Source of the DNA: Ariolimax columbianus
Taxonomy: Eukaryota; Mollusca; Gastropoda; Stylommatophora; Arionidae
Assembly (NCBI GenBank): GCA_036924085.1
Contig: JAVGWX010000019.1
Span: 17,592,131-17,656,130, forward strand
Reading direction: 5' to 3'
Length of the DNA stretch: 64,000 nt
The translations under genes and the position numbers were made by a program. The number at the start of each line of letters is the position of its first letter. Position 1 is the first letter of the stretch. The notes beneath the pieces were generated by a model that was given only the letters and a program-made list of their open reading frames with translations, did no database searches and was not told the DNA's origin. Below, piece by piece: positions 1 to 64,000 of the stretch.

Positions 1-62
1 AAATGACTGACTGAATGAATGACTGAAATAATAAATAAATGAATGAATGAATGAATGAACGA
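1..62. repeat. (TGAA)n microsatellite
   Basis: Imperfect tetranucleotide TGAA/TGAC/TAAA repeats open the window. No element was recognised next to it. Confidence 0.8.
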
Positions 63-555
63 ATTGAAAGTAAACAATTCCATAAAATTTGTTTTAAATT
101 TAAAACTAGTTGATAAATTAAGACCATCCATTTGCAGTAATTTGTTAATAATGTATATCTAAGTTTCAAGTATTATATTTCATTAATTTACTTATTGTTC
201 CTTAGCTTGTGATATGCCCAATGTATGTAAGAGTTTATATATTTTCTTTTAATTTCGTAGCTTCAGATTTGGTTCATAAATGACATGAAATTATGGTTGT
301 TTAGCTGCTAATATGTCAATGCTGAACGCGGAGAGCTCAAAGACCAGATCAAAAGCGTGTTATAGCACCAACAAACACACATTATTAAACGTGTTGGTAT
401 CAACCACAAATAAAAGTCAAGTATTCATAGAATGAAATTAAATGAGTAATTACAAATCATGAAAAAATTTGAAACGATTTAGAATTAGTGTAAGAAGCGA
501 AATTGGTTTTTATGTTGTATAAATGAACAATAAATTACATTAAAAAATATTACTG
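63..555. other. AT-rich spacer, nothing recognised
   Basis: The stretch is AT-rich with stops in all frames. I see no repeat family or gene in it. Confidence 0.5.
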
Positions 556-574
556 ATGTTAATTATATTGAACA

Positions 575-1010
575 TTCTTGTACTACTTCTACTATTATTT
601 CTTCTTCCTTTTCTTTTTCACCTCATCTTCTTCCTCTACTTGTTCTTCTTTTTCTTCTACGTCTTTTACTTCTTCTTCTTCTTCTCCTTCCTCTTCTTCT
701 TCTTCTTCTTCAGAGTTCATTATGAAGATGACGCTGTGATATCGCGTCATAGTTTACAGCGTGACTGTGATATCTGCCCCTTTCAGCCCGACACATTTGG
801 TTTCAGCTGACTTTTTGGGTAGCGGGTCTGCTCTGTGATACATATTCTCTTAGCCAGACTGCACTTGTGCAGCCTGTTTCCGGGGCCGCTGCTTGGTGGC
901 AGAATAGGAGCTTAATCCGCTGTGGTTCGCTACCCTGATATAAGCAGGCTGCATTGAGTCGCTGGATGCTGTCACCTGATTCACTGCGATACGTATTGGA
1001 CACCGTATTC
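575..1010 (-). mobile_element. 364-bp-type SINE, diverged copy with (GAA)n tail
   Basis: On the minus strand the body runs from about 1010 to 715 and ends in a long (GAA)n-type tail, seen on the plus strand as the TTC-rich tract 590-713. It shares blocks with the copies at 20852-21215, 42160-42505, 46140-46650 and 51005-51250, including the segment around GATATCACAGTCACGCTGTA (minus strand). The 84-residue F/L-rich plus-strand ORF over the tail is low complexity, not a gene. Its TSD was not found. Confidence 0.65.
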
Positions 1011-1139
1011 GTCACACATGACAATAACTTAAAGTATTGCTCAATATCTTAGATTGCGCACAAGGAAGACAGGACGAAGAAGAGGACGGGGAAGGAAAAT
1101 AGCAAACAAAGAAGAAGCAATAAAAGAGGATGAATAACT

Positions 1140-1385
1140 CAACTTAACTTAACGTCTTTATACTGGTTTAAAAAAAACTCTGCAGAGTCTGTATACAACC
1201 AGTTACATTTACATTCCCTTGCTCTAAAAGCTATGCGCATCCCATCTATTCTTCTAAGATGCATTTATTGTCCCTGCCTCCACTACTTCATGTGACAATG
1301 CATTCCAAGCATTCACCACTCTCTGACCAAAAAAAATATTTCCTAATATCTAATCTGGATAGACTAAAAGACATGAGAAACTGAA
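1140..1385 (-). mobile_element. CR1-like LINE 3' fragment
   Basis: On the minus strand this is the extreme 3' end of the CR1-like family better preserved at 24715-25410. It holds decayed coding for the C-terminus (similar to NAFKNRLD-type endings), then a TGTATACAGACTC block, then AAACCAGTATAAAGACG, and ends in (AAGTT)n at about 1140. It is a 5'-truncated relic with several stops. Confidence 0.7.
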
Positions 1386-2030
1386 GAACAGGGAAAAGAA
1401 AAAGTCAAGTAATGTAAAAACAGATTAGATTAAACTATTGTAAAGAAAAACATAAATTAGCTGATAATTAGAAAGAAACAGAAAAGGAACAAACAAATGA
1501 AAATAGAAACGATGATAAAGAACCCCCAAAAAGTGGAACAGGAAACCATAAGACAAAAAGGAGTAAAAATAACGCTGGTGGCATCGTTACTGATAAAGAT
1601 AAGACAATACAATTGTTACGACCACCTTAATCTTAATCAGCACTCTACCAAGATACAACGAAAGAAATACGACATAAACAAAGCAACACGGAAAGAAAAG
1701 CCACCTCGCTAGCCAACACAGATTTCTACTGGCAACGTCTTCCAATTAATGCTTGCCTCTCAGCACTCAATTTGTTCCAACGGAAACTGGTATCAGTTTC
1801 TCAACGGTGCTTTCAGATAACACGTATTATCACTGGTACAATAACTCTAGTATCCTTTAGTGTCTGATAAGGTGTCGTCAGACAAAAAAGAAAGTCAGTG
1901 GTTGATTACAGTTTTCAATGGAGGTTATTTGGAAAGTGAGGGCGTTTTTTTTACTGTTGAGATTATGGTAAAGGTAAAGATAGAAAAGCCAACAACACAA
2001 TTAGGGTACACAGGAACCGTCCTAGACAAC
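1386..2030. other. Unassigned spacer
   Basis: A-rich sequence with a 71-codon lysine-rich ORF at 1497-1712 (+) that matches no family I know and is probably chance. No repeat structure was seen. Confidence 0.4.
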
Positions 2031-2034
2031 TGGG

Positions 2035-2300
2035 ATCTTCTTACTTCACTGTTTCATTTGATTGTGTCCTACAATCACACTCTTGCACAACTTTCACACG
2101 AGCTCTCAGGGTGAGACCTTTTCATTGCACTTTGGTTGGGTTGGCTTCTGATAGCGCACAAACCTAGCATACAGACGCACACATACATCCAAGCACTGGC
2201 TTATGCGTCTTAATATCGCCCAATTGATTACGGTTTTGGGTGGAATAGGCGCGCCTTCGCCAGTAGAAACTAGTTAGGCAAACACGTAAGATTTAAAATA
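2035..2300 (+). mobile_element. Dispersed SINE-like repeat, about 250 bp (copy 1)
   Basis: Shares long blocks with 43140-43390 (+) and 50495-50750 (-): CACTCTTGCACAACTTTCAC, TTGCACTTTGGTTGGG, CATCCAAGCACTGG and AATATCGCCCAATTGA. The 43-kb copy ends in a poly(A) tract, which suggests a retroposed element in this orientation. No coding capacity and no clear pol III promoter were seen. Family unknown. Confidence 0.7.
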
Positions 2301-2649
2301 AAAATTAGGTACACAGGAACCGCCTTAGAGATCGCTATAGCTCTCAAGAAACGAACGAACGAAATCGTGTAATTGGGTGTGTTAAAATGCCGTATATATT
2401 TTGTGCCCCCTGGTCTTACGGAATCTTGGTTTGACGCCAAGTTATATCACAGACGGACATTAAACTCTGAAGTCCCGTGTAGACGTTTTCGCACGCGAAA
2501 GAAGCCTTGGCCTTTGAAAATTAAAATGGGCATGCTGTTATAAGTCGTTGTCTCAGCGAAAGTTCACGGGTAATAAAACTGGAACACAACTGTGACATGC
2601 ATGAATGCCAAATGGAGACATCAACATTACGCAAAATGTCATAATCCTC

Positions 2650-2810
2650 CAACTCATAGTTTTCTCAGCAGACCATTGATGACATGCGAGTGTGATGCCG
2701 AATACGTCCAAGGTTGATCAGGTGAGCGATCATTAGGTGTCTTACAGCTGAAGGATGTCGACCAGTTGATATTCATCGCAGAATGCAGGAAGTGTATGGT
2801 CACCTGAATT
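2650..2810 (+). pseudogene. Mariner transposase 5' relic, left arm of an inverted pair
   Basis: This arm encodes, in broken frames, the start of a mariner/Mos1-type HTH domain (TAEGCRPVDIHRRMQEVYG-like region). It runs from TCCTCCAACTCATAG to GTGTATGGTCACC and stops there. The same segment recurs in opposite orientation at about 2945-3110 with roughly 80% identity, so the two arms could pair across a spacer of about 140 bp. The catalytic DDE domain is absent. Confidence 0.7.
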
Positions 2811-3232
2811 GCTGCATCAATTTTGGCGGGGGTATCTTCTGACGCAACAACACGCGCGTGACCTGGTCTCGGCAGGTCTTTCGTTAACTCACGTCCTTCT
2901 TTAAACATCGTTGTTCAGTTCTTCACTGTTGTCTTCAACACACTTTTGTCACCATACACTGCCTGCATTCTGCGACGAATATCAGCTGGTCGACATCATT
3001 GAGCTGTTAGAAACCGAATCACCGCTTGCTGATCAACTCTGGACGGATTCCGTATCATAACCGCCATGTATTCAACGGTCTGGTGAATGAAACTATGAGT
3101 CGGAGGATAATTACATTTTTGCAAACTTGACGGTTGGTTTTGTTTCTGTTTACACCAGAATTTACGTCTTCACGCGCATCGTACGTTTGTTCACTCAGTG
3201 CAGTTAGGTCCGGTTTCATTTGAACACGCCTT
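2811..3232 (-). pseudogene. Mariner transposase 5' relic, right arm
   Basis: Read from 3232 down to 2811 this holds a mariner 5' region (GTTCAAATGAAACCGGACC, related to the 6-kb copy at 6030-6060), the HTH-coding segment, and then MFKEGRELTKDLPRPGHA followed by KIDAAI-like residues (ORF 2654-2908). MFKEGRE..KDLPRPG is the linker motif of Mos1-like and GVQW3-like transposase N-termini. The frame is interrupted several times and there is no catalytic domain. Confidence 0.75.
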
Positions 3233-3234
3233 TA

Positions 3235-3840
3235 TAATAATAATTAATAATTAATAAATAATTTAAACGCCTTTATAATAAAAATGTAAATACGCATGTG
3301 CAGATTAAGGATGAGTTTTCAAGACTAAACTAGATTTGTGCATCCATCCAATACCCCACTTGTTTATGATAAAAGAAGCAATGTTTTTATTCCTATGCCA
3401 AAACGCGTTTATAAACCGTACATCCTCATTTTCAACAACAAAAGTTTCCTTTTATCATACTGTTTAAACATTTCATTTTGTAGTTTAAAAACCGTTTAAA
3501 AAAACATCTCGTTTTTGTTATCTCGTTTTTGTCTTTACACGGGCAAATCACATTGTGCTTCTATGATAACATCACTGAAAACATTTCATATGTTCATTTC
3601 CGGATTTTCATCTATATTGAGCCGTTCTTTTATTTTGTTTGTTTGTTCAGCACACTAAACTCTACTTCTCCCAAAAAATAAGAACAATACAGGAAATGTA
3701 GCAATAGTGCCCTACTATTATGTTGAGGAGTCACACAAATAGAACACAAGTAAAAATCGGTCCGACACGATGGGAAGTCCAAATAGCCAATCGTATTGAC
3801 AAATGAGATTTCGTCGCTGGTAAAATCTAGGGACTGTCAC
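3235..3840. other. AT-rich spacer
   Basis: Contains short direct repeats of TTTATAATAATAATTAATAAT at about 3231-3280 and otherwise nothing I can name. Confidence 0.4.
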
Positions 3841-3849
3841 GTTCAAATA

Positions 3850-4495
3850 TAAATAGTGTGTGTTTGTGTGTGAGTGTATGATGTGTGTGTTTGTGTGTGT
3901 TGTGTGTGAGTGCATGTGTGTTGTGTGGGTGTGCGTTTTTGATTGTCTGTCTGTACGTTTCTGTGAGTGTATTTGTTTGTATGTGTTTGTGTGTGTGTGT
4001 GTGTTTGTGTGGTGTGAGTGTGTGTGTGAGTGTGTTTGTGTGTGTGTGTTGTGTGAGTGTGCGTTTTTGATTGTATGTCTGTACGTTTCTGCGAGTGTGT
4101 GTGTGTGTGTGTATTTGTGTGTGTTTGTGTGTTTGTGTGTATGTGTGTGTGTGTGTGTGTGTCTGTATGTACGTGTCTGCGACTGTGCTTGTTTGTATGT
4201 GTTTGTGTGTGTGTTTGTGTGTGTGTTTGTGTGTGTGTTTGTGTGTGTGTGTGTATGTGTGTGTATGTATGTATGTACGTTTCTGCTAGTGTGTTTGTTT
4301 GTATGTGTTTGTGTGTGTTTGTGTGTGTGTGTGTGTATGTGTTTGTGTCTGTATGTCAGTTTCTGCGAGTGTGTTTGTTTGTATCTGTTTGTGTGTGTTT
4401 GTTTGTGTGTGTGTGTGTGTTTGTGTATGTGTGTGTGTGTATGTGTGTATGTGTGTGTGTCCGCACGTGCATTCGCGTGTATGTGCGTGCGATTA
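3850..4495. repeat. (TG)n-rich compound microsatellite
   Basis: About 640 bp of TGTGTGTTTGTGTG-type sequence with embedded TTTCTGCGAGTG motifs recurring every 60-120 bp, which suggests larger duplicated blocks. The overlapping ORFs on both strands (up to 274 codons of H/T or C/V) are low complexity and not genes. Potential Z-DNA-forming tract. Confidence 0.9.
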
Positions 4496-4527
4496 GTGGG
4501 GAGGAGGGGGCTTGTAAAATTGACATA

Positions 4528-5012
4528 CTTTTTCATCATCATCGTCGAGTTACTCAGTCTGGAGACCGGTGTTGAGGTCTTCCGATCATGTCACGCCACT
4601 GTCCTCTGTTAGTCTGAAGACTGGTGTTGAAGTCTTCTGATCATGTCACGCCACTGTCCTCTGTTAGTCTGGAGACTAGTGTTGAAGTCGTCTGACCATG
4701 TCACGCCACCGTCCTCTGTTAGTCAGTCTGTAGACTGGTGTTGAAGTCTTCTGATCATGTCACGCCACTGTCCTCTGTTAGTCAGTCTGGAGACTGGTGT
4801 TAAAGTCTTCTGATCATGTCACGCCACTGTCCTCTGTTAGTCTGGAGACTAGTGTTGAAGTCGTCTGACCATGTCACGCCACTGTCCTCTGTTAGTCAGT
4901 CTGGAGACTGGTGTTAAAGTCTTCTGATCATGTCACGCCACTGTCCTCTGTTAGTCTGGAGACTAGTGTTGAAGTCGTCTGACCATGTCACGCCACCGTC
5001 CTCTGTTACTCC
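4528..5012 (-). repeat. RTE-like LINE 3' end expanded into a 55/59-bp array
   Basis: On the minus strand each unit reads as the C-terminus of an RTE-like LINE ORF, RGQWRDMIRRLQHQSPD then stop, repeated about eight times. The last unit runs into ACTCGACGATGATGATG, a (GAT)n tail typical of the RTE elements in this window. Units alternate between 55 and 59 bp according to the presence of an extra CAGT. The copy is truncated at about 5012, and coding for the RT is absent here. Confidence 0.7.
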
Positions 5013-5990
5013 GTATGTGAAACAGCGCCGAGAGCAGGCGTATCAGAAAATTCTGACATGATTTGAACCGGCAGGCGAAGCCTTAATCCGTTAATATGTC
5101 ATTGGTGACAAGTCATGTGTTCACTATTATGATACAGAAAACAACCGCCAGTCTGTGAAGTAAAAAAAAAAGTCTTATATTATTGTGTAACCCACGGTAC
5201 TTAGTGGATGATGTGGTCAGCATCACGCCGGCCGCCTTTACTTCCCGGATAGAACCGGCATGCATTTAAGGCTGGGTCGACTCGGGAGCCACTGCGGTCT
5301 GAAAAAATATTTTCCCTTCAACTGGGAAATTAACCCAAGACCACTCAAATGCGTAGTCAGTACGCTACGCGTCTTCCTTGTCTATGGAGTACAGGATAAG
5401 ATCCAGCTACCACAAAGAAACTCAAGGTCGTCGCTTATGGAAGGGAGGAAGTGAGGATGACCATCTTTTATGGACTGCGAGAGGTTAGTCCATTCTGAGT
5501 TTTTGGAGCACTGCATTACCATCAATCCGATTGATACATGAACATGTTGCCGAAACTTCGAATACGATTACCGAGTTCTCCTGTGGGCAAGAGCGCAATT
5601 CTTCAGCTCGACAAATCTCGCACACGTGAGCCGACAAACAGTGGCTGCATTGGAGTGTCTCACGTTTTTCGACATTTCACAACACCCATCGAGCAGCTCC
5701 GATCTGGGACATAATGGCTTCTTCCTATTCCCAAATCTGAAGGAGCACTTCAAGGGACACCTTTAGACTTCTGATGAGGAGGTGCAAGCATGCGTTCGTA
5801 CCTGGTCTCAGGACGAGGGATAACTTGCCCGACGATGGCATGCGTGTGTGGATCGGGATGGTGACTTCCAAGAAAAATAATGACACAACACCTAAACGAC
5901 ATTTCAAGCTTGTATAGCTAAATTGCATAGCTAAATTGCATAGCTGAATTGTAAAGCTAAATTGTATAGCTCAATTGTAAATCTTCCACA
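5013..5990. other. Unassigned region
   Basis: No gene or named repeat. A run of short AAATTGTATAGCT-like repeats lies at about 5915-5985. ORFs of 61-67 codons here look like chance. Confidence 0.4.
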
Positions 5991-6029
5991 TTAATGAAAT
6001 TATTCCCTCGGAGGAAACACTTTTCAAAT

Positions 6030-6570
6030 CCCCCTCGTGTTCAAGTTAAATGTGACCTAACTGCAGCAATTAAACATACGAACGATGTGCATGATGACGT
6101 CACTTCAGGTGTAAATAGCACATACCAACCGACAAGTTTACAAAATGTTATCATCCTGCGCTTCACAGTTTCCTCGGCAGACAGTTGAAAACATGGCGGG
6201 TGTGATACGAAACACTTCCAGAGTTCATCAGTGTGTGGGGATTCGGTTTCTAACAGCTGAAGGTTGTCGACCAGTTGACATTCATCGTATAATTCTGGCA
6301 GTGTATGGTAACAAAAAGGTATCCCAGACATCATTGCAGAACTGGGCAACGATGTTTAAAGAAGGACGTGAGTTAACGAAAGGTTAACGAGTCCAGGTCA
6401 GGCGCATATTGATGCGTCAGAAGATGTCATCGTCAAAATTGATGCAGCAATTCGGGTGGAGCGTCGTCTGATCTTACGTTCGCTAGCAGAGGAATTCGAT
6501 GTGTCACAAGGGACAGCTCAATTAGTGGTTAGAAAGAAATTGAAGTATCGGTACCCATTGTGAATACCTT
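6030..6570 (+). pseudogene. Mariner (Mos1/GVQW3-type) transposase relic, HTH part only
   Basis: An ATG at 6145 opens 80 codons containing IRFLTAEGCRPVDIHRIILA and FKEGRELTK, the paired HTH region of mariner transposases. The frame breaks at about 6387-6395. The next frame continues with AHIDASEDVIVKIDAAIR and LAEEFDVSQGTAQLVVRKKL, the second HTH and linker. No DDE/D catalytic domain follows, so the copy is truncated after about 140 residues against about 345 in the family. The upstream TGTTCAAGTTAAATGTGACC matches the start of the copy at 3232 (-). Confidence 0.8.
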
Positions 6571-6599
6571 CAGATATTTCAGTTTCCTCCCAACCACCA

Positions 6600-7920
6600 T
6601 TATAGTAGACGTGTGGACTAAAAAAAGTATTTGTGTGTAGGCGTTAATCAATTATTCACCGTCTCCATTGCTTCGTTGTCAGTTGCCTTGGGACCCACTA
6701 ACTAAAGCATTGAGTACTGCTAAGACTGACTGCCACATCCAAACTTGACTCACTCTAAAGAAAAAAGGTTTTTACAATTTCTTTTATTAAGTACGGAGAC
6801 CCTAGCAATAGCCATTATTTTACTGCTCAATACGTCACGTCCATCTACACAGGCATTTTGACGGTAAAAGTATCATATGTTAGATTACAAATGGCTTTTG
6901 AAAGATTTATTTTCTTATTTCGCCGATTGAAGCAGGCCGACTTTTTGGAGAAGGGTGAAGTAGGTTGTTGGAAAGGATCTTCATCAGGTAGATCTATCTA
7001 TTTTATTTGTTTAGATCTAATAGCCAAGCTTGAATTGGAAACTAACAGTTGTACCTATATTATAAACACAGTATCGATACTTTGTTGTGGTTTCCGTGGA
7101 TTTCTATCGGAGCGACTAGACCTAGTCCTTTCTGAGATTTTCCCTAGACCAGGAAAGTCCAAATATTTTTTTTCAAAAAATGTCACATTCATCTTCTTGA
7201 ATCTCAGAAACTTACAAACACACAAAAAAAAAAGAAAAACATCAACAACTTGTTTATTCATTTATGTCTCTACCCACAAGAAAATCATATTTATTGACCA
7301 ACAAACAGAACAGTTAACATTTTTGAAAGTCATCTACCATAGAAAAATTTAAAGTTTCGAAAAATGTTCTAAAAATTATGGCAGACTGCTAAAGACTATC
7401 ACTTTCTTACACCCGTCGTTATCATGGGCAATTTTGTGCCCAGCACCCTAGCTCAAGTTGAAATCTACGGTTGTTTCATCAATAGTGATTCGTATGTTGT
7501 AACAGACTAGCTGGTCGATCTACTGTTTCACTGTGTCAGTTGCCACTTTGACTCGTCTCCCACTCCGCGGTTCGACAATGATATTTTGTCTTTCGGTTTG
7601 AAGTCTTTCTAATCATTCATTCACTTTCCTCTGACTCAAACAACTGTCTACATACCGAGTCCCCATTTTTCTGTAGATTTAAGAAGGTTGAACACATTAT
7701 GATAACCAGACAAAAACCGTACAGCGTTGTTCTTCCAAGGTGCACATGGTCAGTGGGGCGGCCCCGGTGTACGAAATATTGCGCATACTGCTTGACCTTC
7801 AGCAGTCCTACATAGAGTATATTGCCAAAAAGCCATTTTGTGTCATTTAATAAAATATTTTCCGTTGTATATGCTGTCCCACGCACTTTATAATAAAATT
7901 ACTTTTACTTAATCAGTCCT
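6600..7920. other. Unassigned region with a 164-codon ORF
   Basis: The only notable ORF is 6858-7352 (+), rich in K/F/L with no motif I recognise. Base composition and codon use look like background, and I do not call it a gene. Confidence 0.35.
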
Positions 7921-7927
7921 GTATTTC

Positions 7928-7994
7928 GTGTGTATGATTATATATATATATATATACATATATTGTATGTGTATTTGTGTGTGTGAGTGTGTAA

Positions 7995-8032
<38 letters not shown>

Positions 8033-8072
8033 GTATATACATATTGTATGTATGTGTGTGTGTGTGTCTGTA
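7928..8072. repeat. (TA)n/(TG)n microsatellite
   Basis: Alternating TATATA and TGTGTG tracts directly abut the (GAT)n 3' tail of the RTE-B LINE at 8073. Confidence 0.9.
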
Positions 8073-8992
8073 TCATCATCAGGTGCCCTGCCGGGTGGCG
8101 ATCATTGTCCTCCATCCGTTTCTATCATATGTGTCGTTTACCAACTCTATTTTTGATTCTCACCCGTGTCATTGACTCGGGATGTCCAACATCTTCTCTA
8201 TCTCTGCCTTCCTCTGTCTCTCTTTCCTGCTAACTTACTCTTTGTCACACCGTGCTCCAAACCACCTCATGCTCGAAAAATAAAACAGCTTTGTTCTGAT
8301 TCATTGCAGTGAGTTATTTTTATGTTTTTGCCTCTTCGAGTGCCGTATCATTAGTCTTCCTTGCAGCCCATGGAATCAGCAACATTCTTCTGTAACCACA
8401 TCTCAGTTGCTTCAAAGATATATACGCGTGCTTGCTGATTGTCCATGATTCACTGCCGTATGTCAGTACTAGTTCCACGTAGCTGCCAAGGATTATCTTT
8501 CTCAGTTTCAGCGACAAGGTTTTGTTGCGCAAGATTCCCTTCATGGTCTGGAAGACCAATATTGCATGGGTAGTTATGCATTTTATTTCGTAATTACATC
8601 TTCCTCTGATGTTATGTAAGTGTCCAAGTAATTAAACGTGTTAACTTGTCTCAATTTGGTCCCCTTCGCTTTGATGCAGCATTTTGGAGAGTCAGGTTTT
8701 TAAGTCACTATAATCACCTACGATTTCTTTGTATTTAAACTGAGGCCTTTGTTTTCACTTCGCTGAAATACATTGTTTACAATTTCCCACAAGTCGGTTT
8801 CATTCTGGGCTATCAATACAATATCATGGGCATATCGTAGATTGTTAATGTTCTGTCCGCCAATTGATATTCCTGGCATTGTCTGTATGTCTGTAAAGAT
8901 GAGCTCGCTGTATAGAGAGAACAGATCGGGGACAGAACACAACCTTGCCTTACATCCCTTTTTTAAATGTTTATAATCTCCCACTTGATTGT

Positions 8993-11863
8993 CAATTCTG
9001 TCCCCAATTCTTATAGCCGCAGTCTGTCCCTAACTCTTATAGCCGCAGTCTGTCCCCAATTCTTATAGCCGCAGTCCGTCCCCAATTCTTATAGCCGCAG
9101 TCTGTCCCCAATTCTTATAGCTGCAGTCCGTTTCCAATTCTTATAGCCGCAGTCTGTCCCCAATTCTTATAGCCGCAGTCTGTCCCCAACTCTTATAGCC
9201 GCATTATGTCCCCAATTCTTATAGCCGCAGTCTGTGCCCAATTTTCAGAGCCACAGTCTGTCCCCAACTCTTATAGCCGCAGTCTGTCCCCAACTCTTAT
9301 AGCCGCAGTCTGTCCCCAATTCTTATAGCCGCAGTCTGTCCCCAACTCCTAAAGCCGCAGTCTGTCCCCAATTCTTATAGCCGCAGTCTGTCCCCAATTC
9401 TTATAGCCGCAAGCTGTCCCCAACTCTTACAGCCGCAGTCTGTCCCCAACTCTTAAAGCCGCAGTCTGTCCCCAAATCTTATAGCCGAAGTCTGTCCCCA
9501 ACTCTTAAAGCCGCAGTCTGTCCCCATATCTTATAGCCGCAGTCTGTCCCCAATTCTTATAGCCGCAGTCTGTCCCCAACTCTTAAAGCCGCAGTCTGTC
9601 CCCAATTCTTATAGCCGCAGTCTGTCGCCAACTCTTATAGCAACAATCTGTCCCCAATCTTATAGCCGCAGTCTGTCCCCAACTCTTATAGCCGCAGTCT
9701 GTCCCCAACTCTTATAGCCGCAATCTGTCAACAACTCTTATAGCCGCAGTCTGTCCCCAACTCTTATAGCCGCAGTCTGTCCCCAACTTTTATAGCCGCA
9801 GTCTGTCCCAACTCTTATAGCCGCAGTCTGTCCCCAACTCTTATAGATGCATTCTGTCCCAAACTCTTATAGCCGCAGTCTGTCCCCAATTCTAATAGCT
9901 GGAGTCTGTCCCCAATTCTTATAGCCGCAGTCTGTCCCCAATTCTTAAAGCCGCAGTCTGTCCCCAATTCTTATAGCCGCAGTCTGTCCCCAACTCTTAT
10001 AGCCACAGTCTGTCCCCAACTCTTATAGCCACAATCTGTCCCCAATTCTTATAGCCGCAGTCTGTCCCAAATTCTTATAGCCGCAGTCTGTCCCCAATTC
10101 TTATAGCCGCAGTCTGTCCCCAATTCTTATAGCCGCAGTCTGTCCCCAACTCTTATAGCCGCAGTCTGTCCCCAATTCTTATAGCCACAGTCTGTGCCTA
10201 ATTCTTATAGCCGCAGTCTGTCCCCAACTCCTAAAGCCGCAGTCTGTCCCCAACTCTTATAGCCGAAGTCTGTCCCCAACTCTTAAAGCCGCAGTCTGTC
10301 CCCATATCTTATAGCCGCAGTCTGTCCCCAATTCTTATAGCCGCAGTCTGTCCCCAACTCTTAAAGCCGCAGTCTGTCCCCAATTCTTACAGCCGCAGTC
10401 TGTCCCCACCTTTTATAGCCACAATCTGTCCCCAATCTTATAGCCGCAGTCTGTCCCCAACTCTTATAGCCGCAGTCTGTCCCCAACTCTTATAGCCGCA
10501 GTCTGTCCCCAACTCTTATAGCCGCAGTCTGTCAACAACTCTTATAGCCGCAGTCTGTCCCCAACTCTTATAGCCGCAGTCTGTCCCCAACTTTTATAGC
10601 CGCAGTCTGTCCCCAACTCTTATAGCCGCAGTCTGTCCCCAACTCTTATAGATGCATTCTGTCCCAAACTCTTATAGCCGCAGTCTGTCCCCAATTCTAA
10701 TAGCTGGAGTCTGTCCCCAATTCTTATAGCCGCAGTCTGTCCCCAATTCTTATAGCCGCAGTCTGTCCCCAATTCTTATAGCCGCAGTCTGTCCCCAACT
10801 CTTATAGCCACAATCTGTCCCCAATTCTTATAGCCGCAGTCTGTCCCAAATTCTTATAGCCGCAGTCTGTTCCCAATTCTTATAGCCGCAGTCTGTCCCC
10901 AACTCTTATAGCCGCAGTCTGTCCCCAACTCTTATAGCCGCAGTCTGTCCCCAATTCTTAAAGCCGCAGTCTGTCCCCAACTCCTAAAGCCGCAGTCTGT
11001 CCCCAATTCTTATAGCCGCAGTCTGTCCCCAATTCTTATAGCTGCAGTCTGTCCCCAACTCTTATAGCCGCAGTCTGTCCCCAACTCTTATAGCCGCAGT
11101 CTGTCCCCAACTCTTATAGCCGCAGTCTGTCCCCAATTCTTAAAGCCGCAGTCTGTCCCCAACTCCTAAAGCCGCAGTCTGTCCCCAACTCTTATAGCCG
11201 CAGTCTGTCCCCAACTCTTAAAGCCGCAGTCTGTCCCCAACTCTTATAGCCGCACTCTGTCCCAAACTCTTAAAGCCGCAGTCTGTCCCCAATTCTTATA
11301 GCCGCAGTCTGTCCCCAATTCTTATAGTCGCAGTCTGTCCCCAATTCTTATAGCTGCAGTCTGTCCCCAACTCTTATAGCTGCAGTCTGTCCCTAACTCT
11401 TAAAGCCGCAGTCTGTCCCCAACTCTTATAGCCGCACTCTGTCCCCAACTCTTAAAGCCGCAGTCTGTCCCCAATTCTTATAGCCGCGGTCTGTCCCCAA
11501 CTCTTTTAGCCACAATCTGTCCCCAATTCTTATAGCCGCAGTCTGTCCCCAAATCTTATAGCCGCAGTCTGTCCCCAACTCTTTTAGCCGCAGTCTGTCC
11601 CCAACTCTTATAGCCGCAGTCTGTCCCCAACTCTTATAGCTGCAGTCTGTCCCCAACTCTTATAGCCGCAGTCTGTCCCCAACTCTGATAGCCACAGTCT
11701 GTCCCCAACTCTTATAGCCGCATTCTGTCCCCAACTCTTATAGCCGCAGTCTGTCCCCAATTCCTATAGCTGGAGTCTGTCCCCAATTCTTATAGCCGCA
11801 GTCTGTCCCCAATTCTTATAGCCGCAGTCTGACCCCAATTCTTATAGCCGCAGTCTGTCCCCA
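8993..11863 (-). repeat. 26-bp minisatellite, about 110 copies, inside RTE-B RT
   Basis: The unit (plus strand) is about GTCTGTCCCCAACTCTTATA + GCCGCA, 26 bp. On the minus strand it encodes GQTAAIRIGD-like residues, which are also the LINE's own RT sequence at this point: it is preceded by RKDLMITQ and followed by GDYKHLKKG. Because 26 is not a multiple of three the reading frame rotates every unit and repeats every 78 bp. Units carry scattered substitutions. Variant markers recur about 780-806 bp apart (ATAGATGCATTC at about 9842 and 10648; CCCATATCTTAT at about 9525 and 10304), showing higher-order block duplication. The 76-codon ORF at 11426-11656 is an artefact of this array. Confidence 0.95.
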
Positions 11864-12104
11864 AGACATACTTTGAGTGATCATGAGGTCCTTTCTATGT
11901 AAACATTTCAGCCTTTGGGTGAGCTCCATTTGTTGTACCCTGCCGAAAGCTTTAACATAATTTATGAAACACAGAAATACATCGACGTTCATCTCAATGG
12001 CTCTCTCAATTATCGTTCTTAGAATGGGTATGGAGTTGCTTTAGCCCTTGCCTTCTATGAACCAGTATCTGGTTTGATGCTACTCCTCACTCTTCTCGTG
12101 ATGG

Positions 12105-13522
12105 TTCGCATTGGTGGCTCATGAGGCTGATATTGCGGTTCTCGTGGCAATCAATGGCTCATGAGGCTGATAGTGTGGTTTTCCTGGCATTCAATGGCTC
12201 ATGGAGCTGATAGGGCGATGATTCTGGCATTCAATGGCTCATGAGGCTGATAGGCCGCTGCTCCTGGCATTCAATGGCTCATGAGGCTGATAGGGCGATA
12301 CTCCTGGCAGTCAATGGCTCATGAAGCTGATAGGGCGATTCTCCTGGCATTCAATGGCTCATGAGGCTGATAGGGCGATGCTCCTGGCAGTCAATGGCTC
12401 AAGCGGCTGATAGAGCGCTGCTCCTGGCAGTCAATGGCTCAAGAGGCTGATATGGCGATGCTCCTGGCAGTCAATTGCTCATGAAGCTGATAGGGCGATG
12501 CTCCTGGCAGTCAATCGCTCATGAGGCTGATAGTGTGGTTTTCCTGGCATTCAATGGCCCAAGAGGCTGACAGGCCGCTGCTCCTGGCATTCAATGGCTA
12601 AAGAGGCTGATAGTGCGATGCTCCTGGCATTCAATGGCTAATGAGGCTGATAGGCCGCTGCTCTTGTCATTCAATGGCTCATGAAGCTGATAGGGCGATG
12701 CTCCTGGCATTCAATGGCTCATGAGGCTGATAGTGTGGTTTTCCTGGCATGCAATGGCTCATAGAGCTGATAGGGCGATGCTCCTGGCATTCAATGGCTC
12801 ATGAGGCTGATAGGGCGATGCTCCTGGCAGTCAATGGCTCAAGAGGCTGATAGGGCGCTGCTCCTGGCAGCCAATGGCTCAAGAGGCTAATTTGCGATGC
12901 TCCTGGCAGTCAATTGCTCATGGAGCTGATAGGGCGATGCTCCTGGCATTCAATGGCTCATGAGGCTGATAGGGCGATGCTCCTGGCAGTCAATGGCTCA
13001 AGAGGCTGATAGGGCGCTGCTCCTGGCAGCCAATGGCTCAAGAGGCTAATTTGCGATGCTCCTGGCAGTCAATTGCTCATGAAGCTGATAGGGCGATGCT
13101 CCTGGCAGTCAATGGCTCATGAGGCTGATAGTGTGGTTTTCCTGGCATTCAATGGCCCAAGAGGCTGACAGGCCGCTGCTCCTGGCATTCAATGGCTCAA
13201 GAGGCTGATAGGGCGATGCTCCTGGCATTCAATGGCTCATGAAGCTGATAGGGCGATGCTCCTGTCATTCAATAGCTCATGAGGCTGACAGGCCGCTTCT
13301 CCTGGCATTCAATGGCTCATGAGGCTGACAGGCCGCTGCTCCTGGCATTCAATGGCTCAAGAGGCTGATAGGGCGATGCTCCTGGCATTCAATGGCTCAT
13401 GAGGCTGATAGTGTGGTTTGCCTGGCATTCAATGGCTCATGAGGGGTATAGGGTGATGCTCCTGGCATTCAATGGCTCATGAGGCTGATAGTGCGATGCT
13501 CCTGGCAGTCAATGGCTCATAT
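12105..13522 (-). repeat. 40-bp minisatellite, about 35 copies, inside RTE-B RT
   Basis: Unit about CTCCTGGCATTCAATGGCTC + ATGAGGCTGATAGGGCGATG. On the minus strand it encodes DCQEHRTISLMSH, the conserved RT motif corresponding to YRPISLLS in the I-like LINE at 31944. LINE sequence flanks both sides. Frequent variants are GTGTGGTTTTC (at about 12165, 12525, 12725, 13120, 13405) and a shortened AATTTGCGATG unit at about 12890 and 13045, so blocks of several units have been copied together. Confidence 0.95.
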
Positions 13523-13925
13523 TGTGTTTTGCAGTAATATGAACGTTGATTTCATACAAACATTCGGAATATATCCAAAATCGCTAATATCATTCAACAA
13601 TTGTTATCACACTTATCACGAACACTCGCACGGCCGTAATTTCCTCTATTGTTATGTTATCTGACCCTGGTGCCTTTCCTTTCTGTATATGCTGTATTGC
13701 GCTCTCTACATCTGTCACCTGTATTGATGGCCTGTCACATTCGACCAGTTTAATTTAGCCTGGTCTGTCATTATCGTACAATTCGCCGACGTACTCTGTC
13801 CATCTTCCAACTAGATCATCGTGTCCCATCAAAACTGTCCCACCCTTTGCTTTCAAGTATCTGATGGGCGTGCGTGCCATTCTCCCTGTTAATTCATTTA
13901 CTCCTTATATATATGTATAATTGTA

Positions 13926-14250
13926 CATACTGCCTACACAAAAAACGATTCCTATTACCAGTTAAACAGAAGAGAGCAGGTCGTGGTCTTCAGACTTTGC
14001 ACTGGCCACAATAGACTGAGGTACCACCTATTCAACAAATTGAAGATAGGTGGCACCGACGAATGCCCGTGTGGTACCGGGAAAATGACCGCTGAGCATT
14101 TGCTTCAAAACTGCCCCACATACGAGGATCAGAGAGAGCAGATGTGGCCATCACCAGTGGCAACACTAGACAAGCTCTTTGGCAGTGTCGACAGCCTTAG
14201 GATGACCGCTGCCTTTTTGGAAAAAATAATGGTTACTGTCTGACTGCGTA
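13926..14250 (+). mobile_element. I-like LINE 3' fragment
   Basis: Encodes in one open frame (13983-14243) the C-terminal VFRLCTGHNRLRYHLFNKLK region and the CCHC-like motif CPCG..H....C, ending at FLEKIMVTV and stop. It then continues GACTGCGTACGATGAAG, where the usual (GAA)n tail is cut short. It is about 95% identical to the 3' end of the full-length copy at 31853-35662. 5'-truncated; TSD not found. Confidence 0.9.
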
Positions 14251-14784
14251 CGATGAAGTATATTTGTCGAAGTGGTTTCTTGAGAGACTGACGGAACGGT
14301 TTGCATGTCATTCAATCAAAATCATTCAACTCCCTGCGGAGCATAGGTCTTTAACAAACACTCGTCAGTTTTTCCTGCCATTATTTCCTGCTCCCCCGTG
14401 TCTTTTCTGCCATTTTCAAATGTGTCCTTACTTTCCTTCAACTTCAATGCTGATAACATGTCACCAAATGCCACTAATATCTGATAACATGTCACTAAAG
14501 GCAACTAATTGCTAATAAAATGTCACTAAAGGCAACTAATTGCACAGTCTACTCCATTTAATGTAGAAGACCCTCCAACTCATTAATTTGCCGTTCACAT
14601 AGACAATACATTGCGGAGTTTGTAATAGGCAGGTGTGTTTGAAAGACATTCAGAAACAATTTCTCAAAAAAAATTAATGTATGTAAGAATAGATAACTCT
14701 TTTTCCTTGGGGTTCGTTATGTTTGCAGTGCTGATGAAGGCTTAACATAAATTTGGCACTATTTAGCACTGGGTTTTGTTAGTG

Positions 14785-15475
14785 TAGAAGTAGAGCACTC
14801 GCTTTACAAGGCAAAGGTACGGGGCTCAACTCCCGCCACCGGCACAGTTGAGTAGACTGATCTATAAACGCAATGTGTTCGCCTTGGGTGTTGGATGTCG
14901 CGGGTTCAAAAAGGGTAGTGGTACGGTGGGTTCCATCCCACTGCAACATCCAAGGCAACGGGGAGGCAGACAGACTGGCAAAAAGAAGGTGCAAGACTAC
15001 CATAACCAGATTCTAGTGTGACATACGAAGAGTCAAAACGGCTTATTATAGCTAGATACATGACCAAATGGGAAACCGAACATACCGGCTACACAAAAAC
15101 GATGCCTTTTACCAGTTGAACAGAAGAGAGTAGGTCGTGGTCTTCAAACTTCGCACTGGCCACAATAGACTGAGGTACCACCTATTCAACAAGATGATAG
15201 GTGGCACTGACGAATGCCCTTGTGGTACCGGGAAAATGACCGCTGAGCATTTGCTGCAAAACTGCCCGACATACGAGGATCAGAGAGAGCAGATGTGGCC
15301 ATCACCAGTGGCAACACTAGACAAGCTCTATGGCAGTGTCGACAGCCTCAGGATGACCGCTGCTTTTTTCGAAAAAATAAAGGTTGATGTCTGACTGCGT
15401 ACGATGAAGAAGAAGAAGAAAAAGGATGTCGCGGGTTCGAATTCTGGTGGAAACCTGAATTTTTGTTTCATGTGG
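14785..15475 (+). repeat. tRNA-like SINE sequence, interrupted by an I-like insertion
   Basis: Two pol III-like segments are visible. GTAGAGCACTCGCTTTACAA followed by GGGGCTCAACTCCCG looks like a tRNA with A and B boxes at 14789-14840. A second segment, GACTGATCTATAAACGC then GTCGCGGGTTCGAATTC, lies at 14858-14907 and resumes at 15424. The second B box (GGGTTCGAATTC) is split by the LINE at 14908-15423 and is restored if one TSD copy is removed. Probably a SINE, not a working tRNA gene. Confidence 0.55.
14908..15423 (+). mobile_element. I-like LINE, 5'-truncated insertion with 15-bp TSD
   Basis: The TSD GGATGTCGCGGGTTC is perfect at 14893-14907 and 15424-15438. The 516-bp insert starts at AAAAAGGGTAGTGGTA (the KRVVVQWVPSH region of the RNase H domain) and runs to VDV and stop at 15394, then CTGACTGCGTACGATGAAGA and a (GAA)n tail. 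A 3-bp deletion removes one residue of the FNKLKIGG stretch (FNKMIGG), and an earlier frameshift lies at about 14990. The target is the B box of a tRNA-like sequence. Confidence 0.93.
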
Positions 15476-15749
15476 ATCGGGTTATACAATATCCCCAAAT
15501 CTTTGGGTAGTGAGATCGAACTGCCGTGTGCAGTGTCGAGCACGTTAACAATTCAATGGCAGTTGGAAATCGAAAAGAGAAGGCTTAACGGCCGCTACCC
15601 GGACACAATTCCAGTTAAAAATCTACCCAAATTATTTGTACCTTTCCCCGGATGGTTTGTTAAGAGCAGCTATGCGTGACGCCGAACTTGCTGCAGGTCT
15701 ACTTAGCTCTAGTGTGTGAGACTTTTAAGATGGACTTGCACATCGGTTA

Positions 15750-15850
15750 AACCACCCTTCAAGAAACTGGTTGTATACAGACTGTAGAGTTTTCTAAACC
15801 AGTATAAAGACGTAAAGTTAAGTTAAATTAGGTTAACTTAAAGAAAACCC
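15750..15850 (+). mobile_element. CR1-like LINE 3' tail fragment
   Basis: Contains CTGGTTGTATACAGAC, AAACCAGTATAAAGACG and the terminal AAGTTAAGTT-type tail of the CR1-like family, in plus orientation. Confidence 0.7.
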
Positions 15851-15859
15851 GTCTCTCCA

Positions 15860-17240
15860 TTTCACACAAGTTGTAGATTAGTAATCTTAAAAGTCTCTTA
15901 CACCTAGGCTTAAATTGAAATTTTAGAACAGCAAGGAAAAGATATTCAGAAACTCAATAACAAGGTGCTGGTTATCGCTTCGTAGATAATGTAATAACGA
16001 TGCTGTGACAGGTCTTGAGTATCCTCCGGAGACAGCTGACGTAGACATTGACAGAAGACAGGACACGTAACAAATTCTGGCATTTAATGAAAGATTACAA
16101 CAAACTGACAGGACGTCATGTTTTACACGTTAATAACGAGAACCATTATAATTTGATAATCTGATGGAAAAAAATCAATCAGATCTGAGAAAGGATTTAT
16201 AAAAACTTGGAACTTCGATTGAAATGTCACGAAAATTGTTGAAACTAGTCTTAGCAACTAGGCGGAGACAATAATATGTTGGTATCGCCTCCGCGTGTTT
16301 GTTGTAATCTGAGATTTTTGTGATAACAGTGTTATTATTTTTCTGGAATGTGATAATTTGTGGGGAAAGGGGGTTCGTGTGTGGTATCACATGTTTCTGG
16401 TATTGTAACTAGTAAGTGGATATTATGTGAGTGGGTTTGTTATTGGGACATAGGGGCAGATTGTTGTTTATTCATAAGTCTGATAGTGAAAGTGCTGTCA
16501 GGGATGAAATGTTAAAGCGTGGCCTACTTTAGAAAGGCTGTCTGACTCACCGGTAAAATCTCTTTAAAAGTCACATTCAACCGCGAACTAAATAGCGGAA
16601 CTCATATTGTGCCAAGGTCTATAATCAATCTATGCTCCAAAGAGAAATAAAACAAATTCACGATCCAAACACAACAAATCACAACTGACATTGATTCTTT
16701 TACAGAATCCTGCTTCAAAGCAACTGCATATCCATCTTTGTTTCCCGAACACGCTATTATAGTTGCACTGGTTGACACATGCAAGTTCTGGCATTTAGTC
16801 AGCCGTTGCTTGTGACGTTTCAAAGGGGTTTCTCCGTGAGTCATAAGACGTGTATCTACAGTAGGTTGTAGTTAAGGACTCCATTGTACCATGCAACAGC
16901 TTTATGTCAGGCTGGTTGGTCAGTTTCTTTCTACACTGCTTTTCATTTTCTAGTACGAAGTCAGGTATATTTTTACTGGTCGGTAGACTGGAGTGTTTGA
17001 AACGTGATGTTAAACTGTATCTAAGCCGAGAGAAGGAATATAGAGAAGCAGTGTGTAATAGAAGCTATAAAGAACAGATAAGGTTGGTGAAGGAATAGAA
17101 AGGCAAAAGAGAATAGCAGTGAAAGAAGAGATGGACAGAAGAGAAAAGTAGTGTAGGGAGAGGGAGAAAAAAAGAAGAGTGATGAAAGAATAGAGAGAAT
17201 AAAGAATAGAATACACTTCAGCGACCCCAACCTCAACACC
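15860..17240. other. Unassigned region
   Basis: No recognised gene or repeat. Around 17020-17215 it becomes purine-rich (GAAGAGAAAAG type), which gives spurious minus-strand S/F/L-rich ORFs. Confidence 0.4.
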
Positions 17241-17249
17241 TTATTTGCA

Positions 17250-17800
17250 TTTTCTGATCTTGCACAAGCTGCTCAGTTCTGAGCCACAAGTCTTCGTTAG
17301 CAACCTCATCATGCTAAACTGTTCAACAGTATCACTTACAAAATCTCACCATACTAAAAGTCCAAAAGTGTGAAGTCCCAGAGATGTTCATTAGGGTTTG
17401 GATTAGGTGAGTAGGTTGGCCAGTCCATTCTGGTGACAGGTTGAGATTAGGTGAGTAGGCTGGTCATCCTGGTGACAGGTTGAGATTGGGTGAGTCGGAT
17501 GGTCAGTCCATCCTGGTGACAGGTTGAGATTAGGTGAGTAGGCTGGTCAGTCCATCCTGGTGACAGGTTGAGATTAGGTGAGTAGGCTAGCCAGCCCACC
17601 CTGGGGACAGGTTGCTACTGGAGGAAGTCATTAACAGCATGAGCATCTCTTGGACCTCTTGAGACGATAAGCCAGAGATAACCATCCACCAGGCGGGGAC
17701 CTGAACCAATTCTTTCTAAACATTCTGCAGAAGGGACCGACAAATCTCTAGCACACTTTTAGAAGATTGGTTTTATCTACTAGGCATTGCTGCATGGCTG
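17250..17800 (-). pseudogene. Tc1-like transposase relic with internal 44-bp array
   Basis: On the minus strand, AHAVNDFLQ (compare ARPHxAxxVxxFL in Tc1) lies at about 17640. It is followed by VTRMDWPTYSPNPNPNEHLW at about 17430-17370, the C-terminal SPDLNPIEHLWD box of Tc1 transposases; the catalytic D/E positions there are decayed, with PN replacing PD. Stops and frameshifts throughout. The segment encoding TRMDWPAYSPNLN is tandemly repeated. Confidence 0.75.
17395..17625 (-). repeat. 44-bp array from the Tc1 DDE motif, about 5 copies
   Basis: The unit (plus strand) is about GAGATTAGGTGAGTAGGCTG + GTCAGTCCATCCTGGTGACAGGTT. On the minus strand it reads VTRMDWPAYSPNLN, the transposase motif at exactly this place. 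One unit is shortened, lacking CAGTC at about 17467. Confidence 0.8.
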
Positions 17801-17804
17801 TATC

Positions 17805-18960
17805 AATGCACGTGGAAGTCATACATGTTAATTACTAATAACCAGCAATCTCTCATGAGACTGTCACACTTTGATGTCAAAATTACTGAAGGAGCAGAGT
17901 TTTAGAAAGAAGTGTGTTTCCAAATAACCAGCAATCTCTCATGAGACTGTCACAATCAAACAACAGCTCCTTCCAGACAAGATCGTTCTTCGCCATGAGA
18001 CTGCCACACTCTGATTCTGATGTCCAAATAACTAAAACAACAATTTAAATAAATATAGCTGACTTTTTTTTATACGGTGAGATTTTGTGAAGTATTTTTT
18101 ATCTTATTTTGAGTAGTATATTTCAACCCAAATATTTTTCGTAAATATTTTAAAAAAATATTTTTGTTTGGTCTTTCCTGATTTTACTGACGAAGGCACA
18201 CACTTGTCTAGCTCAGACCGTAGTCCTTTTGGCGACATCAGGACCTTTTGGCCAGTTTATGGATCTGTGTGTGTATCTATTTGCAATGTGTTCTACTATG
18301 GCAGTTTTGCAGTACAGTAGCTGTGTCAATCCTGTCTGTGCGTGGAAAAGTGGTCATAATGAGAAAAATCCCCGACATGTCCAGTCAAACTGGACAGGAA
18401 ATAATTGTGGGCCTCTGAACTTCTCTGTTAGTGCCAATCCTGATCTCCATGGAAGCCCTGTTGCAAAAATAAGTTTGTAACTAATTCAATATCCCCCAGT
18501 GGATCAGAGAGACCTTTACTGGGAACGACAGAATAAAACCATGCAGCCCCTCTCTTGTTGTTGAAGACGGTTAATGATGTTTGTAGATGGGTTTAGCTAT
18601 CTCATTATGTAGAATAGTGGTACAGGTTACACAACACAAGAGCGCGCATTATCTTTTTTTATGCGGGCCTTCTGTAGGAAAGCACCAACAACAACAAAAA
18701 ACTTTAAGCGGGCTCGACTCCTTCCAATCGGGTTTTCCCCATTTAGCTCAGTCTCTCTCGGCAGATGGGAACCCCGTCGGTCGAGAGCATCGCACAAAGC
18801 ACGAAAAAAGCAGCAACAAGGATAGCCTTATACTTCATGGGGATGCCAGTTGAGAAGACGACGAAGAATTAATACTATGAATTTTACATCTGAGACCGCC
18901 TTAACAGGGGCATTCATCGCGTCGGACTTCAAATCCTTACTTCGGTAAGGTTTACAAAGA
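17805..18960. other. Unassigned region
   Basis: A direct repeat of AACCAGCAATCTCTCATGAG + ACTGTCACA occurs at about 17841 and 17927. An 83-codon ORF at 18229-18480 (+) with several cysteines has no recognised motif. No other structure was seen. Confidence 0.35.
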
Positions 18961-18964
18961 CCGG

Positions 18965-19350
18965 CTGAAACATGTGTGGATAGAATCTGCAACGGCTTAA
19001 AACATGTGTGGATAGAATCTGCAACGGCTTAAAACATGTGTGGATAGAATCTGCAACGGCTTAAAACATGTGTGGATAGAATCTGCAACGGCTTAAAACA
19101 TGTGTGGATAGAATCTGCAACGGCTTAAAACATGTGTGGATAGCATCTGCAACGGCTTAAAACATGTGTGGATAGAATCTGCAACGGCTTAAAACATGTG
19201 TGGATAGAATCTGCAACGGCTTAAAACATGTGTGGATAGCATCTGCAACGGCTTCAAACCTCCAGGGACTGATGTCAATATACTGTTGTGGTCATGCTGG
19301 ATTTCACGGAAACAAGACAGCTGACATCATGACTTAACAAGCACGCATTA
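18965..19350 (+). mobile_element. RNase-H-type LINE debris with 32-bp array
   Basis: After the array the sequence encodes SNLQGLMSIYCCGHAGFHGN and KTADIM, the C-terminal part of a LINE RNase H domain (compare WVPGHxGxxGNExAD), then DTARSDVLKSVNDRLLD at about 19361-19411. No intact frame. The family differs from the I-like LINE at 31.9 kb, whose motif is WVPSHCNIQGNEEAD. Confidence 0.6.
18968..19253 (+). repeat. 32-bp array, about 9 copies, next to RNase H motif
   Basis: Unit GGCTTAAAACATGTGTGGAT + AGAATCTGCAAC, nearly identical between copies (AGAATC or AGCATC). In frame with the downstream RNase H sequence it reads LKHVWIESAT, so the unit looks like a duplicated piece of that LINE's coding sequence. 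Confidence 0.9.
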
Positions 19351-19409
19351 AGACACATTAGATACGGCTAGGAGTGACGTTTTGAAGTCTGTAAATGACC
19401 GCCTGTTGG

Positions 19410-19592
19410 ATAGGACACAGGATAGGACACAGGATAGGACACAGGATAGGACACAGGATAGGACACAGGATAGGACACAGGATAGGACACAGGAACACAG
19501 GATAGGACACAGGATAGGACACATGATAGGACACAGGATAGGACACAGGATAGGACACAGGATAGGACACAGGATAGGACACAGGATAGAAC
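19410..19592 (+). repeat. 12-bp array (GATAGGACACAG), about 15 copies
   Basis: Perfect or near-perfect 12-bp units encode DRTQ on the plus strand, in frame with the preceding LINE-like VNDRLLD. One unit is partial (GAACACAG at about 19492). The overlapping ORFs on both strands are array artefacts. Confidence 0.95.
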
Positions 19593-19639
19593 AATATATT
19601 TTTAAAAGATGCCCATTGCAACTAAGGATGTCGACATCA

Positions 19640-19800
19640 TCCGATGGGTTTCTTGTGATGACGTAGCTTCTGCTTTTGGAACCTATGGATAATGTGAGGA
19701 AGTTACTGCGCTGGTTATCAACCTTACTCTCTTGTCCCAAGCTGCCTTTGACCAGTGACAGTATATGTCAAGACGAAGGAAGTAACTCATGATACTTGAG
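19640..19800 (+). repeat. Diverged copy of the 30.4/61.4-kb dispersed repeat
   Basis: GTGAGGAAGTTACTGCG, TCAACCTTACTC and GTCAAGACGAAGG align with the repeat at 30415-30670 at perhaps 65-70% identity. Function unknown. Confidence 0.45.
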
Positions 19801-20185
19801 ACTCGTTTATTGCTTTGAGAGGCAAGTGTTGTACCTATCGACGAGAGTTACCGCCCACACAGCAATAGATGAGACCGCATTCCACCGGCTGCAAAACTTT
19901 AATATCATTCGAAGTTAAAGCTAAGTTTGGTACACGAAAGATCGGAGCAGAAGAGTGTACAACCAACGACCTACAGAAACCGTCAGCATCCCCCATCCTT
20001 TGTTACTTGCTGAGAAAGCTTGAGCACCTATGGGTGTGCCGGCGTGCAGTAAAATCCAGTCTTAGAAACAGAACAGAATTCAGTGGACATTTAATGTATG
20101 CTAGACAAGTCTCGTGCAGCGGCAGTGGCGTAATGCTAACGTATTGCGTTCTCAGTGTCGTCTAAAACAACGCTAGCTTATTTAT
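19801..20185. other. Unassigned; 98-codon ORF
   Basis: ORF 19869-20165 (+) has no recognised motif. I see nothing else. Confidence 0.3.
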
Positions 20186-20187
20186 GA

Positions 20188-20262
20188 GGATCGGGTGGCC
20201 GAGAGATTAGCAAAACTGTTGCGTCATCCAGAAGACAAGTGTTCAAATCCACTTTAGTGCTG
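20188..20262 (+). repeat. tRNA(Ser/Leu)-like SINE head
   Basis: GGGTGGCCGAGAGATTAGC resembles a type-II tRNA A box and GTGTTCAAATCCAC a B box, 45 bp apart. Acceptor arms do not pair, so this is SINE-like, not a tRNA gene. RTE-A homology starts immediately after. Confidence 0.5.
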
Positions 20263-20683
20263 CGGGGGTAGAGCAGCTAATTGCAACCGAATACAGACGC
20301 AGGGAAAATCAAAACTTATTTGTAAACATAAACAGAACAAAAATAATGACCACCAACAAAACAAGAAGTCAACATAAATTCAAAATCGGAATGTGTAGGA
20401 AAATTACATGTCTCGAACATCGAATCTCTTGGCTCCAGAATTGACTTCAATGGCGACTGCTCAAATTAAATTAGAAGGAGATTGGAAATTGAAATGCAGA
20501 TACCATCTAATCTGATAAAACTTTTCTATTTTACCAGCACACCAACAAAAGTGAACATTTGGAGAATTTGTGTTTTTCCTGTGTCAGCATTTGTGTGCGA
20601 AACATGGAACAGTTACCCAAACTTTAATGATGAGAATCCAAGATTGTTCAGTCTAGATGTTATAGGATAGTACTCAGAATAAC

Positions 20684-21375
20684 ATGAACCCAAACAAAGA
20701 AGAATGCAGATATTCAACACGAGTTCGGAATAGAGGAAAAATGGTTGTACCCAAACAAAGAAGAATGCAGATAGTCGACACAATTGTGGAATAGAGGAAA
20801 AATGGTTGTACCCAAACAAAGAAGAATGCAGATATTGGACACGAGTTTCGGGATCAAGATGCTGAGCAGCACATGAGCTGCAGTGGTCAGCAACCCATAG
20901 CTGACTGCTAGCGTCAGGGCCAGCGAACCATAGCTGCCAAGACCCTTCTACACCTCCACGCGGTGATCCTGGATAACAGGCTGCAGCAGGGCAGACTGGC
21001 TAAGGAGAAGGGATCGAAGAGGGAATGCTAACCCGGTACTCAAAAAATGCTTGCTGAAGTCGGATGTGTTGGACCGCAAGGTGCAAATATCGCAGCCAAG
21101 CTGTAAACTGCAACACAACGCATTCCGTTCTCTGGACTACATTCTGCTACTTACCCTTTCAGGGTTTGGTAGTGGGAGATTGAGAACGAACGAAGAAAAA
21201 GAAGAAGAAGAAGAAGGACACGAGTTTCGGAATAGAGAAAAACTGGTTGGACCAAAACAAAGAAGAAGGCAGATATTCGACACGAGTTCGGAATAGAGGA
21301 AAACTGGTTGTACCCAAACAAAGAAGAAGGCAGATATTCGACACTAGTTCGGAATAGAGGAAAACTGGTTCATAA
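20684..21375 (+). repeat. 61-bp array from RTE-A coding, 5-6 copies, split by a SINE
   Basis: Unit of 61 bp beginning ACCCAAACAAAGAAGAATGC and ending ATGGTTGT, encoding TKKNADIQHEFGIEEKWLY. Copies lie at 20689-20851 and 21216-21375. The parent LINE segment (KKTNADIRQELSIEQNWSI at 31.7 kb) is single-copy in the nested RTE-A. Confidence 0.85.
20852..21215 (+). mobile_element. 364-bp SINE, complete, (GAA)n tail, 15-bp TSD
   Basis: The TSD GGACACGAGTTTCGG is perfect at 20837-20851 and 21216-21230. The 5' end is GATCAAGATGCTGAGCAGC, an end shared with minus copies finishing at about 42505 and 46645, so this is a defined start. The 3' end is GAGATTGAGAACGAACGAAG followed by (GAA)n. It contains the shared core at 21052-21120 (GCTGAAGTCGGATGTGTTGG) that also occurs in the I-like LINE 5' UTR and the tRNA-derived SINE. 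No ORF. Tail and TSD start suggest mobilisation by the I-like LINE machinery (inference). Confidence 0.92.
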
Positions 21376-21614
21376 ATTCCACAATAAACAAAACATTCAA
21401 ACAATTTTGCCATACCTAAAGACGCAGCGGTCTTAATAGAACGGTAATGGATTAAATGGTGATGAGTGAAAGAGACAGCCCACAACAGCGATCACACCAA
21501 GATGTCAAGGAATGCTTTGAAATGACTTTGGAGCAGGCTAAAGATATCTACTACTTTCAGACAGGCTGTGATGGGAGCAACTTTCTGCAAGGACATGCTA
21601 AATGATAATGACAA

Positions 21615-22040
21615 CTTATATTAATATATATGCACATAAATATGTAACAAGGGTCGTATATAAGCCTAGCCTACCTACCGCATGACGACTGATAAGCTAG
21701 CTTCTTCCTTTCTCTGGCATGAAACGACTCCCAGGGAACTCCAGCAATGGGATTAAACGTCGCGAGGATAACGAGCTCCGAGGAAAGAATGTAGAGGACA
21801 CCTCTCAAGAAAGGAATGAACGAAAGCGCGAAACGGTTTGCGTTTGAATCCCGTGAGTTTCAAGTATTCTCTTGTCTCAAGGGAGGAGAGAACAGGAAAT
21901 AGTCATATCGGAGATGATTAACTCTGTGTACACGCTGCGCACCTCAAATAACCATTAACAGCTGGATATTCGCAGCTGTTGAAGCAAATAACCTTCCTTC
22001 GCCCAAAGACAACAGGCGAATCGACTGTTTGTTTACAATT
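21615..22040. other. Unassigned spacer
   Basis: No gene or recognised repeat. Confidence 0.35.
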
Positions 22041-22057
22041 ATATAGACCACCAACAA

Positions 22058-22625
22058 CGATGAAGATCTTGAGCAATGTGTGTTGGCCCTGACACAGCTC
22101 TCAGCAAAATATACAAGGTTGTTCATACAGTGGATCCAATCCCACTGCAACATTGAAGGCAATAAAGCTGCAGACAAACTAGTAAAGTGTGGAGGAGCAT
22201 CCCCACAAACAGACCTGAGTATCACATATAATGAGGCCAAGACCATAATTATCACCAACTTCACATTAAAATGGGCTGATCGACACCCCGACTTCCGAAA
22301 AGAAGGCAGCTACTTTATCTTAACTAGAGAAGAGCAAGTCACCATCTTCAGGCAGAACTGGGCATAACAGACTAAATGGTCATCTTTACAACAAAATGAG
22401 GATTGGGACAGATGACAAGTGTCCCTGTGGGGAGCATATCATGACCGTGGAACACATCCTGCAAAGCTGCACGCTCACGCAGGAAAAGAGAGAACATTAC
22501 TGGCCTCGCGAGACAGATATGAGACAAAATATGTATGGAGATAAAACAGCCTTACAAACAGCAGTGTGATTTGTAAGAGAAACCGGGACCTTGATCTGAG
22601 GATGAACGAAGAAGAGGAAGAAGAA

Positions 22626-22658
<33 letters not shown>

Positions 22659-22688
22659 AAAGAAGAAGAAGAAGAAGAAAAAGAAGAC
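22058..22688 (+). mobile_element. Divergent I-like LINE 3' end with (GAA)n tail
   Basis: ORF 22080-22367 encodes the RNase H C-terminal half (LFIQWIQSHCNIEGNKAADKL) and REEQVTIFR. After a frame break it continues HNRLNGHLYNKMRIG, CPCGEHIMTVEHILQSC and a WPRET region. The tail is a long (GAA)n at 22606-22687. It is perhaps 50% identical in protein to the main I-like family, so it is a second subfamily. A candidate imperfect TSD (ATAxACCACCAAxAA) lies at 22043-22057 and about 22689-22703. Confidence 0.8.
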
Positions 22689-22689
22689 A

Positions 22690-23195
22690 TACACCACCAA
22701 AAATATCTACACCTGAAGAAGCTGTAAAGAGCAAGAACTATGATTGATTTTTTAACGAAGGGTGGCCCTCGAATTGTGAACAATTGGGGAGCACTGGTTT
22801 TTTCGATTCTCAAGCTTTTCATTCCAACTTTCGTGGTTTCCTCAAGCTTTTCATTAGAACTTTCGTGGTTTCCTCAAGTTAATTATCTTTCGATCCTTGA
22901 GAAGCTTTCCTCGTTTTATAAATAGCAATAATGATGATAATTAACGTAATAAAACTGAAGAAAACTGATTCATTGCTAATTCTTGTAAGCTTTGTAATGT
23001 CTGGCAACCGTAGATTACAATTTTTATGCCAGTGATATATTCCATACATAATTTCTTGTAGCCTTCAAGGACGTTCGTTAAATTGGGCGTTTACGATATC
23101 AAAAATGTCGGATGATTTGATATTTTCTTTTCTAAGAGGGAAATGAGAGAAAGTAGAAATATGTAAATAGTTAATATATGAAAGTAACCACTGAC
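22690..23195. other. Unassigned spacer
   Basis: A short direct repeat, CTCAAGCTTTTCATT..AACTTTCGTGGTTTC, occurs at about 22810 and 22842. Nothing else was recognised. Confidence 0.35.
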
Positions 23196-23264
23196 CAAGT
23201 GGTTGGGATATCTTTCTGCTTGTCTCGATGACACGGGTTTCAATCTCGTTTCTAGCTCTTGTTT
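23196..23264 (+). repeat. tRNA-like SINE head
   Basis: GACCAAGTGGTTGGGATATC (A-box-like) and CGGGTTTCAATCTCG (B-box-like) are spaced as in a tRNA. Stems do not pair well, so it is probably a SINE relic. Confidence 0.45.
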
Positions 23265-23616
23265 AGGCCTTGGCTATTTAAATTAAACTGAAATTTAAAA
23301 AAAAATATAGCTTGCACACCTATTTATGGCTTTCATTGAAAGTGGCTTTCGCCGAAGTGTCCTTTATTCCCCAATCTTGCTAAACATACATTTGGAACGA
23401 CAGTATATTAAAGCCGCTAGTCACAGCCTAGCACAAGGATCTTAAACTAAATTTAACCACATCGCCGCATGAGGACAAGGTTAATGAGCTGTACCTCAGT
23501 AGAGATCTATATTTTTCTTGTTCTTCTTCTCCGTTATCTAGAACATTATACATCTCGCTGTATTACTGCCTGTTTATTTCAGTTGCTTGACAAATTACTT
23601 TCTCCATCTTCAGTAC

Positions 23617-24665
23617 GGTAAAATATTAAAATCTGTGGAGAATCATGAAGGAAATGGGGTTTTCTTTGCATATAGTCCTTCTCATTGAAACATTATACCG
23701 AAATCAACAAGCCGCTGTCTGGGCAAACATCGGATTGGTTTGCAGTACAAAAGGGAGTCCGACAGGGATGTATTCTATCATCTTATCTGTACAACATATA
23801 CGCAGAATGTATAATAAGAAAGGTTCGATAAAACAAGAATATTCAAAGTCTCGACCCATTTATGATTGGGGGGTACGAGATTCCAGAGTAACAATATGCA
23901 GATGACACAGTGATACTATCAAGACGTGCATAAAGGTTAGAGCAGCTACTTTCAGCCGTTAATGGACATAGTAAAGATTAAAACCTGTTCATAAACATAA
24001 ATAAAACAATGATAAAGACCACAAAACACAATGTCAGCATAAATTTACAGTGGGTGGTGAGGAAATAGATCAGGTCATACATTTTGAATATATGGGCTAC
24101 AGAATTGACAAAAATGGCGACTACTCGAAATAAATCAGAAGAAGACTAGCTATGGCAATGCAGAGACTGAACAGCCTGAAAAAAATATGGCAGAGCACCA
24201 ACAAAATGATAAAAGTAAAAGTCTTGAGAGCCTGTGTTTTTCCTGTGGCAGCTTATGGCTGTGAATAATGGACGATTACCAAAACGTCTAGACAAAGAAT
24301 CGAATCCTTCGAGTCAAAATGTTACAAAAAGATCCTCAAAATACCCTGGACAGAGAAAAAAAACAAATGTAGACATTCGGCAAGAGCATAGAGGAGAACT
24401 GGTTTATCAATTTCATTTTGGCTAGAAAATGCAAATACTTTGGTCGCATCAAGAGACACAACGGTCTTGAGAGAACAGTGATGGAAGGTATGGTGCCAGG
24501 CAAAAGAGGAAGGGGTAGACCAAGAAGACGATGGCACCAAAATATCCAGGAATGACTGGGTATGATCGGCGCGGAGGCTGGAGTTTTGGCAAGAGGATGA
24601 GTTTCTTTCAGACAGACTGTGATGGGAGCGACGTTCTACAGAGGACATGCTACATGATGATGATG
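23617..24665 (+). mobile_element. RTE-A LINE, 5'-truncated, 11-bp TSD, (GAT)n tail
   Basis: The TSD ATCTTCAGTAC is perfect at 23606-23616 and 24666-24676. The 1049-bp insert covers the RT from the KEMGF..HIVLLIETLYRNQ segment, through a decayed GSPTGMYSIILSVQHI (PYLYN-type box) and a TICR*HSDTI stretch (YADDT box), to CVFPVAAYG, KNRILRVKMLQKDPQNTLD and the 3' ARKCKYFGHIKRHNGLE-type C-terminus. It ends in ATGATGATGATG. Multiple stops. Confidence 0.92.
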
Positions 24666-24714
24666 ATCTTCAGTACTATGTGAATCTCATTCATCAAGTG
24701 ACGTGTCCATGTTA

Positions 24715-25410
24715 TTGTTCTAAACTTAACTTCTTTAAACTGGTTTAGAAAGCTCTGCTAAGTCTACATACAACCGGTTTCTTTTATATACACTATATCT
24801 AAAAACAACTATGCGCATCCAATCTATTCTTGAATGCATTAATTGGCCCTGCCACTACTATTTCCTGCTGCAATATATTTCATGCATTCACCTGGCTAAA
24901 AATAACATTTCATTGTATCTGATCTGGACCTTTCTTTAATTAACGTGTGGCTGTGGGCTCTTGTTCTTGTATGTGGTTGTATTTTAAAGAAAAAAATGTG
25001 TCCGTCTAATTTATCCGTTCCTTTGATTATCGCATAAACCTCTTTTATGTCACCTCGAATTCTTCTGTTTACTAGACACTGTAGGCCGGCTTTTCTGAGT
25101 ATTTCCTCATAACTATAATTCCGAAATCCCACTATCAGTTTTGTCGCTGTTTTTTTGTATCCTTTTCATCATGTGTATATCCCATCTACGATAAGGTCTC
25201 CACACCTGTACACAGTACTCGAATCTACGTCTAATTAATGCTTTATACAGTTTAATTATCACTTCTATGCTACAACGTTTAATATTTCTTTTTATTCAAC
25301 CTAACATTCCATTTGCCTTTTCCACAGCCATCTGAACTTACTCATTCACCTTACCTGTATGATTTATTATAAGCCCTAGATACTTTTCCTTTTCCATCTT
25401 TCTAAAAATG
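24715..25410 (-). pseudogene. CR1-like LINE C-terminal fragment
   Basis: Minus strand: EKYLGLIINHTGKVNE, MAVEKANGMLG, IKLYKALIRRRFEYCVQVW, then after a short frame loss SYEEILRKAGLQCLVNRRIR + GDIKEVYAII (ORF 24896-25132) and KERSRSDTMKCYF. These are the classic post-RT motifs of CR1/jockey-type LINEs (KxLGVxxD..., LxxLYKSLVRPxLEYC, LxxLERRRxRGDLIxxY). The 3' end is AAAGAAGTTAAGTTTAGAAC, the (AAGTT)n tail. 5'-truncated, with in-frame stops. Confidence 0.85.
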
Positions 25411-25411
25411 T

Positions 25412-25840
25412 TCTGTATTGTTGTTGTGGTTGTTGTTGATGATGATGATGAATGCGCACAAAGGGTAGATTTATTTCTCTTATGCGACCTTAAAAAGGTC
25501 GTTTAGTGGCGGCTTGCGGTAGCTGTTCGCACATACCGAGCGTGCTGCTGAAGGCAGACCGATGTCTTCCAGTCTGGTGTGCTAGGCTTGTCTTTATTTC
25601 CACAACTCTATCTACTACCGTTGGGACCACCAAGTTAGCCAGACTGAAGCAGTCTGTTTGAAAGTAGGTTACTTTGTCAGTAAGTTCACCTGACCAAGAC
25701 TAACTTTGTCTGATCAGAACATATTGTCTGACCAGACGTTAGTCTCCTTCCCAATCCAGCCACATCATTTTGCCTAGCCATCCATCGTTTGGTTGGGGTC
25801 ACGAAACTGAAACTATTTCAGAACAGATTTTCTTTCTAGA
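25412..25840 (-). mobile_element. (CAA)-tailed SINE-like element, copy 1
   Basis: The minus-strand tail is (CAT/CAA)n at 25412-25452. The body shares blocks with 50075-50450 (-) and 54480-54875 (+): TGCGCACAAAGGGTAG versus GCTCACAATGAGTAG, CGTTTAGTGGCGGCTTGCGG and CCGAGCGTGCTG. No ORF. Confidence 0.65.
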
Positions 25841-25849
25841 CAAATTAAG

Positions 25850-26900
25850 TAATAAATCAATCTACAGTGAGACAAGTAGTGAAACAATCCGCCAAGGCTT
25901 CCAGGGCTACTACGCTCTATGAAGAATTCTCCAAAGAATGCGGTCATTTTCAGCCCCCGAATGACAGGGTCACGTGTTTAAAATGTCGAGACGTGACGTC
26001 CTGAGAAAGACCGGCCACATTGCCGAAAAAAGAGAGGTGGCGCCGATCTAGCGTTAAGGAAATTTCAAGTTGTGTTCGTCATGGGATCTTTATGAAAGTG
26101 ACCAAGTCCTGCCAGCGAACCCCAAGGATACAATATTTGTTTTACATGTGAAAAACCTCGAACCGCTTCCACTCTTTCTCTAGGACAGCCCAGCTATCAG
26201 TGTTAAGCTCAATTCATCAATTTAAAATCTCCAACTCATGCAGGAAACCTGCTACCCCATCCTCTCCTTCCTCTATCTACAAGTGTTACATTTGTATACG
26301 ATATAATTGACGAGGAAGCTAATTTAGGAAAATACTTATCAATCCTTCTGCAGAGCAAATTTATGTTTAAAAACTATTTTTTTTTGGGGGGGGCGGGGCG
26401 GGGGGGGGAGGAGGAAAACGTGTAATTGGTACTAAATATTGTAGTCTTTTCATAATGTGTGCCTTCATTAGTGACTAAGGACAGGCAACATAATAGTAAA
26501 TTATGAGAGAGCGATTTTATTTCGTGAAACAAAAATAAAGTGGCCTTCTTCCAACAAGGATAGAACACTGGTGTTTTTTTTTAGAAGAATTTGCTAAAAA
26601 AAAAAACGCACACACAAGAAAACAGATTTAAACGTCGTAAAAAACATGAACAGTTTACAATTTGTCAATAATTAAACAATAGCGATGAAAACCGATAGAC
26701 GTGAATATCAGTTGGACATTGAGACTTAAAAATATATTTTTTAAGGTTACTTCATGCTTTTCTAGTGCTATAAACACTTTCTGTTATAAGACCTGCAAAC
26801 TTGTTTCACAATCTCTGTTTAGCAAAGTAAATTCAATGTTAATCGATATTGTCTCTCTAAGACAATTGGTTTAAATTGAAATAAGACTGAGGGTCGCTTA
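25850..26900. other. Unassigned region with a G-rich tract
   Basis: No gene recognised. At 26381-26413 the plus strand has T9 followed by G10, GGGG and G9 runs, a strong G-quadruplex candidate. Confidence 0.45.
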
Positions 26901-26959
26901 GAACAGGTATAATGGTATTTGGGCCGCACCTCAGGAAGTCATGAATCATACGCCTTCTT

Positions 26960-27180
26960 CTGTTTCCTTTCTCTTCTTCTTTTGCTACTCCTTCTTCTTC
27001 TGCTTTTTCTCCTTCTTCAACTACTACCTCTTTTTCTTATTATTATTATTTTTCTTCTTCTTCTTCTCTTCTTCTTTTTCATCATGATCTTCTTCTTCTT
27101 CTCATTGTTATTATTATTATTCGTATTATTGTTATTATTATTATTCATCTGCATCTTTTTCTCTTTCCTCTCATCCGTAA
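26960..27180. repeat. TTC/TTA-rich pyrimidine tract
   Basis: Imperfect (TTC)n then (TTA)n. It may be the remnant of a minus-strand (GAA)n tail, but no element body was recognised beside it. Confidence 0.7.
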
Positions 27181-27359
27181 TTAATTAGGTCATTTCGGTT
27201 ACTTCAACTCGCTGTATTATCAATTGTCTGTTAATGTCCCATAAGACATTTCTCTTGCAGACAAATCCTTAAGAACTGTTTCCTTTCTCATTTCTCCAGC
27301 GACATCATTTCGTCTAGCCACCCATCGCGTTTGTGACGACGAACATTACGCTGATTGTG

Positions 27360-27685
27360 TACATTTGTTGATTAACCTTTACAGTCTAGGCTAATTGATT
27401 AGACCTTTCTTAGCCCTTTACAGTCCGATCTAATTGATTATACCTTTCTTAACCCTTTACAGTCTAGGCTAATTGATTACACCTTTCTTAACCCTTCACA
27501 GTCCGGTCTAATTGATTAGGCTTTTATTGACCCTTTACAGTCCGGTCTAATTGATTATACCTTGCTTAGCCCTTTAAAGTCCGGTCTAATTGATTAGATC
27601 TTTCTTAACCATTTACAGTGAGGTCTAATTGATTAGACCTTTCTTAACCCTTTAACGTCCGGTCTAATTGATTATACCTTCTAAA
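27360..27685. repeat. 39-bp minisatellite, about 8 copies
   Basis: Unit CCTTTACAGTCCGGTCTAAT + TGATTATACCTTTCTTAAC, 39 bp, with variants. Parent sequence not recognised. It is one of three arrays in the window with exactly 39-bp units. Confidence 0.9.
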
Positions 27686-28149
27686 AGACATTGTAAGTAT
27701 CAAACGTCACTCGTAAACTCCGTGAAAACAAGCAAACTATAAAATGCGTACATAAACGTTTCTTCCAATCTACAAACGTTCTCTATTTGAAGGACGTAAT
27801 TAGAGATACCAGAAGATAAAAGTGCAGCTGACAAAGACGTGTAGAGTAATTTGCCAAAGTAGATATTCTCAGCTGGGGAGTCGAGAAATTGGCCAAAATA
27901 GAAATCAATAAAGAGTGACCTCAGAAAGTTAGTGTATGCAGGTGGATATGAGCAAATAATCCAGGTAAGAAAGGTCAATCCAGTTATCTGTCAGACAGTG
28001 TCATCGAGGTTGAATTTTTCGATTCTACATGTTACGAGATCTCAGTCTGTTATGATTTATAGTTATTAGATAGCATTATTGCGAAATTGTTCTGACTTAC
28101 TATAAGTCAGGTACTTTTTTACAGCTGGATAAGATATAGCGTGCCGTGA

Positions 28150-28215
28150 CTGACAACCGAACCAGGATCTTTTCCTGTGAAGGACATTTGCACTTCCACC
28201 CGTTGTGCCAGACAA
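28150..28215 (-). repeat. tRNA-like SINE head
   Basis: Minus strand TGGCACAACGGGTGGAAG (A-box-like) then GATCCTGGTTCGGTTG (B-box-like). The 63-bp array lies directly upstream on this strand. Confidence 0.5.
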
Positions 28216-28460
28216 TGCTTCTCTGAAACACGCCTAGTAGGACCATATCCTCACTGATATGATGTAGTCATCAAACAATGCTTCTCTGAAACACGTCTAT
28301 TAGGACCGTATCCTGACTGATATGACGTAGCCATCAAACAATGCTTCTCTGAAACACGTCTATTAGGATCGTATACTGACTGATATGCGTAGTCATCAAA
28401 CAATGCTTCTCTGAAACACGTCTATTAGGAACATATCCTGACTGACATAACGTAGTCATA
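28206..28460. repeat. 63-bp array, 4 copies
   Basis: Unit contains CAATGCTTCTCTGAAACACG then TCTATTAGGACCGTATC, CTGACTGATATGACGTAGTC and ATCAAA. The fourth copy is truncated on the right. Confidence 0.9.
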
Positions 28461-28546
28461 ACATGATTAGTTCATGTATTCCGTGTGGTTTATAGTTAAC
28501 ACCAAAACTTAATTTTTATAAACTAATTTTTAAGATTCTGAAGTCT

Positions 28547-28652
28547 TCTTCTTCTTCTTCTGCGTACACAGTCAGACAGTAACCATTATTTTTTCGAAAA
28601 AAGCGGCGGTCATCCTGAGGCTCTCGCCACTGCCATAGAGCTTGTCTTGCAG
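28547..28652 (-). mobile_element. I-like LINE, 106-bp extreme 3' insertion with TSD
   Basis: TSD AGATTCTGAAGTCT at 28533-28546 and 28653-28666 (its last base may belong to the tail). The insert, read on the minus strand, is the last coding segment (GACAAGCTCTATGGCAGTGG...TTTTTTCGAAAAAATAATGG) plus CTGACTGTGTACGCAGAAGA and the (GAA)n tail. It is closest to the full-length copy, sharing GTGTACGCAGAAG. Confidence 0.93.
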
Positions 28653-28669
28653 AGATTCTGAAGTCTGAA

Positions 28670-29250
28670 TGCAACTCATTTCTTCTACGCAATTTGATCT
28701 AACATTAACTATGGGCATCCAAACTGTTCTTCAATCCATTAATTGAACCACCCTCTGGGCCAAAGCATTCAATGCACTCATCACTCTCTGACTAAAAACA
28801 TATTTCCTATAACTAATCTGGACCTTTCTTTAATTATTAGTTCAACTGTGTTCACCTGTTAGTGAAGCCGACTGTACTTTGGACAAATTGTAATACTCTA
28901 ATTTATTTTTTCTTTTATAAACCTGTATTAAATATTATCTATATATATTTATATATCTTTTAAAACTGTATTAAATCACCTCGAATTCTTTTTTTTTCTC
29001 CCAGACACTGTAGACTAGTTTATCCGAGCCTTTCCTCATAACTATAATTCTTAAATCACACTTTCAACTTTGTCGCTCTTCTTTTCATCCTTTCATGCTT
29101 ATACCCCGTCTACGAGAAGGACTCCCCATGTGAACGCAGTATTCTAATCTAGGTCTAACTAATACTTTATACGGTTTGACTACAACTTTCTTATATGTTT
29201 AATCTTTCTTTATCATACCTAACATTACATTTCCCTTTTGATAGAGCAGC
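28670..29250 (-). pseudogene. CR1-like LINE C-terminal fragment
   Basis: Same family as 24715-25410 but more decayed: the minus strand has the ACAGTGTCTGGGAG block, the AATTAAAGAAAGGTCCAGAT block (KERSRSD) and ATTAATGGATTGAAGAACAG. Many stops. Confidence 0.7.
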
Positions 29251-29254
29251 CAAC

Positions 29255-30410
29255 AACAAGCACAACTCTCCTTAGTCGCCGCTTACAACATATCTGGTAG
29301 GTTACAGTGCAACTATTTTCCCCACCCCTCTCAGACCTTGGTTCCACACAACCGCTAAGAACATTGGAAGACACAATATCGTTTACAAGAATGTAGCTCG
29401 AGATGCGAGCGACAAGAAATAGATTAGGTAGAACGGCGCAGGAGCAGAGTTGATGTCGTATTAATCATTCCAGAAACCTATTATTGCCAAATCTCTGACA
29501 TTCCACACAGTTTATAGACATAATTCACGATTATTTCATACACGATTAATAATCTCCTTTGGCAAGATCCAACCCAGTTGACGCCTGTAATATTCGATAT
29601 GTAAGGAATAATTTTCCATTCTATTAAGGCACACTTTTAAATTATGAATTTTTTTTGCAGGCCAAAACTGCATGTCTCACAAGAAATGGTTGGTTTCTTT
29701 TGAATTTTGCGTTCTGCTAGTTTTTGTTAATTTTAATGACTTGTTAAGCGTCAGAAAAGGCAGTAGAAGAGATTGACAGGCATGTCGAAGACATGAAATT
29801 GTTTGCAGTGTATTACGTTTCATAAGGAATCTTTAATCGCTCTTGAAGCAAAAGTACTCAGGGAAATTACGTGGGTTCATACTGCTGTGGCCATGTTGGT
29901 AATCGTGGTCATGAATCTGATTTTGTTGCTGATGCTGAAATAACTATTTACTCATTGCAAGGGAGGACGGTGACAGCCCCAGTCAGTTGTGTCTTGATGA
30001 TGTAACTTGTGCTAGCGCTGTATGGGTCTGGTATGATGGATCTGAGGCTGTCATTGACCCTCTCTTTACTGATCAGAGGGTCAGTACTGATGAGGGTAGT
30101 TGATTTCACTAGTTCCGTCCCACTGCAGCCCTACTCCCTCTGTTTCTATCCTCTGCTGTTTACTTAAAACACCTCTGGAGAAGTGCATTAATAAGGATGC
30201 TGGAACATGATTGTTATATATATTCTGCACGATATCTGCTTGTGAACGGGATGTGTAGAGAAAAAGCTAGTAGTATTGACTTCCATGCAAGCTGCTTCAG
30301 TAGATTGTTCAAAATACAGTGGCATGATAGGGCACTGAGATCCTCATGAAGGCAAAAATGCAGAGCATCTACATCGTGCGTATCCCAGACAACCGCATCC
30401 TCAAACAACT
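29255..30410. other. Unassigned region
   Basis: No recognised gene or repeat. A 64-codon ORF at 30214-30408 (-) has no motif. Confidence 0.35.
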
Positions 30411-30414
30411 AATG

Positions 30415-30670
30415 TTGTCCATCACAAGTGATGAAGACCACTCTCTTTGTTCAGCCGTGTGGACAGACGTATCTCTTGCTGAGTCCGCTAAAATGGGTGA
30501 CTTGCGCGGTGATTTGGATTAAAGTGAGGAAGAAACTGCGCCTTTTGTCAACCTCACTCACAGAGCCTAAGCTACCTTTTGCCAGTGGCAAGACATTCAT
30601 CGAGACGACTGGAGATAGCATAGGATGCAGATTGTGCCTCAGGATTACCACCGAAGCCTTTCCGTAAACA
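30415..30670 (+). repeat. Dispersed about 255-bp repeat, copy 1
   Basis: From TTGTCCATCACAAGTGATG to CCTTTCCGTAAAC it is about 95% identical to 61443-61698 on the opposite strand. The shared ORF (79 codons, MMKTTLFVQPCGQ...) differs mainly at amino-acid-changing positions, so it does not look conserved as protein. Diverged third copy at 19640-19800. Family unknown. Confidence 0.8.
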
Positions 30671-30750
30671 ACAAATGTATGGTGAGCTTAAAGAGCAATT
30701 GCGTCTGGTCGGTGGCCAAATGAAGCGCTTTAAAGACTCCCTCAAAGTAT
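30668..30750 (+). mobile_element. RTE-C-like LINE fragment
   Basis: Encodes MYGELKEQLRLVGGQMKRF + KDSLKVSAC, matching the post-RT motif YGEL..GKR..GGQ.KRFKDTLK known from several invertebrate LINE ORFs and related to YGELQLGKRSHGQ at 57.5 kb (-). Confidence 0.55.
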
Positions 30751-30769
30751 CAGCGTGTCAGAGCTACTA

Positions 30770-31228
30770 TGTTATGATGTTATGTATGTTCCCAGGTATT
30801 TGCATCTTCCATCTGATGTTATGTTTGTTCCCAGGTATTTGCATCTTCCACCTGATGTTATGTATGTGCCGAGGTATTTGCATCTTCCATCTGATGTTAT
30901 GTATGTGCCGAGGTATTTGCATCTTCCATCTGATGTTATGAATGTGCTCAGGTATTTGCATCTTCCATCTGATGTTATGTATGTGCCGATGTATTTGCAT
31001 CTTCCATCTGATGTTATGTATGTGCCGATGTATTTGCATCTTCTATCTGATATTATGTATGTGCCGATGTATTTGCATCTTCTATCTGATATTATGTATG
31101 TGCCCAGGTATTTACATCTTCCATCTAATATGTATGTGCCCAGTTATTTACATCTTCCATCTGATGTTATGTATGTGCCCAGTTATTTACATCTTCCATC
31201 TGATGTTATGTATGTGCCCAGGTATTTA
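30770..31228 (-). repeat. 39-bp array from RTE-B coding, about 12 copies
   Basis: Unit TTTACATCTTCCATCTGATG + TTATGTATGTGCCCAGGTA. On the minus strand it encodes YLGTYITSDGRCK, a standard RTE post-RT motif. The same single-copy segment is at 8592-8635 (-) in the RTE-B copy, and RTE-B sequence continues on the right (31229-31385). ORFs in other frames on both strands are artefacts. Confidence 0.93.
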
Positions 31229-31385
31229 ACGTGTTAACCTATCTCAAATCGGTCCCTTCGCTTTGACGCAGGATTTTGGAGAGACCGGTGTCTAAGTCAC
31301 TACTATCATCACAGATTTAAAAACAAAAATTAAACTGAGGTCTTTGTTTTCACTTTGCTGAAGCAGTATTTACCATTTCCTGCCA
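31229..31385 (-). mobile_element. RTE-B LINE fragment
   Basis: Aligns with 8630-8790: AACGTGTTAAC, TTCGCTTTGAYGCAG, ATTTTGGAGAG and AAACTGAGGYCTTTGTTTTC. It flanks the 39-bp array and identifies its parent. Confidence 0.85.
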
Positions 31386-31852
31386 GTAACAACATAGTTG
31401 AACAAAATAAGACAATTAGATAGCATGAAAACATAACATAATTTACCAGGACAATTTGACGACACATAACAGTATCATCATCATGAAGCATGTCCTTTGT
31501 AGAAAGTCGCTCCCATCACAGTCTGTCTGAAAGAAACTCGTTCCCTTGGAAAAACACCAGCATCCGCCACAGTCGTAGCCAGGCACTCCTGGATATCTTG
31601 GTGCCATCGTCTTCTTGGTCTACCCCTTCCTCTTTTGCCTGGCACCATACCTTCCATCACCGTCCTCTCAAGACCGTTGTGTCTCTTGATGTGACCAAAG
31701 TACTTGCATTTTCTAGCCAAAATGGAATTGATAGACCAGTTCTGCTCTATGCTCAACTCTTGCCGAATGTCTGCATTTGTTTTTTTCTCTGTCCAGGGTA
31801 TTCTGAGGATCTTTCTGTAACATTTTGACTCGAATGATTCGATTCTTTGTCT

Positions 31853-34800
31853 TCTGATCATAAACAACTGCTGCCTTGCAGATAGGCTGGGGACAGCCAA
31901 AGGCTAAGGAGGGCATCCCTACAGAAACGCCTGTTGAAATCGGATGCACGGGGCCGCAAGCCTAACAAAACAGTGCAACGTAAATCACAGTATGATGGCA
32001 GTACAACCTATTAGAAAAACGCATGGCGCTCATCCTGCGGAGTCCCGCCAGGCAGCGATAGTGCCGGGCCTCACGCCTCGAAGGGGCCCACCCTTGACTA
32101 CTGGTGGTCACCCACCCATGTGTCGTGGAGTCAAGGCACATGGCTATGGGGCAACTTCTATTGGCCAAAACCTCAAGACCCTCAAAATACTACAGTGGAA
32201 TGCGGAGGGAGTCATTAACAAAAAACTTTCCCTAACACACCACCTGCATGAAGGCAAGATTGACGTGGCATGTATCCAGGAAACGCACCTCAACAATAAC
32301 CATAAATTCTCAATCAGAGGATATCAGACCTTCCGTCTAGATAGAGAAGGCCACAAAGGACGGGTCCTGATACTGACCAGAAACTGCATACCGAGTAGCG
32401 CGGTATCTGTCAATCACACCGGACAAGCAGAAATTGTAGGAGTTGACATAATGGCTCAAGAGACGAAGCTCCGCATTTTCAATCTGTACGGACCACCAAA
32501 CAGAGACCTATCGCTCTCGAGTATGGAGGTCAGAGACTCCAACTGCATAGTAGTTGGAGATTTCAACAGCCACTCGGAGAGATGGGGATACTCTGACACA
32601 GACAGCAGAGGTGACGAAGAGGAAGATTGGGAGATAGATGCAAATCTCTCCCTAATCAATAGGCCGGAGGATAGCCCTAGCTTCTATTCAAGAACATGGC
32701 ATACCACCTCGACTCCAGATTTGGCCTTCTCCACACAGGACATACACCATAAAATAGACCGCCAGGTGCTAAACCAACTGGCAGGTAGCGACCACAGGCC
32801 GATCAGGCTAACCATTGACATGGAAGTAGGCCCACAGGAAACAAATCCGCTCCCACGTTGGAATTACAAACGAGCCGACTGGGACAGATTTGCAATCCTG
32901 ACAGATGGGCTGTGTGAAACCATCAACACACGAAACACCAAAATGAAGCCCATGGTAGAGAGCCTAAGCAAGGCAATAATGCAAGCCGCCACTGAAACCA
33001 TCCCAAGAGTAGCTGGGAAAAACTATAAGCCCTACTGGAATGATGAGTTGCAGAAAGTGGAAGATGCAGTAACAAATGCTAGGAACATGGCAGAGCGAGA
33101 AAAATCCACGGAGGCAAACATCGCCCTCAAAGCCGCCGCGGCGAAGTACAAACACACTCTCAAGCAAACAACAAGAGAAAGCTGGAAAAATAAAACGGAA
33201 AGTCTAAACCTGGACAAAGACGGGAACAAGCTATGGAAGCTAGTCAGAGCCATGAACGACGAAACCCCGTCAAATAAACAAATTACTATCAAGCAGGGCG
33301 AGAACTTGATCACAGGTAAGAAAGCCGCAAACGCCTTTGTCGATCACTATGCCAGAGCAAACCACATCGAGGTCCCTGCAGATAAGCATACAGACATTAG
33401 CGAAGAGCTAAAGGGACACAAAAACATGAATACAGCTCCTGAAGAGCACATGATGGCCAAACTAACAATGCGCGAAATGGAAGAGGCAATGAGAACACTA
33501 AAGAAAAGGAAATCTCCCGGAAAAGACGGGATAACAAACGAAATGCTGATGGGGCTGGGCAAAACAGCGAAGAAGAAACTGCTATCGGTTCTGAACCAAA
33601 GCTGGAAAAGGGGAATTGTACCACAGGCATGGAAAGATGCAATACTGGTACCAGTACCAAAAACAGGAAAGGACAAAACAGATCCAAATGGATACAGGCC
33701 CATAAGCCTACTGAGCTGTGTCGGCAAGCTGATGGAACGGATGATAAACACCAGACTGATGTGGCATCTGGAAGAAAAACGAATACTAATTCCACAGCAA
33801 GCCGGCTTTAGACAGCACAGATTCACTGAGGACCAGGTCATCCTCATAGCCCAAGAGATAGAAGATGCCTACCAGGCACAGAAACACACAGTAGCTGTTT
33901 GGGTGGATCTGGAAAAGGCATTTGACAAAGTCTGGAAAGATGGACTTAGAGTCAAGCTAAGAAGAAGTGATGTCTGTGGGAAGATGTACAAGTGGATCAA
34001 CCACTACCTCAAACAAAGAACGGCCAGAGTCCAAGTACAAGGGCAGATGAGCAAAAAGGTGACACTCGAGCAGGGAATACCCCAAGGGGGAGTATTGTCA
34101 CCCACACTCTTCCTGGTATATATAAACGATATTACAGAGAATATACCAAGAAGAGTCCATAACTCAATGTTTGCAGACGATCTGGCTATGTGGACCTCTG
34201 AAAAGAATCTCACCATAGCAAGAAATCGGATGCAGACGGCCCTAACATCGCTGGAAGAGTGGGCGAACTCATGGCTGGTCAAAATAAACGAGGAGAAAAC
34301 CACATGCACAATATTCTCGCTTTCATTAAAACCCCAAAGTACCAAATTAAGTCTAAATGGCAAAATCCTGCAGCCAAACGACAACCCAACCTATCTGGGA
34401 GTCACATTTGATTGGCGCATGACATGGAAAAGTCAGATTGAGAGAAACCGAATGAAAGCCAGAGAAAGAATGGCAATCATGAGGAAACTTGCTGGCACAA
34501 GCTGGGGAGCAGACGAAGGCATACTAAAGAAACTGTACACTGGAAGAGTGAGACCAGTTCTCGAGTATGGCATTGCGGCATGGACAACAGCAGCGAAGGC
34601 GAACTTCGATAAAGTTAACAAACTTCAAAACCAAGCCATGAGAATTATAACAGGTGGCATGAAGTCAACGCCAATTGTAGAACTTGAAAAGATTACAAAA
34701 CTGCAATCCATGACCGATAGAAGAGACTGCAGAGCCCAGCTGCAGTCAGAGAAACTCCGAAGACTGACGGACCATCCAATGTACCAGAGACTAAACAATT

Positions 34801-35662
34801 TGGGAAATGGGACACTAAAGCGGAGAAACTTTGCAGAAATAGACAAAGCAAAGATGCACGAAGATCCCATAAACACACTAACAACACCAAAACCCATCAC
34901 TACTGTACGAAAACCTACCTGGAGGCAGGATATATTTCCAGAGGTGGTAGAAAATATACCAGGTATTGCAAACAAAAACTGCCAGACTGAAAAAGAAAGG
35001 AGAGACACTACCCTAAGCTTCATAACGAAAAACTACCTGCTGACAGATGCTCTCGCCGTAGTCACAGCGCTAAAAAGCCAGAAAAACACTGAGCTTAATG
35101 ACTTAAGAGCAGCACTCTGCAAACTGTGCCAGCAGTCCGCACCAAAAAGGGTAGTGGTACAGTGGGTTCCGTCACACTGCAACATCCAAGGCAACGAGGA
35201 GGCAGACAGACTGGCAAAAGAAGGTGCACGACTACCACAAACAGATACCAGTATGACGTACGAAGAGTCAAAACGGCTTATCAAAGCCAGATACATGACC
35301 AAATGGGAAACCGAACATACTGGTTACACCAAAAACGATGCCTATTACCAGTTGAACCGAAGAGAGCAGGTCGTTGTCTTCAGACTTCGCACTGGCCACA
35401 ACAGACTGAGGTACCACCTATTCAACAAATTGAAGATAGGGTGTACCGACGAATGCCCGTGCGGTACTGGTAAAATGACCACTGAACATCTGCTGCAGAA
35501 CTGCCCGACATACGAGGATCAGAGAGAGCAGATGTGGCCATTACCAGTGGAACTGCAAGACAAGCTCTATGGCAGTGGCGAGAGCCTCAGGATGACCGCC
35601 GCTTTTTTCGAAAAAATAATGGTTACTGTCTGACTGTGTACGCAGAAGAAAAAGAAGAAGAA
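31853..35662 (+). mobile_element. I/Nimb-like LINE, full-length insertion with 12-bp TSD
   Basis: The TSD GATTCTTTGTCT is perfect at 31841-31852 and 35663-35674 and falls inside the RTE-A element, whose sequence resumes on both sides. The 3810-bp insert has a 5' leader of about 91 bp carrying the core shared with SINEs (about 31932-31985), one 1229-codon ORF (31944-35633), a 3' end CTGACTGTGTACGCAGAAG and a (GAA)n tail. No gag-like ORF1 is present, although the ends are defined by the TSD. EN + RT + RNase H order places it in the I superfamily; Nimb is my best guess. Confidence 0.93.
31944..35633 (+). CDS. LINE polyprotein: endonuclease, reverse transcriptase, partial RNase H
   Basis: One uninterrupted frame of 1229 codons. 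The first ATG follows an in-frame TGA 7 bp upstream. Residues about 80-292 are an exonuclease/endonuclease/phosphatase-fold nuclease: N86 (LQWNAEG), E113 (CIQETH), D206/N208 (GDFNSH), D283/H284 (SDHRPI). Residues about 515-830 are the RT: KSPGKDG, YRPISLLS, D655 in VWVDLEKAFD, IPQGGVLSP and the FADD box at 743-746. Residues about 1030-1095 are the C-terminal half of RNase H (TDAL D1035, EEAD D1088). A C-x-C-x8-H-x4-C motif (C1171, C1173, H1182, C1187) follows. Compared with 40355-41164, about 225 bp encoding TDGS and the RAE region are missing in frame, so two RNase H catalytic acids are lost. The coding state suggests recent insertion; whether it is active is unknown. Confidence 0.92.
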   Translation: MHGAASLTKQCNVNHSMMAVQPIRKTHGAHPAESRQAAIVPGLTPRRGPPLTTGGHPPMCRGVKAHGYGATSIGQNLKTLKILQWNAEGVINKKLSLTHHLHEGKIDVACIQETHLNNNHKFSIRGYQTFRLDREGHKGRVLILTRNCIPSSAVSVNHTGQAEIVGVDIMAQETKLRIFNLYGPPNRDLSLSSMEVRDSNCIVVGDFNSHSERWGYSDTDSRGDEEEDWEIDANLSLINRPEDSPSFYSRTWHTTSTPDLAFSTQDIHHKIDRQVLNQLAGSDHRPIRLTIDMEVGPQETNPLPRWNYKRADWDRFAILTDGLCETINTRNTKMKPMVESLSKAIMQAATETIPRVAGKNYKPYWNDELQKVEDAVTNARNMAEREKSTEANIALKAAAAKYKHTLKQTTRESWKNKTESLNLDKDGNKLWKLVRAMNDETPSNKQITIKQGENLITGKKAANAFVDHYARANHIEVPADKHTDISEELKGHKNMNTAPEEHMMAKLTMREMEEAMRTLKKRKSPGKDGITNEMLMGLGKTAKKKLLSVLNQSWKRGIVPQAWKDAILVPVPKTGKDKTDPNGYRPISLLSCVGKLMERMINTRLMWHLEEKRILIPQQAGFRQHRFTEDQVILIAQEIEDAYQAQKHTVAVWVDLEKAFDKVWKDGLRVKLRRSDVCGKMYKWINHYLKQRTARVQVQGQMSKKVTLEQGIPQGGVLSPTLFLVYINDITENIPRRVHNSMFADDLAMWTSEKNLTIARNRMQTALTSLEEWANSWLVKINEEKTTCTIFSLSLKPQSTKLSLNGKILQPNDNPTYLGVTFDWRMTWKSQIERNRMKARERMAIMRKLAGTSWGADEGILKKLYTGRVRPVLEYGIAAWTTAAKANFDKVNKLQNQAMRIITGGMKSTPIVELEKITKLQSMTDRRDCRAQLQSEKLRRLTDHPMYQRLNNLGNGTLKRRNFAEIDKAKMHEDPINTLTTPKPITTVRKPTWRQDIFPEVVENIPGIANKNCQTEKERRDTTLSFITKNYLLTDALAVVTALKSQKNTELNDLRAALCKLCQQSAPKRVVVQWVPSHCNIQGNEEADRLAKEGARLPQTDTSMTYEESKRLIKARYMTKWETEHTGYTKNDAYYQLNRREQVVVFRLRTGHNRLRYHLFNKLKIGCTDECPCGTGKMTTEHLLQNCPTYEDQREQMWPLPVELQDKLYGSGESLRMTAAFFEKIMVTV

Positions 35663-38489
35663 GATTCTTTGTCTAGAAGTTTTGGTAATCGTCCATGATT
35701 CACAGCCATAAGCTGCCACAGGAAAAACACAGGCTCTCAAGACTTTTACTTCTATAATTTTATTGGTGCCCTGCCATAATTTCTCCAGGCTGTATAGTCT
35801 CTGCATTGTCATAGCTAGTCTTCTTCGGATTTATTTCGAGCAGTCGCCATTTTTGTTAATTCTGGAGCCCAGATATTCAAAATGTGTGACCTGATCTATT
35901 TCCTCACCACCCACTGTAAATTTATGCTGACATTGTGTTTTGTCTGTGGTCTTTATCTTTGTTTTATTTATGTTTATGAACAGATTTTGATCTTTACTAT
36001 GTCCATTAACGACTAAAAGTAGCCGCTTTCTGCACTTCTTTATAGTATCACTGTGTCATCTGCGTATCGTAACTCTGGAATCTCGTACTTCCCAATCGTA
36101 AATGGGTCGAAACTTTCTAATGTTCACGTCATCTCGAACATTTCTCATTATACATTCCGCATATATGTTGTACAGATAAGGTGAGAGGATAAATCCTGTC
36201 GGACTCCCTTTTGTACTGCAAACCAATCTGATGTTTGCCCAGATACTCGGACAGCGGTTTGTTGATCTTGGTTTAATGTTTCAATGAGATGGAATATGTG
36301 CAAAGGCAACCCCATTTCCTTCATGATTTTCTACAGATGTTGATGTTTTACCGTGTCGAAGGCCTTAGTGTAATCAATGAAACATGTGAACAGGTCTACA
36401 TTAAACTCTCTGTATTTTTCATAGATATTCCTTGAATTGACTATGTGGTTCTGTGTCCCTCTGTCTTTCCTAAAACCTACCTGGACCTCGTGAATTTCAG
36501 ATTCAAACCTTTTCTCTATCCTTCTTAACAGGATTCATAAGAGTATTTTGCTAGCGTGGCTGATCAGCGCGATAGTTCGGTAGTTCGTGCACAGCTTCAG
36601 GTTGCCTTTTTTGGGGAAGGGAATATAAATTGATTTCTTCCATGCTTCTGGCCACTCTGCAATATGCCATATCTGTTTACACAGCTTGTGATAGACTCGA
36701 GCACATGCCTCCCTTCCTGCGTGTATTAGCTCTGCTGGAATATCATCGCATCCTGGGGACTTTCCCTTTTTCAGGCTTTTAATTGCAGAGCGTACTTCTT
36801 CCAATGTTAGTTCAGGTTCTTTCTCTTCCTTTAGTAGGATTGTAACTGATCGCTTTGTGCTATCTCCATACATGGTTCAGCAGTACTCTCTCAATCTGTT
36901 CAGTATGTCTTTGGTTTCTGTTAATGTGTTATCCTCTTTGCCATTTATGACACGTGGAACCGGACGGAACTCCCTTGTCAGTGTTCTTATTGCTTTGAAT
37001 GCATCTCTTTCTCTGCCTTGTTGCTGTAGGTTTTCTATATCCTTACACGTTTCTACTATTTATCTTCTTTTATCTTTTCTTATTTCTCTTCTTACTTTTC
37101 CTGCGCAGCTTTTATATGCAGTGTTGGTACCCTTACTTCCCATTTGTTTTAATTGTTGCCTTTCTGCAATGAGTTTCTGTGTTTCCTCTGTTTTAAAGCT
37201 CTGTGTCTTGTGCGACATCTTGGGAATTATCTTTCGCTGTCGAGATCAATATATCCCTTGCGTACGATGTCAATTCGTCAGATATCATTTTTTCCTGTAC
37301 CGCAAGCAACGCCTCAAATTTGTTTTCTACTTTAATGTTGTATTCAGTAGGTAGTGCTGTTATATCGAAGCGTATTGGCTGGCAACCTTTGTTGATCCTA
37401 CATAGTCTTGTTTGGAAAACTGCAAACAGTAATTTATGGTCCATATCGCAGTCTGCTCCTGGCAGAGTTTTTGTTGCCAGCACATTTGATCTCCATCTTT
37501 GTTGTACTAGGATGTAATCTATTTGGTTTCTGCTGTTGCCATCAGGGGAGGTCCACGTGTATTGTCTACGTGAATGTTGTTTGAAGAAGGTGTTGGCAAT
37601 GGAGAGGTTGTTTTCCGTGCAGAATTCAACCAGTTTTTCTCCTTGCTCATTTCTGTGTCCCAAACCAAAAAGTCCTCGAACACTTCTCTCCTCTTCGGCT
37701 CTTTCCTCTCCGACTTTCGCATTGAAATCTCAAATGATGTCCAAGATATCTCTTTTTTCAACTTTTTCCCTCGCTTCTTGCAAGGTGTTATAGAAATCAT
37801 CAATTTCGCAATCGTCTGCTGCTGATGTTGGTGCTTACGCTTGAATTATTGTTAAATTTCTAGCCTTTTTCTTTAGTCTGATTACAATTTTTCGGTCGTT
37901 TACTGGATTGTAACCGAGTAGTGAAGGTGTCGTCTTTTTTGACAGAATTAAGCCAACCCCGCTTTTTCCGCCCTTGTCCATCCCAGAGTATATGAATGTT
38001 TCTCCTGAGGAGCTGGTACAATGCCCTTGACCGGCCCATCTGGGCTCAGAGACTCCAAGAATCTCTATCTTGGTTCTCTTCATCTCTCGTCCAATCATGA
38101 ACAACTTGCCCTGGTATAGGCTCCTGACGTTCCAGGTGCCTTTTCTTAGTTTTGTTTTTAGTCCCATTTCAGAGTTGTCCACTGTAATGCAGTCAGGCTT
38201 TAGGCCGTCATCTCTATTACTTGTACTGACTCTGAAATCGGCCTCTTCCCCAGTTGGCGTCGATGATCTGCCTGGCCTGAGGGCCTTACGATCAGATCTT
38301 TGTGTTTCGTTTCTCTCGACTGTCATAAGTTTCTTGGCATTTTACATCCAGTAGTTTGCCATTGCTTTCTGAACGTTGTTCTGGCCGGTTACCAACTATG
38401 GTCTCTGGTGCGCCCTTAGCCCGATACCAGGCGTCACACAGGTCGATCTTACGCCTCTTCCACCAGCAGCTGCGTGTACTTAACAGTAT

Positions 38490-39335
38490 TCCGTAATAAA
38501 ATAACAATCACATACCATGAAGATATAATATAACTACTTAACGTACCGTAACATAACGTAACATGTCATCCTACCCCAGCAGAATACCATAGCAATATAA
38601 TGTAACATCTCAGCTAAATAATTATGTTATCATTTGTGTACGTAAGATAGACATCCTGACCTATGTTCACTGTCCAAATCGATTGCAATGATCATGCATC
38701 ATAGCCGAGCAGTGGTTCTAACCTGGTGCTCGCAAAGAGCCGTCTGCTGGCTCTCGAACCAAATATAGATTTAAAATTACGTTTTTGAGCGTATGTTTTA
38801 CTTTCATCTCTTGCGACGAGGGAAATTCTAGGAATTGGGGAGGTTGAAAGGAGGGGAGGAGGCAGGTCTGCGTGCGAAAACTGATTGGCCTCAAGATGTC
38901 CCTGTTTCCGGTAAATGTTGAAAACCAACCACAAACACCATTCACGTTAAGTTACTCTACCCAAGGGCCACATTATCATTCTCATGGGTCGTGTCTGGAA
39001 CTGTTGATAATCAATACTAGTCCACAATTGCATGTCTGTTGAGCATTCCATAACCTATAATGTTTCGTTAGTTGCTACAATTATTACATGAAACTAGCAT
39101 CTTCCTCTTATCTGGTTTTGATTCTGTTTTTCCTCCGTTGTGTGTTTTTTTTTTTTAACCATTTTAATTTGTTTTCTTCAAATTTAGCATACTATAAAAA
39201 AAATAGTTGTGTATTCCATGCACGCCTTCCCTGGGACCTAGTGAGCCACAGAAAGTTTAAAATACATATTACTAATAGCAGGTAGCCTTGGGCTACTTGG
39301 CATCAGACATTAACATGTCAGTTTGAATACCAGTT
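38490..39335. other. Unassigned spacer
   Basis: No recognised gene. A 75-80 codon ORF pair on the minus strand at 38692-38945 has no motif I know. Confidence 0.35.
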
Positions 39336-39340
39336 ATCCT

Positions 39341-41196
39341 TCAAGTACAAGGTCAGATGAGCAAAAAAGGTGACACTTAAGCAGAGAGTACCCCAAGGGG
39401 GAGTACTGTCACCCCCACTTTTCCTGGTGAATATAAACAACATCACAGAGAATATAGCAAGAAGAGTCTACAGCTCCATGTTTGCAGACGATCTGGCTAT
39501 GTGGACCTCTGAAAAAAATCTCACCATAGAAAACTATAGGATGCAGCAGGCCCTAACACCGTTGGAGGAATGTGCGAACTCATGGCTGGTCAAAATAAAT
39601 GAGGAAAACACAACATGTACGATATTCTCGCTTTTAAATAAACCCCAGAACACCAAAATAAGTCCTAACGGCAAATATCTGTGGCAAAACGACAACCCAA
39701 ACTACCTGGGAGTCACATTTGATCGGCGTATGACATGGAAAAGTGAGATCGAGAGAAACCGAATGAGAGACAGACAGACAAATAATGGCAATCATGAGGA
39801 AACTTGCTGGCACAAGCTGGGGAGTAGACGAAAGTATACTAAAGAAACTGTACACTGGAAGAGTGAGACCAGTTCTCGAGTATGGCATTGCGGCATGCAT
39901 AACAGCAGCAAAGGCGAACTTTGATAATATGTGCATACTTCAAAACCAAGCCATGAGAATAATAACAGGAGGCATGAAGTCAACGCCAATTGTAGAACTT
40001 GAGAAGATTACAATTCTGCAATCCATGACCGACAGAAGAGACTGCAAAGCCCAGCAGCAAGCATAGAAACTCAGAAGACTGACAGACCATCCAATGTCAG
40101 AGACTAAATAGATTTGAAAATGGGAAAATAAAGCGGAGAAACTTTCAGAAATAGCCAAAGCAAAGATGAGCGAAGACCCTATGAACACCGTAACAATACC
40201 AAAAGCCAATCCCTATTGTATGCAAACCTACCTGGAAGCGGCATATCATTCCAGAGGTGGCAGAAAATATACCAGGTATTGGAAACAAGAACAGCCAGAC
40301 TGAAAAAGAAAGAAGAGACATACCCTGAGGTACATAACGGAAAACTAATCAAGCATGGACTGGACCAATGCATACACCGACGGCTCTGTAACAAACACAA
40401 CACAGAACGGAGGGGCAGGGGTATTTTTGCGCATACTAAATGGTAGAAAAACAACACTGTCAGTGGCAACTGGAAAATTCTCAAGCAATTTCAGAGCGGA
40501 GCCAGAGGCACTGAGGGCTGCAGTAGAAGCAATGATGACAGACGAAAGCAATGCAAGCCAGATAGTCCTGTTTACAGATGCCCTGGCCGTAGTCACAGCA
40601 CTAAAAAGCCAGAAAAATACTGAACTTAATGATTTAAGAGCACAACTCTGTCAACTGTGCCAGCAGTCCGCACCAAAAAGAGTAGTGGTACAGTGGGTTC
40701 CATCCCACTCTAACATCCAAGGCAACGAGGAGGCAGACAGACTGGCAAAAGAGGGTGCACGACTACCACAACCAGATTCTAGTGTGACCTACGAAGAGTC
40801 CACAAGGTTTATTAGGGCCAGATACATGGCCAAATGGGAAACAGAACATACTGGCTACACAAAAAATGATTCCTATTACCAGTTGAACAGAAAAGAGCAG
40901 GTCGTGGTCTTCAGACTCCGCACAGTCGACAACAGACTGAGGTACCACCTATTCAATAAACTGAAGATAGGTGGCACTGACGATTGCAGTTGTGGTACCG
41001 TAAAAATGACCGCTGAACATCTGCTGCAAAATTGCCCGACATACGAGAACCAGAGAAAGCACATATGGCCATCACCAGTAGCAACACTAGACAAGCTCTA
41101 TGGCAGTGTCGACAGCCTCAGGATGACCGCTGCTTTTTTCGAAAAAATACAGGTTGATGTCTGACATCGTACGAAGAAGAAGAAGAAGAAGAAGAG
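39341..41196 (+). mobile_element. I-like LINE, 5'-truncated, intact RNase H region
   Basis: Starts in the RT at AAGTACAAGGTCAGATGAGC (VQGQMSKK) and ends CTGACATCGTACGAAG(GAA)n at 41196. ORF 39370-39924 covers PQGGVLSPPLFLVNINNI and the FADD box. A frameshift at about 39780 moves to 39785-40066, with more breaks to about 40340. It is about 90% identical to the full-length copy. TSD not found. It sits directly against a CR1-like tail. Confidence 0.9.
40355..41164 (+). pseudogene. RNase H and CCHC region of the truncated I-like LINE
   Basis: An open 269-codon frame: AYTDGSVT (first catalytic D), SNFRAEPEALRAA (E), LFTDALAVV (D), VVQWVPSHSNIQGNEEADRL (last D), then VVFRLRTVDNRLRYHLFNKL and C-x-C-x8-H-x4-C (CSCGTVKMTAEHLLQNC). 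All four RNase H acids are present, so this copy shows what the nested full-length element has lost. As part of a 5'-truncated copy without a promoter it is unlikely to be expressed by itself. Confidence 0.9.
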
Positions 41197-41202
41197 CTAC
41201 AT

Positions 41203-41290
41203 ATTTTAACGTCTTTATACTGGTTTAGAAAACCCTGCAGGGTCTGTATACAACCAGTTTCACTACAATCGCTTGCTCGGGTAGAAGAAT
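41203..41290 (-). mobile_element. CR1-like LINE 3' tail fragment
   Basis: Contains, on the minus strand, GGTTGTATACAGACC, CTAAACCAGTATAAAGACG and a TTAAAAT end, the same as 1140-1240. Confidence 0.75.
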
Positions 41291-42150
41291 CTCCTACTCA
41301 CGGCATGACATAAAGTCAAATTCCAAATGCTGTAAGTGTGGATTGATCTTCGGGACTTCAAAGATTTGACTACAAACATTTTGCTGAACTCAAATTTGAT
41401 TTTTTGAACGGATAAAGGAAATCGCATAGAATACACTGATTCGTTCTTCTTCATTTTTTTTTCTTTTTCTTCTGCTTCTGCGTCTACCTCTTCTTTTTGA
41501 TTATCACCATCTTTATCATCATTTTCTTCTTCGTCTTCTTCTTATTATTATTATTCTTCTACTACCACTCGTACTACTACGTCTTCTTCTTCTACTACAA
41601 ATTATACTACTATTTCTACTATTCTTTCTTCTTTTTTTTAAAGAGGAAGATGGAGAAGAAGAAGTAGAAGAAATTCGATATCAAGTAGGCAATGCTCCCA
41701 TCTTGCATTTAGTAATCTTGAAATTGCTAACCTCAATCCTTCCCCTCTTTTTCCTCCATCCCGACGACGCCACTAATGCCATAAGAGCTGACATGTAACA
41801 CCTTAACGGTACTTCTTGCTTGTAATGTCTTCAAGGCAACCTGGAGATTCTCACTTCAAATCAGCCTGCCACTTTTATTTCCTGTCCCAGCACCGACCAT
41901 GACTGCGAGCCGGTTCCCGAGAGCTGAAACCCTACTGTTATTTTGGAAACAAAACTACGATACACTTGACATCTATTTAACCAAATACATGGCCTGTTTT
42001 ACTAATTTTTTTGAAATATGTATTACCGCGTTCCGAAAGAGGAGCAATGAATTAGAACAATGAAACCTATCGAGCATTTCAGACGAGTGGACTGAACAAT
42101 GCATGGCAGAGGGTTGGCCTCCATTGCGAGAAATTATAAGCCTATTTTTT
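41291..42150. other. Unassigned region with TTC/TAC microsatellite
   Basis: Imperfect (TTC)n/(TAC)n at 41440-41645. Remaining sequence unrecognised. Confidence 0.45.
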
Positions 42151-42159
42151 TTCCTTCTT

Positions 42160-42510
42160 CTTCGTTCTCAATCTCCCGCTACCAAACCATTAAAGGGCTT
42201 AAGTAGCAGAATGTAGTCCCGAGAACGGAATGCGTTGTGTCGTAGTTTACAGCTTGACTGCGATATTTGCACTTTTTGGTCCAACTCATCCGACTTCAGC
42301 AAGCATTTTTTGAGTACCGGGTTAGCATTCCCTCTTCGATTCCTTCTCCTTAGCCAGTCTGCCCTGCTGCAGACTGTTATCCAGGAGCACCGTGTGGAGG
42401 TGTAGAAGGGTCTTGGCAGCTCTGGTTAGCTGGCCCTGACGTTAGCAGTCAGCTATGAGTCGCTGACCACTGCAGGTCAAGCGCTGCTCAGCATCTTGAT
42501 CCCTTACTAA
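42160..42510 (-). mobile_element. 364-bp SINE, full-length copy
   Basis: On the minus strand it starts GGGATCAAGATGCTGAGCAG at about 42510 and ends GAGATTGAGAACGAAGAAG at about 42160. About 85% identical to the TSD-bounded copy at 20852-21215. Confidence 0.88.
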
Positions 42511-42539
42511 TAGATAACACAGTATAAAACTTCAGCCAG

Positions 42540-43090
42540 ATACAAAAGGGATTGAGGCATCTGTGTGTACTGTCCCCTGATCTGTTCTCCGTGTACAGCG
42601 AATTTATATTGCAATATCTAGAGACATGAACTGGAATATTAATTAGGGGGACATAATATACAAAAACGTGAGTTACACTGATGGCATTGTGTTAATAACG
42701 CAGAATGAGGTCCATTTGCAAGAACTTGTCAAAATGGTAGTTCTTTAAAGCGAAAATAAAGGCTTCAGCTTAAATCAAAATAAATCAGATGTAATGATGG
42801 TATCTAAGAAGCACACATCTTCAATATGTTTTATAATGTTGGAAGAAACTGAGCTAAACAAGTACACAATTATTACAATATTTGGTCACGCGCATCAGTT
42901 CTATTGAGAGACACAGTTAGGAAATAAAGAACAGAATAGTCAATACAAAATCAGTCTTCCAGAGTGTGATGGGAATCTTGTGCAGCAAAAGTATATCACT
43001 GGAAGAGAGTTCTTGGATGCTACATGGAACCAGTACTGGCATTCGGCAGCGAGCCATGGACAATCAGCAGGCACGTACATAAAGCATTGG
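42540..43090 (+). pseudogene. RTE-B-like LINE fragment
   Basis: Encodes in several frames CVLSPDLFSVYSEFILQYLE, a decayed DGIVLITQNEVHLQELVK (YADDxVL box) and ENKGFSLNQNKSDVMMVSKK, then LEPVLAFGSEPWTISRHVHK + ALEAAE. The same order as RTE-B at 8.3-9.0 kb (-). No tandem array here. Confidence 0.8.
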
Positions 43091-43134
43091 AGGCAGCTGA
43101 ATACTTACCTGGGGGCCACTCTTCCCCTTCTCTC

Positions 43135-43392
43135 CCCTCTCACCCCACTCTGTTTCATTTGACTCCATCCCACAGTCACACCCTTGCACAACTTTCACAC
43201 GCGCCCTCGTGGTAAAGCCCTTCCATTGCACTTTGGTTGGGCTAGCTTCTGAGGGCGAATAACCTTGCATAGGTCCATACAGATGCACACATGCATCCAA
43301 GCACTGGTTTATGCGTCCTGATATCGCCCAATTGACTACGGTCTGGGGTGGAAAATAGTGAGGCAAACATCTAAGAAAAAAAAAAAAAAAAG
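43135..43392 (+). mobile_element. Dispersed SINE-like repeat, about 250 bp (copy 2)
   Basis: Same blocks as 2035-2300. It ends in an A16 tract at about 43376-43391, the best evidence for a poly(A)-tailed retroposon. Confidence 0.75.
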
Positions 43393-43394
43393 AA

Positions 43395-43710
43395 ATGAGA
43401 TTTTACAGAAGAATGTTGAAAGTTATTATGGATTACAAAGAAATCGAACAACGTTGTTATTGAGACAACATGTTGGATAGCTGGACGGATAGCATGCCAA
43501 GCGATCAAAGGTGAAACTCATAACTGACACGTGATAAAAGGAAATTGAGGTCCACGATTTAGAACGCCTAGCGGTAGGGCACCTCCAGTACTGTATTATA
43601 TCAATAATTTGGCAATTCTGAAGTTGCTAACTCCATTCACAACCTTGTTTAAATGTGTCCTTCGACATTCAAGAAAGGAAACAGTACCCACTTTCCCCGG
43701 GATCCACTAA
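43395..43710. other. Unassigned spacer
   Basis: Nothing recognised. Confidence 0.3.
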
Positions 43711-43712
43711 GA

Positions 43713-44412
43713 TCATCATCATGTGGCATGTCCTTTGCAGAACGTCGCTTCCATCACAGCCTGTCTGAGAGAAACACGCTCTTTTGCAAAACCTCTAGCC
43801 TGCTGCAGAGTCCAGCTCAAGCATTCCTTGACAAATTGGTGCGATCGCCTTCTTGGTGTGCCTCTGCATCTCTTGTCCGACACCATACCTTACATTACCA
43901 TTTTTTCAAGACGGGTGGGTCTTTTGATGTTGCCAATGTATTAACATTTTCTGTTCTTGGTGGAATGTATGTGCCTTTTCACCTTTATGCCCGTCTCTAT
44001 GCCCACCTATGTGCCCACCTCTATGCCCACCTCTATACCCACCTCTGCCCACTTTTATGCTCACCTCTATACCACCTCAATGCCAACCTCTATGCCCACC
44101 TCTGCCCACCTCTATGCCCACCTCTATGCCCACCTCTGCCCACCTATATGCCTACCTATATGCTCACCTCTGTCCACCTCTGCCCACCTCTATGCCCCCT
44201 CTGCCCACCTCTATGCCCACCTATATGCCTACCTCTATCCTCACCTCTGCCCACCTCTGCCCACCTCTATGCCCACCTCTGCCCACCTCTTTGCCCACCT
44301 CTATGCCCACCTCTATGCCCAACTCTAATCGAATATATCTATTCTTCTTTTGTTTCAGCCCCTGGTATTCTGAAGACCTTTCTATAACATTTCGACTTGA
44401 AGAACTAGCTTC
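43713..44412 (-). mobile_element. RTE-A LINE 3' end with internal array
   Basis: Minus strand: the 3' tail (GAT)n is at 43713-43723, preceded by the coding 3' end of RTE-A (the same GACATGCCACATGATGATGA junction). Upstream, RTE-A sequence CAGAATACCAGGGGCTGAAA, related to the LINE at 31.8 kb, borders the array. Confidence 0.85.
43978..44328 (-). repeat. 10/12-bp array from RTE-A coding
   Basis: Units CCACCTCTATGC and CCACCTCTGC alternate over 350 bp. The flanking LINE has CTCTATGCTCAACTCTTGCC (as at 31747), and the last unit reads CTCTATGCCCAACTCTAATC before normal RTE-A resumes, so the array grew from this segment (minus strand, part of IRQELSIEQNW coding). Plus-strand M/P/T/H-rich ORFs are artefacts. 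Confidence 0.88.
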
Positions 44413-44770
44413 TTTTCCATCAGGTAAGATAGAATATAATACGAATATTTTCTAAATAATTGCGCAATATTGTGAACTTTTCAACAAAGAAAAAAAAACA
44501 TTGCATAATGTAACTCAAATGCTAGAACATGATGAACAGGCACTCTTCGTAATTATTCAGAAGCTCAGAAAAATATGTATCAATATTACAGTCACACCAC
44601 GAATCTCGCATTTGGAAAAGTCACACGGTCTGTAGGTTATGGGAGCGGTGGCAATGATAATGTCGTGTTTGTTTCATCTACAGCTCGATTCAGGATGTCG
44701 TGTTTGTCTCTTCTGTTTGCTTGGTATTTGAATTGTAATTTTTTTGTTTGTTAACGTTTATAGGTTTTAG
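44413..44770. other. Unassigned spacer
   Basis: Nothing recognised. Confidence 0.3.
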
Positions 44771-44789
44771 TGTACTATGTAGTAAAGTC

Positions 44790-45537
44790 TGGAAATATCA
44801 AATGGAGAAAAGAGAAAGGGAGAATGAAGGAAAGGTAGAAGGAGAACACATCGGGAGAGATGAAGAGGTAGAGAGATACAGAAAGAGAGAGAGAGAAAGA
44901 GAATGAGGACCGGAAGGAATGGTAGAGAAAGAAAGATAAATAGGGAATAAAGAAAAGTGTAGGAAAGAGGGCGAGGAAGAGAAATTGGGAAAGAGAAACA
45001 CACACAAATAGAGAACGTGACAGAAACAAAAGGAGATGATATACCGATGCAAAGAAACATGTGAGAGCGGGAAAGACAGAAGAGGATGAGAGTGAGAAAA
45101 AGTGAGAGTGAAAGGAAGAGAACGATAGAGGGAGAGAGAGAGTTGAAGAGTGATTTGAGAAAGAGAGCACGAAAAACATAAGGAAATAGAGAGATAGAGA
45201 ACAAGGAAGAGAACTAATTGAATGAATACAGATAGAAGGATAAACAAATAGAGAGGCAGTGAGAAAGAGAAATGAGGACAAAAAAGAGAGAGAGCGAGAA
45301 AGAGGAAGCAATAGTGATAGAGAAGGGTGCGAAAGAAAAAGATGGAGCGAAAAGGATACCCATAGAGAACGAAATAGTGAGAAGAAATAAAAGTGTGTTA
45401 TCAAAATGAAGAGATTGATAAAGATAAATTAAGAAAGATAGCGAAGAAAAGAAAGATGGAGTGGAAGACAGAGAAAAGGATAAGGAAAGAAAGGTAAATG
45501 GAGAACACACCAGGAGAGATGAAGAGGTAGAGAGATT

Positions 45538-45588
<51 letters not shown>

Positions 45589-45649
45589 CAAAATGTGAAA
45601 TGAGAAACAAAAATGCATTTCATGCAATAGCTACAGATGAAAATAAGTG

Positions 45650-45693
<44 letters not shown>

Positions 45694-45725
45694 AGAGAGA
45701 GAGAATGGCGAGAGAAAGTGACAAG
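44790..45725. repeat. (GA)n-rich purine tract, about 930 bp
   Basis: GAGAGA- and GAAAGA-type sequence with pure (GA)n runs at about 45545-45590 and 45654-45690. A block AGGAGAACACATCGGGAGAG + ATGAAGAGGTAGAGAGA at about 44838 recurs at about 45500, so part is a long duplication. Minus-strand S/L/F ORFs are low complexity. Confidence 0.92.
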
Positions 45726-45774
45726 TGCGAGAGAAAGTATATACGAGGCTAAATAAACGATACGTATTAATAAC

Positions 45775-46140
45775 ATCATCATCATGCAGCATGTCTATGC
45801 AGAACGTCGCGCCCATCACAGCCGGTCTGAATGTAACTTACCCTCTTGCCAAATCTCCAGCCTGCTCCAGAACCATGCCCAAGCATTCCTTGACACATTG
45901 TTGCCATCGCCTTCTTGGTCTTCCTGTGCATCTCTTGCCCCGTATGCTATCTTCCATTACTGTTCTCTGAAGATCGTTGTGTCTTTTGATGTGGCCAAAG
46001 TATTTCAATATTACGTTCATGGTGGATTTTATGTCTCATTTATTCTCTATGCACAACTCTTGTCCAATGACTGCATTCGTATTATTTTTTTCGCTCCATG
46101 TTATTCTGATAATTTTTTAATAACATTTCGACTTGACGGA
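45775..46140 (-). mobile_element. RTE-A LINE 3' end
   Basis: Minus strand ORF 46020-45838 encodes KYFGHIKRHNDLQRTVMEDS and a GRPRRRWQQ run, the RTE-A C-terminus. Tail (GAT)n at 45775-45785. A 364-bp SINE interrupts it at about 46140, and RTE-A-like sequence resumes at about 46640. Confidence 0.85.
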
Positions 46141-46645
46141 TTTTTCTTCTTCGTCGTTCGTTCTCAAACTCCAGCTACCAAGTCCTGAACGTTATCAATT
46201 CCTGCTGCCAAGTCCTGAACGTTCTCAAACTCCCGCTACCAAGTCCTGAACGTTCTCAAACTCCCACTACCAAGTCCTGGACGTTCTCAAACTCCCACTA
46301 CCAAGTCCTGGACGTTCTCAAACTCCGGCTACCAAGCCCTGAAAAGAGCTTTGTAAGTAACAGGATGTAGTCAAGAGAACGGAATGCGATGGAATTTACA
46401 GCTTGACTGCGATATTTGCAACTTTAGGTCCGACATATCCAATATCAGCTTGCCATTTTTGGGGTACCGGGTTAGCCTTCCCTTTTCGATCCCTTCTCCT
46501 TAGCCTTATTTAGCCTGTTATTTAGTATCAACATACGGAGGTAATGTAGTATCTAAGCAGCTCTGATTTGCTGGCCCTCAAGCTGGCACTCTGCTTCGGG
46601 TCTCTGAACGCTACAGCTCCTCCGCTGCTCATCATCCTGATCCCG
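46140..46645 (-). mobile_element. 364-bp SINE with internal 31-bp array, inserted in RTE-A
   Basis: Minus strand: 5' end GGGATCAGGATGATGAGCAG at about 46640, 3' end with GAACGACGAAGAAG at about 46145. The last segment before the tail is repeated about five times (46165-46340). The flanks GACTTGA and GACTCGA look like a diverged TSD in RTE-A. Confidence 0.8.
46165..46340 (-). repeat. 31-bp array from the SINE 3' end, about 5 copies
   Basis: Unit GTTCTCAAACTCCCGCTACC + AAGTCCTGAAC. In the other SINE copies the corresponding CGTTCTCAATCTCCCGCTAC is single. Confidence 0.88.
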
Positions 46646-47099
46646 ACTCGAAGTACTCAATTCTCTTCCTTGAGGTTTGGGTAGCTGTCCATATTTTGCA
46701 GCAGTATGCTGCTACGGTCAAAAAAATTGTTCTCAAAATGTTCACTTCTGTTGCTTTGCTTGGATTCTGTGATAGTTTCCTTCAGATAAACGAATACAAA
46801 TTTATACTTTACTATTTTCCCAAAATTCAACCATAGACAGTATTTTTTAAATATTTCAGGCAGTGAAAAGACGTTTCCCTTTTTCTTCTTCTGCTCTTCT
46901 ATCAAACTGCTTGGACACAATAGTCACGACTCCTTTTCTGCTTGTTTTAGTGCCTGTTTTTGTACTATTTTGTCTGCATTTGACATTACCGATTTAAAAC
47001 TTTTTGGTTGACATGTCAATTCATATTTAATTGTATTCCAGGCTTTCAGCCACTCATTCCATCCACTTTATTTGGATTTCCTCCTGCAAATGATCTTGT
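46646..47099. other. Weak RTE-A remnant, then unassigned
   Basis: GACTCGAAGTACTCAATTCT at about 46644 aligns with the RTE-A GACTCGAATGATTCGATTCT. Beyond about 46720 nothing is recognised. Confidence 0.4.
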
Positions 47100-47112
47100 A
47101 ATCCTGGTATTC

Positions 47113-50037
47113 TTCTTCTTCTTCGTATGCTGTCAGACGTCAACTTGAATTTGTTCGAAGAAAGCAGCTGTCATCCTGAGGCTGTCGACACTGCCATAGA
47201 GCTTGTCTAGTGTTGCCACTGGTGTTGGCCACATGTGCTTTCTCTGGTCCTCGTATGTCGAGTAATTTTGCAGCAGATGTTCAGCGGTTATTTTTCCTGT
47301 ACCACAAGGTACATTCGCCAGTGCCACCTATCTTTAGTTTATTGAATAGATGGTATCTCAGGCTGTTGTGGACTGTGCGGAGTCTGAAGACCACGACCTG
47401 CTCTCTTCTGTTCAACTGGTAGTGGGCATCATTTTGTGTGTAGCCGGTATGTTCTATTTCCCATTTGGCCATGTATCTGGCCCTAATAAACCTTTTGAAC
47501 TCTTCGTAGGTCACACTAGAATCTGGTTGTGGTAGTCTTGCACCTTCATTTTCCAGTCTGTCTGCCTCCTCGTTGCCTTGGATGTTACAGTGGGATGGAA
47601 CCCACTGTACCACTACTGTTTTTTGGTGCGGCCTGCTGGCATAGTTGACAGAGTACTGCTCTTAAATCATTAAGTTCGGTATTTTTCTGGCTTTTTAGTG
47701 CTGTAACAACGGCCAGGGCATCTGTAAACAGGACTATCTGGCTTGCATTGCTTTCGCCTGTCAGCATTGCTTTTAATGCATCCTTCAGTGCCTCTGCCTC
47801 CGCTCTGAAATTGCTTGAGTATTTTCCAGTTGCCACTGACAGTGTTATTTTTCTACCATTTGTTAGGCTCAGGAATACCCCTGCCCCTCCGTTCTGTGTT
47901 TGTTACAGAACCGTCGGTGAATGCATAGATCCACTCCATGCTTGGGTAGTTTTCCGCTATGTACCTCAGCGTTATGTCTCTTCTTTCTTTTTTTCCGTCT
48001 GGCTGTTCTTGTTTCCAATACCTGGTATATTTTCTACCACCTCCGGAATTATATGCTGCTTCCATGTGGGCTTGCGTACAATAGGGATAGGCTTTGCTAT
48101 TGTTAAGGTGTGCATAGGGTCTTCGCTCATCTTTGCTTTGGTTATTTCTGCAAAGTTTCTCCACTTCAGTTTCCCTTTTTGCAAATCCATTTAGTCTCTG
48201 ATGCATTGGATGGTCTGTCAGTCTTCTGTGTTTCTCTGTTTGCTGCTGGGCTCTGCAGTATCTTCTGTCGATCATGGATTGCAGATTTGTAATCTTTTTA
48301 AGTTCTACAATTGGCGTTGATTTCATGCCTCCTGTTATAACTCTCATGACTTGGTTTTGAAGTTTGCTAATTTTATCAAAGTTCGCCTTTGCTGCTGTTG
48401 TCCATGCCGCAATGCCATACTCGAGAACTGGTCTCACTCTTCCAGTGTACAGTTTCTTTAGTATGCTTTCGTCTACTCCCCAGCTTGTGCCAGCAAGTTT
48501 CCTCATGATGGCCATTCTTTGTCTGGCTCTCGTTCGGTTTCTCTCGGTCTGACTTTTCCATGTCATACGCTGATCAAATGTGAGGCCAAGTAGTTTGAGT
48601 TGTCGTTTGGCCGCAGATATTTGCCGTTTAGACTTATTTTTGTGTTCTGTGGTTTATTTGAAAGCGAGAGTATCGTACATGTTGTTTTTTCTTCATTTAT
48701 TTTGACCAGCCATGATTTCGCCCACTCCTCCAACGATGTTAGAGCCTGCTGCATCCGATTGTTTGCTACGGTGAGATTTTTTTCAGAGGTCCATATAGCC
48801 AGATCGTCTGCAAACATGGAGCTGTGGGCTCTTCTTCGTATATTCTCTATGATGTTGTTTATATACACCAGAAAAAGTGTGGGTGACAGTACTCTCCCTT
48901 TGGGTGCTCCTTGCTCCAGTGTCACCTTTTTGCTCATCTGCCCTTGTACTTGAACTCTGGCTGTTCTGTTTTTGAGGTAGTGGCTGATCCATCTGTACAT
49001 TTTCCCACAAACTTCACTTCTTCGTAGCTTGACTTTAAGTCCCTCTTTCCACGCTTTGTCAAATGCCTTCTCTAGATCGACCCAAACCGCTACTGTATGC
49101 TTTTTCTGTTGGTAAGCATACTCTATTTCCTGTGCTATGAGAGTGACCTGGTCCTCAGTGGATCTGTGTTGTCTAAATCCTGCTTGCCGTGGAATTAATA
49201 TGTGTTTTTCTTCCAGGTGCCACATCAGTCTGGTGTTTATCATACGCTCCATCAGTTTTCCTACACAGCTCAGTAGACTGATAGGCCTGTATCCATTTGG
49301 ATCTGTTCTATCTTTCTCTTTCTTTGGTACTGGTATAAGTACAGCATCTTTCCATGCCTGCGGTACAATTCTCTTTTTCCAGCTTTGGTTCAGGACTGAT
49401 AGTAACTTCCTCTTTGCTGTTTGGCCCAACCCCATCAGCATTTCGTTTGTTACCCCATCTTTTCCTGGCGATTTCTTTTTCTTTAAAGTTCTCATGGTCT
49501 CATTCATTTCATTCATCGTTAGTTTTGCCATCATGTGCTCCTCTGGTGCAATATTGATGTTGTCGTGGCTCTTTTGTTCTTCACTAATGTCTGTATGCCT
49601 GTCTGTAGGGACATCAATGTGGTTTGCTCTGGCATAATGTTCTATAAAGGCGTTTGCTGCTTTTTTCCGGTAAGCATGTTGTCACCCTGCTTGATGGTAA
49701 TTTGTTTATTTGATGTTGTTTCGTCATTCATGGCTCTGACTGACTTCCATAGTTTGTTCCCTTCTTTATCTAGATTGAGGCTTTCTGTTTTTTTTCCCCA
49801 ACTGTCTCTTGTTATTTGGTTCAGTGTTCTTTTGTATTTCGCAGTGATGGCCTTGAGGGCGATACTTGCTTCCATGGATTGCTCTCTCTCCCTCTGCCAT
49901 GTCCCTAGCTTTTGAGACTTCATCCTCAGCTTTCTGCAGTTCATGATTCCAATATGGCTTGTAGTTTTTCCTTGCCCCTCTTGGGATGGTTTCGGTGGCT
50001 ACTTGCAGTATTGCTTTGCTTAGGCTTTCCACCATAG
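47113..50037 (-). mobile_element. I-like LINE, 5'-truncated, 13-bp TSD
   Basis: The TSD AATCCTGGTATTC is perfect at 47100-47112 and 50038-50050. On the minus strand the 2925-bp insert begins at MVESLSKAILQVATETIPRG (between EN and RT) and ends GACGTCTGACAGCATACGAA(GAA)n. The RT is open over 49534-48563 (KKKSPGKDGVTNEM, YRPISLLSCVGK, VWVDLEKAFDKAW, SSMFADDLAIW). Frameshifts follow at about 48565, 47850, 47585 and 47300. RNase H AFTDGSVTN, FRAEAEALK, LFTDALAVV and GNEEADRL are all present, so the RNase H deletion at 35.03 kb is private to that copy or its lineage. Confidence 0.95.
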
Positions 50038-50074
50038 AATCCTGGTATTCAACAATCAGCTATTCACTGCCAGA

Positions 50075-50450
50075 TACCAGGTTGTTGTTGTTGTTGTTGT
50101 TGTTGTTGTTGAATGCTCACAATGAGTAGTATTGCTCTTTTGTGCGCCCTAAACGACGTTAAGTGGCTGATTGTCGTAGCTTTCCTCACATCCCGAGCGT
50201 GCTGATGAAGGTGGACCAGGATCTTCCACACGGTTGGGCTATGCTTACCTTCATCCGCATGTCGCTCACTACTACGAGGATCACGTTAATCCCTCACCTT
50301 GTCAGGTTCCAGGAAGGGATACGAGAAAGCCAAGGTGAGGGTCTTGTCCAGTATGTTTTGCCTGAACCTGACTAACATGTCAGATCAGTATATTTTTCCT
50401 TCCCGCTAAACATCAGGTAGTCAAAAACTATACTTCTTTTGCCGCAACTC
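50075..50450 (-). mobile_element. (CAA)-tailed SINE-like element, copy 2
   Basis: Minus-strand tail (CAA)n at 50080-50112. Body shares GAATGCTCACAATGAGTAG, CGAGCGTGCTGATGAAGGTG and CATCCGCATGTCGCTCACTA with the plus-strand copy at 54480-54875. Confidence 0.8.
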
Positions 50451-50494
50451 ATTCTGGTTAACCATTATAGAGTACTTTTTAAAATTCTTTTTTT

Positions 50495-50765
50495 AGTTTA
50501 TGTGTTTGCCTAACTGGCGGGGGTGCGCCTATTCCACCCCAGCCCGTAGTCAATCTGGGCGATATTAAGAAGCATAAACCAGTGCTTGGATGTATGTGTG
50601 CATCTGTATGTACCTATGCTAGGTTTGTGCGCTCTCGGAAGCCATCCCAATCAAAGTGCAATGAACGGGCCTCACCCTGAGGACGCGTGTGAAAGTTGTG
50701 CAAGAGTGTGACTGTAGGACAGTCAAATGAAACAAGAATGTGACTGTAGGACAGTCAAATGAAAC
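50495..50765 (-). mobile_element. Dispersed SINE-like repeat, about 250 bp (copy 3)
   Basis: Reverse orientation of the repeat at 2035-2300. At its 5' end the AATGTGACTGTAGGACAGTC + AAATGAAACAAG block is duplicated. Confidence 0.75.
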
Positions 50766-50829
50766 AAGCAAAAAGAGAGAGGAAAGGGAGCCAGAGCTGA
50801 TCTGTACCAGTTAATAGCTGGTTGTTGAA

Positions 50830-50912
50830 TGCCAGACGTAGCAGACGTACCAAGGTGATCCGCAGCCACATAGCTGGAGGAGTTCAAATCCTCGTTCCGG
50901 GCTCAGCGGTGG
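50830..50912 (+). repeat. tRNA-like sequence
   Basis: GAGTTCAAATCCTC at about 50880 fits a B box with paired T stem (GAGGAG/CTCC-like), and ACCAAGGTGATCCGC lies upstream as a weak A box. Likely a SINE head. Confidence 0.4.
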
Positions 50913-51004
50913 CCTTATCTGTGGCCTATCCCAGTTCCGCTTCGTACTCTGGTCGCACTGACCTAACCCTCAGAGTAATTTTTTTCTCCAAGTTATGTAT
51001 CCTA

Positions 51005-51250
51005 CTTCTTCTTCTTCTTCGTTCGTTCTCAATCTCTGAAAGGGCTTAAGTAGCATAATGTAGTCCAGAGAACGGAATGCGTTGTGTCGTAGTTTACAGC
51101 TTGGCTGCGATATTTGCACCTTTCGGTCCAACACATCCGACTTCAGCAAGCATTTTTTGAGTACCGGGTTAGCATTCCCTCTTCGATCCCTTCTCCTTAG
51201 TCAGTCTGCCTTGCTGCAGCCTGTTATCCAGGATCACCACGTGGAGGTGT
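51005..51250 (-). mobile_element. 364-bp SINE, 5'-truncated copy
   Basis: Minus strand: truncated at TACACCTCCACGTGGTGATC and ending GAGATTGAGAACGAACGAAG(GAA)n at about 51005. About 90% identical to 20852-21215. Confidence 0.88.
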
Positions 51251-51494
51251 ACACTGTTCTATCGACTAAAGCCTATATACCACCAATCATTCTAGAAATT
51301 CCAACCAAGAACGGAGTTTTTTACATCGATGGAGCGTGACATTGCCTATATTCTTCGTCCCAAACTACTCTGATAACATAACATCTGTGACATGCCATCT
51401 CTGTTCTTGCTGTTATCAGCCTGGACTTGCTATGTGATGTTGGTCATTTGGGACGCTTCCATCTTTTTTTCTCTCTTTTGTGATACTTGGCTTT

Positions 51495-51530
51495 CATTTC
51501 TTTCAATTTTTTTTTTTTTTTTTTTTTTCT
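51495..51530. repeat. Poly(T) tract and short duplication
   Basis: T-run of over 20 flanked on both sides by TTGTGATACTTGGCTTTCAT + TTCT (51478 and 51535), a direct duplication that could be a TSD of a lost or unrecognised poly(A) insert. Confidence 0.6.
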
Positions 51531-51559
51531 TTTTTGTGATACTTGGCTTTCATTTCTGT

Positions 51560-51660
51560 TATACATGCTGAAGTCAGATGCACTGGGCCGACAGGCGCAA
51601 AATAAAAACAACAGTGTAACGCACACACGCCTTGGGGAATAGATAAATAAGGCGAACGCA
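51560..51660 (+). mobile_element. tRNA-derived SINE, 5'-truncated
   Basis: GCTGAAGTCAGATGCACTGG, then GCCTTGGGGAATAGATAAAT and an A-rich end; this is the 3' half of the complete SINE at 55770-56015 (-). Confidence 0.8.
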
Positions 51661-51839
51661 ATAAAAAAAATTATGTGATTGTATAAAAAAAAAATTTTGA
51701 GTAAATGTTTATTAGTTCTACAACAGACACTGCCATCTAAGATTAAGTGTTTGAAACGTAATTGTACAAATCAACAGCTTGTTTTGGAGGTGGGGTAGCC
51801 AGTTTTCTTTCTTGATGTCTGTCCTTCTGATACACTGCA

Positions 51840-51950
51840 CCAAAAACCCATTTACAACTGAGTCAACTGGAGCTGTCGGTAACAGGCGTTGAACCCTGTA
51901 CCCCCGCCGTGAAAACAAGTGCTCTACCACTATTCAAGTCAGATACACAA
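51840..51950 (-). repeat. tRNA-like SINE head
   Basis: Minus strand: GTGGTAGAGCACTTGTTTTC (A box of a GTAGAGC type) and CAGGGTTCAACGCCTG (B box). Related to 14785-14840 (GTAGAGCACTCGCTTTACAA). Not a functional tRNA: acceptor arms do not pair. Confidence 0.55.
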
Positions 51951-52019
51951 GTGTAGGAATTAGCGCAGCATGCTAACTTACACTAAAAATAGCTCTGTCG
52001 TAGTTTCAAGCTAGCTGAA

Positions 52020-52565
52020 TCAAGTAGGTTACGAGTCCAATTCTCAGTCTGACAAACAGAAGTTTGCGAGTTGAATTCTCAGTCTGACAAACAGAAGGTT
52101 GCCAGTTCAATTCTCAGTCTGACAAACAGAAGGTTACCAGTTCAATTTTCAGTCTGACAAACAGAAGGTTACCAGTTCAATTCTCAGTCTGACAAACAGA
52201 AGGTTACGGGTCCAATTCTCAGTCTGACAAACATAAGATTGCCAGTCCAATTCTCAGTCTGACAAACAGAAGGTTGCCAGTTCAATTCTCAGTCTGACAA
52301 ACAGAAGGTTGCCAGTCCAATTCTCAGTCTGACAAACAGAAGGTTCCCAGTTCAATTCTCAGTCTGACAAACAGAAGATTGCCAGTTTAATTCTCAGTCT
52401 GACAAACAGATGATTGCCAGTTTAATTCTCAGTCTGACAAACAAAAGGTTGCCAGTTCAATTCTTAGTCTGACAAACAGAAGATTGCCAGTTTAATTCTC
52501 AGTCTGACAAACAGAAGATTGCCAGTTTAATTCTCAGTCTGACAAACAGAGGGTTGCAGGTCCAA
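52020..52565 (+). repeat. 35-bp array carrying a B-box-like motif, about 15 copies
   Basis: Unit AATTCTCAGTCTGACAAACA + GAAGGTTGCCAGTTC. Each unit carries GGTTGCCAGTTCAATTCTC, close to the T arm and B box of a tRNA (GTTCRANNC). Variants are GTTACGAGTCC and GATTGCCAGTTTAA. A tRNA T-arm-like ACGAGTCCAATTCTC at the left edge may be the founder. Confidence 0.9.
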
Positions 52566-52569
52566 TTCT

Positions 52570-53640
52570 CTATCTGGGACGGGGTAAGACAACACCAGGA
52601 GGTTGTCTTTTGGAAGTCCAGGCAAGGGGACGAACCATTCTTGCAGTAGAGTGTTAGGAAACTGTAAGGCAAAAATGTTTGATCTAGCCATGAATTTGGT
52701 TTGTTGAGCCATATGTTGTGTGTTGTGTGGGCATTGGGGGTATGTTGTTAAGGTTGAGAGTCCACCTTCTGCTCCACTCCCGACTACCACATCAACAAAA
52801 TTAGCAAAATTAACTTGAATTTAGTTTCACACACATCTATATCAAGGCAAATGGAATAAGAACTCTTTTCGATTAAAACAGGAATTAGTTTTCATAAGGT
52901 ATCTTAAAAGCTTGTAAGTTTAACAAAGAAACAAACGATTCCATTCAAGTGTCTTGAAGTTGGCAACTGAAAATTATGTAGCTTTTAAAGTGGCTAGATG
53001 TATTCTAGGAGTAAAATTTTCTTCAATGCGATATTTTACGGAAGTGTAGCCTTGAACTGACTGTTGCCTTTATTAAAGTCATTGAAGATAAAATCTGAAG
53101 GCAAAAGAAGAAGAAGATGATGATTATGAAGGTGAGAACCGCTCACATAAAATCATCCCCTACTTTCATATGTTGAAGTAAAACTGCAAAATTATAACAA
53201 ATGATAAAATACAGTAGAATGTAAATTGATGGAAAATTAGCATGTAGTACGCAACCTTGAATGAACATTATCCCATGCATGAATTATGTGTCATTCATAA
53301 TGAATGATGACGGTAGTTATGTGAAGAATCGAACCTCAGACTGTTATTTATATGGTGCGTTGGCGTTCAATTCATGTGTAAAGCATAGCAGAGCAGTTTG
53401 AGCGTCACTCTTCTAACCAATGGTACACGGGTTTGAAACTTTGGTAAGATCTAGATGGTAATTCTGTTAGAGGTTAAATAAAAAACATGGCTATATATTG
53501 CGTTGCAACTGCACGAACAAGCGGTCTTTAATCCTAAATTATATCAATTCTAACGGTGGGTCCCACATCTATGGATTAATAATGGACGACCCGTTCTTCA
53601 GCATCGGTTACACCGTTGTGGGTCCCAATTTCTCTTCTAA
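52570..53640. other. Unassigned region with one tRNA-like segment
   Basis: At 53378-53440 GCATAGCAGAGCAGTTTGAG and CGGGTTTGAAACTTTG are spaced like A and B boxes. Otherwise nothing was recognised. Confidence 0.4.
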
Positions 53641-54330
53641 CGGTCTCTGTCTTGGGTCACGGTGGACCAGTGGATAACGAGTGGGTCCAAACTTCTCTTC
53701 TAACGGTCTCTGTCTTGGGTCACGGTGGACCAGTGGATAACGATCCTATCCCTTGGGCACGTTAAACTTCTCTCTGTAATCCGATCCCTTGGGCACGCTA
53801 AACTTTTCTCTGCAATCCTATCCCTTGGGCACGCTAAACTTCTCTCTGCAATCCTATCCCTTGGGCACGCTAAACCTCTCTCTGCCATCCTATCCCTTGG
53901 GCACGCTAAACTTCTCTCTGCAATCCTATCCCTTGGGCACGCTAAACCTCTCTCTGCAATCCTATCCCTTGGGCACGCTAAACTTCTCTCTGCAATCCTA
54001 TCCCTTGGGCACGCTAAACCTCTCTCTGCAATCCTATCCCTTGGGCACGCTAAACTTTTCTCTGCAATCCTATCCCTTGGGCACGCTAAACTTCTCTCTG
54101 CAATCCCATCCCTTGGGCACGCTAAACTTCTCTCTGCAATCCTATCCCTTGGACACGCTAAACTTCTCTCTGCAATCCTATCCCTTGGGAACGCTAAACT
54201 TCTCTCTGTAGCCTGTTTCTAGGGCCGCCATTTGAAGGTAGTGTAGCGTCTTGATAAGCTATAGTTCTCTCACCCTGAAGGAAGCAGCCAGCTATTAGTA
54301 GCTTGGTGCTGTCAACTCATGCTCTGCGGC
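53640..54330 (-). repeat. SINE-related region with 36-bp array, about 13 copies
   Basis: Two copies of GGTGGACCAGTGGATAACG (tRNA A-box-like) precede the array at 53661-53745. The array unit is GGCACGCTAAACTTCTCTCT + GCAATCCTATCCCTTG, 36 bp (53750-54210), open in several frames (LGHAKLLSAILS). On the right the sequence GTAGCCTGTTTCTAGGGCCG and CAGCCAGCTATTAGTAG match the 364-bp SINE copy at 850-1000. The unit may itself derive from the SINE segment GATCCCTTCTCCTTAGCCAG, but this match is weak. Confidence 0.7.
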
Positions 54331-54479
54331 ATTTTGGCCCAAGTTGAGTACAAGACTGGTTCATTCCTAACCACAGAGGATGTATACGGTTATGTTGCGC
54401 AGGATATTTGACAAATTGAGATTTGTTTCTCTGGAGCTGTTATGTTTAGCTTGAGGTCTTGCATTTCCAGTTACTACCT

Positions 54480-54875
54480 TAAGGATGATGTGGCTCTTTA
54501 TTAGACTCGGGGGTGGAAGACTAACATTCGGTCAGGCACAACATACTGGTCATACATATTAGTCAGGATCAGACACACTATACTAACCAAGACTCCCACC
54601 TCGACTTCCATGTAGTCCTCCTTGGAAACGGAATGGTCTTTATGGCAGTTTGGCTAACGAGGTGGAGGATCGACGTGATCTATGTAGTAGTGAGCGACAC
54701 GCAGATGAAGCCAAGCATAGCACAACCGCCTGGAGGACCCCAGTCTACCTTCGTCAGCACGCTCGGGATATTAGAAAAGCTACTACATCGCCACTAAACG
54801 TCCTTTTAGGGCCTACAAAAGAGTAAAGGTACTCATTGTCAGCATTCACAACAACAACAACAACAACAAAGCAAA
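54480..54875 (+). mobile_element. (CAA)-tailed SINE-like element, copy 3
   Basis: Plus strand from about GATGATGTGGCTCTTTATTA to GCATTCACAACAACAACAAC. It shares TAGTAGTGAGCGACACGCAG, CAGCACGCTCGGGATATT and CGCCACTAAACGTCCTTTTA with the minus copies at 25.4 and 50.1 kb. About 390 bp, no ORF. Confidence 0.82.
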
Positions 54876-54879
54876 ATGG

Positions 54880-55755
54880 TCTTTGATTATGAGAGGCTGT
54901 CTGAACCAAGAAGCTAATACCGCATCGGGTGCTCTTTTAATGAAGGAAAATATCACTATGCCTAGAGTGTGGCAGGTGTGCCGGTACTTGCATATCATGC
55001 CCACTGTGTCATAGACTAGGTCCGAGATGTTTGAATAAACTGCATAATGACAGTTTTTTTTATATTGTTGTTAATTTTTGTTGTTCTCTGTTCCTGACGA
55101 AAGCATTTATATCGTAACGTAGATTTCGCATTAAGTGCCCAAGTTATACTCACACTTGTATTTTAAGTAAAGTTATCATCAACTTGTTTTTTCTGTATCA
55201 TTACAAGTTCGATTTCATTTTTATTTACAAAATAGAATCGTCATTTCTATCTCTACATCTTCTTCGCTTGCTCTATCGCTCACTCACCCCGCATATACAC
55301 CCACATCAGTAACTCCAAATGATGCCTTCATTAGAAAATCGAGTGACTTCAGCTTCTTTTATCGAGCCATATTTTCGAATGTTAAAAACGACCTAGCCAA
55401 AGACCCTGGTTGTTATCAATAGAGAAACGTAGCATCTGCTCTATATAACCACCAATTTTGTCCAATCAGTTTACCGCCCCAGCGATTCCTGCTGCATGAA
55501 GATGTTCTAATGAGATTATTTTCTGGTGGAGGGAGTCTCTCCTGAACATCGTTGGTAATATATGGTCATTAAAGCATACACTGCTATCATATGGTCGTAT
55601 ATGAAATGATATTAACATCTTTCCCATTATCGTTGTCAGCGTCACTTTCTTTTTTTACGTCGTATTTATTATCATTACTTTATTATCATTACTTTATTAT
55701 TATTACTTCCGGGACGTTTCGACATTACTATTAATGTCATCAGAAAAATTAGATT
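54880..55755. other. Unassigned region
   Basis: A short TTTATTATCATTAC repeat at 55665-55710. No gene recognised. Confidence 0.35.
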
Positions 55756-55769
55756 ATACTGTTTAATAT

Positions 55770-56015
55770 TTCTTTTTTTTTTTTTTGCGTTGGCTTATTT
55801 TTTTCTATTCCCCAAGGCGGTATGCCTTGCACTATGTTTTTATGTGTGCCTGACGGCACAGTGCATCCGACTTCGGCACGCATTTTATGTAAGGATCTGC
55901 GACCTCCTGCATTTTCTAAGGGTTTGCTTCCCCAGGGTAGCGGCCGGTGTTGCGATGGGGATCGAACCCAGCACATTAAAGTTGTGAGCCGTGTCACTTA
56001 TCCACTAGCCCACTA
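55770..56015 (-). mobile_element. tRNA-derived SINE, complete, poly(A) tail, 8-bp TSD
   Basis: TSD TTTAATAT at 55762-55769 and 56016-56023. On the minus strand the 246-bp element begins TAGTGGGCTAGTGGATAAGT, giving A box GGCTAGTGGATAAG and B box GGGTTCGATCCCC at about 55956-55968. The body carries the shared core (GCCGAAGTCGGATGCACTG), then CCTTGGGGAATAG and a poly(A) tail (T-run on plus at 55771-55786). Its acceptor stem does not pair, so it is a SINE and not a tRNA gene. Confidence 0.9.
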
Positions 56016-56029
56016 TTTAATATCAAAGT

Positions 56030-56950
56030 TAGTCCATCTGTATGTTTCACATATGTGGCCTTCTTATCTGTCCTTTCGCTTTTTCTTCTGCTTGTGCCTT
56101 TAAGCGTCAGGTTATGAAGAAGTTTCTTGACCAGACCCTAATATGTGCTTCACACATGGGGAGCTTTATTGCATCTGTTATTCCTGCTATCCATCTTTTG
56201 CATGGTCGGCCCTTGATCTTGTATCTATTGTATCTGTATAACATTGCTTCAAAAGATAATATTCGGTGTTTGACATGTCACATGACCGAACCATTTCATT
56301 TGTTGTCTCTAGATGAGGTCTATCACTGGATTTGTACCTACTTGTCTCTTGATGAGGTCTAGAACTGGAGTTGTACCTACTTGTCTCTAGATGAGGTCTA
56401 GAACTGGAGTCTTACCTACTTGTCTCTAGATGAGGTCTAGAACTGGAGTCTTACCTACTTGTCTCTTGATGAGGTCTAGCACTGGTTTTGTACCTACTTG
56501 TCTCTTGATGAGGTCTAGAACTGGAGTTGTACCTACTTGTCTCTAGATGAGGTCTAGCACTGGTGTTGTACCAACTTGTCTCTTGATGAGGTCTAGCACT
56601 GGTGTTGTACCTACTTGTGTCTTGATGAGGTCTAGCACTGGTGTTTACCTACTTGTGTCTTGATGAGGTCTAGCACTGGTGTTTACCTACTTGTGTCTTG
56701 ATGAGGTCTAGAACTGGAGTCTTACCTACTTGTCTCAGATGAGGTCTAGCACTAGAGTTGTACCTACTTGTCTCAGATGAGGTCTAGCACTGGAGTTGTA
56801 CCTACTTGTCTCTTAATATCTACGTTTCTGATTCTATCCATTCTTGATTCTCCAAGCATTCTGTGCAAGCATTTCATAGCTTTTGTTACTATGTCTTTTA
56901 TCTTTCTTTGTTAATTTCCAATTTTGACACCGATATCACAATGTGAGTAG
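56030..56950 (-). pseudogene. LINE (RTE-like) C-terminal region with internal 39-bp array
   Basis: Minus strand: TKAMKCLHRMLGESRMDRIR + NVDIKRQVGTTPVLDLIKR at 56900-56800, then the array, then QQMKWFGHVT...YKIKGRPCKRWIAGITDAIK at 56310-56130. This is the post-RT domain of an RTE-like LINE (compare MKFLRRMLxxTxxDRIRNEDI and RQLRWFGHVxRM...GRPRKRW). Stops are few but present. Confidence 0.82.
56325..56820 (-). repeat. 39-bp array from LINE coding, about 13 copies
   Basis: Unit (plus) TGTCTCTAGATGAGGTCTAG + AACTGGAGTTGTACCTACT. On the minus strand it encodes QVGTTPVLDLIKR in frame with NVDIKR before and QQMKWFGH after. Some units are 37-38 bp. Confidence 0.93.
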
Positions 56951-56984
56951 GAATATGTGCAGTGCCGTCGATTCTTAACAGAAC

Positions 56985-57175
56985 AGAATGGATATACATA
57001 TAACTTAGGAAGGAATAATTATTTTTATCCAGTGGATACAATAGCAACGGGAAGAATAACATCCATGACAAATCCTAAAATGGCGCATTTTGGCAACACA
57101 AAAGAGCAGGTGGTCATCTTTAGAATATACACAGGCCATAACGTGTTATCCATTATCTCTTTCCTTCTTGTCAGA
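56985..57175 (+). mobile_element. Decayed I-like LINE 3' fragment
   Basis: ORF 56957-57181 includes KEQVVIFRIYTGHN, matching REQVVVFRLRTGHN of the I-like LINE, preceded by a poorly conserved stretch. Confidence 0.55.
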
Positions 57176-57339
57176 CGATAGTAATTGTGCTTTGAAAACA
57201 AAAGAATGCAACGACAGTCCATGCCGTAGCGAATGTGACTCGTAAGACCAATCCAGGCAGAGCAGCGTCAACCACAGTGTGTGCAAGAAAAATCAGGACC
57301 GTTTGCGGCATCACGTGGTGTGGCGTATCTTCTCGAACT

Positions 57340-57896
57340 CTTAGCCTATCAGCAATCAGTATCTCCTTTGTATTCCATACTTAATCATGCCCCTCCATGT
57401 ACCACGATCCATGACGTCCTGTTCCCATGATTCCAAATCGATTATTGCATCATTCATATCCCGCTTGCATACATTCTTGTACCGAAGTAATGGCTGGCCA
57501 TGAGACCTTTTTCCCAACTGTAATTCCCCATAGAGAAGATATTTTGGTATTCTATCATCATCCATCCTCCGAATGTATCCCAGTCATCGGAGCCATCAAA
57601 GATTAAGCATGGAAAAGATTGTGATAGTGCCTGTTCTCTCCAACACCTCTGGGCTGGTGATCTCGCCACCCAACCCCCAAGATTCTGCGCAGGCACCTCA
57701 TGTGATATCTTTTTAACCAGCGTTTCCTGGTGCATGTAGACACAACATGTCTCACTGCCATAAAGAAGAGTGCTGAGGACACAGTCCTGGTAAACAAGTG
57801 TTTTTGTTTTAACAGTGAGCTTCTTGTTCTCCCAGACCCTTGTAAATCTGCTCATTGGTGTTGCTATCTTTCCTATCCTGATATTAATCTCTTGGA
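57340..57896 (-). pseudogene. RTE-C LINE C-terminal fragment
   Basis: ORF 57909-57454 (minus): EINIRIGKIATPMSRFTRVW, KLTVKTKTLVYQDCVLSTLL + YGSETCCVY, then in a second frame RYHMRCLRRILGVGWRDHQP. Downstream are YGELQLGKRSHGQPLLRYKN and DRGTWRGMIKYGIQRRY. Order and motifs are those of an RTE-like LINE C-terminus; frames broken at least twice. Confidence 0.82.
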
Positions 57897-58046
57897 CCAG
57901 AGAAAGCACATGTGGCGATCACCAGTGGCAACACTAGACAAGCTCTATGGCATTGCCGACAGCCTCATGATGACAGCTGTTTTCTTCAAACATATTCAAG
58001 TTGACGTCTGACAGCGTACGAAGAAGAAGAAGAAGAAGAAGAAGAA

Positions 58047-58077
<31 letters not shown>

Positions 58078-58145
58078 GAGAAGAAGAAGAAAAAGAAGAA
58101 GAAGAAGAAGAAGAAGAAGAAGAAGAAGAAGAAGAAGAAGAAATA
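57897..58145 (+). mobile_element. I-like LINE extreme 3' end with long (GAA)n tail
   Basis: Encodes RKHMWRSPVATLDKLYGIAD + SLMMTAVFFKHIQVDV and stop, then GACAGCGTACGAAG and about 120 bp of (GAA)n with interruptions. Inserted into RTE-C: the RTE-C-like CTGGACCGAGATAT (minus) resumes right of the tail. A diverged TSD is possible (CTGGTCCAAGAGAT versus CTGGACCGAGATAT). Confidence 0.85.
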
Positions 58146-58319
58146 TCTCGGTCCAGGGATAGTTTATTATTGACTGAGGATCAAAATTATGTAAAATTAT
58201 TTACTACATCAACAGCTTCCTCATCAATTGAAATTACTGGTGGTTTGTTTGCACCCTGGCCCATAACGTGTTTTTATTTTGCCGATTGTTAACCCAAACT
58301 CACGTATTAACATAGAATG

Positions 58320-58530
58320 TATTCAACAAGCTAAAGATAGGACTTCATAGAATGGCTGCTGAGCATCTGTTACAAAGAATTCCAACATACGAGGAATAGA
58401 GAACGCACAGATGAACAGGACAGGTAGTATATCTAAGTGAAGTTTGCTATAACCTGAAACTGGTGACTACTTGCTTTAGATATATACAAACCGACGTCTG
58501 AAAGCGAACGAAGAGGCAGAGGCAGAAGCA
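58320..58530 (+). mobile_element. Decayed I-like LINE 3' fragment
   Basis: TATTCAACAAGCTAAAGATAG, GCTGCTGAGCATCTGTTACA and CCAACATACGAGGA correspond to YHLFNKLKIG, AEHLLQN and PTYED coding, then GACGTCTGAAAGCGAACGAA at the end. Internal deletions and stops. Confidence 0.75.
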
Positions 58531-58732
58531 GAAGATATCAAATCGCCAGAGGTAAAAGCAAACATGTTTGAGGCAAAAAACACAATGAAATGCGGAAATA
58601 AATGAATAAGTGCAGATTTAAAAGAATACTGCGCAACAAAACAAACACCAACTAAATATACACCGCAGTGGGACCCACGGAGAAGTAGATATTTGGGAAA
58701 CCAAAGAATATCTGACGAAAAAAAAGATTATA

Positions 58733-59040
58733 GGGACAGGTCAAGCAGATAGGTCTCACGGCACAGGTCAAGCAGATAGGTCTCAAGCACAGCTCAAGCA
58801 GATAGGTCTCACGCACAGCTCAAGCAGATAGGTCTCACGGCACAGGTCAAGCAGATAGGTCTCACGCACAGCTCAAGCAGATAGGTCTCACGCACAGGTC
58901 AAGCAGATAGGTCTCACGCACAGCTCAAGCAGATAGCTCTCACGCACAGGTCAAGCAGATAGGTCTCACGCACAGCTCAAGCAGATAGGTCTCACGCACA
59001 GCTCAAGCAGATAGGTCTCACGCACAGCTCAAGCCAACGG
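58733..59040. repeat. 25/26-bp array, about 12 copies
   Basis: Unit GCACAGCTCAAGCAGATAGG + TCTCAC with AGGTC/AGCTC alternation. Parent unknown. Confidence 0.92.
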
Positions 59041-59044
59041 CGAA

Positions 59045-59700
59045 CCCCAAATATGATGCTTAATAGGACTTGAATATATTTATTTCTTTGCAATTAAAAT
59101 TCTATTATTATACCTTAGTCACAATTATTATATTTGTCAGAAGTGGTTGTTTTTTTTCTTTCATTAAAAGTGTTATCAATGTCTTTCTTAATTCTTCTGT
59201 TAATTCCTCATTCGTTCTCTTGTATGCCTTCCTTGCAATTGTCAATATCGGTTTCGTCATTAAAGCATTCGCAATTATGAATCTTCTCGCTTGTATTGAT
59301 CGCTTCACCGTCTTACTCCTAAAGGAACACAAGACCAGCACTACAATTTTAACAGCCCTTGACCCAAAGCCTGTACCCAAAAACATGCAGGTACCACGGT
59401 TTCAATACCGATTGTTTTACATGATGTGGTTGCTAGCTCCATGCAGATTCTACTTTAGGCCCAATTTACGACATTATTAGTCGGATCCATTGATTGCTGT
59501 TCGGGTAGGACCGTCTTATTTGAAGTGAACAGCTAGCGGTATTGCATCCTTCTAGGTATGTCGTAAAAGACGACGAAGTTATGTTCTTCGTGTGGCTGGC
59601 GACCTATTTATGTGCGCTGAAGTGCCGCAAGAACAACTGCTTCGGTATATGCATTGAGGAATTCTTGCTGTGAGGAGGCTGACTGCACTTGTAGTCACAG
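59045..59700. other. Unassigned region with overlapping ORFs
   Basis: A 136-codon hydrophobic plus-strand ORF (59070-59480) overlaps a 92-codon lysine-rich minus-strand ORF (59386-59108) with a plausible helical stretch (KAYKRTNEELTEELRKTLIT). The minus one looks more protein-like, but I cannot name it and do not call either a gene. Confidence 0.35.
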
Positions 59701-59711
59701 GGTTGAAGACG

Positions 59712-60545
59712 ATTGTGATGATGATAAAGGTGGTGATGATGGTGGTGATTTTGGTGGTGTGGTGATGAAGGGAGTGATGAAGATGTTGATAATGGTGGTG
59801 AGGTAATGAAGGTGGGAATGAAGATGGTCGTGAAGGTGGTGATGATGATGATGATGATGGTATTGATCATGATGGGGGTGATGATGATGGTGGGGATGAA
59901 GGTGGTAATGATGGTGATGAAGGTGGTGGTAATAGTGGTTGTGATGGTGATGATGAAGGGGGAGATGATGATGGCGGTGGTAGTAGTGGTGGTAGTAGTG
60001 TTGGTAATAGTGGTGGTTGTAATGGTCGAGGTGATGATAATTCTCATCGTGGAAATGCTTATGGTGGTGATGAAGAAGGTGATGATAAAGGTGGTGATGT
60101 TGATGGTAATGATCACGACGATAGTGAATACGACGATCATGGTAGTAATGATGGTGATGAGGATGGTTATTGTTATGGTGGTGATGAAGGTGTTGATATT
60201 TCTTGTGGTGATGGTGACCGAGGTGATTATGATGATGGTGGTGGGGGCGAAGATCATGTTATTGATTATTGCGATATTTCTGATGATGGGGAAGATGATG
60301 AGGGGTAAGGTAATGTTGTTAATGGTGGTAGTAGTGATGATTACTGTGATGATGATGATGATTATGTGGAAGGTGATGTTGTTAATGTTGGTGGTAGTCA
60401 TTATTGTTGTGATTATGATGATGATAGAAAACGTGATGTTGTTAATAGTGGTGGTTGTGATGATTGTTTTGATGATGGTGATTATGTGGAAGGTGATGTT
60501 GTTAATAGTGGTGGTTGTGATGATTGTTGTGATGATGATGAGGAT
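59712..60545. repeat. (GAT/GGT)n-rich trinucleotide tract with higher-order units
   Basis: About 830 bp of GATGATGGTGGTGATG type. At 60360-60540 a unit of about 111 bp (GATTATGTGGAAGGTGATGT + TGTTAATAGTGGTGG...) is repeated twice or more. Met/Val-rich plus and Ile/Thr-rich minus ORFs are artefacts. Confidence 0.92.
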
Positions 60546-60559
60546 GTGTTACCACCTCG

Positions 60560-61440
60560 CTCCAAATAAAACACTAATTTATCAAACCGCTAACATGATA
60601 TCTGAATCATATCACAAACACAGAAGTTTTAAATATCAACAGTATGACAAGATCGAATTACAGCACCCAGCACAACCCTCTCTAGTAACCTTTTTTCACC
60701 ACGCACGGCACGTTTCAGTGACCACATTCACCCCAACCCAGTACCACTCCAGTGTTGCACTCGGGAATGTCTATAATTAGCATCTTCTTAATCGTCATAT
60801 TCATAATTTGTACCGCCCTTGGCCCATGTTATTTCCTGTTTCAAAGTCTCATCTCTGATTTATCATGTTTCTGTATCGGTTTATCTTACATAGAATGATA
60901 ACAGAGTCATCAGTTGGTGGATAGCACGCAAATAACATGAGATATAGGGATGTACCATTTATGTCAGTAAAATGGGGCGGTACATACTCTGGCAAAGATG
61001 GCGCCGTAACTGGCTGCGAGTCTACATTTCTCTACTGTTTTGGATCATTATGGATGCCGCCAGACCACGGATTTGCCTGGAATTCACACTAGTCGACGAC
61101 TTACACTTGTGTTCACTGATACGTGGAGTTGTTTTCCGTCTGGACTTGTTATTTCGTTCTTTTTTTGTGATTTCTTCCGTCCGTTTATCCTGGTCTGGAC
61201 GCCGGCTGAATGGCGCTACGCTTATACCTGTGTCGTATCTCACGGGTTAGTTCTGCCGGTTCACCTTCACGAAAATGGCGTGTGGGAATTTTAGATGCTA
61301 CTACGATGAACTGAATACAGCTAGGGAGAGATGCCAGACTCACTCACACGCTGAGTGTTGTCCATACGACCTCTTGTGGTTATCGAAAAGGCACGACAAA
61401 CTGCGTTAGATGCCTTCCCACCTTTCTACCCTGCGGGTTA
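60560..61440. other. Unassigned region
   Basis: Contains overlapping 73-92 codon ORFs at 60972-61294 with no recognised motif. A neighbouring weak similarity to LINE leader sequences cannot be excluded. Confidence 0.35.
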
Positions 61441-61442
61441 CA

Positions 61443-61698
61443 TGTTTACGGAAAGGATTCGGTGGTAACCCTGAGGCAAAATCTGCATCCTATGCTATCT
61501 CCAGTCGTCTCGATAAATGTCTTGCCACTGGCAAAAGGTAGCTTAGGCTCTGTGAGTGAGGTTGACAAAAGGCGCAGTTTCTTCCTCACTTTAATCCAAA
61601 TCTCCGCGCAAGTCACCCATTTCAGCGGACACAGCAAGTGATACGACTGTCCACACGGCTGAACAAAGAGAGTGGTCTTCATCACTTGTGATGGACAA
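61443..61698 (-). repeat. Dispersed about 255-bp repeat, copy 2 (inverted)
   Basis: About 95% identical to 30415-30670 in opposite orientation. Ends at GTTTACGGAAAGG (61445) and CACTTGTGATGGACAA (61698). No terminal inverted repeats. Confidence 0.82.
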
Positions 61699-61829
61699 AC
61701 TATTATATGGCGGTAGAGCTACGAGGTATCAATGAAATTCTAATATAGGGGGTTAGCGCTTCAAGGAATGATTGAAACTGCAGAGTGGAAAGTCAACAAT
61801 TATTTGGAAGAAGTACGAATGTCCTCTTA

Positions 61830-62480
61830 TCCTTTCTTCTTCTTATTATTATTATTATTGTTCTGCTTATTTCTCTTCTTCTTCTTTGTCGTCTTCTTCT
61901 TTCTCTTATTCTTCTTTCTCTTATTCTTCTTTCTCGTCTTCTTCTTTCTCTTCTTCTTCTTTCTCTTCTTCTTCTTTCTCTTCTTCTTCTTTCTCTTCTT
62001 CTTCTTTGTCGTCTTCTTCTTTCTCTTCTTCTTCTTTCTCGTCTTCTTCTTTCTCTTCTTCTTCTTTTCTTCTTCTTTCTCTTCTTCTTCTTTCTCTTTT
62101 TCTTCTTTCTCTTCTTCTTCTTTGTCGTCTTCTTCTTTCTCTTCTTCTTCTTTCTCTTCTTCTTCTTTGTCGTCTTCTTCTTTCTCTTCTTCTTCTTTGT
62201 CGTCTTCTTCTTTCTCTTCTTCTTCTTCTTTTCTTCTTATTTCTCTTCTTCTTCTTTCTCTTCTTCTTCTTTGTCGTCTTATTCTTCTCTTCTTCTTCTT
62301 TCTCGTCTTCTTCTTTGTCGTCTTCTTCTTCTCTTCTTCTTCTTTGTCGTCTTCTTCTTTGTCGTCTTCTGCTTTCTCTACTTCTTCTTTCTCTTCTTCT
62401 TCTTTCTCGTCTTCTTCTTTCTTGTCTTCTTCGTGTACTACTACTTCTTTTTTCCGTTCTTGTTCTTCTTCTTTTTCGTG
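61830..62480. repeat. (TTC)n polypyrimidine tract with GTCGTC interruptions
   Basis: About 650 bp, almost pure pyrimidine on the plus strand, with CTTTGTCGTCTTCTTCTTTC motifs at irregular spacing. Five long overlapping S/L/F or E/K/R ORFs arise from it and are not genes. Candidate for triplex (H-DNA) formation. Confidence 0.95.
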
Positions 62481-62489
62481 GAAGTAATT

Positions 62490-63100
62490 CATTATAGAAC
62501 AGGAACAATTATAGCAACAACAGCATTAATAACAACAAACAACAACAGGAAATTCAACAAAAACACTAACAACATGTATAATGTAATTCATATCAAACTC
62601 TATCCCACACGCCTAAATATATTAGAGAGTGACATTATCTAAATGTGTCTCTGTGTGAACATGAATGCCCCCTAGTATTTGCTCCACTCTGTCTCCCACC
62701 TCCACCCTTCGCCCCCTCCCCCGTACACGCCTCCACACTTTGTCCCCTCCACTTGTCTATTCACCCAACCGGTAACAATCGAATCCTGAACACGGCTTCC
62801 TCCAGAGTACCAAAAACAATTATAATAATATACAATTAACTATAATGTAAGCTACCAATGGTAAGTAAGAGTCACGCACAAATAATCATTCACACGCCAC
62901 AACATACATCCAATGGTAGAGAAACATCGACACAGAACTCTTGAATCGTCGTGACAGACGCAATCGATACCTGGCTTCCCTAGAGAACTATAATCAGAAC
63001 AGGGCCAGTCAACCATGGAAGTCCGGAATGCGTTAGCGTACTTTGTTTACTTCCAAAAGAAGGTATGTTTACAAGAGTTTTAGATTCTCTACTTTTATTT
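62490..63100. other. Unassigned spacer
   Basis: Nothing recognised. Confidence 0.3.
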
Positions 63101-63103
63101 TGC

Positions 63104-63176
63104 GTGTTTTTTTTTTGGTTTTTTTTTTTATTTTGGGACGGTTTGTATGGGGGGGGGGGGGGGGGGGGGGGGGGGG
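63104..63176 (+). repeat. Poly(T) followed by an uninterrupted G-run of over 30
   Basis: T9GGT12 then, from about 63149, a run of G to about 63176. Exact length is unreliable (homopolymer). Strong G-quadruplex potential. Confidence 0.85.
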
Positions 63177-63229
63177 CTAGAATAGAGTAGCGGTTTTCAG
63201 AACTGAGAGGGCCTGTAGCGGTGACAGAG

Positions 63230-63800
63230 AATATTTCCAATAAGAGCCGATGGAGGGATGTGGTAGGGACCAAGAACTTTTCCAATAAGGACAGATGGAG
63301 AGATATGGTAGGGACCAAGAACATTTCCAATAAGGACTGATGGAGAGATGTGGTAGGGACCAAGAACATTTCCAATAAGGACAGATGGAGAGATGTGGTA
63401 GGGACCAAGAACATTTCCAATAAGGACTGAAGGAGAGATGTGGTAGGGACCAAGAACATTTTCGATAAGGACAGATGGAGAGATGTGGTAGGGACCAAGA
63501 ACATTTTCGATAAGGACTGATGGAGAGATGTGGTAGGGACCAAGAACATTTCCAATAAGGACTGAAGGAGAGATGTGGTAGGGACCAAGAACATTTTCGA
63601 TAAGGACAGATGGAGGGATGTGGTAGGGACCAAGAACATTTTCAACAACGGCAGAGGGAGGGATGTGTGTGGCGCGAGGAACATTTGCAACAAGAGCTGA
63701 TGAATGTATGTGATATGGGCCAGCAGTATTTGCAGCAAAGGATAAAGGATATATGCGATAGGGGTCAAAAGCATTTGCAGCAAGGGCTGATGGAGGTATG
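63230..63800. repeat. 45-bp minisatellite, about 12 copies
   Basis: Unit GGTAGGGACCAAGAACATTT + CCAATAAGGACTGATGGAGAGATGT, 45 bp, with decayed related units to the right (to about 63800). Fifteen-codon periodicity gives a 290-codon minus ORF (SLLEMFLVPTTSLHL repeats). The right-hand decayed units read LQQELMNVCDMGQQY on plus. Parent not recognised. Confidence 0.93.
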
Positions 63801-64000
63801 TGATAAGAGATAATGTGGGTATGGCACTAGAACTAACGGAGCAATGTGACATAGAATGAAGGTTGTAAGTGACAACAACCTGACTGGGTTATACGAGAAG
63901 GGCTCATCGGAGTATATAACAATGGCACGTGGGGATATGGAGGCTGCGTGGCCAGTTTGGTAAACACTGAAGTTTTCTCTCAAGCGATTGCTCCTCTACG
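63801..64000. other. Unassigned end of window
   Basis: Nothing recognised. Confidence 0.3.

Follow-up and report, generated by a model that had tools for sequence, protein, structure and literature searches.

Several internal segments of a LINE family in the gastropod Ariolimax columbianus probably act as recurrent seeds for minisatellites, with seeding around the time of insertion followed by local growth. This reading rests on the many LINE copies that carry arrays, the lack of clustering among these copies, dimers that look as old as their insertion, and a matching base that accompanies arrays at one of the sites.

Two minisatellites within one LINE copy

The window (the whole stretch of DNA analyzed, 64,000 nucleotides of contig JAVGWX010000019.1) contains a minus-strand LINE copy carrying a 26-bp and a 40-bp array, both derived from the element's own reverse-transcriptase (RT) sequence:

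8073..8996, minus strand: C-terminal RT and beyond (3′ part of the LINE), single-copy; tblastn with LINE RT relatives matches 8082-9168
8997..11864, minus strand: 26-bp minisatellite from the LINE segment WGQTAAIRI (TRF; length as assembled)
11865..12114, minus strand: mid-RT LINE sequence separating both arrays (translation, tblastn), used as the array-free probe
12115..13520, minus strand: 40-bp minisatellite from the LINE segment (A)IECEEHRTISLMSH (TRF; length as assembled)
13521..13905, minus strand: upstream part of the LINE (tblastn 13392-13904)

An earlier sequence-only reading had placed both arrays inside one minus-strand element, which it called RTE-B, with coordinates that TRF shows to be right within about 10 bp. 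Translation and tblastn agree, as 8073-8996 (which translates as ...RIDNQVGDYKHLKKG...NNLRYAHD), 11865-12114, and 13521-13905 are successive parts of one LINE reverse transcriptase on the minus strand. TRF assigned the 26-bp array a period of 26, 110.4 copies (110 units), and 91% matches, and the 40-bp array a period of 40, 35.2 copies (35 units), and 86% matches. Together, the arrays make up 4.27 kb of 5.83 kb, matching the earlier estimate of about 4.3 kb. Of the founder WGQTAAIRIGD proposed for the 26-bp unit, WGQTAAIRI stands, while the final GD is created where the repeats join; in single-copy elements, the sequence is WGQTAAIRINNQVGDY. The outer flanks are LINE sequence, as had been described, but the 26-bp array ends on the left in a shortened unit whose join to the LINE is imperfect, and some LINE bases are missing beside the low-coordinate end of the 40-bp array. 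The copy as a whole is worn-out.

The relatives of the window copy are LINE reverse-transcriptase proteins, and those with names come from sea slugs. Relatives P0001, P0006, and P0020 match the RT domain PF00078, and two of these three scanned proteins (P0006 and P0020) have an APE-like endonuclease domain upstream of the RT.

Arrays recur at the same sites of the LINE

Arrays of 26-bp units occur at 38 other loci of the window's own 2.29-Gb genome, which COX1 places among panpulmonate gastropods, and 40-bp-type arrays were present at 20 fetched loci. Among the 40 array loci fetched (20 of each type), 39 were flanked by the same LINE as judged by BLAST and the last, L085, by eye. BLAST detected the LINE on at least one side of all 20 fetched 40-bp loci and on both sides of 16, with the upstream match at L019 in opposite orientation; for the 26-bp loci, the corresponding numbers were 19/20 and 13/20.

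We determined the state of each site in LINE copies picked with the array-free stretch between both sites (MID). The 26-bp site was tandem in 12 of 49 MID-picked copies and single in 37, two of which break off just behind the unit. The 40-bp site was tandem in 4 of 34 copies and single in 30, including L029, the nearest sister of the window copy; L055 was left out of this count because its site was cut off. The segments are thus single in most copies. At the base level, these sister copies carry each segment once, and each array consists of tandem copies of a segment belonging to the element itself. The 26-bp motif likewise occurs once in all 23 aligned protein relatives, with no four-residue extension.

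A rejected candidate was a satellite DNA family unlinked to the element, an outcome that the earlier reading had also considered: none of the 40 fetched array loci lay outside the LINE (39 by BLAST, 1 by eye). In sister copies, the LINE itself has the unit sequence once at the corresponding position, and no fetched locus is without a LINE flank; it is therefore extremely improbable that an unrelated satellite inserted into LINEs or that the similarity arose by chance. Long tandem arrays are difficult to assemble, but unit-level variation, LINE flanks, and the presence of dozens of loci on many contigs make an assembly artifact, or a collapsed or expanded repeat, very unlikely.

The arrays have the properties of minisatellites derived from transposable elements (TEs): the unit equals a host segment, the element continues on both sides, and sister copies are single. 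In the sections of Ahmed and Liang (2012, PMC3389668) that we draw on, human minisatellites of this kind arise within TE copies, either when these insert or later, and expand in place, with hotspots within AluS and LTR12. Direct repeats of 5-20 bp flank a minority of the human arrays, the mean size of Alu arrays is 2.3-2.4 units, and the hotspots are broader regions or are ascribed to repeats already in the source. The arrays described here are similar in being tandem repeats inside TE copies that grow in place and have hotspots, but differ from the human arrays as described there in that the same junction occurs in many LINE coding regions, arrays reach 110 units, and one copy can hold several arrays. 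Many loci expanded from the motifs of a dispersed element are also a feature of the mouse VNTR family from SINE B1 (Bois et al.) and human Alu minisatellites (Jurka and Gentles), as summarized in PMC6947457 and PMC3389668; those derive from SINEs, whereas LINE coding sequence is the source here. Tandem repeats of LINE coding origin include PROsat of Phodopus, Pvc20 of seal, and chicken HinfI, which come from LINE ORF2 according to the relevant part of PMC9659126. These are satellite DNAs, while each array fetched here lies inside its own LINE copy. Thus, TE-derived minisatellites and hotspots within TEs are already known, and what is new is the scale and the base-identical recurrence.

The pairing of two arrays, which had seemed peculiar to the window copy, is shared by other copies, as 2, 3, or 4 arrays per LINE copy occur among the fetched loci (L014 is one LINE copy with four). 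Other seed sites in the same LINE yield units of 30, 36/39, 38, 42/54, and 45/49 bp. In the recurrent-seeding view, the window copy is an ordinary member of the family, with arrays at two of at least seven seed sites. Co-occurrence of 26-bp and 40-bp arrays was not significant (6/15 readable 40-bp loci compared with 8/36 MID-picked copies, P = 0.30). We retain the earlier description of the two window arrays as independent of each other and do not extend it to each 26-bp seed in each LINE copy.

Accounts of how minisatellites are born generally draw on individual loci. The LINE family described here provides, within one genome, dozens of replicate copies with the same site in the single, double, or many-unit state. 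Birth, growth, and homogenization become measurable against the divergence of the LINE copy itself, which serves as an internal clock, and natural variants can reveal what individual bases at the seed do. In a TE-rich gastropod genome, old LINE coding sequence is turned into minisatellites.

Kinship and age of the array-bearing copies

One alternative, which we consider possible but doubtful, is that one or a few source elements had a 26-bp (and perhaps a 40-bp) duplication and that retrotransposition spread the dimer, with growth occurring locally. A scheme of this type is proposed for LTR12 in the pertinent part of Ahmed and Liang (PMC3389668). Array copies at the 26-bp site were not clustered (22 label changes compared with 22.5 in shuffles), and identity was 82.7% within array copies, 84.4% within single copies, and 83.6% between them. 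Both this lack of clustering and the lack of a clear diagnostic set argue against inherited seeds, as does the reading frame: since neither 26 nor 40 is divisible by three, a source carrying the dimer would have had a broken frame. In favor of inheritance, array and single copies are told apart by one column (A in 13/24 compared with 3/25; a P as low was obtained in 4 of 100 label shuffles), and several arrays have a variant in common. This variant, a double change from AAGAA to AAGGG, occurs in four arrays whose flanks are slightly closer than random (0.865 compared with 0.828; 3.6% of draws). The LINE tree has a star-like shape in which few forks are supported, and this counts against recurrent seeding, our best explanation. 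Two sister pairs of opposite state in the short MID tree, L034/L062 and L031/L064, were discarded, as longer flanks do not uphold them.

The units of three exact dimers, L031, L037, and L043, differ by 15, 19, and 23%, compared with 18, 19, and 13% expected if both units date from the insertion. Judged by this divergence, the three dimers look as old as their insertion, an age that inherited seeds would also produce. Array copies were not significantly older than single copies (0.096 compared with 0.087, P = 0.12), nor were they among MID-picked copies (0.073 compared with 0.079, P = 0.46).

Arrays could also have spread after insertion, through ectopic gene conversion from one LINE copy to another. 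A CTGGGG unit variant is the majority form in 11 of 32 arrays compared with 2 of 28 single copies (P = 0.013), and the arrays that carry it show no relatedness of their flanks, as expected for conversion. However, the LINE copies are only about 83% alike, an identity unfavorable for gene conversion, and we regard this route as unlikely. The CTGGGG variant also suggested a possible drive by runs of G.

Bases at the seed sites and a proposed model for seeding

Haber and Louis (1998), as cited in PMC3389668 and PMC6947457, attribute the birth of minisatellites to short flanking repeats between which slippage or unequal exchange occurs. The 40-bp site may fit this scheme: the founder there lies between GAGCCA/TTGA matches 40/41 bp apart, and the matching base is overrepresented in array copies. 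A C completes the GAGCCA direct repeat in 17 of 22 array copies, compared with 6 of 30 single copies (P = 6e-5). The C-type copies are not kin (identity 81.5% for C-C and 83.6% for C-T pairs), and the C is thus no mark of kinship, contrary to what inherited seeds would predict. Also against inheritance, L029 is single at this site although it is the window copy's nearest sister, and the 40-bp and 41-bp junctions differ, with the 41-bp units of L014 and L026 joining at TTGA instead. As a point against our favored explanation, none of 10 single copies examined had an exact GAGC match at the 40-bp site; six had TTGA only, one had CATGAG plus TTGA, and three had neither. The C at the edge could be copied in from the array by homogenization, which would mimic a flanking-repeat signal.

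The 26-bp site departs from the Haber-Louis scheme. Exact matches at a distance of one unit are limited to ATT, which was present in 7 of 10 copies, where it ranks 97-129 of about 4,100 matches, and absent from 3; no 5-10 bp flanking direct repeat of the Haber-Louis type was found in these 10 copies. Because the exact match is only these 3 bp, microhomology does not explain the 26-bp hotspot. Nonetheless, 35 examined 26-bp tandems have the same junction, point changes allowed. A common junction despite so short a match also fits one inherited dimer and is a point in favor of inherited seeds. An 11-bp direct repeat, TTGGGGACAGA, at 26-bp spacing was dismissed as a native feature, since single-copy sisters show it to be array-made. 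RNA folding of the sites, with strand not checked beforehand, revealed no significant structure (z -1.07, -0.58, 0.45).

In the recurrent seeding that we favor, a segment at a seed site would become a head-to-tail dimer at or before the copy's insertion, through slippage or template jumping between matches that are spaced by one unit and are short or imperfect. Replication slippage or unequal exchange would then enlarge and homogenize each dimer where it lies, which could yield the range of 2 to 110 units with locus-specific variants. A more speculative proposal, to which we give limited credence, is that reverse transcription itself creates the duplications: during insertion, template jumping at a fixed set of internal hot points would copy a short segment twice, perhaps helped at the 26-bp site by the adjoining GGGGACAGA/TCTGTCCCC inverted repeat. 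If so, about a quarter of new copies would be born with a minisatellite seed that could later grow without limit, and retrotransposition would be a minisatellite-making machine with preset positions.

Other arrays and LINE copies in the window

Further arrays and LINE copies lie elsewhere in the window:

20688..21370, plus strand: 61-bp array of a second LINE family (TRF, comparison)
30775..31227, minus strand: 39-bp minisatellite of 11.7 units, grown in a separate copy of the first LINE family (that of the 26-bp and 40-bp arrays) from segment KYLGTYITSDGRC (TRF, unit comparison)
42541..43100, plus strand: one more copy of the first LINE family, diverged, 67% alike (sequence comparison)
43980..44327, no strand assigned: 12/22-bp array interrupting the second LINE family (flank matches)

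The array at 30775..31227, a third one from the family of the 26-bp and 40-bp arrays, also counters the view that the paired arrays are peculiar. LINE sequence runs on past it to about 31380, and none of 500 shuffles matched as well as its 39-bp unit does to the single copy near 8590-8625. For the 12/22-bp array, the flank at 43712-43952 matches 31474-31714 and that at 44311-44415 matches 31745-31848. Its unit resembles the single-copy founder in one of two references, with 0 of 500 shuffles as good for 31700-31800 and 7 of 500 for 24380-24480. The 61-bp array is split by a dispersed repeat of ~350 bp (20850-21197). Taken together, minisatellites of all kinds account for 18% of the window.

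Two minisatellites within one LINE copy

TRF located two minisatellites inside the reverse-transcriptase sequence of one minus-strand LINE copy at 8073-13905 (hereafter, the window copy):

8997-11864, minus-strand LINE: 26-bp minisatellite, 110.4 units, 91% matches
12115-13520, minus-strand LINE: 40-bp minisatellite, 35.2 units, 86% matches

Translation of the minus strand revealed that the three stretches outside the arrays are consecutive parts of a LINE reverse transcriptase, and tblastn with protein relatives covered 8082-9168, 11799-12255, and 13392-13904 of the window. The 51 relatives included endonuclease-reverse transcriptases from Plakobranchus and Elysia; P0001, P0006, and P0020 contain RVT_1, with an endonuclease domain additionally present in P0006 and P0020. 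In all 23 of the relatives included in an alignment with the collapsed window copy, the 26-bp unit position (W.Q.AA.R) was single, and none of the 23 carried the four-residue extension found behind this position in the collapsed copy. HRTISLMSH, or a near form, occurs once in those aligned relatives that extend to the 40-bp site.

Arrays recur at the same LINE sites

The window corresponds to C19:17592131-17656130 of a 2.29-Gb assembly, whose COX1 (on the 22.7-kb contig C401) most resembles that of stylommatophoran and other panpulmonate gastropods, with a top identity of 90% to Deroceras. A 296-bp query from the 40-bp array gave 62 matches (40 scored loci among 57 candidates, window counted), with many of the weaker matches covering about one unit. 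All 20 of the best-ranked non-window loci, which we fetched, carry a 40-bp-type array at the same site of the same LINE, with TRF unit lengths of 37, 40, 41, 45, or 48 bp. BLAST detected LINE flanks on both sides in 16/20 and on one side in the others (L019, L023, L024, and L025). The 26-bp site was readable in 15 of these loci, with arrays in six (L009, L014, L016, L019, L020, and L021) and a single unit in nine. L014 has four arrays within one LINE copy (42, 36, 26, and 41 bp) and L009 has three, including one with a 38-bp unit (80 or more units, L009:6909-9901) that occupies another site of the same LINE and extends beyond the fetched end.

The corresponding search with the 26-bp array returned 39 scored loci among 81 candidates, window counted, and we fetched 20 of the 29 listed loci that were outside our other samples. 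BLAST found LINE sequence on one or both sides in 19/20 and on both in 13/20; in L085 the flank was visible by eye only, and the 5′ flank is missing from L082 and L083. The junction AAGAATT/GGGG, or a point variant of it, was present at the array edges of all 20 loci.

To avoid choosing copies by their arrays, we searched with the array-free middle segment between the two sites (40 scored of 245 candidates) and with the same segment from another copy (40 scored of 379 candidates). The first list supplied 39 non-window loci (37 newly fetched, L013, and L020) and the second 12 new loci (nine fetched, L014, L069, and C15:68537053, which was read only from the listing of the 26-bp array search). 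In these samples, both biased towards copies resembling the query, the 26-bp site was readable in 49 of 51 loci (all except L029 and L091) and was single in 37 and tandem in 12; the tandem class includes three loci, L031, L037, and L043, with an exact dimer. The single class includes L058 and L059, which end just behind the unit, and L060, whose second match is a stray. At the 40-bp site, 30 of 34 readable loci were single and four tandem (L013, L014, L020, and L056, a dimer); this count omits L055, which ends within the unit, and L060 ends just before the site. Thirteen of the first 37 loci do not reach the 40-bp site: in four (L042, L057, L062, and L063), a third LINE site carries a 45/49-bp array, and nine pass into other sequence.

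Founder sites and junctions

In single copies, the 26-bp site reads TATTGGGGACAGACTGCGGCTATAAGAATTAACAATC; thus, the unit spans one ATT to the next ATT, 26 bp further. ATT is the sole exact match one unit apart, and an imperfect ATA.G.ATT repeat is discernible. The 40-bp site has CACGAGCCATTGA on its upstream side, and most single copies have CATGAGTCACTTGA on the downstream side. A C after the downstream GAG, which completes GAGCCA, was found in 17/22 array copies (the window copy, the 20 fetched loci, and L056) versus 6/30 single copies (Fisher P = 6e-5). The C does not mark kinship between copies (81.5% identity for C-C, 86.1% for T-T, and 83.6% for C-T pairs). Thus, either the better match may favour seeding, the birth of the first duplication, or the array may have overwritten its own edge. 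In L014 and L026, 41-bp units are joined at TTGA. The 40-bp site is present once in L029, the nearest sister of the window copy by the middle segment (92% over 215 columns, branch 100/95).

Age and descent of the arrays

Units of the three dimers differ by 15, 19, and 23%, near twice the divergence of their host copies from the LINE family (18, 19, and 13%). As unit divergence is roughly twice host-copy divergence, the duplications appear to be about as old as the LINE insertions (n = 3).

The 26-bp dimer could have been passed down from a source LINE. In a tree that comprised 32 array copies and 35 single copies and omitted loci with an unreadable 26-bp site or too little aligned sequence, the array label required 22 changes versus 22.5 for shuffled labels, and array copies were not more alike (identity 82.7% among array copies, 84.4% among single copies, 83.6% for mixed pairs), both of which argue against inheritance. 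However, one column separates the groups (array copies A 13, G 10, C 1; single copies A 3, G 22; 4/100 label shuffles reached so low a P), and an AAGGG variant is common to four 26-bp arrays, which would fit inheritance. The case against inheritance is also weakened by the star-like LINE tree, in which few forks are supported. Thus, repeated seeding is favoured over inherited seeds, although not proven.

CTGGGG (for CTGCGG) was the majority unit variant in 11/32 26-bp arrays versus 2/28 single copies (P = 0.013). Comparison of more sequence did not uphold two sister pairs seen in an earlier tree.

Ahmed and Liang (PMC3389668) report that 7,276 of 31,472 human minisatellites are TE-derived, that AluS and LTR12 contain hotspots, and that the initiation of only 6% of these minisatellites may be accounted for by two established mechanisms. 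Reviews list minisatellites from Alu, B1, and LTR elements as well as satellites of LINE ORF2 origin (PMC6947457, PMC9659126). Two slug genome papers cover LINE content and tandem-repeat finding (PMC9392753, PMC10770140), and minisatellites at LINE seed sites were not found in those portions. Among titles and abstract starts listed in searches of open-licence PMC literature, none concerned recurrent minisatellites at fixed LINE coding-region sites.

Other minisatellites and repeats

Minisatellites of period at least 10 make up 18.1% of the window, as 24 merged arrays. Their share is 20.1% in the 20 fetched 10-kb loci, a sample selected for arrays. Among 115 arrays of period at least 18 in the window and 20 loci, 78 had no match to LINE reference pieces, a count that misses some LINE-derived arrays, such as the 26-bp array of L009. 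By these matches, which miss some, most window minisatellites are not LINE-derived. Features of the window include:

20688-21370: 61-bp arrays, from a second LINE family
30775-31227: 39-bp array, from the same LINE family as the window copy
43980-44327: 12/22-bp array, probably from the second LINE family
46159-46343: 31-bp array, from another dispersed repeat; resembles the ~350-bp repeat
20850-21197, 42155-42503, and 46313-46646: ~350-bp dispersed repeat
32952-35037, 39340-41187, and 47110-50035: three copies of another LINE, 84-90% alike
63228-63805: 45-bp array; its read-through resembles, by eye, the C-terminal end of LINE proteins (KDRWRDVVGTKN)

Unlike older LINE copies, the three copies that are 84-90% alike contain no TRF-listed minisatellite. 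One copy of the ~350-bp dispersed repeat interrupts a 61-bp array.
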